Source: Erodium maritimum (Eukaryota; Streptophyta; Magnoliopsida; Geraniales; Geraniaceae). From it: a DNA stretch of 64,000 nt. Of this stretch, positions 1-64,000 are shown piece by piece; the first letter of the stretch is position 1, and every line of letters starts with the position of its first letter. The position numbers were made by a program, and so were the translations under genes. The stretch spans positions 15,009,001-15,073,000 of the forward strand of contig OY997596.1 of the NCBI GenBank assembly GCA_963921825.1, given 5' to 3'. The notes beneath the pieces were generated by a model that was not told where the DNA came from, made no database searches, and was given only the letters and a program-made list of their open reading frames with translations.

Positions 1-310
1 AATTGCATGCTTAACTTTATTTACCGAGCATATCACCTCACATGAAAGATAAAATTGGAATTTTAATCCATGTGTGTGAGCCCTTAGAATCGTCATTACA
101 TTGGATGTAGTTGACGGGTTCGAAGGAAGAATTACATTGGATGTAATTTAAGGCATCATTGCATTTGGAATGTAGTTGATGTGCTCATCGCATCTAGGAT
201 GTGTCAAAGTTTTAAACACAACCGGACAAGTAAAAACGGGTCATGTCCGATACCTACCAATTATCAACACCTTACTACCTCCCCGTTCTATGGGTGTCGT
301 GCGCATTAGC

Positions 311-2504
311 TAGGGATGGCAAAAAGATCCATATCCAATGGGTGCTCCATTTCTATATATTTCGGGTTAGGATCTGGTCGGGTTTGTTTCGGGTATGGAT
401 CAACAATGGATATTATTTTCGGGTTTGAGTAAAAATGTTTTGGGTTCGGGTTGGATTCGGATTGGATCCGGACCTCCATTACCCTCCGAAACCTAAAACC
501 CTCTCACAGCAACCGTGTTTCTCGAGTCTCGACTCTGAGGCGAGCACTTCTGCACAAATCGTTGGTTGAAGCCGCATCTCACTAATTCCTGCAACTTTAA
601 CGCAGATCGAGGGTTTCATTGAAGCCGCATCTCACTGATTCTTGTCTCGTGTTTCATTTCAATTCACCCAAGGGTCTATTTGTTGCCCAGTCGTGGAAGT
701 TTGAAACGCCATTTGTGAAGAAGATCTTAAACTGCTCAACTGGTTGTTGGGTCGCTTCATGCCATTGGTGAGTTCGTCTGAACTCTTCTTTCGCCGGACT
801 TTATTCATTTTACTTTGATTTGTTTTTTATTTATTGTAACTTTGTTGGATGCGATTGCTGGGTAAGTAGTTTTAAGTTATGTGTACTGGTGGATGTAAAG
901 TTTGGATTTTTTGGGGTGGGTTATTATCTGTTTACTATGATTTTGTTCTGTTTCTTAGCGTTACGATCTATATAGCTGCTGAGGATTTTAAGGGAAACAG
1001 ATGGTGGGTTTATTTACTCATGAGGCTTCCATTTTCTTTACTCATATTCTGATTTTTTTTTTAATTTGTGAACTGTTTCTTTCTTTACTCATCATTTGAC
1101 TTGAACACTAACCATCATGGATTTGATAACTAAACTTGGTTCCAACTTATGTTAATTAATGCGCCCAGTCAGACACTTGTGTTCCAACTTACTATTTGAG
1201 TAGTCTAGTTTAATCATTCATACATCTTGTATTTCTCTTTCATGTGAAGCAATTTCAAATTAATAAATATGGACGAGGAATCCACTGCTTCAGTTACTCT
1301 TATGGAACGCGAGGATTAGGAATTACCTACGCGAAGATTTGTTATTGCATAGACTTAATTATTGTTATTGCAAAGAGTTGTATGTGTTTTTAAAGACTTG
1401 TATGCGTTATTGCAAAGACTTGTATGTTTTTAAAGACTTCTATGCGTTATTAATAGAAAGGGACTAAAAAAGTTTAGGATATGTTTTTGCAATTATTAAA
1501 AGAATGGGACTAAAAGAAAAGTTTAGGATATGTTTTTGCAATTATTAATAGAAGAGGACTAAAAAAAGTTTAGGGTATGTTTTTGCAACTATTAAAAGAA
1601 GGGGACTAAAAAAAGTTTAGGGTATGTTTTTGCAACTATTAAAAGAAGGGGACTAAAAAAAGTTTAGGGTATGTTTTTGCAACTATTAAAAGAAAGGGAC
1701 TAAAAGAAAATTTTAGGGTATGTTTTTGCAAACATTAAAAGAAGGGGACTAAAAGAAAAGTTTAGGATATGTTTTTGCAACTATTAAAGAATGAGACTAA
1801 AAGAAAAGTTCAGGGTATGTTTTTGCAACTATTAAAAGAAGGGCACTAAAAGAAAAGTTTAGGGTATGTTTTTGCAATTATTAAAAGAAGGGGACTAAAA
1901 AAAGTTTAGGGTATGGTTTTGCAATTATTAAAAGAAGGGGACTAAAAGAAAAGTTTAGGGTATGTTTTTGAAACTATTAAAGAATGAGAATAAAAGAAAA
2001 GTTTAGGCTATGTTTTTGCAACTATTAAAAGAAGGGGACTAAAAGAATAGTTTAGGGTATGTTTTTGCAACTATTAATTGAAGAGGACTAAAAAAAAGTT
2101 TAGGGTATGTTTTTGCAACTATTAAAAGAATGGGACTAAAAGAAAAGTTTATGGTATGTTTTTGTAACTATTAATAGAAGGGGACTAAAAGAAAAGTTTA
2201 AGGTATGTTTTTGCAACTATTAAAGAAAGAGATTAAAAAATAAGTTCAAGGTATGTTTTTGTAATTATAAAAATGATGACTAAAAAATGCTTCTCAAGAT
2301 GAGTATCCAAATGATTATATTGATATGGATGCAAATGGATATCCGTGGATATCCATATGGATATTGGATAAAGATGAAAAAAGACAAAAATGGATCAAAA
2401 TGGATATTGGATGGGTATGGAGGATGAAGAAATAACAGATGGATGGAAATGGAGGTCATGATCAATATCCATACCCGCCCATACCCATCCATTTGCCATC
2501 CCTA
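311..2504. mobile_element. Non-autonomous hAT-superfamily DNA transposon
   Basis: A 2194-bp insertion interrupts the copia-1 leader; copia-3 shows the uninterrupted site near 55840. It is flanked by an exact 8-bp duplication GCATTAGC (303-310 and 2505-2512). Its ends are inverted repeats TAGGGATGGCAAA, followed by subterminal stretches rich in GGATAT/ATATCC. An 8-bp duplication and a (C/T)AGGGATG-type end are hallmarks of hAT elements. No transposase domain is present. The left half (about 480-1320) looks like the leader of a former transposase gene: CT-rich UTR, long intron-like AT-rich tract, then a short reading frame MDEESTASVTLMERED from 1269. A minisatellite fills 1450-2270. It must have moved with transposase supplied in trans. 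Confidence 0.93.
1450..2270. repeat. Minisatellite of 47-50 bp inside the hAT element
   Basis: About 17 head-to-tail units each contain GGGACTAAAA, then AGTTTAGGGTATG, then TTTTTGCAACTATTA. For example, AGTTTAGGG recurs 47 bp apart near 1567 and 1614, and units with an extra AAAG run to 49-50 bp. The array ends abruptly at the subterminal ATATCC-rich zone. It explains the AT-rich non-coding stretch here; there are no credible genes in it. Confidence 0.9.
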
Positions 2505-2899
2505 GCATTAGCGGAGCATCCATGGGAAAGCGGGGTAGTAGGTTTGGACGACATATGTGGGTGTCGTGCGCATTAGCGGAGCACCTACATAGTGACGACC
2601 CATAGTTGAGAATTGGTGGACCCGACTACGATTCTCAGCCTGAGGTTGAGCTAGGGTAACAGATAGGGTAAGCCGTGTACATAAGTACATACCCTAGCCA
2701 AGAGTCAACATTGGATGTGATTGGATGGAGTCATACCTACATAACTCGATTAAGTGGTGAGCATTAGTTCAGCTTAATCGAGTGAATCAAGGATCTTGGT
2801 TTCAGATTCTAAAGGTTTAGAATCGATTGTTGGTGTTTAAGCTTGATCTTTATAAAAATTATTCAGTTTACTGATTGAATTTTATCTGTTGTAGATCAA
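2505..2899 (+). other. copia-1 untranslated leader, second half
   Basis: After the hAT element the copia leader resumes and matches 55840-56229 of copia-3 almost base for base. A long non-coding leader between primer-binding site and gag is normal for the BARE1/Angela group. Reading frames here are chance. Confidence 0.8.
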
Positions 2900-5800
2900 A
2901 TGGCAAATTCAGCGAACATTAATAGTTTGTCATTAAAAACCATTATTGACAGGGTCAAGCTAAATGGGACAAACTATTTGGACTGGTACAGAATTTTGAG
3001 GATAGTCCTCAAGTCTGAACGCAAAGAATATGTCCTTGACAAGACTGTCTCTAAGACCATATCAGAGTTACATGAAGTGTCATTAACTGCTGAGAAGAAT
3101 ATATCAGGGATCTGGGATCCAAGGATATTCTGATGGTCAACAAGGGAATTGGAAGTGGCAAGGGCGGGGCCCATGCGCACTTGGCAGGAAAGATGAGACA
3201 CCTGAGAATGTCTGCTTCTACTGCCAACAGCCTGGTCATTGGAACCGGGATTACAGGAAGTTCACGGCTGATCTGAAGAAGGGCAGTGGGACTGCGCCTT
3301 CATCAAATAGCCTGGATGATCTGAAGAAGGGCAGTAGGACTGCGCCTTCATCAGGAAACCTGGATGATCTAAGGAAGGGTGGTGAACCGTGCCTTCATCC
3401 GGTATTAACTCTATAGAGCTACATCTCTCTACTTCCAAAGATTCATGGGTATTAGATACCAGGACTGAATCTCACACATGCACTAATATATGGTGGTTGA
3501 AATTAGGAGATGTTTGGAAAGCACGAAGTGGACCTCAGAGTTGTGGCAATTGTTGTAGGATCCATGAGTCTTGCTTTGCCAAGTGGCCTTGTCTTAGTAT
3601 TGTATAATGTATATTGCATACCTACTTTTAGTAGGAATATTATATCTGTATCCGTGTTTGACAAAGAAGGATATAATGTTAACATTGGAAATGGAGTTTT
3701 CAATGTTCTATGCAATGATATGTTTTATACCAGTACTGACTTTTTTGTAGGATTGTACATATTAGATATGGGTAACAATGCCTCAAGTTCTATATATTAC
3801 GTTAATACCAAGAAGTCTAAATCCAACGATTTAAACCTATCTCTATTATGGCACTGTCATTTGGGCTGCATAAACAAGAAGCGCCTATCATCACTTCAAA
3901 AGTACGGGCTTTCAGGTTCATTCGAATTCCATTCGATCGATAGGTGCAAGGTTTGTTTGATGGGCAAAATGACTAAAGTGCCCTTTATCGATCGCGATGA
4001 AAGGGCCGGTGAATTATTGGGGTTGATACACTCGAATGTGTGTAGACCAATAACTTCACTTGCCAGGAGGGGTTTTAGCTACTTTATCACATTTACTTAT
4101 GATTACAGTAAATATGGTTATGTCTATTCGCTGAGACATAAGTCTGAAGCTTTTGATAAATTCAAAGAGTTTAAGACTAAAGTAGAAAACCAGCTCGACA
4201 AAGGTATTAAGGCACTTCGATTGGATCGAGGTGGAAAATACTTGACCACAGAGTTATTAGATCATCTAAAAGAGAATGAGATCCTTTTTGGAATTGACTC
4301 CTCCTGGGACACTATAGTTGAAAGGTGTAGCCAAACGGAGAAATCGGACATTGTTAGACAATGGTCCGTTCCATGATTAGTTGGACTGATCTCCCAATCT
4401 CTTCTGGGGTTATGCTCTAGAGACGACCGCATTCATAGTGAATCGGGCTTCGACGAAGGGTGTGGAAGGGACACCATTTTAAAAATGGTACGGGATGATG
4501 CCCGCTTTGTCCTTCCTAAAGATTTGTGGTTGCGAGGCTTATGTGAAACATTTGGTTTCGACTAAGCTCGAACCAAGATCTGAGATATGCACCTTCGTGT
4601 GGTATCCCAAAGCAACAAGGGGATACTACTTCTACAATCCCAGTGAGAACATGGTGTTCGTCGCTTGGGGTGGGTTCTTTATGGAAAAGGAGTTTTGTTT
4701 CCAAAGACGTCATTGGGAGGACTGTGCATCTCGAAGAAATTCAGGTTGGTACAGATCTGTCTAAACCAATTGACAACCCAGTAGAAAGGAGCCAGAGATT
4801 GTCGTAGAGTAAGAACCAATTCCTGTTACAATTCCGGAAGGTCCAAGGCGATTTGAAAGGATCAATCTTCCACCTCTAAGATATGGTATCCGGAGGTGAT
4901 AATGAAGTCATGGTGGATCACGATGATCCAACCACCTTTCTAGAAGTCGTGGATGGGCCCGACTCCGAGTTATGGCTAAGAGCCATGAGGGAGGAAATGA
5001 AATCCATGTCGGACAACCGAGTCTAGGGACTGGTTGATCCCATCAATGGTGTGAGGACCATCGGATTCAAGTGGATCTTCAAGGTGAAGATGGACATGGA
5101 CGACAACCCTCTGACCTACAAAGCTCAACTGGTGGCGAAAGGTTATAGGCAGATCCAATGGATTGACTATGAGGAAACCTTCTCCCTAGTGGCTATGGTC
5201 AAAATTGATCCAAATTCTTCTTGACATAATTGCGTATCATAATTACGAGATATGGCAAGCGGATGTCAAAACCACTTTCCTAAATGGAAATTTGACTAAG
5301 TACGTTTGTATGTCTCGGCCCAAAGTTTTTGTTGATCCGAAGAATAAGGGGAAGATTTATAAGTTGTTGAAATCCATTTATGGATTGAAACGAACTTCTC
5401 AGAGTTGAATCCTTCGTTTTGATGAAGCTGTAATTGGATTTGGCTTAATCAAGAACGAGGATGAATCTTACATTTATAAGAAGGCTAGTGGGAGCAAGAT
5501 TACCTTTCTGGTTCTCAATGAAAACGACATCCCAACCTTGCACGAGACTTAAGCTTGGTTGAGGAAGTGTTTTTCAATAAATGACTTAGGCGATGGTTCT
5601 TATATCTTAGGGATTAAGATATGTAGAGATCGCACCAAGAGGGTCTTGGATTTAAGTCCGGGAACCTATGTGAACAAGGCATTGAGTAGGTTCTTAATGC
5701 TCGATTCAAAGAAAGTACTCTTACCCACTAGTCATGGCGTTTATCTCAGCAAGAGTCGGTGTCATAAGACAGCTGATGAGCTGAAAAGGATGATGAGAAT

Positions 5801-6410
5801 CCTATGCGCATGGGGGCAGGATCGATCATATATGCCATGACATGTATGAGACCGGATGTCCCGTAAGCCTTATGTTGTACCAGTAGACATCATTCTAACC
5901 CGGGGGAAAGATGATGCTGAACTAGTCGTCGAAGGATGAGTAGACGCTAGTTTTCCAAGACAAATCCAAATGACTTTATAAGTCAGTCAGTATATGTGTT
6001 TACCTTGAATGACAGAGCTTTAGCTGGGAGAGCGTAAAGCAAGATACCACTGCCGAATCTACGATAGAGGCCAAGTACATGGATGCTGCAGAGGCAGCTA
6101 AGGAGGCTATGTGGATTTGGAAATTCATGGCAGGGCTGGGTGTAATTAAAAAACCCATCCAGCCCGGTGAATTCATTTTGCGACAACACAAGGGTCATTG
6201 CGCAACCTAAAAGCCTAGATCGCATAATAAATCCAAACATGTACTACGGCGTATCCACCTCATCAGAGAAATACTGAACTGAGGTGAAGTGAAGATAACA
6301 TATATTGCAACAGATGATAACATAGCCAACCCTTTAACTAAGGCAGTGTCACTGCCTGAACATGTTAGACATGTAAAGTCGATGGGGACATATTGGAGTT
6401 TAGATTGAAA
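2900..6410 (+). pseudogene. copia-1 degenerate gag-pol
   Basis: This coding relic starts at the gag methionine (MANSANINSLSLKTI) just after a GTAGATCAA context shared with copia-3. In order it shows a gag remnant with a zinc-knuckle-like segment (about 3200-3260), a protease zone (about 3430-3600), integrase with its His/Cys entry LLWHCHLGCINKK (from about 3843) and a core block ending near 4800, reverse transcriptase (about 4960-5900) and RNase H (about 5990-6400, with the conserved AKYMDAAEAAKEA stretch). It is too damaged to encode a polyprotein and is a fossil with many breaks. It shares derived peculiarities with copia-3, so the two are siblings. Confidence 0.88.
3270..3405 (+). repeat. 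48-bp triplication in the copia-1 gag region
   Basis: Three head-to-tail 48-bp units start at 3270, 3318 and 3366, each beginning GATCT(G/A)A(A/G)GAAGGG and containing GCCTTCATC. The same triplication is in copia-3 (56600-56740), while copia-2 has one unit. It is therefore a marker of the subfamily that gave rise to copies 1 and 3. Confidence 0.88.
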
Positions 6411-6412
6411 CT

Positions 6413-6428
6413 AGGGCAAGTGGGAGAT
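6413..6428 (+). other. copia-1 polypurine tract
   Basis: The purine-rich run AGGGCAAGTGGGAGAT lies directly against the TG start of the 3' LTR. It is the standard plus-strand priming site, and the same tract precedes the copia-3 3' LTR and, inverted, borders the copia-2 3' LTR. Confidence 0.85.
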
Positions 6429-8114
6429 TGTTAGTCTTAGTGCCCGTAGTTCAATCCTAAATGTCCAAATGTATATATCATCATTAGCAATAAAATTAAA
6501 GCGGCTTTATATTACTTATGTGTTGGAGTAATATATCGATGTGTGCTCTGATCTATGCCCACCATGCGAATAGAACCATAGATCGAGATAAATCACACTC
6601 GATGGGTCCCTAGTCAACAAAGCTTCACTAGAAGCGACTAGTATGAAAGATGGCTCTTTATGGCTTACGTTTTGTTAGTCATTGGAATGGGATTCCGGAG
6701 TCTGATCATAGATATCATGTGGGACATGATATTGGACGACCCGCCCTGAATATGTTTCATAGATTAAGTCATGAACATATTCAGTGTCGTAGCGTGTCAT
6801 GTATCCTTACACCAAGGAGTCTTTGTGATCGCTATGTAGTCAACAACTGAGTTTGACCTGAGCCTAACGTTGTCCGTAAAGGGCTTCCATAACGGCCAGG
6901 ATTGGCTTGGGGACGGGCTACATGAGTGACACGAAAGGCGGTTAAGGGATTTATCCCTCTTACTGAGGTATGGGAAAGATATCGGTTCTCGGCCGCTTGA
7001 TCGAGAGTGACTGAAAGAATAACATGGCCATGCATATGATACTGGGTATCATATCCTTAGTCATCTCACATATCAAGGAACGGTGATTGAGAATAATAAG
7101 AATGACGGCTCTATGCCTTATCTCAATCAGGATATCGGAGATAAAAGGATAATGACATGGATGACAGAAAGGTTAGAATCGACAGGGTCGATTCGTTATG
7201 TAGTGTCAGGCAATACTAAAGTCTCGTTCGTCGCCACTTAAATAGGATCAAGTAAAATGGGATTTTACGTTGATCTATTGACATGCATAAACCTAAGGGT
7301 CACACAGGAGGGTGAAACTCATTGACACATGTATGGAGAATGACCAAAAGGGAGTTGTCTCGGGACATGACCAAAACTAGGTTTTGGGTCATGTGCTCGT
7401 AAGTGAATAGGACTTTACGGATCAAGACAAGGCTTGGAGTCTTGGGATTGATTGCGTCGGATAATGTTGGACATTTTCGGTATGAAAGGCTTGGAGGCGA
7501 TGTGCGAATCACGGAACCTCGTTGGAAATGGCCACGTGCCATGTTCCAAGAGGCCCATGAAAGGCCCATGAACCAAGACCCATGGAACTAATTAATCAAG
7601 TCTTGATTAATTAGTACTCAGTAAGGAAGACAAGGATTAAGTTGTTGGTGATTCACCACCTAACCCAATCTTGTCTAGCCATACTTTGTTCTATTTACAC
7701 CTTACTTGACACCATACTTGTCCCATGCCTTTAGTTGGACAAGTATGTGTTTTGTTATGTTTAAGTCATCTTTTTTCAACATAACAAACACAAGACAAGA
7801 ATTGGAAACACAACTTCTCTCCCCCTTCCCTTGCAATTTCGGGTTTGGCAAGTTTCCACCTCCATTTTTGTGTTCTTGAGTCCTCAAAGAGAAGAACTAC
7901 GTGGCTTTGATTCCCATGTGGATACGTAGGCGTCTTGGAGACTCAAGCCAATCATTCGTTAACCGGTGTTCTTGTTTTGGTAAGAAATAGTGCTGAATTT
8001 TTCTCTTGTGAATCCATTCTTTGTTAGTTGTTTCATGGTTTTAATCGTCTCTTGGTTTTCCTTGAGTTTCCGCTGCGAGTTGGTTCATCTCCAAACCTAC
8101 CTCGAGACCCAACA
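6429..8114 (+). repeat. copia-1 3' LTR (1686 bp)
   Basis: It begins TGTTAGTCTTAGTGCCCG and ends CGAGACCCAACA, the same termini as the copia-3 LTRs. It carries a long AT-rich U3 and the palindromic ACTAATTAATCAAGTCTTGATTAATTAGT region near 7590. An antisense reading frame of about 90 codons (7300-7569) recurs in all family LTRs. No host gene lies in this stretch. Confidence 0.9.
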
Positions 8115-8452
8115 CTTTCATCTCAAAATGAGTAGATATAAATCTCTTGGTTTCTTGCAATAGCCCCACATCATTTGTGGAAAATAATATGTCATTGACA
8201 TATAAAACCACGAAAATAAACTTACTCCCACTGGACTTGTGATACACACAATCGTCAACCTTATTTTTCTAAAAACCGAACGAGGCAATTACCTTATGAA
8301 ATTTGTTGTACCATTGACGGGAAGCTTGCTTGAGGCCATATATTGATTTCTTTAGTTTACAAACCAATTTATTTGGGGTTTTCGGACATAAAATTTTCTG
8401 GTTGTTCCATATTCATTCTTTCTTCACTGTCAACATTGAGAAACGTTTCCTT
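8115..8452 (-). pseudogene. Reverse-transcriptase scrap of another copia element
   Basis: Read on the minus strand this encodes typical copia RT phrases: a TFLN-like block, then [18 protein letters not shown], then a VLYVNDIL active-site block and HFEMK. It is an isolated RT core with no flanking domains. Its wording differs from copia-1, 2 and 3, so it belongs to another copia lineage. The left side is cut by the insertion of copia-1 and the right side by an old copia LTR, so it is among the oldest layers in this part of the window. Confidence 0.82.
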
Positions 8453-8546
8453 TATTAGTCTTAGTGTCAATAGTTTAATCGTAAATGTCAAAATGTATAT
8501 ATCATCGTTAAAAAATAAATATAAAACGGTTTTATATTACTTATGT
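8453..8546 (+). repeat. Old copia LTR, left piece
   Basis: This matches the first 94 bases of the Angela-type LTR (TTAGTCTTAGTG, then ATGTATATATCATCGTTA) with clear divergence. It stops at the gypsy-1 insertion, and the same LTR continues at 20553 after the TATGT duplication. Confidence 0.82.
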
Positions 8547-9047
8547 TGTCACACCCCAAATTCAATGAACCGAACTCGGGACGCGAACATTTAAAAACAT
8601 AAAAACACTTGAACCTGTTTTGAATAAAAGCTTTGACATTTCCAATTACTTCTCAAAATAATAGTATTTATAATACAAAAACGTCCCAACAAGTGGACAA
8701 GGTACAAAATCCGTCACTAGACTCAACAAAAGTAACGACCAGACTCCGCTCCGAGCTCCACAAGCTTCAAGAGCTCACCTAGTCCGTCCGGTGATCAGTA
8801 CCTGTAGGAAAAGCAGCTAGGGGTGAGCGTTCGCTCACCTCCACGGATAACAGACTGACTATGGCATAAATAGTAGATAAAGCCAGTAACACCAAAACCA
8901 AAACCAACGCAAAAACCAACAACAAAACCAACACCAACTCAAGTACTCAACTGAACCACAACCCATTACCTTCCACAACAGACTCAACCTCAAACTTGTA
9001 AAGTAAAACCGACACAACCAACAATGACCTTCCCCCAAAGACACGAG

Positions 9048-9288
9048 CACGGATCAGGCTAGCCGAAGAATGCTCACAACATGCCGAGCCTCGTACACGG
9101 ATCAGGCCAGCCGTAGAATGCTCGTAACCTGCCGGGACCTGGTCACAGATCAGGCTAGCTGAAGAATGCTCATAACCTTTCAGGATCCGGACACGGAACA
9201 GGCTAGCCGAAGAATGCTCAGAACCTGTCGAGGCTCGAGTTTGGTCAGGCCAGCCAGAGAATGCTCGTAACCTGCCAAAATCCGCACC
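9048..9288. repeat. 48-bp tandem array in the gypsy-1 3' LTR
   Basis: Five units of 48 bp (starts 9048, 9096, 9144, 9192, 9240) carry CACGGATCAGGCTAGCC and GAATGCTC. Because 48 is divisible by 3, the array stays open as a 16-residue repeat, which is why a 139-codon frame appears on the minus strand. The other LTR has the same array at about 17952-18190. Confidence 0.88.
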
Positions 9289-9444
9289 ACTCCCCGACAC
9301 ACAGTCGGGTCGGGCAAACACAACCACAAACACAAGAAAGTTCAACAAACAGGCACTCAGGGCCACTCAAGACACCTCAACAGTCAAGACTCGGGTTCAA
9401 CAACCCCACGGGCCATCATGGCCTCCCAAGACACAACCAACAAT

Positions 9445-9600
9445 ACACGGGCTCTCATGGCCACCCAAACACCAAATTAAATAACACGGCTCTCATGGCC
9501 ACCCAGACACCAAGTTAAATAACACGGGCTCTCATGGCCACCCAAACACCAAATTAAATAACACGGGCTCTCATGGCCACCCAAGACAGAAATTAAACAG
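9445..9600. repeat. 39-bp tandem array in the gypsy-1 3' LTR
   Basis: Four units start near 9445, 9484, 9522 and 9561, each with ACACGGGCTCTCATGGCC and a CACCAAATTAAAT-type spacer. The related solo LTR at 28885-32281 has expanded the same core to about ten 36-bp units. Confidence 0.85.
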
Positions 9601-11312
9601 TCAACCTCCGGGCATGGTCGTATGCCTCCAGTAATTTTAATATCGCTAAGTTCTCTATTCCTATGACACTACTAAGTGTCACATGCCTTTCCAATAATTA
9701 CTAAGTTCCCGTAACATGCTTTTCTAATATTTAAATAAACCTAAACAACCCACGACACCCCGGTGTCACATGCAGTTCTACTGTTAACTTTCCCTAATCA
9801 GGGCCGAGATCCGGCTACTTTTCCCTACCTCGTAAATCAACCCAAAAGCGCTCCAACAAAACCCGAAGTAGACCCAGTCACTCGCCGAGCTTCCCTTTGC
9901 CTCGGTCCGCAGCACGATCTATAAGAACACAATTTCAAAGCACTTTTAAACTATTACGAAAAACCCGAAACTGAAAAACTTAACGCCCAAACGTAACCCC
10001 GATAAAGTCGATCACTCCCCAACTTCCCAATTACTCGACATTGTCGATAAAGGACCCTTAAAGGCCCGATTCGCCCGACATGGCGAATCTGCCCGTGTTT
10101 CGTTAATTGCCTTCCGGGGCTCCAAAAGCCCCGTTTTCGTTTCTACGGTCTTAGAATAATTCAAGGAACCCAACGCACTTAACGGAATCGAATTCCGACT
10201 TCCGAGTCAATTAATTAACGCTTAAAGTTTCTAAAACCCGTTAATTACAACTTCTCCAATTTAATTCCAATTTTCGATTCGGTTTAGGATAAATGGTCCG
10301 GGGAAGGTTTTAAACTATCCGAACATTAAAACCCGAGCAACCGAGCACGTGGGCCCCACCCAAACCCCTTGGCCGTGCCCTAGGGTTTGAGGGGAGGGGC
10401 TCGGACACCATGTGGTGGCTGGTGCCAACTCCGGCTAGCCACCTCATGGCCGGCCGGCCACCACCCACGGTGGCCGGAGCTCCTCCCGAGCCTCCGGTTA
10501 CCACCTCCAAAACGTCTCCAACAAACCCCCAAACTCACTACAACCCTAACTCATAGTTTATAACCAAACCCTAGCTTTTGAAAAATAAACGAAACGACGA
10601 TCGGTTTAGGTCTTACCGACGAGGAAGACGAGGGGAAGAGGTTTGCTCTTTGCTTTGAATCGATCCAACGGTTGAATAAACTCCCAAACCCTAGCTTTTA
10701 ATCTTCTATCTTCTTCTCCTTCTCCTTCTCTCTCTAACTCTCTTCTTCTCTCTTCTCTTTCTAACAACTAACAACTAACTCATTTAATTTCCTTTTTTTT
10801 TTCTTTAAACCCATGTGTGGCCGGCCACCTATGGTGACCACACATTTCCCCCCCAAAACTAACACCACCATATTCTTGACAAGTGTCAAGGTGGGTCCCA
10901 CACCTTTTGGAAAATATCTAGTTGATATTTTCCAATCAGTTTCGCGAAAAACGGACGTTTCGGGCCCCGAACGGGCACTTTTCCCAAGAAATTATGAAAC
11001 TTGACGGGCTACAAGGAAACGGCTCAACTAAGACCGCTGCGACGACGGCTAAGCTTTTTGGATCCAAAACGGTCTTGGAATGGACCAAAACGTCGCTCGG
11101 TTGACTTTTCCAACGAAAAGTCAACATTTCCCAAATTGATCAGAAAGTTGCCCTGAGTCCCCTGGAACTCATTTTGGTCGATAACGGGGTCATCTTAAGT
11201 CCGGTATGACCCTCGGGGTCAATTTAGGTTAAGTTTAGTGTCTGTCTTAAAATTTTTAAATTTTTCGGTTTTCCGTAGGTTTGACTGACGTTGACCAGAA
11301 GTAGTTATTACA

Positions 11313-11345
11313 GTCTACCCCCCTTAAAGGAATTTCGTCCGCGAA
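11313..11345 (-). other. gypsy-1 polypurine tract and pre-PPT motif
   Basis: On the minus strand an inverted-repeat-like motif AATTTCGCGGACGAAATT is followed within a few bases by TTTAAGGGGGGTAG at the LTR border. It is the plus-strand primer site of the element. The same arrangement precedes the 3' LTR of gypsy-3. Confidence 0.82.
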
Positions 11346-14300
11346 ATTTAAAACAGACGTACCTTGGGAGTCGAACAGGCCGGGATACTTCGCGCAAACC
11401 TCGTCCTCGCGTTCCCACGTCGACTCAGCCTCGTGATGTTTCCACTACACTCGGACCAAGCGGATAATCTTGCCTCCCCGCAGAATCTGCTGCCGTGTGT
11501 CCATGATCCGAACCGGCTGCTCCTCATAGGAGACATTATCAGCCACCTCGATATCAGTCCACTCGATTACGTGGGAGGGGTCTGCGTTGTACTGCCGCAA
11601 CTGGGATACGTGGAAGACGTTATGGACTCTCCTAAGCTAGGGTGGCAACGCCAGACGATAAGCCACTGCTCCCACCCTGCCCAAAATCTCGAACGGGCCT
11701 ATGTACCTCGGAGCCAACTTTCCCCCGCTGCGCCTGAACCGCACCAACCCCTTCCTCGGGCTCACCTTCAGGAACACGTGATCCCCGACTGCAAACTCGA
11801 GAGGTCGACGTCGCTTGTCGGCATAACTCTTCTGCCGGCTCTGCGCGGTCCTCAACCGATCGCGGATCAATGCGACCTTCTCCGTCGTCTCTCTGACAAG
11901 ATCTGGCCCCATCAGACTCTTGTCCCCCACCTCTGCCCAACATACTGGTGACCGACACGGCCTCCCATACAACGCTTCGAAAGGTGCCATCCCGATACTG
12001 GCCTGGAAACTGTTGTTGTAGGCGAACTCGGCCAACGGCAGGTGGGTCTCCCAAGATCCCCTGAAGTCCAACACACATGCTCGCAGCATGTCCTCATAGA
12101 ACTAGATGGTACGCTCTGACTGACCGTCTGTCTGGGGATGATGTGCTGTGCTGAGTAGAACCTCGGTCCCCAGTGCCTTCTGCAGACTCGGCCAAAACCT
12201 GGACGTGAAGCGGGGATCCCTGTCAGACACTATCGACACCGGGACCCCGTGGAGACGCACTATCTCCTGAATATACAAGCTGCTCAACTTGTCTACCGGG
12301 TCAGTCATCCTCATCGCCAAGAAGTGGGCCGACTTGGTCAAACGGTCAACCACCACCCACACGGCGTCGTTTCCCTTTGGAGATCTCGGTAGCCCGCACA
12401 CAAAATCCATCGTAATGTGCTCCCACTTCCACTGAGCAATCGGTAGTGGCTGTAACAATCCCGCGGGACGCTGATGCTCGGCCTTCACCTGCTGACAGAC
12501 GAGGCATCTCGACACAAACTCTGCGACTGCTCTCCTCATCCCGCGCCACCAGTAGTGCCGTCTGAGGTCACGTTACATCTTGGTGCCCCCCGGATGCACT
12601 GTAAGACGCGAATGGTGTGCCTCTCGTAACACGGCGTTTCTACAGTTAACTGGCACGAACAGTCCCCCACGGTACCGTAATCCCCAATCAATAATGTCCT
12701 CCCAGCCCACCACCTCGTCACCCCTGACGACTCTCTCGCGGATATTTGATGCTTCGACGTCCTCCGTCTGCGCCTCCAACACCTGGGCAAGCAGTGAGGG
12801 TTGAGCCACCAATGAGCACATGGCCACGCCGCTAGTAATCTCCTCTAGATCAAGCCCGAACGTGCTCAGCTCCCCCATCATGCCCCACTCTCGGACTGAT
12901 AAGCTGGCGAGGCTTGGAACCAACTTCCTACTCAAGGCGTCGGCGACAACGTTCGCCTTGCCCGGATGGTAGTGTAGCTTGAAGTCGCACTCCTCGAGTA
13001 GTTCCATCCACCGTCGCTGACGCATGTTCAGATCTCGCTGAGAAAATATGTACTTGAGGCTCTTGTGATCCGAGAACACCTGAAACCCCTCGCCATACAG
13101 ATAATAACGCCAGCTCTTTAGCGCAAACACGACCGCTGCTAGCTCCAAGTCGTGGGTAGGATAGTTGCGCTCGTGCGTCTTCAACTGTCTGGAGCCATAA
13201 GCCACAACCCTGCCCAACTGCATCAGCACGCAGCCCAGTCCCTCTCCGGACGCATCACAGTAGACGTCATAACCGAGCCCTCGCTCGGGCACCACTAATA
13301 CTGGAGCGGTGGTCAGCCGAGTCTTCAACTCCGTGAATGCCCGCTCACAGTCCTCCGTCCAAACAAATCTGGTTCCCTTGCGCGTCAACGAAGTCATCGG
13401 CGCGGCTAGTCGCGCAAAATCCTGTATGAATCGCCGATAGTAGCCTGCCAACCCTAGAAAGCTGCGGATCTCGAAGACACTCGTGGGCCGTGCCCACTTC
13501 GAGACCGCGTCGATCTTCGACTGATCGACCAGGATACCGTCACGGGACACGATGTGGCCGAGGAATTTCACCTCAGAGAGCCAGAACTCGCACTTCTCCC
13601 GGTTGGCATATAGCTGATGCTCGCGCAGTAGTGTCAGAACAGCCCTCAGATGTGCCTTATGTGCCGCCTCGTTCTGCGAATATATCAGGATGTCGTCGAC
13701 GAACACCACCACAAACTAATCTAAGTACGGCCAGAAGATGTTGTTCATCAGGTCCATGAACGCTGCAGGTGCGTTCGTCAGTCCGAAGGGCATCACCAGG
13801 AACTCGTAGTGCCCATAGCGCGTCCGGAATGCAGTCTTTGCGACGTCCCCCTCACGGACTCGCAACTGATAATAACCGGATCGCAGATCGATCTTCGAGA
13901 AGTAGGTCGCCCCTCTCAACTGGTCGAACAAATCATCGATCCTCGGCATCGGGTATCGGTTCTTCACCGTAACCCGGTTCAGCTTCCGGTAATCAATACA
14001 CATCCGTAGCTCTCCACTCTTCTTCTTCACGAAGAGTGCTGGTGCTCCCCACGGTGATACACTCGGACGGATGAACCCCTTCTGCTGAAGCTCCTCTAGC
14101 TGACGCTTCAGCTCAGTCAACTCTGCCAGCGCAAACCTGTAAGGCGTCATCGATATCGCCGCTGTCCCTGGCACTAGGTCGATCCCGAACTCCACCTCGC
14201 GAACCGGTGGTAACCCGCTCAACTCCTCAGGAAAGACCTCGGGGAACTCGCATACCACTCTCGGTAACTCTCGGCTCTGCACAGACGACGCTTCCTCCTC

Positions 14301-16160
14301 AGCGGACAATGCTGACATGAGGACCCCGCTCTTACTACCCAAAACACACGTCACCTTCGTGCCACCCACTGTCACTGTCACTCGTCGCCTGTAGCAGTCG
14401 ATATTGGCTCGGTACCTCGACAGCCAGTCCATTCCCAAGATCACATCAAAGGTAGTCATCCCCAACACGAGAAGATCACCAGGGCAAGGACAGTCTGCGA
14501 CTCTAATCTCGCAGGCACGACATACTCTAGTCAACGATACACCACCCCCAACTGGGGTGTCCAGGCATAGGGGTGGACTCAACGGCTCTAAGCTCAACCC
14601 CAACCTCTCGGCACAACCCGACGAAATAAAAAAGTGCGACGCCCCAGTATCAAACAAGAATAAAGCCCATAAATGATACAGTAAACACGTACCCTGGATG
14701 GTCTCTCGGTATGTGCTAGGTCCTGGGGCTCTGGAGTTGGTGACTGCATATACCCTCCCCTGCGAGGCCTGCTGCCTCTGACCCGGCGCACTGGCTGCTG
14801 GATACCCGTGACTCTACTGCTGTCTCGTAATCGGTGCGCTCGTAGACGGCCGTGACGGCCTCGGCTGCTGACTCTGTCGAGGGCGACCCCTGGGCGACTG
14901 TACTGTTCGCGACTGCTGCGGTCGTTGCGCTAAAGTCTCTCCCAACTGCTCACGGCACCATGCCATAGTGTGTCCCATCCGGCCGCACCGGAAACAGTTG
15001 GCCTCGTCGGCTCTCGCCCCGAGCTATGGCCTGTCCGGCTGGTCGATGGTGGTGCCGTGTGTCCTCCTCTCGCTCTGCACCCTCGCTGCAAGTGGCATGT
15101 CTCCCCGCCGAGATAACATGTCGGCCCCCTCTCTGAGACGGCTGGCCCTACCGATGCTACTAACCCCTGCTGTCTCGATCCACTCTGATGAGGCGGTGGT
15201 CGGAAGAATCCCGCGGTCCTCTGCCTCCGCGAGTCTCGTGAGTCTGACGGCCCTGCAAAACTGATCGGCCGCTGTCGGACCTCACGGCCCCTGGCTGCAT
15301 CCCGGGCGCCCTGCTCCAATGTAGTCGCGGTGTCCACGAGGTCGGTATAGTTCCGCAGCCTCAAGGCGAGAACCTGGTTCCGAATGCCCAGCCTCAGTCC
15401 TCCCTGGAACCGCAGGCAACGGTTCGTCTCGCTCATCACCATCTCTGGCGCGAATCTGGCCAAGGCTGTGAACCTGGCCTCGTACTCTGCTACCGTCATC
15501 CCTCCTTGCTCCAGGTCTAAGAACTGCCGATGTCGCTCCAGCCGAGCCGACTCGGGAAAGTACTGTGCCATGAACACCTCCTGGAAGATGCTGTAGTCGT
15601 ATCCGACCGTGTCCTTCACACGCCTCCACCAGTGGTAGGCGCTGCTCTCAGCTGATGGGCCGCGAATGACACCCTGCGATGGCCATCCTCGACACCCGAT
15701 GTATCCAGGTCTCGCGTGACCTGTTCTAGCCACCTCTCGGCTAGTACGGGGTTCGGCTCCCCGAAAAAAGTGGGTATCCCGAGCTTCAGGAAATCTAGTA
15801 GTGCTCGGGAGGTATGATCCTCTGTTTGAGCGGCCTTACCGGGACCGCGGCTGCCTCTGGTGCTGGCGAGGCCGACTCTCGGCTGGCGATGACCGCCACC
15901 AAACTCTGAACTGTCTTGGTCAGCTCATCCAGGGCAGTCATCACCGGAGGGTCCCCAACTGGCGGAACACTGGGGGTGCCTGTAGACGGCCCCGCGTCGC
16001 TCCTCCTGTCCTCTCCGACAGGAGTGCCCTGCACCTCCGCGTACTCGGCGGGCTCAACGGTTGGCACCCTCCCTGGTGCCCCTGCTGACCGTCCCCGCCG
16101 GCCTCGCGTGGGTCCCCGACCCCGTGTTCCTGATGCTCGTCCGCGTCTACCGCGAGCCAT
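11346..16160 (-). pseudogene. gypsy-1 gag-pol, damaged
   Basis: On the minus strand a gag frame opens at 16160 with an Arg/Gly-rich start (MARGRRGRASGTRG). It continues through a Retrotrans_gag domain (about 15300-15700) and a zinc knuckle CFRCGRMGH (about 14990). Next come an aspartic protease with FDTGASH (about 14650), reverse transcriptase with its FVDDILIYS active site (near 13700), RNase H (about 12950-13400) and integrase with a His/Cys finger ending [11 protein letters not shown] and the catalytic core (about 12100-12540). A C-terminal tail ends with ESTWEREDEVCAKYP near 11370. All expected domains are present in order. It is a fossil with about five breaks. Confidence 0.92.
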
Positions 16161-17448
16161 AATCAGTATCCTCTGCACGGATACACGCAAACGTTCAGTT
16201 TGCGAACTCAAATAAAGACGACAGTTCAAAAACACTAACGTTCACCCGCTCAAGCTAAACATACTTTAAATATTAGCATTTGTAAACGAGACCTCAAAGA
16301 GACCGCACCGACGTGCACCAAACAAGCGACGACAAACCGACCCACAAAACGAAGCAACGACCACCAAAAGTTTGAAAACTGCTCGCTGGACCAGGCCGGT
16401 ACAAGACCCGGGCCGTGCCACACTCCGGGCCGGTAACCAGGCCGGGCCATGCTTCAAACCGGGCCGGCACACAAGACCGGCCGCGCCCCAAACCGGGCCG
16501 GAACCCGAGCCCTGCCGGGCCACAAACCGTACCGGCGACCAAACCATGCCTGACAGCTTATCAGGCCGGCATCCGGCCCTTGCCGGACTGCCTTCCGGGC
16601 CGGCGTCCAGTCCTTGCCGGACTGCTCTCCTGGCCGGCGTCCAGCCCGTGCCGGACTGTCCTCTGGGCCGGCAACCGAGCCTTGCCGGACCACGTTCCGG
16701 GCCGGCAGCCAGCTGCTGCCGTGCCCCGTTCCGGGCCGGCAGCCAGCTCCTGCCGTGCCCCGTTCCGGGCCGGCAGCCAACTCCTGCCATTCCCCCTACC
16801 GGATCACACCAGCGACTCCGAACTCCTAACGATGAAGAAACCGCCCTACTTACACCCGCTGTGTCTACCCTAGGACAATCGTAACCCTACCGGCTAATAA
16901 CGATTCGTCCACTAGTACGTCGCAGACAACGACCACCCTAAACATAACACTGTAGGGCAACTAAAAACCGACCTCAACCAAAACATCAACCGACAAGCTC
17001 AAACAGCAACAACCACAACACGACGACCCCCGCTCACCAGGCCAACCAAAGTCGAACCTTGCCCACCGGCCCAACCAAAATCAAACATACGCCCCCCAGG
17101 GCCAAACAAGTTCACAACACGCCAACAGGGCCAACAATTTTAAAAACCTTCACCCTTTCATTTTAAAAACTTCGTTCCTTGACATCACGTAGTTACAACC
17201 CGGTCCAGGCGTCCCCGAACCACGTTGTACCGACTTGACATCAACACCGTCACGTTCGACTACAGGAGCGCTCCTGAGTAGACCCGCGACAGTTTAAAAA
17301 CAATTCACGCAACACACACAATCAGTATGCCAACAACAAAATACTGTAACATACGTACAAACAAAAACAAAACTCCGGACATGACGGGTCTACACTGACT
17401 CGACTCTCCCACCTAATTGACGGACAGTCCGAGGTTTGAAACCTCAAG
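16161..17448 (-). other. gypsy-1 leader between primer-binding site and gag
   Basis: This 1.3-kb non-coding leader contains a GC-rich 34-bp minisatellite (about 16385-16800) and simple A/C-rich sequence elsewhere. The overlapping open frames of 66-174 codons on both strands are by-products of the stop-poor repeat. Confidence 0.82.
16385..16800. repeat. 34-bp GC-rich minisatellite in the gypsy-1 leader
   Basis: About twelve units of 34 bp centre on CCGGGCCGG, for example CCTTGCCGGACTG followed by CCGGGCCGGC and CAGCCAGC. The period is one more than a multiple of three, so each unit shifts frame and all frames are open and repetitive. A very similar 34-bp array occurs in the gypsy-3 LTRs. Confidence 0.88.
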
Positions 17449-17460
17449 CTCTGATACCAA
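17449..17460 (-). other. gypsy-1 primer-binding site (initiator-Met tRNA)
   Basis: The plus strand reads GCTCTGATACCA, which is TGGTATCAGAGC on the element strand. It lies two bases from the 5' LTR edge at 17463 and is complementary to the 3' end of plant initiator methionine tRNA. Confidence 0.92.
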
Positions 17461-17462
17461 GC

Positions 17463-20400
17463 TGTCACACCCCAAATTCAGCGAACCGAACTCGGGACGC
17501 GAACATTTAAAAACATAAAAACACTTGAACCTGTTTTGAATAAAAGCTTTGACATTTCCAATTACTTCTCAAAATAATAGTATTTACAATACAAAAACGT
17601 CCCAACAAGTGGACAAGGTACAAAATCCGTCACTAGACTCAACAAAAGTAACGACCAGACTCCGCTCCGAGCTCCACAAGCTTCAAGAGCTCACCTAGTC
17701 CGTCCGGTGATCAATACCTGTAGGAAAAGCAGCTAGGGGTGAGCGTTCGCTCACCTCCACGGATAACAGACTGACTATGGCATAAATAGTAGATAAAGCC
17801 AGTAACACCAAAACCAAAATTAACGCCAAAACCAACACCAACTCAAGTACTCAGCTGAACCACAACCCATTACCTTCCACAACAGACTCAACCTCAAACT
17901 TGTAAAGTAAAACCGACACAACCAACAATGACCTTCCCCCAAAGACACGAACACGGATCAGGCTAGCCGAAGAATGCTCAGAACCTGCCGAGCCTCGTAC
18001 ACGGATCAGGCCAGCCGAAGAATGCTCGTAACCTGCCGGGACCCGGTCACGGATCAGGCTAGCCGAAGAATGCTCATAACCTTTCGGGATCCGGACACGG
18101 AACAGGCTAGCCGAAGAATGCTCAGAACCTGTCGAGACTTGAGTTTGGTCAGGCCAGCCAGAGAATGCTCGTAACCTGCCAAAATCCATACCACTCCCCG
18201 ACACACAGTCGGGTCGGGCAAACACAACCACAAACACAAGCAAGTTCAACAAACAGGCACTCAGGGCCACTCAAGACACCTCAACAGACAAGACTCGGGT
18301 TCAACAACCCCACGGGCCATCATGGCCTCCCAAGACACAACCAACAATACACGGGCTCTCATGGCCACCCAAACACCAAATTAAATAACACGGCTCTCAT
18401 GGCCACCCAGACACCAAATTAAATAACACGGGCTCTCATGACCACCCAAACACCAAATTAAATAACACGGGCTCTCATGGCCACCCAAGACAGAAATTAA
18501 ACAGTCAACCTCCGGGCATGGTCGTATGCCTCCAGTAATTTTAATATCGCTAAGTTCTCTATTCCTATGACACTACTAAGTGTCACATGCCTTTCCAATA
18601 ATTACTAAGTTCCCGTAACATGCTTTTCTAATATTTAAATAAACCTAAACAACCCACGACACCCCGGTGTCACATGCAGTTCTACTGTTAACTTTCCCTA
18701 ATCAGGGCCGAGATCCGGCTACTTTTCCCTACCTCGTAAATAAACCCAAAAGCGCTCCAACAAAACCCGAAGTAGACCCAGTCACTCGCCGAGCTTCCCT
18801 TTGCCTCGGTCCGCAGCACGATCTAAAAGAACACAATTTCAAAGCACTTTTAAACTATTACGAAAAACCCGAAACTGAAAAACTTAACGCCCAAACGTAA
18901 CCCCGATAAAGTCGATCACTCCCCAACTTCCCAATTACTCGACATTGTCGATAAAGGACCCTTAAAGGCCCGATTCGCCCGACATCGCGAATCTGCCCGT
19001 GTTTCGTTAATTGCCTTCCGGGGCTCCAAAAGCCCCTGTTTTCGTTTCTACGGTCTTAGAATAATGGGGAAACTCCGCTAAACAACTGTTATTTGACTTT
19101 CATTATCACATCATAACTGTTAACTTCATAATTGTCACGTTGTATCCCCATAATTGTTTTTTTTGCAGAGAATAACGGTAATTTTTTAAAAAAAGCAACG
19201 GTAAGTTGACGTTTTTTTTACCGTTGATGTCTACAAAATGATACACATTTACAGGTAATATGTGACAGTTTTCGTTAGTCTTCCGTTCTATTCTGAAAAA
19301 AGTTCAACTAACACGTTAGTCTGTGAAAACCAAAGTCAAATAATCGTTGTTTAGCGGAGTTTCCCCTAGAATAATTCAAGGAACCCAACGCACTTAACGG
19401 AATCGAATTCCGACTTCTGAGTCAATTAATTAACGTTTGAAGTTTCTAAAACCCGTTAATTACAACTTCTCCAATTTAATTTCAATTTTTGATTCGGTTT
19501 AGGATAAATGGTCCGGGGAACGTTTTAAACTATCCGAACATTAAAACCCGAGCAACCGAGCACGTGGGCCCCACCCAAACCCCTTGGCCGTGCCCTAGGG
19601 TTTGAGGGGAGGGGCTCGGCCACCATGTGGTGGCTGGTGCCAACTCCGGCCAGCCACTTCATGGCCGGCCGGCCACCACCCACGGTGGCCGGAGCTCCTC
19701 CCGAGCCTCCGGTCACCGGAAAACGTCAAACTTCACCTCCAACCACCTCCAAAACGTCTCCAACAAACCCCCAAACTCACTACAACCCTAACTCATAGTT
19801 TATAACCAAACCCTAGCTTTTGAAAAATAAACGAAACGACGATCGGTTTAGGTCTTACAGACGAGGAAGACGAGGGGAAGAGGTTTGCTCTTTGCTTTGA
19901 ATCGATCCAACGGTTGAATAAACTCCCAAACCCTAGCTTTTAATCTTCTATCTTCTTCTCCTTCTCCTTCTCTCTCTAACTCTCTTCTTCTCTCTTCTCT
20001 TTCTAACAACTAACAACTAACTCATTTAATTTCCTTTTTTTTTCTTTAAACCCATGTGTGGCCGTCCACCTATGGTGACCACACATTTTCCCCCCAAAAC
20101 TAACACCACCATATACTTGACAAGTGTCAAGGTGGGTCCCACACCTTTTGGACAATATCTAGTTGATATTTTCCAATCAGTTTCGCGAAAAACGGACATT
20201 TCGGGCCCCGAACGGGCACTTTTCCCAAGAAATTACGAAACTTGACGGGCTACAAGGAAACGGCTCAACTAAGACCGCTGCGTTGACGGCTAAGCTTTTT
20301 GGATCCAAAACGGTCCTCGAATGGACCAAAACGTCGCTCGGTTGACTTTTCCAGCGAAAAGTCAACATTTTACAAATTGATCAGAAAGTTGCCCTGAGTC

Positions 20401-20552
20401 CCCTGGAACTCATTTTGGTCGATAACGGGGTCATCTTAAGTCCGGTATGACCCTCGGGGTCAATTTAGGTTAAGTTTATGTCTGTCTTAAAATTTTGAAA
20501 TTTTCCTGTTTTCCGCAGGTTTGACTGACGTTGACCAGAAGTGGTTATTACA
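17463..20552 (-). repeat. gypsy-1 5' LTR (3090 bp, with MITE)
   Basis: It starts TGTCACACCCCAAATTCAGC and ends GTGGTTATTACA. It is collinear with 8547-11312 except for the 301-bp MITE and its extra 9-bp duplication. In the element's own direction this is the promoter-bearing LTR. Confidence 0.93.
19066..19366. mobile_element. Mutator-type MITE (301 bp)
   Basis: This insertion is present in only one gypsy-1 LTR. Exact 9-bp duplications TAGAATAAT lie at 19057-19065 and 19367-19375; the other LTR shows a single copy near 10153. Terminal inverted repeats start GGGGAAACTCCGCTAAACAA and stay similar for about 45 bp. The 9-bp duplication and long inverted repeats indicate a MULE-derived MITE. It has no coding capacity. 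It is the youngest event in this nest. Confidence 0.93.
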
Positions 20553-21410
20553 TATGTGTTGGAGTAATATATTGATGTGTGTTCTGATCTGTGTCCACAA
20601 AATAAATAGAACGATATATCAGGATGAATCACACTTGATGGGTCCCTAGTCAACAAGTTTCACTAGAAGCGATTAGTATGAAAGATGACTCTTTATGGCT
20701 TAGTTCTATTAGTCATTAGAATGAGATTCCGGAGTCTGATCATAGATATCATGTGGGACATGATATTGGATAACCTGACGTGAATATGTTGCATAGATTC
20801 AGTCATGAACATATTCAGTGTCGTAGCATGTCATGTATACTTAGACCAATGTGTCCTTGTGATCTCTATGTAGCAAACAACTGCGTTTGACCTGAACCTA
20901 ACGTTGCACCGTGAAAGGGCTTACATAACAACTAGTATTGACTTGGGGACGGACTGCATTAGTGACACGAAATAGGACTAAGGGATTATCCCTCATACTG
21001 TGGTATGGGAAAGATATCGGTTCTCGACCGCTTGATCTAGAATGACTGAAAGAATAGCATGGCCATGCACATGATACTGGCTATTATATATTAAGTCATC
21101 TCACATATCAAGGAACAGTGATTGAGAATAATAACTATGTCGACTTTATGCTTTATCTCAATCAGTATATCAGTGATAAAAGGATAATGATAAGGACGGC
21201 GGAAAGGTTTGAATCGATAAGAGGTTGATTCGTTATGCAGTGTTGGGAAATACCAAGTCTCTTTAGTTGCCACTTATACAGGATCAAGTAAAATGATACT
21301 TTACGTTGATCTATAAACATGCATAAACCTAAGGGTCACACCGGAGGATGAAACTCATTAGCACACTAATGGAGAATGGCCAAGCGGGAAGTTGACATGG
21401 GACATGACTG
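20553..21410 (+). repeat. Old copia LTR, right piece
   Basis: This continues the LTR broken at 8546 and begins with the second TATGT. It aligns with 53084-53940 of the copia-3 5' LTR but is visibly more diverged. Similarity fades near 21410, before the LTR's usual end, so the element is truncated. Together with 8453-8546 it is the pre-existing target of gypsy-1. Confidence 0.8.
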
Positions 21411-21819
21411 CTGAGTAGGGATGACTATGAGTTAAATCCCTTTTTTAACGTGCATCAGGACACGGTCATCAAGCAATATGGAGACGGTTAAGTACCAATC
21501 GCTCTCGCAGGGAGTAGAGGTGTCACTAGTATTTTGATAAAACCTACGGACGTGAGTTGTCACTTCCACATCCCTGGAAGAAAAAATAAGGGGAGAAAAA
21601 GTAAAAGTTGTTGTTTAAGTGTAGAAATTAGTGAAATCTATATACAAGCTACACCCTAAGACACATAGCTTTTGATTCACACAAAGAGTTGGTCACGGGT
21701 ACAAGTAAACACGATTTCAAATTAATGCAAGGTTTGGTTAACGATGAGTAAAAACAATAATACTTTCTTTATGATCTTAGAACACTTAAGTTCTTATGTA
21801 TGTGGTATCAGGAAATCAA
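21411..21819. other. Unassigned sequence left of copia-2
   Basis: I see no gene and no recognisable element domain. It is AT-rich, has no long frame and joins directly to 33757 once copia-2 is removed. The wording around 21500-21580 resembles non-coding parts of plant LTR elements, but I cannot assign a family. Confidence 0.5.
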
Positions 21820-21824
21820 CCACA

Positions 21825-23426
21825 TGTTGGGTCTCGATGGAGGGTATGCACACATACTTGCGGCGGAAATAACTCGAGACCATGCCAAAGAACACTACCA
21901 AATATTAGATACACAAGAGAATAAACAATATGGATGTTTCCTTACCAATTAGTTCAAGAAAAGGAAGAGAACACCAAAGAAACGATGATCGGCTTGAGTC
22001 TCCAAGACGCCTACATATCCAATTGGAATCAAAGCCACGTAGTTCTTCTTTAGATGACTCAAGAACACAACAAGATTGAAAAACAGTGCCAAACCCGAAA
22101 TTGTAGGGAGAGACGGAGAGAAAATATGTTTCCTATTCTTTCTTGTGTTTGTTATGTTGAAAAAGGATGACTTAAACATAACAAACCCCATACTTTTCCA
22201 ACTAAAGGCATGGGACAAGCATGGTGACAACTAAGGTGTAAATAGGACAAAGTATGGTTAGACAAGATGGGGTTAGGTGGTGAATCACCAACACATTAAT
22301 CCTTGTCTTGCTTACTTAGTACTAATTAATCAAGACTTGATTAATTAGTTCCATGTGCCTTGGTTGCATGGGCCTTTCATGGGCCTCTTGGAACATGGCC
22401 CATGGCCATTCCCAACGAGGTCCCGTGACGTGCTCATCGCCTCCAAGCCCTCCATACCGAAAATGTCCAACATTATCCGAGGTGATCAATCCAAGACTCC
22501 AAGCCTTGTCTCGATCCGTAAAGTCCTATTCACTTACAGGCACATGACCCAAAACCCAGTTTTGGTCATGTCCCGAGACAACTCTCTTTTGGCCATTCTC
22601 CATAAATGTGTCAATGAGTTTCACCCTCCGGTGTGACCCTTAGGTTTATGCATGTCAATAGATCAACGTAAAATCCCATTTTACTTGATCCTATTTAAGA
22701 GGTAACTAACGAGACTTTAGTATTGCCTGACACTACATAACGAATCGACCACGTCGATTCTAACCTTTCCGTCGTCCCTGTCATTATCCTTTTTATCTTC
22801 GATATCCTGATTGAGATAAGGCATAGAGCCATCATCCTTATTACTCTCAATCACTGTTCCTTGATATGTGAGATGACCGAATATATGATACCTAGTATCA
22901 TGTGCATGGTCATGCTATTCTTTCAATCACTCTCGATCAAGCGGCCGAGAACCGGTATCTTTCCCATACCGCTGTATGAGGGATAAATCCCTTAGCCGTC
23001 TTTCGTGTCACTCATGCAGTCCGTCCCCAAGCCAATGTTGGCCGTTATGGATACATGACAAGCTACGACAATGAATATGCTCATGACTTGATCTATGGCA
23101 CATATTCATGTCGGGTCGTCCAATATCATGTCCCACATGATATCTATGATCAGACTCCGGAATCCCATTCCAATGACTAACAGAACGTAAGCCATAAAGA
23201 GCCATCTTTCATACTACTCGCTTCTTGTGAAGCTTTGTTGACTAGGGACCCATCGAATGTGATCCATCTCAATCTATGGATCTATTCGCATGGTGGGTAT
23301 AGATCAGAACACACATCGATATATTACTCCAACACATAAGTAATATCAAGCCGCTTTAATCTTATTGCTAATTATGATATATACATCTGGACATATATGA
23401 TTGAACTACGGGCACTAAGACTAACA
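21825..23426 (-). repeat. copia-2 3' LTR (1602 bp)
   Basis: It runs from TGTTGGGTCTCGATGG to GGCACTAAGACTAACA, the inverse of the copia-1 and copia-3 LTRs. The central palindrome near 22325-22350 and the antisense frame (22355-22636) are shared by the family. Confidence 0.92.
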
Positions 23427-23442
23427 ATCTCCCACTTGCCCT
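23427..23442 (-). other. copia-2 polypurine tract
   Basis: The plus strand ATCTCCCACTTGCCCT is the complement of the AGGGCAAGTGGGAGAT tract seen before the copia-1 and copia-3 3' LTRs, directly against the LTR edge. Confidence 0.85.
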
Positions 23443-23444
23443 AA

Positions 23445-26400
23445 TTCCAATCTGAACTCCAATCTATTCCCATTGACCTTACATGCCTCTCATGTTTAGG
23501 CAACAATAATGCCTTAATCAACGGGTCGGTTATGTTATCATCAGTTGCAATATAGGTGATATGCACATCGCCTCGGTTCAGTATCTCTCTGATGAGGTGG
23601 TATCGCCGCAGTACATGTTTGGATTTGTTATGCGATCTGGGCTCTTTAGCTTGCGCAATAGCCCCTGTGTTGTCGCAAAATAGGTTCACCGGGCTGAATG
23701 GATTTTTGATTACACCCAACCCTGCCGTGAACTTCCTAATCCACACAGTCTCCTTGGCCGCTTTTGCAGCCGCTATGTACTCGGCCTCTGTCGTGGAGTC
23801 AGCGACGATATCTTTCTTCACGCTCTTCCAGCTGAAAGCTCCGCCATTCAGCGTGAACACATATCCTGACTGACTTCTAAAGTCATTTGGATCTGTTTGG
23901 AAACTAGCGTCTACATATCCATTAACAACTAGTTCAGAATCATCTTTTCCCCCCGTACACTAGAAACGGGTCCTTAGTTCTTCTCAAATATTCAAGAATC
24001 GCTTGAACAACTATCCAGTATTCCTCACCAGGGTTAGACTGATGTCTGCTGGTACAACTCAAGGCATATGAGACGTCCGGTCTCGTGCATATCATGGCAT
24101 ACATGGTCGATCCTACCACCGAAGCGTATGGGATTCGCATCATCCTTTTGAGCGCATCAGGTGTCTTAGGACACTGAGTCTTGCTTAGATGAACGCCATG
24201 ACGTGCGGGGAAGAGTCCTTTCTTGGAATCAAGCATTGAGAACCTACTCAATACCTTGTTCAAATATGTTCGCTGACTTAAACCCAAGACCCTCTTGGTG
24301 CGATCTCTATATATCTCAATCCCTAATATATAAGCAGCATCGCCTAAGTCCTTCATTGAGAAACACTTCCCTAACCAAGCTTTAGTGTCGTGCAAGGTTG
24401 GGATGTCGTTTCCAATGAGTAGTATGTCATCGACATACACCACCAGAAAGGTAATCTTACTCCCATTTGCCTTCTTGTAAATGCAAGGTTCATCCTCATT
24501 CTTGATAAAGCCAAATCCAATTACAACTTCATCAAAACGAAGGTTCCAACTCCGAGAAGCTAGTGTCAATCCATAAATGGATTTCAACAACTTACAAATA
24601 TTTCCCTTATTCTTCGGATCGACAAAACCTTCGGGTTGAGACATATAAACGTCCTCCGACAAATTTCCGTTTAGGAAAGCGGTTTTGACATCCATTTGCC
24701 ATATCTCGTAATTGTGATATGCAGCTATGGCAAGAACAATCCGGATAGATTTGACCATAGCCACTGGGAAAAGGTTTCCTCATAGTCAATCCCTTGGATC
24801 TGCCTATAACTTTTCGCCACCAGTCGGGCTTTGTAGGTCTGAGGGTTGCCTTCCATGTCCATATTCACCTTGAAGATCCATTTGCATCCGATGGTTCTTA
24901 CACCACCGATGGGATCAACCAGTCCCCAGACTTGGTTGTCCGGCATGGATTGCATTTCCTCCCTCATGGCTCCCAGCCATAACTCGGAGTCGGGTCCGTC
25001 CACAGCTTCCTGAAATGTAGCTGGATCATCGTGATTCACCACAAGCTCACCGTCACCTACAGACACAAAGTAACCATATCTCGGAGGTGGACGACTAACC
25101 CTTTCAGATCGCCTTGGACCTTCTAGAATTGTTGCAGGAACTGGTCCTTGCTCTACGACCATCTCAGGCTCTTCTACCGGGTTGTCTAGTGGATCAGTTG
25201 GATCTGTACCACCCTGAATTTCTTCTAGATGTACAGCCCTCCCACTAACGTCTTTGGAAATAAACTCCCTTTCCATAAAGACCCCACCCCGAGCGACGAA
25301 CATCGTGTTCTCGCTGGGTTTGTAGAAGTAGTACCCCATTGTTTGTTTGGGATACCCAATGAAGGTGCATTTATAAGATCTTGGTTCGAGCTTAGTCGGA
25401 ACTAAACGTTTCACATAAGCCTCGCAACCACAAATCTTTAGGAAGGACAAAACGGGCTTTCTCCCGCGCCATTTCTCAAATGGTGTCCATTCCACAGCCT
25501 TCGTTTGAGCCCGATTCAAAATGAATGCGCCCGTCTCGAGAGCATAACCCCAGAAAGGGATTGGGAGATCAGTCCCACTAATCATGGACCGGACCATATC
25601 CAATAAAGTCCGATTTCTCCGTTCGGACACACCATTCAATTGTGGTGTTCCGGGATGATCCATTCCGAAAGGATCCCACTTTCTACTAGATGATCTAAAA
25701 ACTCTATGGTCAAGTATTCTCCACCTCGATCCGATCGAAGTGCTTTACTACTTTTCCCGAGCTGGTTTTCTACTTCACTCTTAAACTCTTTGAATTTATC
25801 AAAAGCTTCATAATTATGTCTCATCAAATAGACAGAACCATATCTACTGAAGTCGTCAGTAAATGTGATAAAGTAGCTAAAACCCGTCCTGGCAAGTGTA
25901 CTCATTGGTCCACACACATCCGAGTGTATTAGCCCAAATAAGTCACCCGCCCTTTCACCACGACCGATGAAGGGCGCTTTAGTTAGTTTTCCCATTAAAC
26001 AAGATTCGCATCTATCAATCGAATGAAATTCGAATGGACTAAGAAGTCCACACTTGTGAAGTGTTGATATGCATTTGTCGTTTATGTGGCCTAAACGACA
26101 GTGCCATAACAGAGTTTGATCTAAATCGTCGGACTTAGACCTCTTGGTATTTACATTATATATAGAGCTTGAGGCATTGTTATCCATATTCAGTATGTAC
26201 AATCCTCAAACCATTTTGGTGCTAGCATAAAATATATCATTGCATAAAATATTGAAAATCTCATTTCCAACATCAAAATTGTATCCTTCCTTGTCCAACA
26301 AAGAAATAGATACAATATTCATATTGAAAGAAGACTTATGGATCCTACAGCAATCGCCACGACTCTAGTCTTGTTGCCCACTCTGAGGTCCACCTCGTCC

Positions 26401-27413
26401 TTCTTCAAGCTTCTCCTACCTTACAGCCACTGCACATTAGTACAAATGTGAGATTCAGCCCCAGTATCCAATACCTATGAATCTTTGGAAGTAGTGAGAT
26501 TTAGCTCTATAAAGTAAATACATGATGAAGGCGCAGTCACACCGCCCTTCTTCAGATCATCCAGAAACTTCCTGCAATATTTCTTCCAGTGACCAGGTTG
26601 TTGATAGTAGAAGCAGACATTCTCGACCTCCTTCACCTTCCTTGAGGACTCCCCGGTCCTAGAAGGGTTAGGACGCTTCGGATGCCTCGTCTTTCCTGCC
26701 AAGTGCATAGGGGCCTTTCCCTTACCACTAACAGTTCCCTTGTTCTTGAAATTGTTTCCCTATCTGATCATCATAACATCCTTGGATCCCTGATCCTTGA
26801 CGTTCTTTTCAGTAGTTACCAACATTCCATGCAACTCTGAAATGGTCTTGTCCATATCGTGCATATGATAGTTCATGACAAATGTAGCATATGAACGAGG
26901 AAGGGAACGCAAAACCACATCCGCTGACATCTCGTTCTCTATCTTAAGACCCAGTCGATTAAGATGTTCGAGATGCCCCTTCATCTTTAGGACATGAGGA
27001 CCCACGGAGACTTCTGCTGACATTTTGCAGGAGAGAAGTTCATTAAGGACATTGTATCTCACGATACGTGCCCTATCCTTGAACATACCCTTTATGATCC
27101 CCATCATAGTAGAGGGGTCATTAGAGTACTCCATTAACTGGTCTTGGAGATCAGACTCCATGCAGCCCAACATAATACATGTCACATCTATAGAATCGCT
27201 AAGGTGCTTTTGGTATGCATCCTTAACGGCCCTAGTGGCATTATTATCTGGCTCCTCAGGGATAGCCTGGTCTAGGACATATTATTTGCGCTCGAATTTG
27301 AGGACTATCCTCAAGTTTCTGTCTCAGTCCAAGTAGTTTGTCCCACTTAGCTTGATCCTATAAAGAATGGTTTTTAGTGACAAACTACTATTGTTCGCTT
27401 AAGTACTTGCCAT
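23445..27413 (-). pseudogene. copia-2 gag-pol, damaged
   Basis: On the minus strand gag starts at 27413. A UBN2-type gag (about 26760-27400, with MTCIMLGCMESDLQDQLM) is followed by a zinc knuckle CFYYQQPGHWKKYC (about 26600). Next come a protease zone (about 26300-26480), integrase with LLWHCRLGHINDK (about 26110), a core with RSDRGGEYL and SERRNRTLLDMVRSMI (to about 25250), reverse transcriptase with VYVDDILLIGND (about 24430) and RNase H with DSTTEAEYIAAAKAAKE (about 23800). Domain order and wording are those of BARE1/Angela. It is a fossil with about five breaks and is the best preserved of the three copia coding regions. Confidence 0.92.
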
Positions 27414-28884
27414 TTGATCTACACGACAAAAAAAATTCAATCAGTAAACTGAATAAATTTTATGAAGATCAAGTTCAAACACAAACCAATTGATTCTAAA
27501 CCCTTAGAATCTAAAACCAAGATCCTTGATTCACCCGATTAAGCTGAACTAATGCTCACCACTTAATCGAGCTATGTAGGTAGGACTCCATCCAATCACA
27601 TCCAATGTGACTCTTGGCTCGGGTATGTACTCATGTACACGGCTTACCCTATCTGATACCCTAGCTCAACCTCAGGCTGAGAATCGTAGTCGGGTCCACC
27701 AATTTTCAACTATGGCCCGTCACTATGCGGGTGCTCCGCTAATGCGCACGAAACCCACATATGTCGTCCATACCTACTACCCCGCTTTCCCATGGATGCT
27801 CCGCTAATGTGCACGACACCCATAAGACGGGGAGGTAGTAAGGTGTTGATAATTGGGAGGTATCGGACATGACCCGTTTTTACTTGTCCGGTTGTGTTTT
27901 AAACTTTTGGCACATCCTAGATGCGATGAGCACATCAACTACATTCCAAATGTAATGATGCCTCCAATTACATCCAATGTAATTCTTCCTTCGAACCCGT
28001 CAACTACATCCAATGTAATGAAGATTCTAAGGGCTCACAAGCAATGATCAAAAACCAATTATATCTTTGCATGTGAGGTGATATGCTTGGTAAATTAAGT
28101 TAAGCATGCAATTCTAAAACACATAGAAATGATCATGCAAAAACTAAACCAGGCATAAAGCGTTAAATATGTACATAATAGCCCCCCAAACTAACTCCCA
28201 CTAGCTTCTTGAGCTCCACCGACTCCAAGCCGATAACAAAACCCGAGAAGCCACCAAATGACCTTTTTGCCCTTTCTTCGTCTTGAGAAAAAAATACAAT
28301 TGAATACACGACTCGCAGGTCGAGAATTAATAAATATTACATATAAGTGGTACGACGACCACACCTCGAAAAAATAATTACACGCTAACTTTAACGGCTC
28401 GTAGGCCGTGAAAAGCGATAAATAATTAAATCGAGCTCGGGGCTCACACATTGTGTTTTTCCGGTTTTAATTAATTGCCAACTTTCGAAAATTTTTGATA
28501 CTCGGTTTATCGAAACCGTTCAAAATTGAAACTTTTGAACATTTTATATTTGAGTTCGTCAAGACGGTTCCAAACTCGTCACGACTAACAAAACGGTTTA
28601 GCTCGGCGTATGAACCATCCAATGGTCATGCTTGGCCTAGCTCCGTCCAACGGAGCCCCGTTCGGTCCCCGTTTTGGCTCCCCGAGAGTCCCGCTCCTTA
28701 GACCCGAAAAATCAAATTTTTTTCAAAATTTCCAGATTTGATAAACTTTTAAAAATTCATTTTTCATGCTTTAAACCCATAAACAAGAATTTAAAACATG
28801 TTATCAAACAATTTAGTAAAACAACATGCAAAACCGAAACTAGCAAGCAAAACCGAAAGTTCTCTTGTGAATCCCGAAGGTAGC
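27414..28884 (-). other. copia-2 untranslated leader
   Basis: This 1.47-kb non-coding leader aligns inversely with 54720-56229 of copia-3. It holds no gene. Its upstream end, immediately before the primer-binding site, was hit by the solo gypsy LTR; the last bases before the insertion, GTAGC, are the target duplication. Confidence 0.85.
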
Positions 28885-31800
28885 TGTCACGCCCCAATTT
28901 CAGCAAAACCGAACTAGGGACGCGAACGTTTAAAATAATAAAACAATAAAGCACTTGAAACCTGTTTTGAATCAACACTTTAAAATCGCCATTTAATTAA
29001 TCAAGAATGATCATTTACAACTTCAAAAGCGTCCCAACAAATGGACAAAGTACATGGTATCCGTCACTAGACTCAATAGATAAAACCCGGACTCCGCTCC
29101 TAGCTCCTCAAGCTTCGAGAGCTCACCTAGTCCGTCCTGTGATCAGTACCTGTAGGAAAAGCAGCTAGGGGTGAGCGTTCGCTCACCACCATGGATAACA
29201 GACTGACTACGACATACTTAGCAGACAATGCCGGTAACACCAAACCAAACCAAAAACCGGGAATACAATCCCCAAACTCAAGTACTCAACTGACACACAA
29301 CCCGTTACCTTCCTCAACAGACTCAACACTCGGACTCGTAATGTAAACCTGACACAACGATCGACGACCTCCTCCAAAGACACGACAGAAATACTACGCA
29401 ACACCAAACAAGATCACAAAGTATCGCACACCAAACAAGATCACAAAGGATCGCATTCCTGTCAGCTGCTCAGTGTTGGTTGCTAACCGGCTGGGCTCGA
29501 GCCTGCCCCACACGCTTTACCTATCACTGTCAGGCTCCAGGCGGTCGACCTGTTGGTGATAAACCGAGCTACTTTTCCGATAGCTAGTCGGAAGGGGAGC
29601 TGCTCTCTCATCGCCTAAAAACGCTCACAACCTGCCGAGACTCGAACACGGATCAGGCTAGCCAAAAAACGCTCGCAACCTGCCAAGACTCGAACTCGGG
29701 TCAGGCCAGCCAAAGAACGCTCACAACTTACCGAGACTCGAACTCGTAAGCCAGCCAAATCCACACCACTTCCCGACACGAAGTCGGGTCACTAACCTCG
29801 GGCAAACACAATCACAATCACAAGCAAAATTCGACAACAACAACAACACAGGTTCAACACTCCACAGGCACTCATGGCCACCCAAGACACCAACAGTAAA
29901 ACACGGACTCAACAACCCCACGGGCACTCACGGCCACCGAAGACACACCGACAATAACTCACGGGCTCAACAACCCCACGGGCACTCACGGCCTCCCAAG
30001 ACGCACCAACAGTAACTCACGGGCTCAACAACCCCACGGGCACTCACGGCCTCCCAAGAATCACCGACAATAACTCACGGGCTCTCATGGCCACCCAAGA
30101 CACAATAGTAACACGGGCTCTCATGGCCACCCAAACACAACAGTAACACGGGCTCTCATGGCCACCCAAGACACAATTGTAACACGGGCTCTCATGGCCA
30201 CCCAAGACACAACAGTAACACGGGCTCTCATGGCCACCCAAGACACAACTGTAACACGGGCTCTCATGGGCACCCAAGACACAACTGTAACACGGGCTCT
30301 CATGGCCACCCAAGACACAACAGTAACACGGGATCTCATGGCCACCCAAGACACAACTGTAACACGGGCTCTCATGGCCACCCAAAACACAACTGTAACA
30401 CGGGCTCTCATGGCCACCCAAGACGCAATTTACACAAACAACCTCCGGGCATAATCAATGCCTCCCGCAGTTCTAATGTCAACAGACTCACAATAAACCT
30501 CCGGGCATGGTCATATGCCTCCAGTACTCCTAATATCGATAAGTTCACAATCAACCTCCGGGCATGGTCATATGCCTCCAGTAATTCTAACATCGATAAG
30601 TTCTCTGCTCCTGCGACACTGCTAAGTGTCACATGCATTTCCAATCTTCGATAACCTACTTAACCCACGACACCCCAAGTGTCACATGCACTTCTAATAT
30701 TCGATAACCTACTTAACCCACGACACCCAAGTGTCACATGCAATTCTACTGTTAACTTTCCCTAGTCAGGGCCGCGATCCGGCTACTTTTCCCTACCTCG
30801 TATGCTTTCTCCAAAAGCGCACAATTAAGCTCCGGCGTGATCTCGGTCACTCGCCTAGCTTTCCCTTTCCTCGGTCTGCAGCACGATCTAACAAGAACAC
30901 AAATTTAAACTCTTTTAAGCTGGCATAAACTGAATTTTAATAACCCGACGCCCAAAAGTAACCCCGACAATGTCGATCACTCCAAAACTCCCCAATTGCT
31001 CGACATTGTCGATATTGGACCAAGAAAGGCCCGATTCACCCGACATGGCGAATCTGCCCGGGTTTTGGAAACGCCCTTCCGGGGCTCCGAAAATTCCTGT
31101 TTTCGTTTCTTCGGTCTTAGAATAATCCAAGGGTTCCTAGGCACTCGACGGAATCGAATTCCAACTTCTGAGTCATTTAATTTGCGTTTCAAGTTTCTAA
31201 AACCCGTTAATTACAAACTTTACAATTTAATTCCAAATTTCAATCCAGTTGTAGATAAATGATTCGGGGAACGTTCTAAACCACCCGAACATAAAACCCG
31301 AGCACCAGAGCACATGGGCCCCACCCGACCAACCTTGGCCGTGGGTGGCTTGGGCCACCTTGGGCTTGGCATACCATGGTGGTGGCTGGTCCCAGCTCCG
31401 GCCAGCCACCCCATGGCCGGCCGGCCACCACCCACAGTGGCCGGAGCTCCCCCCGAGCTTCCGGTCACCGGAAAACATCCACCTTTGTTCCAAAACGTCT
31501 CCAAAACGTCCTCAACTATCCCCACACCTCATTTCCACCATAAACTACTCCTTTTAAACAAGCCCTAACTTTTGAACTTAACGAAAACGAAGATCGGTTT
31601 GGTGATTACCGTAGAGGAAGACGAGGAGAGTTTGATTCTTCGAACTTTGAGACGATCCAAGGGTTAGATGACGTGAATAGTGCCTCCAAACCCTAGCTTT
31701 CTCCCTTTTCTCTCTTCTTCTCCTTCTCCTTCTCTCTCTAAACTTTCTTCTCTCTTTTTCTATTTTTTCTCTTTCTAAAGGTGTGGCCGACCCCCCTCTT

Positions 31801-32281
31801 GTCTTCTCTTAGTTTCACCCCAAAAACCTAACACCACCACATACTGGACCAGTGTCAAGTGGGTCCCACACCTTTTTGGAGAATATCTTCTAGATATTTT
31901 CCAATCAGATTCACGAAATTCGGACGTTTCGGGCCCCGAACGGGCACTTTTTCCAAGAAATTACGAAACTTGACGGGCTACACGGAAACGGCTCAACTAA
32001 GACCGCTGCGACGACGACTAAGCTTTTTGGATCCCAAACGGTCCTTGAATGGACCAAAACGTCGCTCAGTTGACTTTTACAACGAAAAGTCAACATTTCC
32101 CAAACTGATCAAAAAGTTGCCCTGAGTCCCCCGGAACTCACTTTGGTCGATATCCGGGTCAACTTAAGTCCGGTATGACCCTCGGCGTCCAATTCCGGTT
32201 CAATTCAGTGTCTGCTCAAAATTTTTAAATTTTCCTGTTTTTCGCAGGTTTGACTGGCGTTGACCAGAAGTGGTTATTACA
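28885..32281 (-). repeat. Solo Ty3-gypsy LTR (3397 bp)
   Basis: A single LTR related to that of gypsy-1 (edges TGTCACGCCCCAATTTCAG and GTGGTTATTACA) is flanked by exact GTAGC duplications (28880-28884 and 32282-32286). There is no internal domain, primer-binding site or second LTR, so it is the product of recombination between the two LTRs of a complete insertion. It is diverged from gypsy-1, is about 0.6 kb longer and has an expanded 36-bp array. It is younger than copia-2, which it interrupts. Confidence 0.94.
30075..30428. repeat. 36-bp tandem array in the solo gypsy LTR
   Basis: About ten units of 36 bp carry ACACGGGCTCTCATGGCC followed by ACCCAAGACACAA. The period is a multiple of three, so both strands stay open as 12-residue repeats, which explains three overlapping frames of 98-125 codons. 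Longer, related units (CACGGGCACTCACGGCC) lie just upstream at about 29915-30075. Confidence 0.92.
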
Positions 32282-32287
32282 GTAGCA

Positions 32288-32300
32288 CGGCTCTGACACC
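32288..32300 (-). other. copia-2 primer-binding site
   Basis: The plus strand reads GGCTCTGACACC, the complement of a TGGTATCAGAGCC-type site with one change, two bases from the 5' LTR edge at 32303. It pairs with initiator-Met tRNA in this family. Confidence 0.8.
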
Positions 32301-32302
32301 AC

Positions 32303-33751
32303 TATTGGGTCTCGATGGAGGGTATGAACACATACTTGCAGCGGAAAAAACTCAAGACCATGCCAAAGAACACTACCAAATATTAGATACACAAGAGAAT
32401 AAACAATATGGATGTTTCCTTACCAGTTAGTTCAAGAAAAGGAAGAGAACACCAAAGAAATGATGATCGGCTTGAGTCTCCAAGACGCCTACGTATCCAA
32501 TTGGAGTCAAAGCCACGTAGTTCTTCTTTAGATGACTCAAGAACACAACAAGATGGGAAAACAATGCCAAACCCGAAATTGTAGGGAGAGAGGGAGAGAA
32601 AATGTGTTTCCTATTCTTGTCTTGTGTTTGTTATGTTGAAAAAGGATGGCTTAAACATAAAAAACCACATACTTGTCCAACTAAAGGCATGGGACAAGCA
32701 TGGTGACAAGTAAGGTGTAAATAGGACAAAGTATGACTAGACAAGATGGGGTTAGGTGGTGAATCACCAACACCTTAATCCTTGTCTTGCTTACTTAGTA
32801 CTAATTAATAAAGACTTGATTAATTAGTTCCATGTGCCTTGGTTGCATGGGCCTTTCATGGGCCTCTTGGAACATGGCCCATGGCCATTCCCAACGAGGT
32901 CCTGTGACGTGCTCATCGCATCCAAGCCCTGCATACCGGAAATGTCCAACATTATTCGACGTGATCAATCCAAGACTCCAAGACTTGTCTCGATCCGCAA
33001 CAGAGCCCCGTTCCCTCGTCCCTGTCATTATCCTTTTATCTCCGATATCCTGATTGAGATATGGCATAGAGTCGTCATCCTTATTATTCTCAATCACTGT
33101 TCCTTGATATGTGAGATAACTGAATATATGATACCTAGTATCATGTGCATGGCCATGCTATTCTTTCAGTCACTCTCGATCAAGCAGCCGAGAAACGATA
33201 TCTTTCTCATACCACAGTATGAGGGATAAGTCCCTTAGCCGTCTTTGTGTCACTCATGCAGTCCGTCCCCAAGCCAATCCTGGCCGTTATGGAAGCCCTG
33301 TTACGGGCAATGTTAGGCTTAGGTCAAACTCAGTTGTTTACAACATAGCGATCACAAAGACTCCTTGGTATAAGGATACATGACAAGCTACGAAAATGAA
33401 TATCCTCATGACTTGATCTATGGCACATATTCATGTCGGGTCGTCCAATATCATGTCCCACATGATATCTATGATCAGACTCCGAAATCTCATTCCAATG
33501 ACTAACAGAACGTAAGCCATGAAGAGCCATCTTTCATACTAGTCACTTCTAGTGAAGCTTTGTTGACTAGGGACCCATCGAGTGTGATCCATCTCGATCT
33601 ATGGTTCTATTTGCATGGTGGGCATAAATCAGAACACACATCGATATATTACTCCAGCACATAAGTAATATAAAGCCGCTTTAATCTTATTGCTAATGAT
33701 GATATATACATCTGGACATATATGATTGAATTATGGGCACTAAGACTAACA
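32303..33751 (-). repeat. copia-2 5' LTR (1449 bp)
   Basis: It pairs with 21825-23426, is collinear through most of its length and is about 150 bp shorter. It ends GGCACTAAGACTAACA immediately before the CCACA duplication. It includes the family's antisense frame (32834-33229). Confidence 0.9.
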
Positions 33752-33756
33752 CCACA

Positions 33757-35040
33757 TACTAGTCCTAGGGAGAGGGCACAAGACCATTTCCCGGACTGAT
33801 ATGCAAACCACCAATCATCGGAAAGCAATAAAATAGGGTGTAGTTCTATGATCTTGAGCGAAGCTCGATCGATCCTCGAACGAGAGATAACGACAAAGAA
33901 TGCATGTCACTCTCACTACCAAGTACCACAAGTACAGATAGCTACACCACTCGACGAATCGACCTAGCTACCCCCAGTTCACTTCCTAATTCCCGAATGC
34001 CATCAAGAACGATGAACATAGAAAATAAAGTTAACTAAATAGAGTATCGAATCACGATACTCTTGTACTATACAAGCAGGAGAGGACTCTATATAAATTT
34101 TCAAATCTACATAGCTACGCTTAGTTCTATCAACCTAACGACCGAATGAACCAATCATCAAGGATAACTAAATAGAGCAACGAATCGCGAAGCTCTGGTA
34201 ATACACAAGCATAAGTAAGCTTTAAATCATGAACAAGTCTATTTAGCTATGCCTAGTTCACTTCTTGAATACCATACACCACCGATCAGGATGATTTCGA
34301 TAATCAAGTAGAACTATGTAGAACATCGAATCATGATATTCTGGTAATACACAAGCGTAAGTAAATTCTATAAACGGGAAATCTCGTATCACACTAGATC
34401 GAATCATGGATCTCTCCAAACATCAATCTACATAGCGCACACAACAATCATGGGAAAATCCCAAAATCTTTCGGTCGACTTGAAACACACAAGAGAATCG
34501 AGGAAACACATCCTATCATATTTCTATCTCGTTAATAGGAAATCGTGATATATGAATGTCAGAAATCCTATATAGGTTCACTAAATGGCTAAAGTTTTCA
34601 TGTTTACTAACTCTAGCCTAAAACTTTATATACAACTGAGAAACGAAATAGCTACCACATGAAATCCAGTTCAAAAACATGACAAATCGAACACAAAGCA
34701 CGAAAATGATGCATAAACATCGAGTAGCTTAGATATAGATGAATACTCATACATCAATTTGAGAGTGGTTGGGAAGGGGATGAGGTCGGTGGCGGCAGAC
34801 CTTCGGAGCTTAAAAGAAAGAGAGAAATTTGAGAGAAACCATAGGTTTAAAAAAAAAAATTGGGTGGGTTTTATTTGATTTCTCCTCATTGAGCTTATAT
34901 TGTATATTTTTAATTTTTAAAATTAATTTAGATCCACAATTAAAACATAACTCATATTTTGACTTGTAAATATCTCTTAAAAAATGTGTGAGTCTATGTG
35001 TGGTGGTGGGGGTGGACATGCATAATTATGCTTCAATACT
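33757..35040. other. Unassigned flank with degenerate ~135-145 bp repeats
   Basis: I see no gene. Between about 33930 and 34420 a loose motif recurs: CTAAATAGAG or GTAGAACAT, then CGAATCRYGA, then a CTCTGGTAATACACAAGC-like stretch. Clear instances near 34032, 34165 and 34310 give spacings of roughly 133-145 bp. The rest is AT-rich with short chance frames. It may be part of an old retroelement, but no diagnostic end or domain is visible. Confidence 0.5.
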
Positions 35041-36330
35041 AAGATCTTTCGGCTTCTAGGGTTCTGCCTCGCCTCTCCTACTGTCTTTTCAGAGCCCCAG
35101 ACCACGCCGTCCTCATGCCCATCGGGACCTCTAATGCCCGACCCACGTCCTATCACCGTTTGAGCCCCTTACTCCTCGTGTCATGCCCCTAGATCCACTG
35201 AAGAAGTTTATAAAGCTGAACCAGAGAAAGAAGGGCGACAACGTCCACCCCTCACCCTCCTTGCTCAAACTAGGTACTGACTATGGTCGGGCCCTCCCTC
35301 TCCATACTTATTCTCTCAACCACAACCGATCCCAATGAACCGGAATTGGGACTGTACGGGTCTGAACACTCACCCCCTCCCCTACCAAACCTCTGTTCAC
35401 CACCACCACCGAGCTCTGAGGCCCTAACATATCTACCACTAATGATCAAACCCACCGCACTGTGATTAGGCTTAAAGGGAGTTGACTCCTCCCTGTGATC
35501 CCAATCACTACCACACCCATTGAGCAACTCTCAGGAGGCGAAAATCTTTCTGATCCCGGTGGGATCCCCCAATACGATCTGATAATTACTCCTCCCAATC
35601 TACCACTAATGTGCCTCCACCCATCACTGGAATCAACACACACGAATTGGCATAACCTTTTAAGAAAGGAGGAAGAAATGAAGCATCCTTCTTAGCCCTT
35701 GGTATTCTAGCAATAGATTCTTCGATGGGAAACTCGGCAGGTCCCCCATACACGATCCACCATCCGGACAATCGAGGCTACCTTTATAAGTCCTATCTCA
35801 AGACCCTCCCCTATAAGAGGGGACACGGGGGATGTAGAACACATTCATGATACTATAAGTATGTGTGGCACTGCTCGGTACCAGGGCCTCATACCCTAGA
35901 GGCCGAAAGACCAAGCGAGGCGGCTGCAATACACGACCTCCTACCTAACCAGGAGACTTCCTGTGTGTGCTCCAAACATCTGTTGGGCCACACATTAGGG
36001 TTGTAGTTTACCCGAACGTACTCAGGCAAGGACTGTCGTGCAACCTCGCCTAGGATGATGATCGGGTCAACTAGCATCGAGCTGTGTATGGGGATTCACG
36101 ACTCTCCCTCCTACCATAATTACAAGTCCGATGACCCCTTCCCCATATTTTCTAGAGGTCTCCCTGGATGCTCGTTGTCACCTCAAACGGTTCAGACCTC
36201 TCGTCACGAGAAGCTTCAGATCGAGTTAGATAATGAGACCTTTGTGCTACAGTTGAGTAGCCAACCAAGTAGTCATGATCCATTGATATATTGCCCCTGG
36301 TTCGCCGTGTTTATTATTATGGGGTAGCGT
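35041..36330 (-). other. Unrecognised coding-like sequence, perhaps LINE-derived
   Basis: Base composition turns GC-richer and several minus-strand frames of 60-85 codons follow one another (about 36077-35889, 35771-35586, 35643-35446, 35527-35270). One segment reads MLVDPIIILGEVARQSLPEYVRVNY and another is Gly/Glu-rich (ASELGGGGEQRFGRGGGE). The style, a basic stretch followed by a Gly/Ser-rich linker, recalls the ORF1 C-terminus of plant L1 LINEs. I cannot point to a zinc knuckle, endonuclease or RT motif, so this is only a suggestion. Confidence 0.3.
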
Positions 36331-36640
36331 TTGGTACCCACAAGTCACGATTCAAATCTCTCCCTTTCATTTTGGTTCATTCCAATGTCTTTCTTTTTGT
36401 CCTAATATTTCTTTTGATTTAACATATGTATTTCGCTACTAATAACAACAAAATGTTACCGAATGCTAAAAATAATGCTTCAATACCAAGTATAGTTCCA
36501 TTAATATGTGATAATAATGTAAAAACCATTCGGAAAAAAATGAAAATAAAACAAATATCAAATTACAATTAATATTGTCTCACAAAAATTGCAATTTGAT
36601 AAAAAAAAATTATAAGCTCGAAAATTTATTAATAAGACTG
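36331..36640. other. AT-rich spacer, nothing recognised
   Basis: There is no frame of note. The motif GGGTAGCGTTTGGTACC at about 36321-36340 looks like one end of a Harbinger/Tourist-type element (GCGTTTGG core). I found no matching inverted end nearby, so no element is called. Confidence 0.4.
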
Positions 36641-36804
36641 ATTCCAAAAAAAGAATCGGAATGCCCTGATTCACGAAGAAACAGGGTGGAAACCAACGAT
36701 TATAGAGGGGCTCCGTAAAAGGGAGTCAAAAGGCCAATCTTTTTCTAAAAAGAAAACAGGGATCAAAAACCAAAAAAAGAAAAACTGTCAATCCTCGCAT
36801 CCCA

Positions 36805-38086
36805 ATGTCAACGACGAGACGTCGCATCCTTTTTCTTGGTAGCCAAACCACGAACTATAGTCCATGCATCGATATCCTGAGACGATATTGCGACTTGAGT
36901 GTTTCCATTTCAGCCTTGGTCAACCTGTTTCCCAATATCGACGGGACGAACATATCTTTCCCGATCCAAAGAGACCTTTGGTTTACAAGGCATGGTATAG
37001 AACTCCGTTAAAGGCTTAGGTGGGCGACTCACCAGCTTCGATTTGATGAGGACATCCTTCCACGAAGATGCCTCCTACTGTGATGGTTGACCCGCTAACA
37101 CGTCAACAGCTGCTCCAAGAACAACAGGTTCAATCAAATAAAAAACATGAGCCGAAGCCACCGCCTACTGAAACTTGGAAACAGACTGATCAAAATTGGG
37201 TTGATCAAGGCCTTGAACAGGCCTCGACCCACCTGAAGGCCTAATCGTAGGCCCACCCGATCCAATATCAACGCATGAATACTCGTCTGCATCCTCATGT
37301 GTATCGCGATCTCCAGTATCGCGATCAACAGAATCAAGGGCGAGAAAGTCACTTCCAATCTCATCCTTGCCATCTGTAGAATTCAAAAGCGCTTGAGACT
37401 TGGAGTCAACAACGAGCAATCCCAAATCCGGCGAATCACCGGTAATAATCCCTCCCAAGGCGATCTATGGAGAGCTAAGAACGACTTCACCCTCTACGAT
37501 TTGCTTCGTCGGCGAAATGGGCTCGTCCATCCCAAGAATGCTTTGTTTCCGAATTCCAACAACAGAGTCAACCTTCTGAGATGCAAAAGACATATTCTGA
37601 TCCAATTCCGTCCGTCGAAGCCAAGCCATAGAGAAAAATAGAATATACCCATTGATTTTAAAACCATTCAGGACCTTAATTTCCTTAGCCGCTGCTTCTT
37701 TTGATTTAAAACGAATGAACCCCAAATACCTACCATTTCGACTCAGCCGTTTGCGTACAGAATTGGCACCAATCGAACCAAATGGAATGAATAAGTTTCA
37801 AGTCCAATCTTCCGACGACTCGAATAGTAGATTGCTCACAAACACCTCGTGCTCTTGCTCGGAGAATTTACCTTTCTTCACTGCTCGAGTACGGCGAACA
37901 ACCCTTGGTGCTACCGATTGCTTCACAGTAGTTACCGTCTGCGTCTCTGCAACATCTCTAAGAACTGTTGTAGGCTCAGCAATGACCAAAGCTTGGGTCT
38001 GTAATGATCCTCCAGCAACCAAATACGGGCATGATTTTCTCCCTGATCCCACCTTATCAGGTCGTGGAATCCAAACATTCTGTTAA
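36805..38086 (-). pseudogene. RRM-domain reading frame, copy A (LINE ORF1-like)
   Basis: On the minus strand a frame from about 38052 leads into an RNA recognition motif. RNP2 is VFVSNL (37831-37849) and RNP1 is YLGFIRF (about 37709-37730), followed by the last strand FKINGYILFFSMA (to about 37630). The RRM is about 75 residues, the normal size. N-terminal to it is a basic Arg/Lys stretch (RVVRRTRAVKKGK). C-terminal is an acidic, Ser/Asp-rich linker (EIGSDFLALDSVDRDTGD). There is one in-frame stop between RNP2 and RNP1 and another after VVLSSP at about 37465, so it is decayed. An RRM at the start of a long frame is known from ORF1 of some plant L1-type LINEs; a host RNA-binding pseudogene is the alternative. 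No RT or endonuclease follows. Confidence 0.6.
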
Positions 38087-38089
38087 CTT

Positions 38090-38800
38090 AGAAAGAACAA
38101 TCTATTATAATATAGGATTACAAAACATCTCAAATTGAAAGGCTATTAGAACTCCGATCAAAGATGATCTTTTCTTGATTATACATGTAACTGTTAGATA
38201 TCAAATTAAAAGAACTCTCAAATTTTATACAACTTCCACAAACAAGTGAATGCAGTCTGCCCTTAGTATCCTACAAAGATTTTAGCTAGGTAACAAATTA
38301 ATATTTGTGAAAAGGGATTAGGGCCTAGATTCAATAGTACTTATCGATTCCCAAACCAATAACCAAATGATTCCTCGTCACTTAGAGCATGTACAGTGGT
38401 TAACCCAAACACTTGACTTATAGCTTGTCTCTACAGTTGAGTCAAGCTGCTAACATCCCCCGATTAAGCTAAGCGCTAACATTGGTACCAAATCTACTAG
38501 ACTTAACAGTTTGGCTCGAAAAGGATCCAACCAAAGGCATCCATTAAAAGTGAGATCTCAGAAGGATTTGTAGGAACAAAACCTTAAACAAAAAAAAAAC
38601 AAAATGGAACACAAATTTAACCATCAGTGACCCATTTTTCACCTTCCGAATTGAAGTTCAGATCATCAAACGCTTTAGCTGAATGAGCTAGGTGAGGGGC
38701 TTGAGTTTGTAAAATATGCTTCCTAATGTCCACAAAATTTATAAGTCTCTCGCGACACAGAATGAGTTGGTTTAATTTCAGCAGTATAATAATCCGATAG
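38090..38800. other. Spacer between the two RRM copies
   Basis: There is no long frame. The motif TTAGAGCATGTACAGTGG at about 38382 resembles a common MITE terminus (GAGCATNTNCAGTGG type), but the partner end is not visible. The 38620-38800 part may be the decayed C-terminal end of RRM copy B. Confidence 0.4.
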
Positions 38801-38818
38801 AAAATTTGGAGGCCGACT

Positions 38819-40236
38819 CTAACGATTCAAAGATCTAGACGGCGCCTTCTTCGAATGACAACCCTTAAAATGATGCATAAATTTTTGAGGTTGAAGAGGC
38901 GCCTCCTTCCACGGGCCACTCTGATGATCCTCGATAAGTATGGATATAGGATCTGAAGTTGTTGGAGCTTGGGATTCTAGGCCCGAAAGCAATCCATCAC
39001 CAATACCCTCATTGGAAGGCTCTGCCAACGACACAAGAGAAACAGATGGACTAAGCCCAGCCACAGGCCCACACTCTTGCGCACTAGGTGAGCCCAAACC
39101 GAACTCAACATCCCCACGGTAGTTGAGATCGCTAAGAAACGATACCTCATGTGATAGATTAATTGGGATCAATTCATCGAGCCCAACCCCAATCCCCACG
39201 CCCCATTGGCTCAGCACAACACTTCATCTCCTTCCTCGCGCACGCTGGGAACGCCACTGATAGAATCAAATCGAATATCTGAACCAATCGAATTAGGATT
39301 TGAAACAATTGAATCCCTAACAACAAGTTGCGAATCAGGATTTGAATTCAAAACCTGAAAGGACTCATGAATCACAGGATCGCAAGTTGCTGCACGATCC
39401 TGAGGATCACCGTCACAAGCCGATTCCTCCTCATGTAATTTGTTTTCCCAGTGACGAGCGATGGCAACAAAAAGGGTATACCCATTAATATTGAAGCCAT
39501 TCAAGCTATCAACGGCCTGCTTCGACTCATCCTTCCTTCAGAACCGCACAAATCCGAAATATTTCCCAGTTCGATTTGGCCGATGTAGAACAGAGGAGAA
39601 GGCAATTCCACCAATTGGTCTGAAAACATTTCGAAACCAATCGTCTGTGGACTAAAACGAAAGATTGCAAACGAATACCTCGTCTTCTTGGAGGACACGG
39701 TGACCTGATCTCTACTTGACACCAGGTCTGCTTTGTACAATCACCCCTGAACCATCTATAGAGTGGCGCTTATTCGTGTGAATCGAAGCTCTAGAATCAC
39801 CACAACTCGGTCCGACAGGAGCATCAAAACTATCCTTAATTCCATGCGCAACTACGATCTGAACACCACACTCTTGGGACGCTCTGTTTTTTGAGATCGC
39901 CGGAACTTTGTCAACATCCCGTATCTGGTCATTGACGGGCCTGTTTCCATATAAAGAGACCTTGGCAACGATGGTTCCGGCCTTTTCTACAGTCTCTGTT
40001 TCTGTCTGAGAGCACTGGCGACATCATTTATTTAGATGAGGATGCCTAGTCCTTCTAACGAGAGACGCCTTAGATTTCTTACCCATGACTGGAATCTCCG
40101 AACGACCACGATCAAGCCATCTCTTCTTCTCCGAAGGTTCCGTAACAACTGAAACTCCTGAAACAAATTTACAGTAGTCTCCATACGTTGACACCAACAA
40201 GGAGAAAAACGCAAAAAAAGAGAGAATAGAGTTCAT
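38819..40236 (-). pseudogene. RRM-domain reading frame, copy B (LINE ORF1-like)
   Basis: This is a paralogue of copy A, in the same orientation and about 1.8 kb away. Read on the minus strand, RNP2 is VFVCNL (39663-39680) and RNP1 is YFGFVRF (39543-39564). The shared ending SLNGFNINGYTLFVAIARHW matches copy A's VLNGFKINGYILFFSMAWL. Upstream, frames from 40236 carry a short Lys/Arg-rich segment (VMGKKSKASLVRRTRHP). Downstream is a Ser/Gly/acidic linker of about 130 codons ending HHFKGCHSKKAPSRSL (38819-39217). In-frame stops follow both RNP motifs, so the frame is decayed. It probably has the same origin as copy A; whether the two are separate insertions or a local duplication is open. Confidence 0.6.
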
Positions 40237-40510
40237 ACTCTCCAGTCACCAACAAACAATTGATATGTTGAAATGTGGTCTGATGGTTAAAGCAATTGTA
40301 AAAGTAGATTTTATTAATTATGAATAATTTAATTTCACACGTTTAATAACGAAAATGCAATTGTATTACTGAAATGCAAGTTTATCATTGAAATGTAAAG
40401 TACACAACGGATTTTAAAATAATACTCATGAAAATGTGTTCCAAATGTGTTGATGAGATCTTCTTTGAGCCTACTATGAGTTAGTCGATTTATGAGTATC
40501 TCTTCATTCT
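40237..40510. other. AT-rich spacer
   Basis: Nothing is recognised. There is an AT-rich stretch between the RRM copy B frame and the Harbinger relic, and no clear terminal repeat of either. Confidence 0.4.
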
Positions 40511-40539
40511 TTTTTATGACGTTAATATTAACATTGGGG

Positions 40540-41560
40540 GTGGGTCTTGTTGTGTGACCGTTGTAGATGACCCTCTAATGTCCAGCGGGTTTATAGTTGC
40601 TCTGTGTGTATGACATTCATTCTCAACTATCATGTTGTGGATGATGATACATGCATTTATTATCATGGCGAATCTATATCCCACATTCCTCTTGGGCGAG
40701 TGATAATGTGAAAACGAACTTGTAAAACCCTGAATTCTCGTTCTATATCTTTTTGAGCCGCCTATTGGTGTTTCGTAAACAACTTCAGTTTCGGAAGTTG
40801 TGGAACCGATATTGTCTTCACAAAGGAAGATAGGTTGGGTATATACCATCAATTAAATACTAAGGAATTGAATACTCGTTAACATTGGCGATATACTTAA
40901 CCGGTACGGAAAACCCTTTGATGGCTTCGTCGAACAATGTTGACTGATTGAGCACATTGATGTCATTGTTAAATCATCTGACACCGAAAAACGCATGTCA
41001 TATCCACAAGTCTTGACTTGCAATGATTTCCAACATAAATGTTGGGATGTTTACATGGTTTCTCCGTGAAAATTGTCCTGCCCACGCCACCGGACAATTT
41101 TTCCATTCGCAATGCATTCATGGTCTCTCCATGCTTCGTTGACTTCTAATAGACACCTCAAGTCATTTTCAGTCGGGCGGTGTAAATATTCAGTTCCAAA
41201 CACATTGATGATGCCCATGAAAAACCTCTGCATACACTCCAAAGACGTGGTGACACCTATGCACACGTGCTCGTTAATGGCGTCAGTTGGAGCCCCGTAA
41301 CACAATTGACGAAGAGTTGCAGCACATTTTTGATAGGGAGAAAAACCAATCTTCTAGGTTGCATCGGGTTTTTTTTACAGAAGTACGAGTCCCTTTCACT
41401 TAATCCTTGAATAATGCGGAGTTAAAGAGCCTTTTGCATTCGTAATCGGCGTCGAAAAGGTTGCTCGTTGTACACCGACTGCTGAACGAACTAGTCGGCC
41501 ATTAAACGCTGGCTAGTGCAACCTTAATAGCGATTTCTATTTTTTTTTCTTAATCGCCTC
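40540..41560 (-). pseudogene. PIF/Harbinger (HARBI1/ALP1-like) transposase relic
   Basis: On the minus strand the conserved blocks of plant PIF/Harbinger DDE transposases appear in order. First is an LRQLCYGAPTDAINEHV / TTSLECMQRFF block (about 41305-41220), then FGTEYLHRPTENDLRCLL (about 41190-41135). An MHCEWKNCPVAWAGQF block follows (about 41117-41070), then NNDINVLNQSTLFDEAIKG (about 40970-40915), YLIDGIYPT (about 40850) and finally MIINACIIIHNMIVENE (about 40660-40615). The blocks lie in different frames with several stops, so the gene is dead. The usual length is near 400 codons, and about 330 are represented. Flanking inverted repeats with a 3-bp TTA/TAA duplication were not found. Related host proteins (ALP1-like) are domesticated transposases, but the decay argues against that here. 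Confidence 0.85.
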
Positions 41561-42035
41561 TCCTACATGCCCTCCATTTGTTACTAATCGAACATTGGAT
41601 CCATGATAGAAAAGGTGTAAATAGCTGAAATATGAGAGTACAAGAGATATGAATGTGGAAGAAGAGGCATGAATAATTATTTCGAGAGGAATTGTATTTA
41701 TAGAGGTTTGAAATTTGTGATTTTTTAGAGGTTTAGGAAGAATTAGTCGTTGTTGTCGTGACAACAACTGATTGGGGCTGCAACTAGCTGTTGTACCCCC
41801 CCCCCCCATGATTTGCCAGCTCGACATATTTGGGTGCGTTTAGATCATCTCGTATTACACTGACGCATTTGTTGCATCGAGTTTGTTTCACCTAATCTAA
41901 AAAAACACCATTTTACAATATACTAAAAGAACAGAAGACTAGAAGTACAATCTACGAATCCTATGTCCAAATCAAGTTTTATGCTGCCATAGGTCTGGTT
42001 ATTGGGGCGAATAGTTGCAGATACACAGGAGAAAT
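41561..42035. other. Flank between the Harbinger relic and the retroposon
   Basis: It probably includes the Harbinger 5' region. A 12-base C run lies at about 41796-41807, next to a short palindrome CGTTGTTGTCGTGACAACAAC-like around 41750. No gene is seen. The last 11 bases before the next element (42036-42046) are its target duplication. Confidence 0.5.
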
Positions 42036-42171
42036 TATGATTGGTGTTTTTTTATCGGCAAAGAAAATTTAAATTAAACCTTTCACAAGGAGGAAGAGGA
42101 GTACAAGAACGAGAGTCTAGCTACAGACTCCCCAACAGAAACAAACCACAACAAGGAAAACAACACTTGAA

Positions 42172-42310
42172 GGTATGAATGGGTACACAGACCCTGAAGC
42201 GATTAATGGGTACACGGACACTGAAGCAATGAATGGGTACGCAGACCCTGAAGCAATGAATGGGTATGCATGCTCTGAAGCTATGAATGGGTACGCAGAC
42301 CCTGAAGCCC
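42172..42310. repeat. 27-bp tandem array in the retroposon
   Basis: Five units of 27 bp carry AATGGGTAC starting at 42178, 42205, 42232, 42259 and 42286, each followed by an ACCCTGAAGC-type end. The period is a multiple of three, so an 85-codon minus-strand frame with repeated AYPFIASGS results. A looser repeat with GAGCATGNCGCTC follows at about 42340-42440. Confidence 0.85.
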
Positions 42311-43009
42311 CACACCGAGGAAGACCATTACGCTCTGAATACGAGCATGTCGCTCTGAATACAACCATGAGCATGACGCTCGGAATTCCATCACGAGCAT
42401 AGCACTATGAATACTACCACGAGCATGGCGCTCGGAAGACAACCAAGTGGCACACCAAAAAGGTCTTTTACCCGTATTTACCAACCATTAAGCACAAGGG
42501 ATACTGACTTAGCACCTACCACAAGCCAGTATCCAAACCTAAATGATCCGCTAGATCCACATTGATCAACATCCTGAAGGATAAAGAAACACGTCCCACG
42601 ACCGGATTTAAAAACGAAACGTCAGGCAAACTCCCGGTCCACTAGAAGTAGCAATAGCAGCTCCGTAACGATCCCCACACTGAATGAAGAAGCGCGTCCC
42701 ACGACCAGAGCTGGAAGTAGACACCTCTAATGACCCGATAGTAGTTCCTCCTTCGCGAGGTACTGATCACACGCTGGAGCTCATACTCAACCGTCCGAAA
42801 CCTAAATCCGACTACACCGAGAAAAGGCCCATAAGCGGGAGGACCGGTATTTCTACCGAGTACAAGCTACGACCTCCTAGCCGGCAGCAGCAAGTCATCA
42901 CGTCTAGGGATCTAAGGCTGGTATGCGAGCAGAGCGTTCCGAAACCGTGAACGGTAAGCCCTCGCCGGCCAACACCAAGCGAGGACCCGAAGCGGAAGGC
43001 CTTTAATTA

Positions 43010-45649
43010 TGTAACAACCGCCCCCGGTCGATCCCGTTCGAACTAGTGAAATCTGGCGAAAGCTGACTTTCTGTCGGAAAAGTCAACCAATGAGTCCAAG
43101 AGTCATTCGGGACCTTTCCGAGACCCAAAAAATCTTAGCCGTCGTTACGGTTAGCTTAGTTGGGTCGTTTCCTTTCAATTGGCTATTTTTACGAAAAAAG
43201 TCAAGCTCGGGTCAAACTAAGTCTAATTAATGACTAAACCTAATTAAATTAATTGAGCTGGAGATATTTTGGTAGATGTGGACCCACATGGACATGTGTT
43301 CATGATGGCTTGGAGGAGAATAAATGGGGCTAGAAAAACTCATTTGCCCTTGTTTGTGGAAAAAGAGAAGGAAGGGAGCTAAGGGGCATTTTGGTCCATT
43401 CTAAAATAGGATAAAGGGGCTACAGAGAGAGCATTTCAGCCCAATTCTTAGTGCTGGCCGAAATTACCAAGGGAGAGAGAGACAAAGAGTGGTTCCTTTG
43501 CTTGAAGAAGAACATAGGGAGGAAAAGGAAGCTACTTTGGATGTTTTTCTACACAAATCTTCCCCAAAACACATCTATTCTCATCCTTTCTACATTTCTA
43601 AGGTAAACCTTCAAACCAAATTCGTTTTTGTTGAAGTTTACATTATGGGTTTGAGAGAAAAGGCTTGAAACTAGTTGGGTTTGATGGGTTTTGAGGTCTT
43701 GTTGATTAATGGATGATTTATGAGGAGAAAGTGAAGTTTGATGTTAGAAATCAACTAAGTTCTTGTGTTTTTTATAAAACCCACTATTGGTATTGAAGTA
43801 GTGAGATTTTAAGACTATTTTGGAGGTTTGGAAGGTCATCAATGGAGGTTTGGAGGTTTGAAATTCGTGAGAACGAAGTTGAGGGAGGAAGAAGAAGAGG
43901 TCTGCCTAGACTGGCACGGAACGCCGCACGGACCGGACCTGATACTGGGCCAGAGTGCCGCATGGACCAGGTACCGGGCTGGTGTGCAGCATGGACCGTG
44001 CTGGGTACCGGGCCGGTGTGCCGCACGGGCCGGGCCGGGTACCGGGCCGGTGTGCCGCACGGGCCGAGCCGGGTACCGGGCCGGTGTGCCGCACAGGCCG
44101 AGCCGGGTATCGAGCCGGTGTGCCGCATGGGCCGGGCCGGGTACCGGGCCGGTGTGCCGCACGGGCCGGGCCAGGTACCGGGCCGGTGTGCTGCACAGGG
44201 CGGGTCCGGTACCGTGCTGGTGTGCCGCACGGGCCTGTGGGCCGCCTGGAATGGGCCTTGTGCCAGCCCAAATGGCCTTTGGTCCGTGTTTTGATTTTCA
44301 GAAGTAATTTGCTTGTTTTCTCGTTAAACCACTTTTGAATTAGTATTAACTCTCGTATTGCTTTGTACTCTTAGACGTTGGACCCGAGCACGGTGGAGGA
44401 GGCTACTAGGCAACTCTCGTTGACTAAGCGTTTGGATAGCATTTGAGGTAGGGGAAAGTAGCGGATACTGGTTTAATTGCGGAAAGTTACTAATATGCAT
44501 ATAGGACGTTAATAACCGGTAAAGTCTAGAAACGCATATAGGATGTGAATAACTAGTTTACTCGTATCTATATTATGGAAATTGTCGTGCTGTAGTATCA
44601 CATGTGGGTCCCCGGTTGTGCCCTTAGGATTGTGTGTTGGTTGTGATGCTATGAATGATGACTTGTGACGCTTGATATGTGGTTTATCCGTTGTTAGATT
44701 TAGGATCATGATATGGTATGCTTGGTGTGAGATGTTGGTATGTTATGTCAAGTGTGATATGTTTGGTGTGACGTGAACCAATGCTTGTGACATGATCGGG
44801 TGAGTGATAGACCGATGTGATGTGTTCGGTAAGATTGTTTGGTTTGGTGTGCTGATAGTTGAACTATGGCATTGTGATATGTTGAGACTTTCCGGCACGA
44901 TACCTACATCGAGGGGGTATGCCGGTGTAAGGTATCTAGGCCGAGGATGTTGTGATCCGTACCCCGATGATGTGTGGTCCGAGAAGACATCTAGGTCGAT
45001 GTTGTGTGGTCCGGTATGATGTATTGTGAGCTATACCCCGATGTTGTGTGGTCCGGGAAGATATCTAGGCCGATGTTGTGTGGTCCGGTACGATATGGTT
45101 GAGCCGGTTTGTGAGAGCCGACGACGTAGGGGATTGTTGTACGGGACTTGTGGGTGTTCTACTGTGTGTTGTTGCTTGATGATTGGTTATGTGAGGTGAT
45201 TAAATGTGGTTTTAGTCATGTGAGTGTGGGTTTTGATTATGTAAATCTCGTGGATGTCATTAGTTGTTGTGCCTTGCTTGTATTTCCTAATTGGACGGTG
45301 ACTCGTGGTGGTGAACGGATAACTCATCACCCTAACTACTTTTTCCTACTGAGCGAAAGCTCACCCCTCTATATTTACTGTTCTACAGGTTTTGAGCGGG
45401 ATTTGGTGTAGCGGAATTCTCAGAGCTTGGGAGCTAGCGAGAGTCTTAGTCTAGTATGGCCTAGAGACGTACTTTCCTATTGTTACTAAACATCTTTATT
45501 ACTTGGTTTCCGAGCTGTTGACTCGTTTTGTCAGATTTGATTGTTTAAACTGTTATTGGAGACTTACGTCATTTTAAAGTCGCTTTTATTTATTATCATA
45601 TTTTAGTTCACGTCTCGAGTCCGGTCAAAACCGGATTTGGGGCGTGACA
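43010..45649 (+). repeat. gypsy-3 5' LTR (2640 bp)
   Basis: It starts TGTAACAACCGCCCCCGG and ends TTGGGGCGTGACA. Inside are a stretch resembling a transcribed leader (43430-43900), the 34-bp minisatellite (43930-44240) and a zone of degenerate repeats with GATACCTACATCGAGGGGG and GTTGTGTGGTCCGG (44890-45110). There is no host gene. Confidence 0.92.
43930..44240. repeat. 34-bp GC-rich minisatellite in the gypsy-3 5' LTR
   Basis: About eight or nine units contain GGGTACCGGGCCGGTGTG and CCGCACGGGCCG. ACCGGGCCGG recurs at 44041 and 44075, a 34-bp step. Frames of 107-159 codons on both strands all come from this array. The 3' LTR has fewer units (52160-52370). Confidence 0.9.
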
Positions 45650-45652
45650 ATT

Positions 45653-45664
45653 TGGTATCAGAGC
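45653..45664 (+). other. gypsy-3 primer-binding site (initiator-Met tRNA)
   Basis: TGGTATCAGAGC lies three bases after the 5' LTR end and is complementary to the 3' end of initiator methionine tRNA. It is the same site as in gypsy-1 and copia-3. Confidence 0.93.
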
Positions 45665-46497
45665 CTGTTTTTTCAAAAACTTTGGACCGTACGTCAATTA
45701 GGTGGGTAGAGTTAAGTCGCTAGGTTTTCGTGTGTCGGTTACCCAAATCAGAAATGTCCTACGCGTGGGACCGAGACGAAGAGAGTCTCGGGTTAGTGAA
45801 ATGACATGTCTAGGTACCGTGTACTTGTAGTCAACCATTATAGTTGGTGGCATTGATTGTGTTATTCGGTTGTTGAGTGTTGGCTTGGCCGGGTGGTAAT
45901 AGCGTAATTACCAAAACCCGAGATGTATAGCTGCGTTGACTTGCTGTGTACTATGATTGTATTGATTGCTTGTGCAGGATGTGAGCTAAATGTCTCGCGT
46001 AAGCGGATGATTAGTAGAACTTTCTAACGGGTCATGCCCAATTTTCGGCAAAACTGAAGTGTTTGTACCATCACGATTTAACTTGAAACGTGACGAACGA
46101 GATGGAGGGATGTCAAGTGGTTACAACGTAGTTCGGGGATGCCTGAACCAGGTTCTAACGACACGATGTCAACATGGAATGTTATGTTAGAAAGAGGAAG
46201 TGTTAAGAACTTGAAACTAAGTTGATGTTTGTACATTGTGACATTGCTGGGTGATATGAATTGTGGATTGTGTGACTTGTGTGTGAAATTGTTGATTTGG
46301 TGTTCGACTTATATGGCGCACAAGTGTGCGGGTTCTTTGATTGTGTGAAACTAGTATAACTATACTAAGACTAAGTATACTATTAGTTCGAGTGCGACTT
46401 TTATGAAACGTGTGTGAACGATAGTTATTTAAGCGCGTCGCTTTATGCGAATTTAAGAAATGAACATGTGTGTTATCCGTGCAGCGGATATACAACA
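45665..46497 (+). other. gypsy-3 untranslated leader
   Basis: This is 0.83 kb between primer-binding site and gag. Unlike the gypsy-1 leader it carries no minisatellite. No gene is seen. Confidence 0.8.
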
Positions 46498-49400
46498 TGA
46501 TGCCTACCTACGTACCACGAGGCACCAGGAGCCGGCCAGCTGGAGGCCGAGGGCAGCCACCTGCCATTGAGTCGGCAGGGGAAACGAGCGCCCAGGGTAC
46601 ATCCCATGAGGGGCATGAGAGAGCTGATGCGTGACCATCGAGACTTCCGCCCAGAGTTCCGCCGGTCACAAAGCCGACCCAGGCGACAGTCCTGGAGGAT
46701 TTGGTCTGTATAGTTCAGGGCTTAGCAGCGTTCATTGCCCAGAGAGAGGCTACGGCTCCGACACTAGAGACTGTGCCTACTGACACTACAGCTCAGGCGC
46801 TGAGAGACTTTCGCAGACTGGGCACACCTATCTTTTCTGGGGAGCCAGACCCTGAGGCAGCCGAGAGATGGCTGGAGTGGATTACCCGCAACTTGGATAC
46901 GTCGTGGATCCTGGAGGGTCGCATGAGAGTATCCTTTGCAGCATTCCAGTTGGAGGGCGATGCCTACCATTGGTGGCAGCGCGAGCAGACTCTAGTCGGG
47001 GATGACTTTCAGCTGTTTGGACAGTGATTCTTGAAGCAGTATTTCCCACAGTCAGCACAAGAGGACAGGCACCAGCAGTTCCTAGAACTGCGTCAGGAGG
47101 GGATGACAGTATTTGAGTACGAGGCAAGATTCACTTCCTTGTCTCGCTTTGCCCCGGAGATGGTACCGACCGAGGCTCACCGCTGCAGACGGTTTGAGAG
47201 AGGGCTTCGCCCCGCGATTGTAGATCGGGTCATTGCACTAAGGACCCAGGTGTATTCGGATCTGGTGGATCAGGAACTACAGTGGAGCGACACTTTCGAG
47301 AGACAGCCCGAGCCCGGGAGAATAGGCCGAGATCGAGCGGGTTCTTGAGGCCGTCTGAGGCCTATGATCAAAGGAGACAGAGGACCTCAGGATCTTTCAA
47401 GCCCCAGATGCAGTCGAGCGGGACGTGACAGGTCGGATCAGTGGCATCTGTTTGACCTACCTCGTCAGGGCGGGCGTGTTTCAGGTGCGGACAGTTGGGC
47501 CCCATTGCTCGAGACTGTCCGAGGAGCGGGCCAGCAGATCGTCCAGCGGGCAGGCCTGAGGGGAGGCCGAGTGCTGGGCCGCCGCTATGCCACTAGTGCG
47601 GACGGCCTGGATACTTCGCTGCTAGGTGCCCTGATCAGTTTGGAGGGACATCGGCCCCGCGACCGCAGCAGTCGCAGACTAGGCAGTCACCTCAGTTCCA
47701 CCAGCGTCAGGCTCAAACGTCGAGAGCTCCACGGCAGGCAGGGAGCGCTCCAGCGCCGAGGCAGCATCAGAGAGCTCCGCAGTAGGTGGCACCTCTACCA
47801 CCTCCGAGGGGAGGACCTCAGGCACTGCAGGGAAGGGTGTATGCAGTCGCCGACTCCCGAGCTGAGGGACATCACTTCGGTCATGAGACCACCCAGGGTA
47901 CGTGCCTGCTTTACAATTCTTGGGTGTCCTTCTTACTTAATACTGGGGCATCACATTCTTTCATCTCTTCTACTTTCGCTGGTATGTTGGGGTTAATGGT
48001 AGAGCCTTTGAGTCGACCATTATGTCTTGACACCCCGGTTACGGGGATGTGGTCCTGATTAGCGTTTGTCGTGCATGTGAGATTAGAGTGACTGATTTCC
48101 CTTTTCTTGGTGATTGGCTTGTGTTGGACATGACGGCATTTGATGTGATCTTGGGGATGTACTGGTTTGCGAGGTACCGGCCGTCGATCGATTGTTATCG
48201 ACGGTAGGTGACAGTGGTATCGGGCGACACGATCATCACTTGTGTCTTGGGCAGTAGGAGTGGAGTTCTTCTGTCAACATTGACTGTGGGAGATGAGGTG
48301 GAGCCCGTGCAGAGTAGAGAGCTGCCGCGAGTGGTGTCTGAGTTCCCGGAGGTCTTTCCGGAGGAGTTGTCAGGATTGCTACCAGTGCGCGAGGTTGAGT
48401 TCAGGATTGACCTGATTCCGGGGACGGCGCCGATATCGATGGCTCCGTACCGGTTTTGCACCAGCCGAGTTGGTCGAGCTGAAGCGACAACTCGAGGAGC
48501 TTCGGGAGAAGGGATTTATCCGTCCAAGCACTTCACCGTGGGGAGCGTCTGCCCTCTTCGTGAAGAAGAAGGGTGGAGCGCTGAGGATGTGCATCGACTT
48601 CCGGAAGTTGAACCGGGTCATGGTGAAGATCCGCTATGATGCTGAGGACCGATGGCTTGTTCGATCAGTTGAGAGGATCAAAGTGCTTCTCGAAGATTGA
48701 TCTACGATACGGATATTATCAGTTGAGACTTCGGGAGGAGGATGTGGCGAAGACAGCGTTTCAGACTCGATATGAACACTACGAGTTCCTGGTGATGTCG
48801 TTCGGACTGACGAACGCGCCTGCAGCGTTCATGGATATGATGAACGGTATCTTCCGACCCTACCTAGATTAGTTCGTCGTGGTATTCGTAGATGACATTC
48901 TGATCTACTCACCGAGTGAGGAAGCGCATGTGGAGAATCTGAGAACAGTTTTGACCTTGTTGCGCACTTATCAGCTGTACGGCAACTTGGAGAAGTGCGA
49001 GTTCTGGGTCGCCGAGGTGAAATTCATCGGTCATGTTGTGTCCCGAGAGGGTATACTGGTCGATCCGGCAAAGATCGACGCGGTTTCGAAGTGGGCACGG
49101 CCCACGACTGTCTTTGAGATCCGCATCTTCCTAGGTTTGGCGGGATACTATCGACAATTCGTCCAGGATTTCTCACGCCTGACCGCGCCGATGATTGCCC
49201 TGACGCACAAGGGAGCCGAGTTCGTGTGGAATGAGGGTTGTGAGCGCTCCTTTACCGAGCTGAAGGCTCGTCTGACTACCGCAACCGTATTGATAGTGCC
49301 GGAGCATGGGATCGGATATGATGTGTATTGTGATGTGTCCGGTGAGGGACTGGGGTGTGTATTGATGCAGTCAGGGAAGGTAGTTTCTTATGGCAACTAC

Positions 49401-51195
49401 CCTACCCATGACTTAGAGTTGGCAGCAGTCGTCTTTGCACTGAAGAGCTGGCGACACTGCTTATATGGAGAGCGATTCCGAGTGTTCTCGGATCACAAGA
49501 GTCTTAATTACATCTTCTCCCAACGAGACTTGAACATGCGCCAGAGGCAGTGGATGGAGTGACTTGAGGAGTACGACTTCGAGCTACTTTACCATTCAGG
49601 TAAGGTGAACGTCGTCGCTGATGCCCTGAGTAGGAAGTCGATTCACTGCCTTGTCGGTATATCAGTCCGAGAGTGGGACATGATGGAGGAATTGAGCACG
49701 TTTAGGCTTGAGCTATATGAGATCACTGATGGCGTGGCCATGTGTTCGCTGGTGGCTCAGCCCACAATAGTTGCTCGAGTGTTGGAGGCGCAGGCCGAGG
49801 ATGCCGAGGCGGCAGAGATCCGGGAGAGGATTACCAGAGGTATTGACGCAGAGGGCTGGGAGCAGGGTACTGATCAGGGTCTACGTTACCGAGGAGGACT
49901 GTTTTGTGCCGCGCAGCTGTAGAGACGACGTGTTGAGAGAGTCTCATCACTCGCGTCTTGTTGTGCACCCGGGTGGCACCAAGATGTATCGGGATGTCAG
50001 GCGGCAGTTTTGGTGGAGCGGGATGCGGAGAGCGATTGTAGAGTTTGTCTCGAGATGCCTCACTTGTCAGCAAGTGAAGGCCGAGCATCGGCGTCCCGCC
50101 GGTTTATTACAGTCACTACCGATCGCACAGTGGAAGTGGGAGCACGTCACGATGGATTTCGTGTGCGGCTTACCGAGATCGCCGAGAGGGCATGATGCAG
50201 TTTGGGTAGTGGTCAATCGACTGACCAAGTGGGCGCACTTCTTGGCCATGAGGATGACTGATACGGTTGACATTCTGAGCCGTTTGTACGTTCGGGAGAT
50301 TATCCTTCTTCACTGGGTTCTAGTGTCGGTTGTGTCCGACAGAGATCCACGATTCACCTCCAGGTTTTGGGAGAGTTTGCAGAGAGCACTGGGGACCGAG
50401 GTCCTGCTCAGTACAGCGTATCACCCATAGACGGACGGACAATCAGAGCGCACGATTCAGATCTTAGAGGATATGATGTGGGCATGTGTGTTGGACTTCC
50501 GAGGGTCATGGGAGGACCACTTACCATTGGCCGAGTTTGCGTACAACAACAACTTCCAGGCCAATATCGGAATGGCACCGTTTGAGGCGTTGTATGGTAG
50601 GCCGCGCCGATCGCCCGTGTGTTGGGAAGAGGTGGGAGACAGGAGTTACTTGGTCCGGATCTTGTCCGAGAGAAGACCGAGAAGTTCGCGCTGATTTGGG
50701 AGCGGTTGAAGACCGCGCAGAGCCCGTAGAAGAGTGATAATGATAAACGGCGCCGACCTCTCGAGTTTACAATCGGTGATCATGTGTTCCTGAAGGTGAG
50801 CCCGAAGAAGGGGCTAGTGCGGTTCAACCGCGGCGGAGGAAAGTTGGCCCCGCGGTATATCAGACCTTTTGAGGTTTTGGACAGAGTGGGAGTCGTTGCT
50901 TACCGTCTTGCATTGCCACTGCAGCTTGAGAACGTTCATAACGTCTTCCACGTTTCCCAACTACGGAAGTTCACTACGGATCCCTCCCACGTTATTGAGT
51001 GGACATACATCGAGGTAGCTGAGGATGTTTCGTATGAGTAGCAGCCAGTCAGGATTCTAGATACGCGAGAGCAGGTCTTGCGTGGCAAGACTATCCCACT
51101 AGTACGGGTGCAGTGGCGGCACCACGGAGCAGAGTCGACCTAGGAGCGCGAGGATGAGGTTCGTGAGAAGTACCCCAACCTGTTCGACCCTTAAG
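46498..51195 (+). pseudogene. gypsy-3 gag-pol, damaged
   Basis: Gag opens at about 46498 (MMPTYVPRGTRSRPAGGRG) with a Retrotrans_gag domain at about 46800-47260 (FSGEPDPEAAERWLEW; FEYEARFTSLSRFAPEM). A zinc-knuckle zone follows near 47480. Protease with NTGASHSFISS lies near 47940, reverse transcriptase at about 48400-49000 ([15 protein letters not shown] near 48885) and RNase H at about 49310-49560 ([17 protein letters not shown]). Integrase runs from about 49930 ([27 protein letters not shown]) to about 50600, and a C-terminal tail ends near 51190. It is a fossil with around ten breaks, and the domain order is complete. Confidence 0.9.
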
Positions 51196-51209
51196 GTACG
51201 TTCGTTTTA

Positions 51210-51245
51210 AATTTCGCGAACGAAATTCTTTTAACGGGGGTAGAT
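51210..51245 (+). other. gypsy-3 pre-PPT motif and polypurine tract
   Basis: AAATTTCGCGAACGAAATTC is followed by TTTTAACGGGGGTAGAT against the 3' LTR start. It is the same arrangement and nearly the same sequence as in gypsy-1, although the LTRs of the two families differ. Confidence 0.85.
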
Positions 51246-53000
51246 TGTAAGAACCGTCTCCGGTCGATCCTGGTCGAACCGGTGAAATCTGGCGAAAGTT
51301 GACTTTCCACCGGAAAAGTCAACCGATGACTCCAAGAGTCATTCGGGACCTTTCCGAAACCCAAAAAAGCTTATTCGTCGTTACGGTTAGCTTAGTTGGG
51401 TCGTTTCCTTTCAATTGGCTATTTTTACAAAAAAGTCAAACTCGGGTCAAACTAAGTCTAATTAATGTCTAAACGTAATTAAATTAATTGAGCTGGAGAT
51501 ATTTTGGGTAGATGTGGACCCACATGGACATGTTTCCATGATGGATTGGAGGAGAAGAAATGGGGATAGAAAGACTCATTTGCCCTTGTTTGTGCCAAAA
51601 GAGAAGGAAGGGGGTTAAGGGGCATTTTGGTCCATTCTAAAGTAGGTTAAAGGGGCTAGAGAGAGATCATTTCAACCCAATTCTTAGTGTTGGCCGAAAT
51701 CACCAAGGGAGAGAGAGAGACAGAGGTTCCTTTGCTTGAAGAAGAAGAAGAAAGGGAAGAAAAGGAAGCTACTTTGGGTGTTTTTCTACACAAATCTTCC
51801 CCAAAACACATCTATTCTCATCCTTTCTCCATTTCTAAGGTAAACCTTCAAACCAAATTCGTTTTTGTTGAAGTTTACATTATGGGTTTGAGAGAAAAGG
51901 CTTGAAACTAGTTAGGCTTGATGGGTTTTGAGGTCTTGTTGATTAATTGATGATTTATGAGGAGAAAGTGAAGTTTGATGTTAGAAATCAACTAAGTTCT
52001 TGTGTTTTTGATAAAACCCACTATGGGTATTGAAGTAGTGAGATTTTGGGACTGTTTTGGAGGTTTGGAAGGTCAACAATGAAGGTTTGGAGGCTGGACA
52101 TTTGTGGAAACGAAGTTGAGGGAGTACGAAGAAGAGGTCTGCCCAGACTGGCACGGAACGCCGCACGGACCGGACCTGATACCGGGCCGGAGTGCCGCAT
52201 GGACCGGGCCAGGTACCGAGCCGGTGTGCAGCACGGACCGTGCCAGGTATCGGGCCTGTGTGCCACACGGGACGTGCCAGGTACCGGGTCGGTGTGCCGC
52301 ACGGGCCAGGTACCGGGCCGGTGTGCCGCACGGGCCGGGCTGGGTACCGGCATGTGGGCCGCCAGGAATGGGCCTTGTGCCGGCCCAAATGGCCTTCGGT
52401 CCATGTTTTGATTTTCGGAAGTAATTCGTTTGTTTTCTCGTTAAACCGCTTTTGAATTAGCATTAATTCTCAGATTGCTTTGTAATCTTAGACGTTGGAC
52501 CCGAGCACGGCGGAAGAGGCTACTAGGCGACTCTCGTTGACTAAGTGTTTGGATAGCATTTGAGGTAGGGGAAAGTAGCGAATACCGATTTAGTTGCGGA
52601 AAGTTACTAGTATGCATATACGACGTTAATAACCGGTAAAGTCTAGAAACGCATATAGGATGTGAATAACTAGTGTACTCATATTTAAATTTTGGGAATT
52701 GTCGTGTTGTAGTATCACATGTGGGTCCCCGGTTAGGCCCTTAGGATTGTGTGTTGGTTGTGATGCTATGAATGATGACTTGTGATGCTTGATATGTGGT
52801 TTATCCGTTGTTAGATTTAGGATCATGATATGGTATGCTCGGTGTAAGATTTTGGTATGTTATGCCAAGTGTGATATGTTTGGTATGACGTGAACTGATG
52901 CTTGTGACATGATCGGGTGAGTGATAGACCGATGTGATGTGTTCGGTAAGATTGTTTGGTTTGGTGTGCTGATAGTTGAACTATGGCATTGTAATATGCT
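51246..53000 (+). repeat. gypsy-3 3' LTR, left piece
   Basis: It starts TGTAAGAACCGTCTCCGG and is collinear with 43010-44882 of the 5' LTR. It includes a shortened 34-bp array (52160-52370, about five or six units). It stops at the copia-3 insertion in the sequence GTAATATGCT. Confidence 0.92.
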
Positions 53001-54688
53001 TGTTAGTCTTAGTGCCCGTAGTTCAATCCTAAATGTCCAAATTTATATATCATCGTTAGCAATAAAATTAAAGCGGATTTATATTACTTATGTGATGGAG
53101 TAATATATCGATGTGTGCTCTGATCTATGCCCACCATGCGAATAGAACCATAGATCGAGATAGATCACACTCGATGGGTCCCTAGTCAACAAAGCTTCAC
53201 TAGAAGCGACTAGTATGAAAGATGACTCTTTATGGCTTACGTTCTGTTAGTCATTGGAATGGGATTCCGGAGTCTGATCATAGATATCATGTGGGACATG
53301 ATATTGGATGACCCGACATGAATATGTGCCATAGATCAAGTCATGAACATATTCATTGTCGTAGCTTGTCATGTATCCTTAGACCAAGGAGTCTTTGTGA
53401 TCGCTATGTAGTCAACAACTGAGTTTGACCTGAGCCTAACGTTGTCCGTAACAGGACTTCCATAACGGCCAGGATTGGCTTGGGGACGGGCTACATGAGT
53501 GACACGAAAGACGGCTAAGGGATTTATCCCTCATACTAAGGTATGAGATAGATATCGGTTCTCGGCCGCTTGATCGAGAGTGGCTGAAAGAATAGCATGG
53601 CCATGCATATGATACTAGGTATCATATATTCAGTCATCTCACATATCAAGGAACAGTGATTCAGAATGATAAGGATGACGGCTCTATGCCTTATCTCAAT
53701 CAAGATATCGGAGATAAAAGGATAATGACAGGGACGACGGAAAGGTTAGAATCGACAGGCTCGATTCGTTATGCAGTGTCAGGCAATACTAAAGTCTCGT
53801 TAGTTTCCACTTAAATAGGATCAAGTAAAATGGGATTTTACGTTGATCTATTGACATGCATAAACCTAAGGGTCACAGCGGAGGGTGAAACTCATTGACA
53901 CATTTATGGAGAATGGCCAAAAGGGAGTTGTCTCGGGACTTGATCAAAACTCGGTTTTGAGTCATGTGCCCGTAAGTGAATAGGACTTTACGGATCAAGA
54001 CAAGGCTTGGAGTCTTGGGATTGATCGCGTCGGAAAATGTTGGACATTTCCGGTATGGAAGGCTTGGAGGCGATGAGCGAATCACGAGACCTCGTTGGAA
54101 ATGGCCACGGGCCATGTTCCAAGAGGCCCATGAAAGACCCATGCAACCAAGGCCCATGGAACTAATTAATCAAGTCTTGATTAATTAGTATTAAGCAAGC
54201 AAGACAAGGATTAAGGTGTTGGTGATTCACCACCTAACCCAATCTTGTCTTGCCATACTTTGTCCTATTTACACCTTACTTGACACCATACTTGTCTCAT
54301 GCCTTTAGTTGGACAAGTATGGGTTTTGTTATGTTGAAGTGATCTTTTTTCAACATAAAAAACACAAGACAAGAATAGGAAACACAACTTCTCTCCCCCT
54401 TCCCTTGCAATTTCGGGTTTGGCAAGCTCCCACCTCCATTTTTGTGTTCTTGAGTCCTTAAAGAGAAGAACTACGTGTCTTTGATTCCCATGTAGATACG
54501 TAGGCGTCTTGGAGACTCAAGTCAATCATTCGTTACCCGGTGTTCTTGTTTTGGTAAAAACTAGTGCTGAATTTTTCTCTTGTGAATCCATTCTTTGTTA
54601 GTTGTTTCATGGTTTTAATCGTCTCTTGGTTTTCATTGATTTTCCGCTGCGAGTTGGTTCATCTCCAACCCTACTTCGAGACCCAACA
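53001..54688 (+). repeat. copia-3 5' LTR (1688 bp)
   Basis: It begins TGTTAGTCTTAGTGCCCG and ends CGAGACCCAACA. It pairs with 59758-61439 and contains the family's central palindrome near 54160-54190 and the antisense frame 53873-54157. Confidence 0.93.
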
Positions 54689-54689
54689 G

Positions 54690-54701
54690 TGGTATCAGAG
54701 C
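54690..54701 (+). other. copia-3 primer-binding site (initiator-Met tRNA)
   Basis: TGGTATCAGAGC lies one base after the 5' LTR end. Confidence 0.93.
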
Positions 54702-56229
54702 CGTGCTACCTTCGGGATTCACAAGACGGTGTTCAAAGTTTCGGTTTTGCTTGAAAGTTTCGTTTTTCGCATGTTGTTTTGCTAAATTGTTTGATAACAT
54801 GTTTAAAATTCTTGTTTATGGATTTAATGCATGTAAAATGAATTTTTGAAAATTATTTCAAATCTGGAAATTTTGAAAAAAGTTTGATTTTTCGGGTCTC
54901 GGGAGCGGGATTCTCGGGGAGCCGAAACCGAGACCGAACGGGGCTCCGTTGGACGAAGCTAGGCCAAGCATGACCATTGTATGGTTGATATGCTAAGGCT
55001 AAACCATTTTGTTAGTTATGACGAGTTTGGAACCGTCATGACGAACTCGAAGATCAAATGTTCAAAAGTTTCATTTTTGAACGGTTTCGATAAACCGAGC
55101 ATCAAAAATTTTCGAAACTTGGCTATTAAATAAAACTAGAAAATCACATGATTGCTTGATAACACGATGTGTGATGTGATGTTGGCATGGTGTACATAAT
55201 AGCCCCGAGCTCGATTTAATTATTTATCGCTTTTCACGGCCCGCGAGCCGTTAGAGTTAGCGTGTAATTATTCTTTCAAGGTGTGGTCGTCGAACCACTT
55301 GTTTGTAATATTTATTTATTCCCGACCTGCGATTCGTGTATTAAATTTTAATATTTTACTCAAGACGAAGAAAGGGCGAAAAGGTCATTTGATGGCTTTT
55401 CGGGTGTTGGCATCGGCTTGGAGTCGGTGGAGCTCAAGAAGCTAGTGGGAGTTAGTTTAGGGGGCTATTATGTGCACATTTATCGTTTTATGCTTGGTTT
55501 AGTTTATGCATGATTAATTCTATGTGTTTTAGAATTGCATGCTTAACTTTATTTACCGAGCATATCACCTCACATGCAAAGATAAAATTGGAATTTTAAT
55601 CCTTGTGTGTAAGCCCTTAGAATCGTCATTACATTGTATGTAGTTGACGGGTTCGAAGGAAGAATTACATTGGATGTAATTTGAGGCATCATTTCATTTG
55701 GAATGTAGTTGATGTGCTCATCGCATCTAGGATGTGTCAAAGTTTTAAACACAACCGGACAAGTAAAAACGGGTCATGTCCGATACATCCCAATTATCAA
55801 CACCTTACTACCTCCCCGTCCTATGGGTGTCGTGCGCATTAGCGGAGCATCCATGGGAAAGCGGGGTAGTAGGTTTGGACGACATATGTGGGTGTCGTGC
55901 GCATTAGTGGAGCACCTACATAGTGACGAGCCATAGTTGAGAATTGGTGGACCCGACTATGATTCTCAGCCTGAGGTTGAGCTAGGGTAACAGATAGGGT
56001 AAGCCGTGTACATAAGTACATACCCTAGCCAAGAGTCACATTGGATGTGATTGGATGGAGTACTACCTACATAGCTCGATTAAGTGGTGAGCATTAGTTC
56101 AGCTTAATCGAGTGAATCAAGGATCTTGGTTTCAGATTCTAAAGGTTTAGAATCGATTGTTGGTGTTTAAGCTTGATCTTCATAAAATTTATTCATTTTA
56201 CTGATTGAATTTTATCTGTTGTAGATCAA
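54702..56229 (+). other. copia-3 untranslated leader (1.5 kb)
   Basis: This long non-coding stretch lies between primer-binding site and gag. It aligns with the copia-2 leader (inverted) and, from 55533, with the copia-1 leader. It shows the intact hAT target GCATTAGC near 55840. No gene is seen. Confidence 0.85.
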
Positions 56230-59200
56230 ATGGAAAATTCAGCGAACATTAATAGTTTGTCATTAAAAACCATTCTTGACAGGGTCAAGCTAAATGGGAC
56301 AAACTATTTGGACTGGTACAGAATTTTGAGGATAGTCCTCAAGTCTGAACGCAAAGAATATGTCCTTGACAAGATTGTCTCTAAGACCATCTCAGAGTTA
56401 TATGAAGTGTCAATAACTGCTGAGAAGAATATATCAGGGATCTGGGATCCAAGGATATTCTGATGGTCAACAAGGGAATTGGAAGTGGCAAGGGCGGGGT
56501 CCATGCGCACTTGGCAGGAAAGATGAGACACCTGAGAGTGTCTGCTTCTACTGCCAACAGCCTGGTCAGTGGAACCGGGATTACAGGAAGTTCACGGCTG
56601 ATCTGAAGAAGGGCAGTGGGACTGCGCCTTCATCAAATAGCCTGGATGATCTGAAGAAGGGCAGTAGGACTGCGCCTTCATCAGGAAACCTGGATGATCT
56701 AAGGAAGGGCGGTGGGACCGTGCCTTCATCCGGTATTAACTCTATAGAGCTACATCTCTCTACTTCCAAAGATTCATAGGTATTAGATACTATGACTGAA
56801 TCTCACACATGCACTAATATATGGTGGGTGAAAGTAGGAGAGGTTTGGAAAGCACGAAGTGGACCTCAGAGTTGTGGCAACTGCTGTAGGATCCATGAGT
56901 GTTGCTTTGCCAAGTGGCCTTGTCTTAGTATTGTATAATGTATATTGCATACCTACTTTTAGTAGGAATATTATATCTGTATCTGTGTTTGACAAGGAAG
57001 GATATAAGTTTAATATTGGAAATGGAGTTTTCAATGTTCTATGCAATGATATGTTTTATACCAGTACTGACTTGGTTGAAAGATTGTACATATTAGATAT
57101 GGTTAACAATGCCTCAAGTTCTATATATTGCGTTAATACCAAGAGGTCTAAATCCAACGATTTAAACCTAACTCTGTTATGGCACTGTCATTTGGGTCGC
57201 ATAAACAAGAAGCGCCTATCGGCACTTCAGAAGTGCGGGCTTTCAGGTTCATTCGAATTCCATTCGATCGATAGGTGCAAGGTTTGTTTGATAGGCAAAA
57301 TGACTAAAGTGCCCTTTATCGATCGCGATGAAAGGGCGGGTGAATTATTGGGGCTGATACACTCGAATGTGTGTAGACCAATAACTTCACTTGCCAGGAG
57401 GGGTTTTAGCTACTTTATCACATTTACTTATGATTACAGTAAATATGGTTATGTCTATTCGCTGAGACATAAGTCTGAAGCTTTTGATAAATTCAAAGAG
57501 TTTAAGACTAAAGTAGAAAACCAGCTCGACAAAGGTATTAAGGCACTTCGATTGGATCAAGGTAGAAAACACTTGAACACAGAGTTATTAGATCATCTAA
57601 AAGAGAATGGGATCCTTTTGGAATAGACTCCTCCTGGGACACTATAGTTGAAAGGTGTAGCCAAACGGAGAAATCGGACATTGTTAGACAATGGTCCGTT
57701 CCATGACTAGTTGGATTGATCTCCTAATCTCTTTCTGGGGTTATGCTCTAGAGACGACCGCATTCATAGTGAATCTGGCTTCGACGAAGGGTATGGAAGG
57801 GACACCATTTTAAAATGGTACGGGATGATGCACGCTTTGTCCTTCCTAAAGATTTGTGGTTGCGAGGCTTATGTGAAACATTTGGTTTCGACTAAGCTCG
57901 AACCAAGATCTGAGATATGCACCTTCGTGTGGTGTCCCAAAGCAACAAGGGATACTATTTCTACAATCCCAGTGAGAACATGGTGTTCGTCGCTTGGGGT
58001 GGGGTCTTTATGGAAAAGAAGTTTTGTTTCCAAAGACGTCATTGGAAGGACTGTGCATCTCGAAGAAATTCAGGATGGTACAGATCTGTCTAAACCAATT
58101 GACAACCCAGTAGAAAGGAGCCAGAGATTGTCGTAGAGTGAGAACCAATTCCTGTTACAATTACGGAAGGTCCAAGGCGATTTGAAAGGGTCAATCTTCC
58201 ACTTCCAAGATATGGTATCCGGAGGTGACAATGAAGTCATGGTGGATCACGATGATCCAGCCACCTTTCAAGAAGTCGTGGATGGGCCCGACTCTGAGTT
58301 ATGGCTGGGAGCCATGAGGGAAGAAATGCAATCCATGTCGGACCACCGAGTTTGGGAACCGGTTGATCCCATCAATGGTGTGAGGACCATCGAATGCAAA
58401 TGGATCTTCAAGGTGAAGATGGACATGGACGGCAACCCTCTGACCTACAAAGCTCAACTGGTGGCGAAAGGTTATAGGCAGATCCAATGGATTGAATATG
58501 AGGAAACCTTCTCCCTAGTGGCTATGGTCAAAATCGTTCCAAATTCTTTTTGACATAACTGCGTATCATAATTACGAGATATGGCAAGTGGATGTCAAAA
58601 CCGCTTTCCTAAATGGAAATTTGACAGAGTACGTTTGTATGTCTCGGCCAAACGGTATTGACGATCCGAAGAATAAGGGAAAGATTTATAAGTCGTTGAA
58701 ATCCATTTATGGATTAAAACGAACTTCTCGGAGTTGGATCCTTCGTTTTGATGAAGCTGTAATTGGATTTGGCTTAATCAAGAACGAGGATGAATCTTGC
58801 GTTTTATAAGAAGGCTAGTGGGAGCAAGATTACCTTTCTGGTTCTCATTGAAAACGACATCCCAACCTTGCACGAGACTAAAGCTTGGCTGAGGAAGTGT
58901 TTTTCAATAAAGGACTTAGGCGATGCTTCTTATATCTTAAGGATTAAGATATGTAGAGATCGCACTAAGAGGGTCTTGGATTTAAGTCAGGGAACCTATG
59001 TGAACAAGGCATTCAGTAGGTTCTTAATGCTCGATTCAAAGAAAGGACTCTTACCCACTAGTCATGGCATTCATCTCAGCAAGACTCGGTGTCCTAAGAC
59101 ACCTGATGAGCTGAAAAGGATGATGAGAATCCTATGCGCCTGGGGGCAGGATCGATCATATATGCCATGACATGTATGAGACCGGACGTCTCGTAAGCCT

Positions 59201-59740
59201 TATGTTGTACCAGTAGACATCAGTCTAACCCGAGGGAAAGATGATGTTGAACTAGTCGTCGAAGGATGAGTAGACGCTAGTGTTCCAAGACAAATCCATA
59301 TGACTTTAGAAGTCAGTCAGGATATGTGTTTATGTTGAATGACAGAGCTTTAGCTGGGAGAGCGTAAAGCAAGATAGCAATGCCGAATCTACGACAGAGG
59401 CCAAGTACATGGATGCTGCAGAGGCAGCTAAGGAGGCTATGTGGATTTGGAAATTCACGGTAGGGTTGGGTGTAATTAAAAACCCATCCAGCCCGGTGAA
59501 TCCATTTTGCGACAACACAAGGGCCGTTGCGCAAACTAAAAGCCCAGATCGCATAACAAATCCAAACATGTACTACGGTGTATCCACCTAATCAGAGAAA
59601 TACTGAACTGAGGTGAAGTGAAGATAACCTATATTGCAACAGATGATAACATAGCCAACCCTTTGACTAAAGCAGTGTCACTGCGTAAACATGTTAGACA
59701 TGTAAAGTCGATGGGGACATATTGGAGTTTAGATTGGAAC
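56230..59740 (+). pseudogene. copia-3 degenerate gag-pol
   Basis: It begins MENSANINSLSLKTILDRVK. Parts in order are a gag remnant with a zinc-knuckle-like zone (about 56540-56590), the 48-bp triplication (56600-56740), a protease zone (about 56770-56930), integrase with LLWHCHLGRINKK (from about 57175), reverse transcriptase (about 58250-59200) and RNase H (about 59330-59730, AKYMDAAEAAKEAMW). It is a fossil with about ten breaks. It is near-identical in layout to copia-1, so both derive from the same already defective parent lineage. Confidence 0.9.
56600..56740 (+). repeat. 48-bp triplication in the copia-3 gag region
   Basis: Units start at 56600, 56648 and 56696. It is the counterpart of 3270-3405 in copia-1. 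Confidence 0.88.
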
Positions 59741-59741
59741 T

Positions 59742-59757
59742 AGGGCAAGTGGGAGAT
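59742..59757 (+). other. copia-3 polypurine tract
   Basis: AGGGCAAGTGGGAGAT-type tract directly before the 3' LTR; the same sequence as in copia-1. Confidence 0.85.
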
Positions 59758-61439
59758 TGTTAGTCTTAGTGCCCGTAGTTCAATCCTAAATGTCCAAATG
59801 TATATATCATCGTTAGCAATAAAATTAAAGTGGCTTTATATTACTTATGTGTTGGAATAATATATCGATGTGTGCTCTGATCTATGCCCACCATGCGAAT
59901 AGAACCATAGATCGAGATAGATCACACTCGATGGGTCCCTAGTCAACAAAGCTTCACTAGAAGCGACTAGTATGAAAGATGGCTCTTTATGGCTTACGTT
60001 CTGTTAGTCATTGGAATGGGATTCCGGAGTCTGATCATAGATATCATGTGGGACATGATATTGGATGACCCGACATGAATATGTGCCATAGATCAAGTCA
60101 TGAACATATTCATTGTCGTAGCTTGTCATGTATCCTTAGACCAAGGAGTCTTTGTGATCGCTATGTAGTCAACAACTGAGTTTGACCTGAGCCTAACGTT
60201 GTCCGTAACAGGACTTCCATAGCGGCCAGGATTGGCCTGGGGACGGGCTACATGAGTGACACGAAAGACGGCTAAGGGATTTATCCCTCATATTGAGGTA
60301 TGAGAAAGATATCAGTTCTCGGCCGCTTGATCGAGAGTGAATGAAAGAATAGCATGGCCATGCACATGATACTGGGTATCATATATTCAGTTATCTCACA
60401 TATCAAGGAACAGTGATTGAGAATAATAAGGATGACGGCTCTATGCCTTATCTCAATCAGGATATCGGAGATAAAAGGATAATGACAGGGACGACGGAAA
60501 GGTTAGAATCGACAGGCTCGATTCGTTATGCAGTGTCAGGCAATACTAAAGTCTCGTTAGTTTCCACTTAAATAGGATCAAGTAAAATGGGATTTTACGT
60601 TGATCTATTGACATGCATAAACCTAAGGGTCACAGCGGAGGATGAAACTCATTGACACATTTATGGAGAATGGACAAAAGGGAGTTGTCTCGGGACTTGA
60701 TCAAAACTGGGTTTTGAGTCATGTGCCCGTAAGTGAATAGGACTTTACGGATCAAGACAAGGCTTGGAGTCTTGGGATTGATCGCGTCGGATAATGTTGA
60801 ACATTTCTGGTATGGAAGGCTTGGAGGCGATGAGCGAATCACGAGACCTCATTGGAAATGGCCACGGGCCATGTTCCAAGAGGCCCATGAAAGGCCCATG
60901 CAACCAAGGCCCATGGAACTAATTAATCAAGTCTTGATTAATTAGTACTAAGCAAGCAAGACAAGGATTAAGGTGTTGGTGATTCACCACCTAACCCAAT
61001 CTTGTCTTGCCATACTTTGTCCTATTTACACCTTACTTGACACCATACTTGTCTCATGCCTTTAGTTGGACAAGTATGGGTTTTGTTATGTTGAAGTGAT
61101 CTTTTTTCAACATAACAAACACAAGACAAGAATAGGAAACACAACTTCTCTCCCCCTTCCCTTGCAATTTCGGGTTTGGCAAGCTCCCACCTCCATTTTT
61201 GTGTTCTTGAGTCCTCAAAGAGAAGAACTACGTGGCTTTGATTCCCATGTGGATACGTAGGCGTCTTGGAGACTCAAGCCAATCATTCGTTACCCGGTGT
61301 TCTTATTTTGGTAAGAACTAGTGCTGAGTTTTTCTCTTGTGAATCCATTCTTTGTTAGTTGTTTCATGGTTTTAATCGTCTCTTGGTTTTCATTGATTTT
61401 CCGCTGCGAGTTGGTTCAACCCTACCTCGAGACCCAACA
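59758..61439 (+). repeat. copia-3 3' LTR (1682 bp)
   Basis: It starts TGTTAGTCTTAGTGCCCG and ends CGAGACCCAACA. Its right neighbour ATGTTGAGACTCTCC is gypsy-3 LTR sequence. It is slightly shorter than its partner near the end (TTGGTTCAACCC). Confidence 0.93.
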
Positions 61440-62263
61440 ATGTTGAGACTCTCCGGCACGATATGTTTCGAAACGAGGTATTCCAGTACGATACCTACAC
61501 CGAGGGGGTATGCCGGTGTAGGGTATCTAGGCCGAGGGTAGTGTCCCACGTACGTGGTCCCCCGGGGCTGAGGTTCCGATACGATACCTACATCGAGGGG
61601 GTATGCCGGTATAGGGTATCTAGGCCGAGGATGGTGTGATCTGTACCCCGATGTTGTGTGGTCTGGGAAGACATCTAGGCCGATGCTGTGTGGTCCGGTA
61701 TGATGTATTGTGAGCTATACCCCGATGTTGAGCCTGCGACATAGGGACTGTTGTACGAGACTTGTGGGTGTTCTATTGTGTGTTGTTGCTTGATGATTGG
61801 TTATGTGAGGTGATTAAATGTGGTTTTAGTCATGTGAGTGTGGTTTTTGATTATGTAAATCCCGTGGATGTCGTTAGTTGTTGTGCCTTGCTAGTATGCC
61901 CTAATTGGACGGTTACTCGTGGTGGTGAGCGGATAACTCATCACCTTAACTACTTTTTCCTACTGAGCGAAAGCTCACCCCTCTATTTTTACTGTTCTAC
62001 AGGTTTTGAGCGGGATTTGGTCTAGCGGGATTCTCAGAGCTTGGGAGCTAGCGAGAGTCTTAGTCTAGTATGGTCTATAGACGTACTTTCCTATTGTTAC
62101 TAAACATCTTTATTACTTGGTTTCCGAGTTGTTGACTCGTTTTGTCAGATTTGATTGTTTAAACTGTTATTGGAAACTTAGTTCGTTTTAAAGTCGATTT
62201 TATTTATTATCATATTTTAGTTCACGTCTCGAGTCCGGTCAAAACCGAATTTGGGGCGTGACA
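61440..62263 (+). repeat. gypsy-3 3' LTR, right piece
   Basis: It is collinear with 44883-45649 and ends TTGGGGCGTGACA followed by AATTA. It has one more GATACCTACATCGAGGGGG-type unit than the 5' LTR (61490-61600), so this internal repeat also varies in number. Confidence 0.92.
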
Positions 62264-62268
62264 AATTA

Positions 62269-63246
62269 TACTGAGCACGAACCAACCTATACCCAGAAAA
62301 TTCCATCAAAGCTAGCTATCAATAGCAGATCGACCGATAGGCCGGATTTATCGGTGGCCAACACCTGAAAAACCAGCCAAAAACCAACCCAAAAATCGAT
62401 TCTGCAAGGAGGCTCCCCAAACTCCAATGGAAAGGAGACAACCTCAATGGAAGGTGGGGTGGAATGAGCAGCACCCATACCGGAACACACCGGACCTGCA
62501 GGTAGAGATCACCAAGATCTATGAAAACGAAGCCACACTCCAGCGAACCCGAGCAGCCCGACCTCAGCCAGAATCAGAGAGCAAATTTCGCCGGAAGCAC
62601 CCGCCCACCCCGGCCTAGACCAACCAGACCCAGACCTAATCCAGACCTAGACCAGGCCTAGACCAGACCAGGCCCGACCACAGATTCGCCGAAAATAACA
62701 CCGGTCCAATACCACAGAACAATACAAACCATAAAAAGGGGGTGAGAACCTGACCCTCGAGACCAGAGAGACGAGCCGAGAGGTGGAGGAGGTGCGGCCT
62801 TGTTGTCGGAGACGAGAAGCAACGCCGGAGCCGAGTACGCTTCCGAGGAACAGGAGTACAAGGCGAGCGGAGAGGCGGAGGAGATGCGACCTTGTTGCTG
62901 GAGATAAGAAGCAACGTTGGAACCGAGAACGCTTGCAAGGCCGGACTGAGGCTGCAACCGAATCGCAGCGTCCACCCATCAAACCCACAGATCTAGCACG
63001 CAAACTGGTTGAAAACTTAGCGAAGACGGACACCAACACTGAGAACCAGGGACGACAGAAGCTGGGGAAGGAGGAAAAAGGAAAGGGTCTGAGGGAGAAG
63101 CTAAGGGGGAGGAGGAGAGGCCTTCGCCGCTGATCGGAGCCCAGGCCATCACCGGCGGGGGCAAGGTAAGGGGAGGCGGCCGAAAAATAGAAGTGAAGCT
63201 AGGGTTGGGAAAAGGGGAGGTGGAGTCTAAATTATATATAAAAAAA
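62269..63246 (-). other. Retroposon 5' half: CT-rich leader with TATA-like tract
   Basis: Read on the minus strand it begins TTTTTTTATATATAATTTAG, then a CCCTAGCTTCACTTC-type leader, then a short frame MAWAPISGEGLSSSPLAS from about 63149. An 85-90 bp segment is tandemly duplicated (about 62785-62945; AGAAGCAACG followed by CCGAG and ACGCTT in each copy), giving overlapping Arg-rich frames of 100-130 codons. These frames look like by-products, not a protein. Nothing matches a LINE coding domain. Confidence 0.6.
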
Positions 63247-63257
63247 TATGATTGGTG

Positions 63258-64000
63258 AGAAAGAAACAAAAGAAGAAATCGAGGACTTAGAAAGGAAAGC
63301 AATCACAACTCTCAAGTGCTATTTCTCATTTGAATTGTTTATCAATTTATTTTGATTAGGTATTCCCGTTTAGAAGTGTGTTTCTAGCTTTAGTGGGTCG
63401 GCTGCATTTCTACACAGCAAAAACAATCATAAGATCAAAACCAAAAAAAAAAAAAGAGAAAAACATTTAACACCCATAATGGATCAACTAAAAACAAAAT
63501 AACCAAAAAGTTTGAAACTTGATGAACCAACGACCAAAGAAAGTAGTACCTATGATGCCACATTTTTCTAAAGAAAATGACAGGTTAGGGGGTTGAGCAA
63601 CCAAACTCCTTAGAGCGTCTGCAATGAAAGCTATTAGGTGGAAAATGATTTTTGCCTTCCTCTTTTAAGTCACTAAATAATCGATTATTCAGAATAAACC
63701 TACTTCTTTCTCGGTGGAATCTAACGATTTTACTTCGAGTCGCCTAGCCAAGATCATACATGGAAACAGACCCTCCCCACTACTAAAAACTTTCCATCTT
63801 GGAGGTTTGAGATCCGTTTGAAGAAGAGGGTGGCATTACAGGGTGTAGCCAAAAAAGTCCACGAGGAATAAAATAACAGACCCGACAAGAACCGCGTCTA
63901 ATTATAATACTATGTGTCAATACAATACTACAAAATTAAGCCCTCACGCGCTTGCTTCGCCGATTACTTTGACGGCGCCTCTCCTCTGACCATTCCACCA
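63258..64000. other. Unassigned right flank
   Basis: AT-rich sequence without a long frame. It contains a 13-base A run near 63450. A TTAGAGCGTCTGCAATG motif at about 63611 resembles a MITE end (GAGCATCTNCAATG type), but no inverted partner is visible before the window ends. Confidence 0.5.

Follow-up and report, generated by a model that had tools for sequence, protein, structure and literature searches.

In a 64,000-nucleotide stretch of Erodium maritimum DNA (the window), the 11-bp sequence TATGATTGGTG occurs twice, about 21 kb apart, and the locus raises the question of whether these copies bracket one non-coding retroposon and what machinery could have copied it. The original prediction was of a non-autonomous, LINE-dependent retroposon cut in two by a younger element. 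Both occurrences are exact and are the only two in the window; in dinucleotide shuffles the mean count was 0.04 and 0 of 100 shuffles contained two, which upholds the predicted pair of target duplications. The retroposon lies on the minus strand and totals 1,941 bp (Table 1; E, position along the window copy). Its two halves were also found adjacent elsewhere, as the prediction demanded: among 19 distinct other places fetched, alignments crossed the junction between the halves at 13, covering about 95 bp or more on each side, and the remaining six gave no alignment across it. The 3' half had at least 73 matching pieces in its own genome (best 40 of 3133 first-look candidates scored). The window copy is most likely full-length but aged.

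The insert between the halves had been described as one gypsy-type element with an AATTA duplication. The gypsy-type assignment (domains RT_RNaseH, RVT_1 and Integrase_H2C2) and the duplication were retained, but the insert is not a single element, as a copia-like one is nested in the right LTR. The gypsy-type element split the retroposon copy at a later time and was itself invaded by the copia-like element.

Table 1. Features of the split retroposon copy and of the elements nested in it (window positions).
Feature	Position	Strand	Basis or remark
Target-site duplication, element 3' end	42036..42046	.	TATGATTGGTG, exact, two only in window
3' tail common with L1 partner	42047..42108	-	hairpin site about 42079-42099 (decayed in window copy), then TTTAATTTAAATTTTCTTTGCCGATAAAAAAA
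Retroposon 3' half (E 979-1941; 963 bp)	42047..43009	-	matching pieces in own genome
27-bp tandem array, 5.2 units	42168..42308	-	unit numbers differ in sister copies
26-bp tandem array, 4 units	42341..42445	-	tandem-repeat scan
Recurring hairpin unit GCTTMATGGTTGNTAAAT-NN-(GGGT)-loop-(ACCY)	42461..42493	-	stem covariation
Conserved core, second part (E 979-1440), holds family 30-mer	42548..43009	-	alignment; 30-mer scan
AATTA target duplication of outer LTR element, left	43005..43009	.	LTR pairing
Gypsy-type LTR element, later insertion	43010..62263	+	LTRs 43010-45653 and 51246-52998 + 61481-62263
Copia-like LTR element inside right gypsy LTR	about 53000..61442	+	its own LTRs 97.3% identical
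AATTA target duplication of outer LTR element, right	62264..62268	.	LTR pairing
Conserved non-coding core, first part (E 765-978)	62269..62482	-	alignment of E + 12/20 loci
Retroposon 5' half (E 1-978; 978 bp)	62269..63246	-	adjoins 3' half at 13/19 other places
Internal duplication, 80 bp (E 307-386 and 399-478)	62769..62940	-	81% identical
CT-rich, A-poor 5' leader with AACCCTA ... CCGGYGATGGCC	63047..63227	-	motif by eye
Target-site duplication, element 5' end	63247..63257	.	TATGATTGGTG, exact, two only in window

The element is one member of a family with hundreds of copies scattered through the genome. Allowing up to 3 mismatches, a 30-mer of the core was found at 519 places and the tail motif at 2,218, and reversed controls gave 0 for both. 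Of the other delimited copies, four that start CT-rich were 1,638-2,110 bp long. Dispersed copies with duplications, which the prediction had anticipated, were recovered: five copies of 1.6-2.1 kb carried target duplications of 12-16 bp, which may include one A of the tail. A target-duplication score above 12 was obtained at 5 of 20 other loci compared to 0 of 100 control positions; a score of 12 or more was obtained at seven of the loci, whose duplications measure 12-16 bp and two of which (L033 and L045) scored exactly 12, a value that 3 of the 100 controls reach, and 13 loci were without a duplication. The 3' end of the copies is fixed and A-rich, and their 5' ends and duplication lengths vary. 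As the 5'-most ~570 bp of the window copy matched, mostly in pieces, at only ten places among the matches listed, the 5' part of the family is not uniform. Among the genome places listed, linkage of core and tail came down to one pair, judged by eye, too sparse to serve as evidence. A search of five loci against Rfam at gathering thresholds gave no match, and ten of the longest ORFs of L029-L048 searched against Pfam gave LTR-retrotransposon, hAT and host gene domains, four ORFs without a match, and no L1.

The CT-rich leader, the internal duplication and the 27-bp array of the earlier description were all present. The leader of the window copy is related to that of L047 and more weakly to those of the other delimited copies; when six copies were compared, 10 of the 15 pairs beat all but at most 5 of 200 mononucleotide shuffles and the other five did not. 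Reading the TATA-like start, TATATATAA, as a promoter finds no support. It lies within the first ~15 nt, whereas the BLAST alignment with L047, the closest 5' relative, starts only at E 30, and inspection by eye did not reveal it in the first 60 nt of five other delimited copies (L031 has a TATAGA there). It does not characterise the family and is probably junction or target sequence.

The core, aligned between the window copy and 12 of 20 loci, showed 77-91% identity, with differences distributed as 417/406/469 over the three positions modulo 3. In line with the predicted absence of a coding domain, no Pfam domain was found in the two sense-strand ORFs scanned (183 and 73 aa; threshold 0.01). 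Folding of the core RNA reached a z of -3.8 in 2 of 6 windows; as double changes numbered only 4 each in 40 and 50 pairs, no claim of core RNA structure is made.

Downstream of the core, the element carries recurring units. The GCTTMATGGTTGNTAAAT hairpin unit was found 36 times in 21 of 41 sequences, with the stem variants GGGT/ACCC, AGGT/ACCT, GGAT/ATCC and GGTC/GACC; the stems covary, the observed mean being reached by 0 of 2000 permutations, a test that ignores kinship among units that include related copies. The signature of the unit was counted in 8 of 20, a descriptive figure since the signature was derived from the tails it was counted on. An addition to the earlier description is a second, 26-bp array beside the 27-bp array, and the 26/27-bp units have potential pairings of their own (GAGC..GCTC and GGGT..ACCC). 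In 12 of 21 sequences 2-9 of the 27-bp units were found by unit scan (up to 10.3 by TRF), and in the other nine none; the variable-length 27-bp array is a trait of one subfamily. Hairpin density in the 3' region (z of 0.2 to 4.4 across 21 sequences) is at most suggestive.

The tail consists of a hairpin followed by TTTAATTTAAATTTGCTTTGCYGATAAAA, a layout common to the retroposon and an L1. Over all 41 tails, 80.7% of cells pair in the hairpin, and slid versions all gave lower values. All 8 pairs showed changes on both sides, a count of eight that 30 of 500 shuffles also reached. For the 28 cells with such changes and for the covariation score, 0 of 500 shuffles came up to the observed value, and across the measures other than the pair count the figure was 0-2. 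In a set of 32 tails, which omits the window copy, L036, L037, L041, L045, L053, L054, L059 and L067 (several of them decayed or shifted), none of 500 shuffles reached the observed values on any of the five hairpin measures. Folded as single sequences, the tails gave modest values: 20 of 41 had a z below -1, and the window copy had -0.35. Judged from these alignments, the 3' hairpin is kept by compensatory changes.

The predicted LINE with a common 3' end was identified as a LINE-1-like element with an open RT frame and a 3'UTR of ~0.8-0.9 kb, which carries the tail; the L1-like character given to the end of the window copy was borne out. Its RT matched RVT_1 (E 1.7e-33), with LINE-1 ORF2 as the best solved match (2.8e-31) and R2-type only at 1.2e-8. 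Five slices lying 720-1000 bp upstream of tails picked for the absence of a composite look all encoded one L1 ORF2 C-terminus. Against L075, the longest slice, the other four scored 111-142 and the best of 300 shuffles each 42-47; one of the five, L074, has in-frame stops. On the same strand and 0.8-1.1 kb downstream, an exact tail followed at six of the best 66 places matching the C-terminus; three of these were new, and no place had such a tail on the wrong side or strand. The C-terminus (59 aa) gave no match in a PDB search and none in Pfam. Of 12,902 first-look candidates for zf-RVT, 150 places were scored; a comparison by eye with 99 exact tails showed none of the 150 on the right strand at a distance of 3 kb or less. 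Three L1 3' ends from this zf-RVT list (L049-L051) were rejected as the partner because they have short 3'UTRs and other tails. Since the retroposon and the LINE-1 element end in the same small RNA hairpin, the former was probably copied by the latter.

The adjoining halves, the dispersed copies with duplications and the L1 with the same 3' end support the predicted class, and the family very probably consists of long non-coding composite retroposons mobilised in trans by a plant L1 that recognises their tail. Transcription, probably by Pol II, would begin close to the CT-rich leader and yield an RNA of ~1.6-2.1 kb that is A-poor and T-rich, the T being accompanied by C along the leader and by G along the body. 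The LINE-1-like element of the same genome would copy this RNA in trans: its ORF2 protein may bind the hairpin tail, nick the target and prime reverse transcription on the A-rich end, and such target-primed reverse transcription would leave duplications of about 11-16 bp. More tentatively, the family could be a plant parasite of SVA type. Its body would then be largely a string of small hairpins (GCTTMATGGTTGNTAAAT-stem units and 26/27-bp array units) kept despite changes in their stems, and would offer binding sites for L1 ORF1/ORF2 or host factors that recruit the L1 particle, and the tail hairpin would start reverse transcription.

A non-autonomous, L1-dependent element could also arise by internal deletion, as in HAL1 of mammals, in which case the family would join the 5'UTR and 3'UTR of one L1 lineage that lost its reading frames. 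The tail common with an L1 agrees with such an origin, and so does the AACCCTA leader, plant L1 5'UTRs often being CT-rich with this motif. HAL1 and other deleted L1 derivatives keep L1 ORF1 or UTR sequence, however, whereas here none was detected by Pfam or against the L1 pieces 0-300 and 720-1000 bp upstream of five tails: similarity to these was confined to the last ~60 bp (at the longest, for one tail, 118 bp at 75%), the repeated units of the body were not seen in the 300 bp, and the two sense ORFs scanned lack an L1 domain. We consider this origin unlikely. Still less probable is an unusually long SINE, in which a LINE tail would follow a small-RNA head transcribed by Pol III. A non-coding body joined to a LINE tail follows the same logic, but a B box (one mismatch allowed) was absent from the first 200 nt of the six delimited copies, the 5' half contains no tRNA, and the length of 1.6-2.1 kb compares with less than about 700 bp for SINEs; this reading is mostly refuted.

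An 11-bp duplication and a 9-bp inverted match, TTTTTTTAT, at the ends of the window copy would also fit a Mutator-like DNA transposon, with its 9-11 bp duplications, or a non-autonomous LTR derivative. However, the six delimited copies have no common inverted repeats, and the long ones that the original prediction had set against the retroposon were absent: the opening 30 nt of a copy, compared with the reverse complement of its closing 30, matched at 6-16 positions, with 16 reached by the window copy, which starts in a T run and ends in an A run. When the first 400 nt of each of five copies were set against the last 400, all matches were 9-17 nt long, TTTTTTTAT alone being terminal, and terminal direct repeats of LARD or TRIM type were not found. 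With duplications of varying length, a fixed A-rich 3' end and variable 5' ends as well, such an origin is highly improbable. Finally, a chimeric locus with halves or duplications paired by coincidence, to which the rarity of the 5' 570 bp in company with the rest might point, is refuted by the junction kept at other places and by a 5' end within about ten nucleotides of that of the separately delimited L047.

Among the matches listed in the open-access literature (titles and abstract openings), we found no long non-coding L1-dependent plant family. Such elements are easily missed because they are non-coding and, as here, split by younger insertions. The present family most likely resembles the hominoid SVA and LAVA elements in plan, not in parts. 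The array here has 27/26-bp units, lies near the 3' end and occurs in one subfamily only, and the tail is a sequence-specific hairpin common with an L1, unlike the plain poly(A) in which SVA ends. The primate families have a 5' Alu-like region in common, a part specific to primates. The likeness lies in a composite build that is non-coding and holds a tandem array whose copy number varies; trans-mobilisation by L1 was shown by assay for the VNTR composites SVA and LAVA (PMC4432496) and is what we infer here. As VNTR composites are described in that source as specific to hominoid primates, the family suggests a plant counterpart to long L1-driven tandem-array composites (PMC4432496).

The closest parallel for the tail is found in maize and sorghum, where ZmSINE2/3 and LINE1-1_ZM have a common 3' end of ~50 nt with a hairpin and compensatory changes (Ohshima 2013, PMC3747384). 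That account also names the tobacco TS SINE as part of a SINE/LINE pair, counts three such pairs in flowering plants and, for one monocot L1 lineage, describes a hairpin tail that is conserved (PMC3747384). Both systems combine a non-coding retroposon and a plant L1 under one 3' hairpin; the monocot elements are SINEs with a conserved loop UCU and flank CGAG (PMC3747384), whereas the body here is 1.6-2.1 kb, no Pol III head was found and the tail sequence differs. A single genome here provides about 2,200 tail motifs together with a matched L1 whose RT frame is open, material on which specific tail reading by plant L1s can be tested both by sequence and by assay. A model for such recognition comes from the stringent-type zebrafish LINEs ZfL2-1 and ZfL2-2 of the L2 clade, whose ORF2 protein was found by experiment to recognise its own 3' stem-loop (PMC4176376); here the reader of the tail would be a LINE-1-like element.

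The sequence TATGATTGGTG is present in the window at 42036-42046 and 63247-63257, with no third site; in 100 dinucleotide shuffles it occurred 0.04 times on average and never twice. The window copy of the retroposon, termed E and numbered 5' to 3', lies between these sites in two parts. The window belongs to contig C9 of a 763-Mb genome, and an ORF domain scan found an LRR kinase among the genes neighbouring loci of the family. A genome-wide search with the 3' half, in which 40 of 3,133 first-look candidates were scored, yielded at least 73 pieces; for the 5' half, with 40 of 64 scored, there were at least 45. Among the loci fetched, the junction between the halves aligned without interruption at 13 of 19 distinct other places, the remaining six covering one side only or barely crossing it. 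The original prediction that the halves form one element is thus upheld: it is a single unit elsewhere and is split in the window.

The insert begins at 43010, with AATTA on either flank, and had been read as a single element, 'gypsy-3'. The AATTA duplication and the gypsy-type identity stand, but LTR pairing and ORF domains resolve the insert into two nested LTR elements, the inner one (53000-61442) sitting between two parts of the outer element's right LTR. Four ORFs were scanned: two match RT_RNaseH/RVT_1 and Integrase_H2C2 (outer element, gypsy-type), one matches gag_pre-integrs, rve and Pol_BBD (inner element, copia-like), and the fourth had no domain match. Both gypsy-type LTRs carry a GC-rich 34-bp tandem array (43970-44235, 7.8 units; 52160-52350, 5.8 units).

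Features of the window and delimited copies at other loci (L0xx) of the same genome; LTRs were paired by self-comparison
Feature	Position in window	Strand	Length (bp)	Duplication	Remark
E	63246->62269, then 43009->42047	minus	1,941		total of both parts
Outer LTR element, left LTR	43010-45653				paired with right LTR
Outer LTR element, right LTR	51246-52998 + 61481-62267				in two parts
Inner LTR element, LTRs	53000-54691 and 59757-61442				97.3% identical
L031			2,110	14 bp	
L032			2,021	15 bp	
L033			1,978	12 bp	
L044			1,638	16 bp	one mismatch in duplication
L047			3,840	16 bp	one mismatch in duplication
L048			1,681	13 bp	
L045			741	12 bp	apparently 5'-truncated

The anatomy of the family, whose long non-coding members we call composites, was analyzed in twenty stretches of ~9.5 kb each. 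The 25/26-nt 3' end was found in all 20 with 0-6 mismatches and was absent from five shuffled windows (one strand tested). The match in L037 belongs to a different element, as this stretch is apparently the distant portion of the interrupted copy in L036. Twelve of the 20 loci share with E a core of ~680 bp (E 765-1440) with pairwise identities of 77-91%, and its differences by position modulo 3 (417/406/469) give no evident coding pattern. RNAalifold energies of the core were 3.8 sd below column-shuffled controls in 2 of 6 windows, with few compensatory changes. Genome-wide, a 30-nt tail motif has 99 exact sites and 2,218 with up to 3 mismatches, and a 30-nt core motif has 519 with up to 3 mismatches; each reversed pattern gave 0 sites in the same scan. 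Two core 30-mers on the same strand of contig C1, 230 bp apart (C1:117581863 and C1:117582093), are suggestive of a composite whose core is duplicated.

The first ~570 bp of E were matched, mostly piecewise, at ten places among the 5'-half matches listed, most clearly at L047; in other delimited copies the 5' parts differ. The TATA-like start of E, proposed as a feature of the element, is not common to other copies. Leaders start CT-rich with AACCCTA, and by eye CCGGYGATGGCC is present in most; over the first 140 nt, 10 of 15 pairwise comparisons beat nearly all shuffles and 5 did not.

Target duplications were sought at 20 loci by matching the 3' flank upstream. The LINE-type duplications expected at dispersed copies were recovered in part: the score exceeded 12 at 5 of 20 loci and at none of 100 shifted controls, it equalled 12 at two loci and at 3 of the 100 controls, and this search found no duplication at the other 13 loci. 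Most of these duplications have an initial A, which may be a tail nucleotide. By our own reading, L047 carries an inserted repeat of ~1.5-1.65 kb at element positions 865-2,523 (L047 ~2498-4157, minus strand); 1,534 bp of this repeat are 93% identical to a stretch of L034 (~7028-8547) near another copy.

An autonomous LINE with the same 3' end had also been predicted, and one was found, with an open reverse-transcriptase frame and the last ~60 bp in common. The 300 bp upstream of 20 of the 99 exact tails were read; a composite signature (up to 5 mismatches) was present at 8 (0 of 1,000 shuffles). For five of these tails with upstream sequence unlike composites, 281 bp were read at 720-1000 bp upstream, and all five slices encode one protein end (..QSYSWEWSKFK...FFS...CISWR), beyond which the sequence is T/G-rich. 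The other four aligned to that of L075 with scores of 111-142, whereas 300 shuffles of each never exceeded 47; the protein end of L074 has in-frame stops. The 59-aa protein end gave 3,567 first-look candidates, of which 150 were scored. When the best 66 of the 150 were checked against all 99 exact tails, six pairs emerged in correct order and strand, 0.8-1.1 kb apart and three of them beyond loci already read, and 0 in wrong order or strand. The partner's 3'UTR measures ~0.77-0.92 kb. One pair, at C1:33256578, lies within a 1,228-aa open frame; 861 bp read inside it are open in the same frame and match RVT_1 (E 1.7e-33), and the best solved-structure match of their translation is LINE-1 ORF2 (E 2.8e-31; R2-type proteins 1.2e-8). 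From these two matches we call the partner LINE-1-like. By BLAST, similarity to composites reaches 118 bp (at 75%) for one of the tails, with none further in the 3'UTR parts 0-300 and 720-1000 bp upstream of the five tails. The genome also contains further tail types: three L1 LINEs (L049-L051), with open frames of 1,349-1,373 aa around zf-RVT and short 3'UTRs, end in tails resembling CGTCAAAA or TTTGCATTTCTCTCAAAA.

The tail contains a hairpin. Scored over 32 of the 41 tails, its stem (columns 24-31/37-44) has 83.5% of cells paired and changes on both sides at all 8 pairs; none of 500 shuffles reached any of five measures, and RNAalifold recovered 5 of 8 pairs unaided. Over all 41 tails, 80.7% of cells pair, 28 cells have double changes and the covariation score is 0.373 (0/500 shuffles each); 20 further pair types were reached by 2/500 shuffles and double changes at 8/8 pairs by 30/500. 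Slid versions of the stem scored lower on each measure in all 41, a control that weighs most because related sequences can exceed shuffles. Single-sequence folding is modest (z < -1 in 20 of 41), and E's own hairpin is decayed.

A 27-bp array is present in 12 of 21 sequences, forming one subfamily. A unit scan counts 2-9 units in these, TRF as many as 10.3, and the scan found none in the other 9; TRF placed a 26-bp array next to it in 6 of the 12. Of 41 sequences, 21 contain the hairpin unit GCTTMATGGTTGNTAAAT-NN-stem-loop, 36 units in all, with 4-bp stems including GGGT/ACCC, GGGT/ACCT, AGGT/ACCT, GGAT/ATCC and GGTC/GACC; none was observed in the 300 bp upstream of five L1-type tails. Pairing within units exceeded that between units in 2,000 of 2,000 permutations, and strict full stems numbered 16 (permuted mean 7.7, maximum 13). 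As related copies inflate this test, putative covariation of the body stems is treated as a strong lead. By eye, composite tails of L070, L061 and L052 carry another hairpin repeat, most commonly GCTTC-CTGCGT-GAAGC, with the loop of the 27-bp unit GGGT-CTGCGT-ACCC; the two hairpins suggest a constant loop with changing stems.

E is very probably a long non-coding retroposon copied in trans by a LINE-1-like element that recognises its hairpin tail, and later split. The mechanism is proposed from the common tail with its compensatory changes, the target duplications and the apparently 5'-truncated L045. Most likely, RNA would be transcribed from near the CT-rich leader, and the L1 ORF2 protein would recognise the tail hairpin, nick the target and copy from the A-rich end. 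The recognition step is modelled on the stringent LINEs ZfL2-1 and ZfL2-2 (PMC4176376) and on Ohshima's monocot pairs (PMC3747384), in which maize and sorghum SINEs are non-coding passengers that, like the composites, share a hairpin tail with a plant L1. The plan resembles that of SVA/LAVA, described as hominoid primate-specific (PMC4432496), in having a ~2-kb passenger, no Pol III head found and a variable tandem array; the open-access literature matches listed included no plant equivalent.
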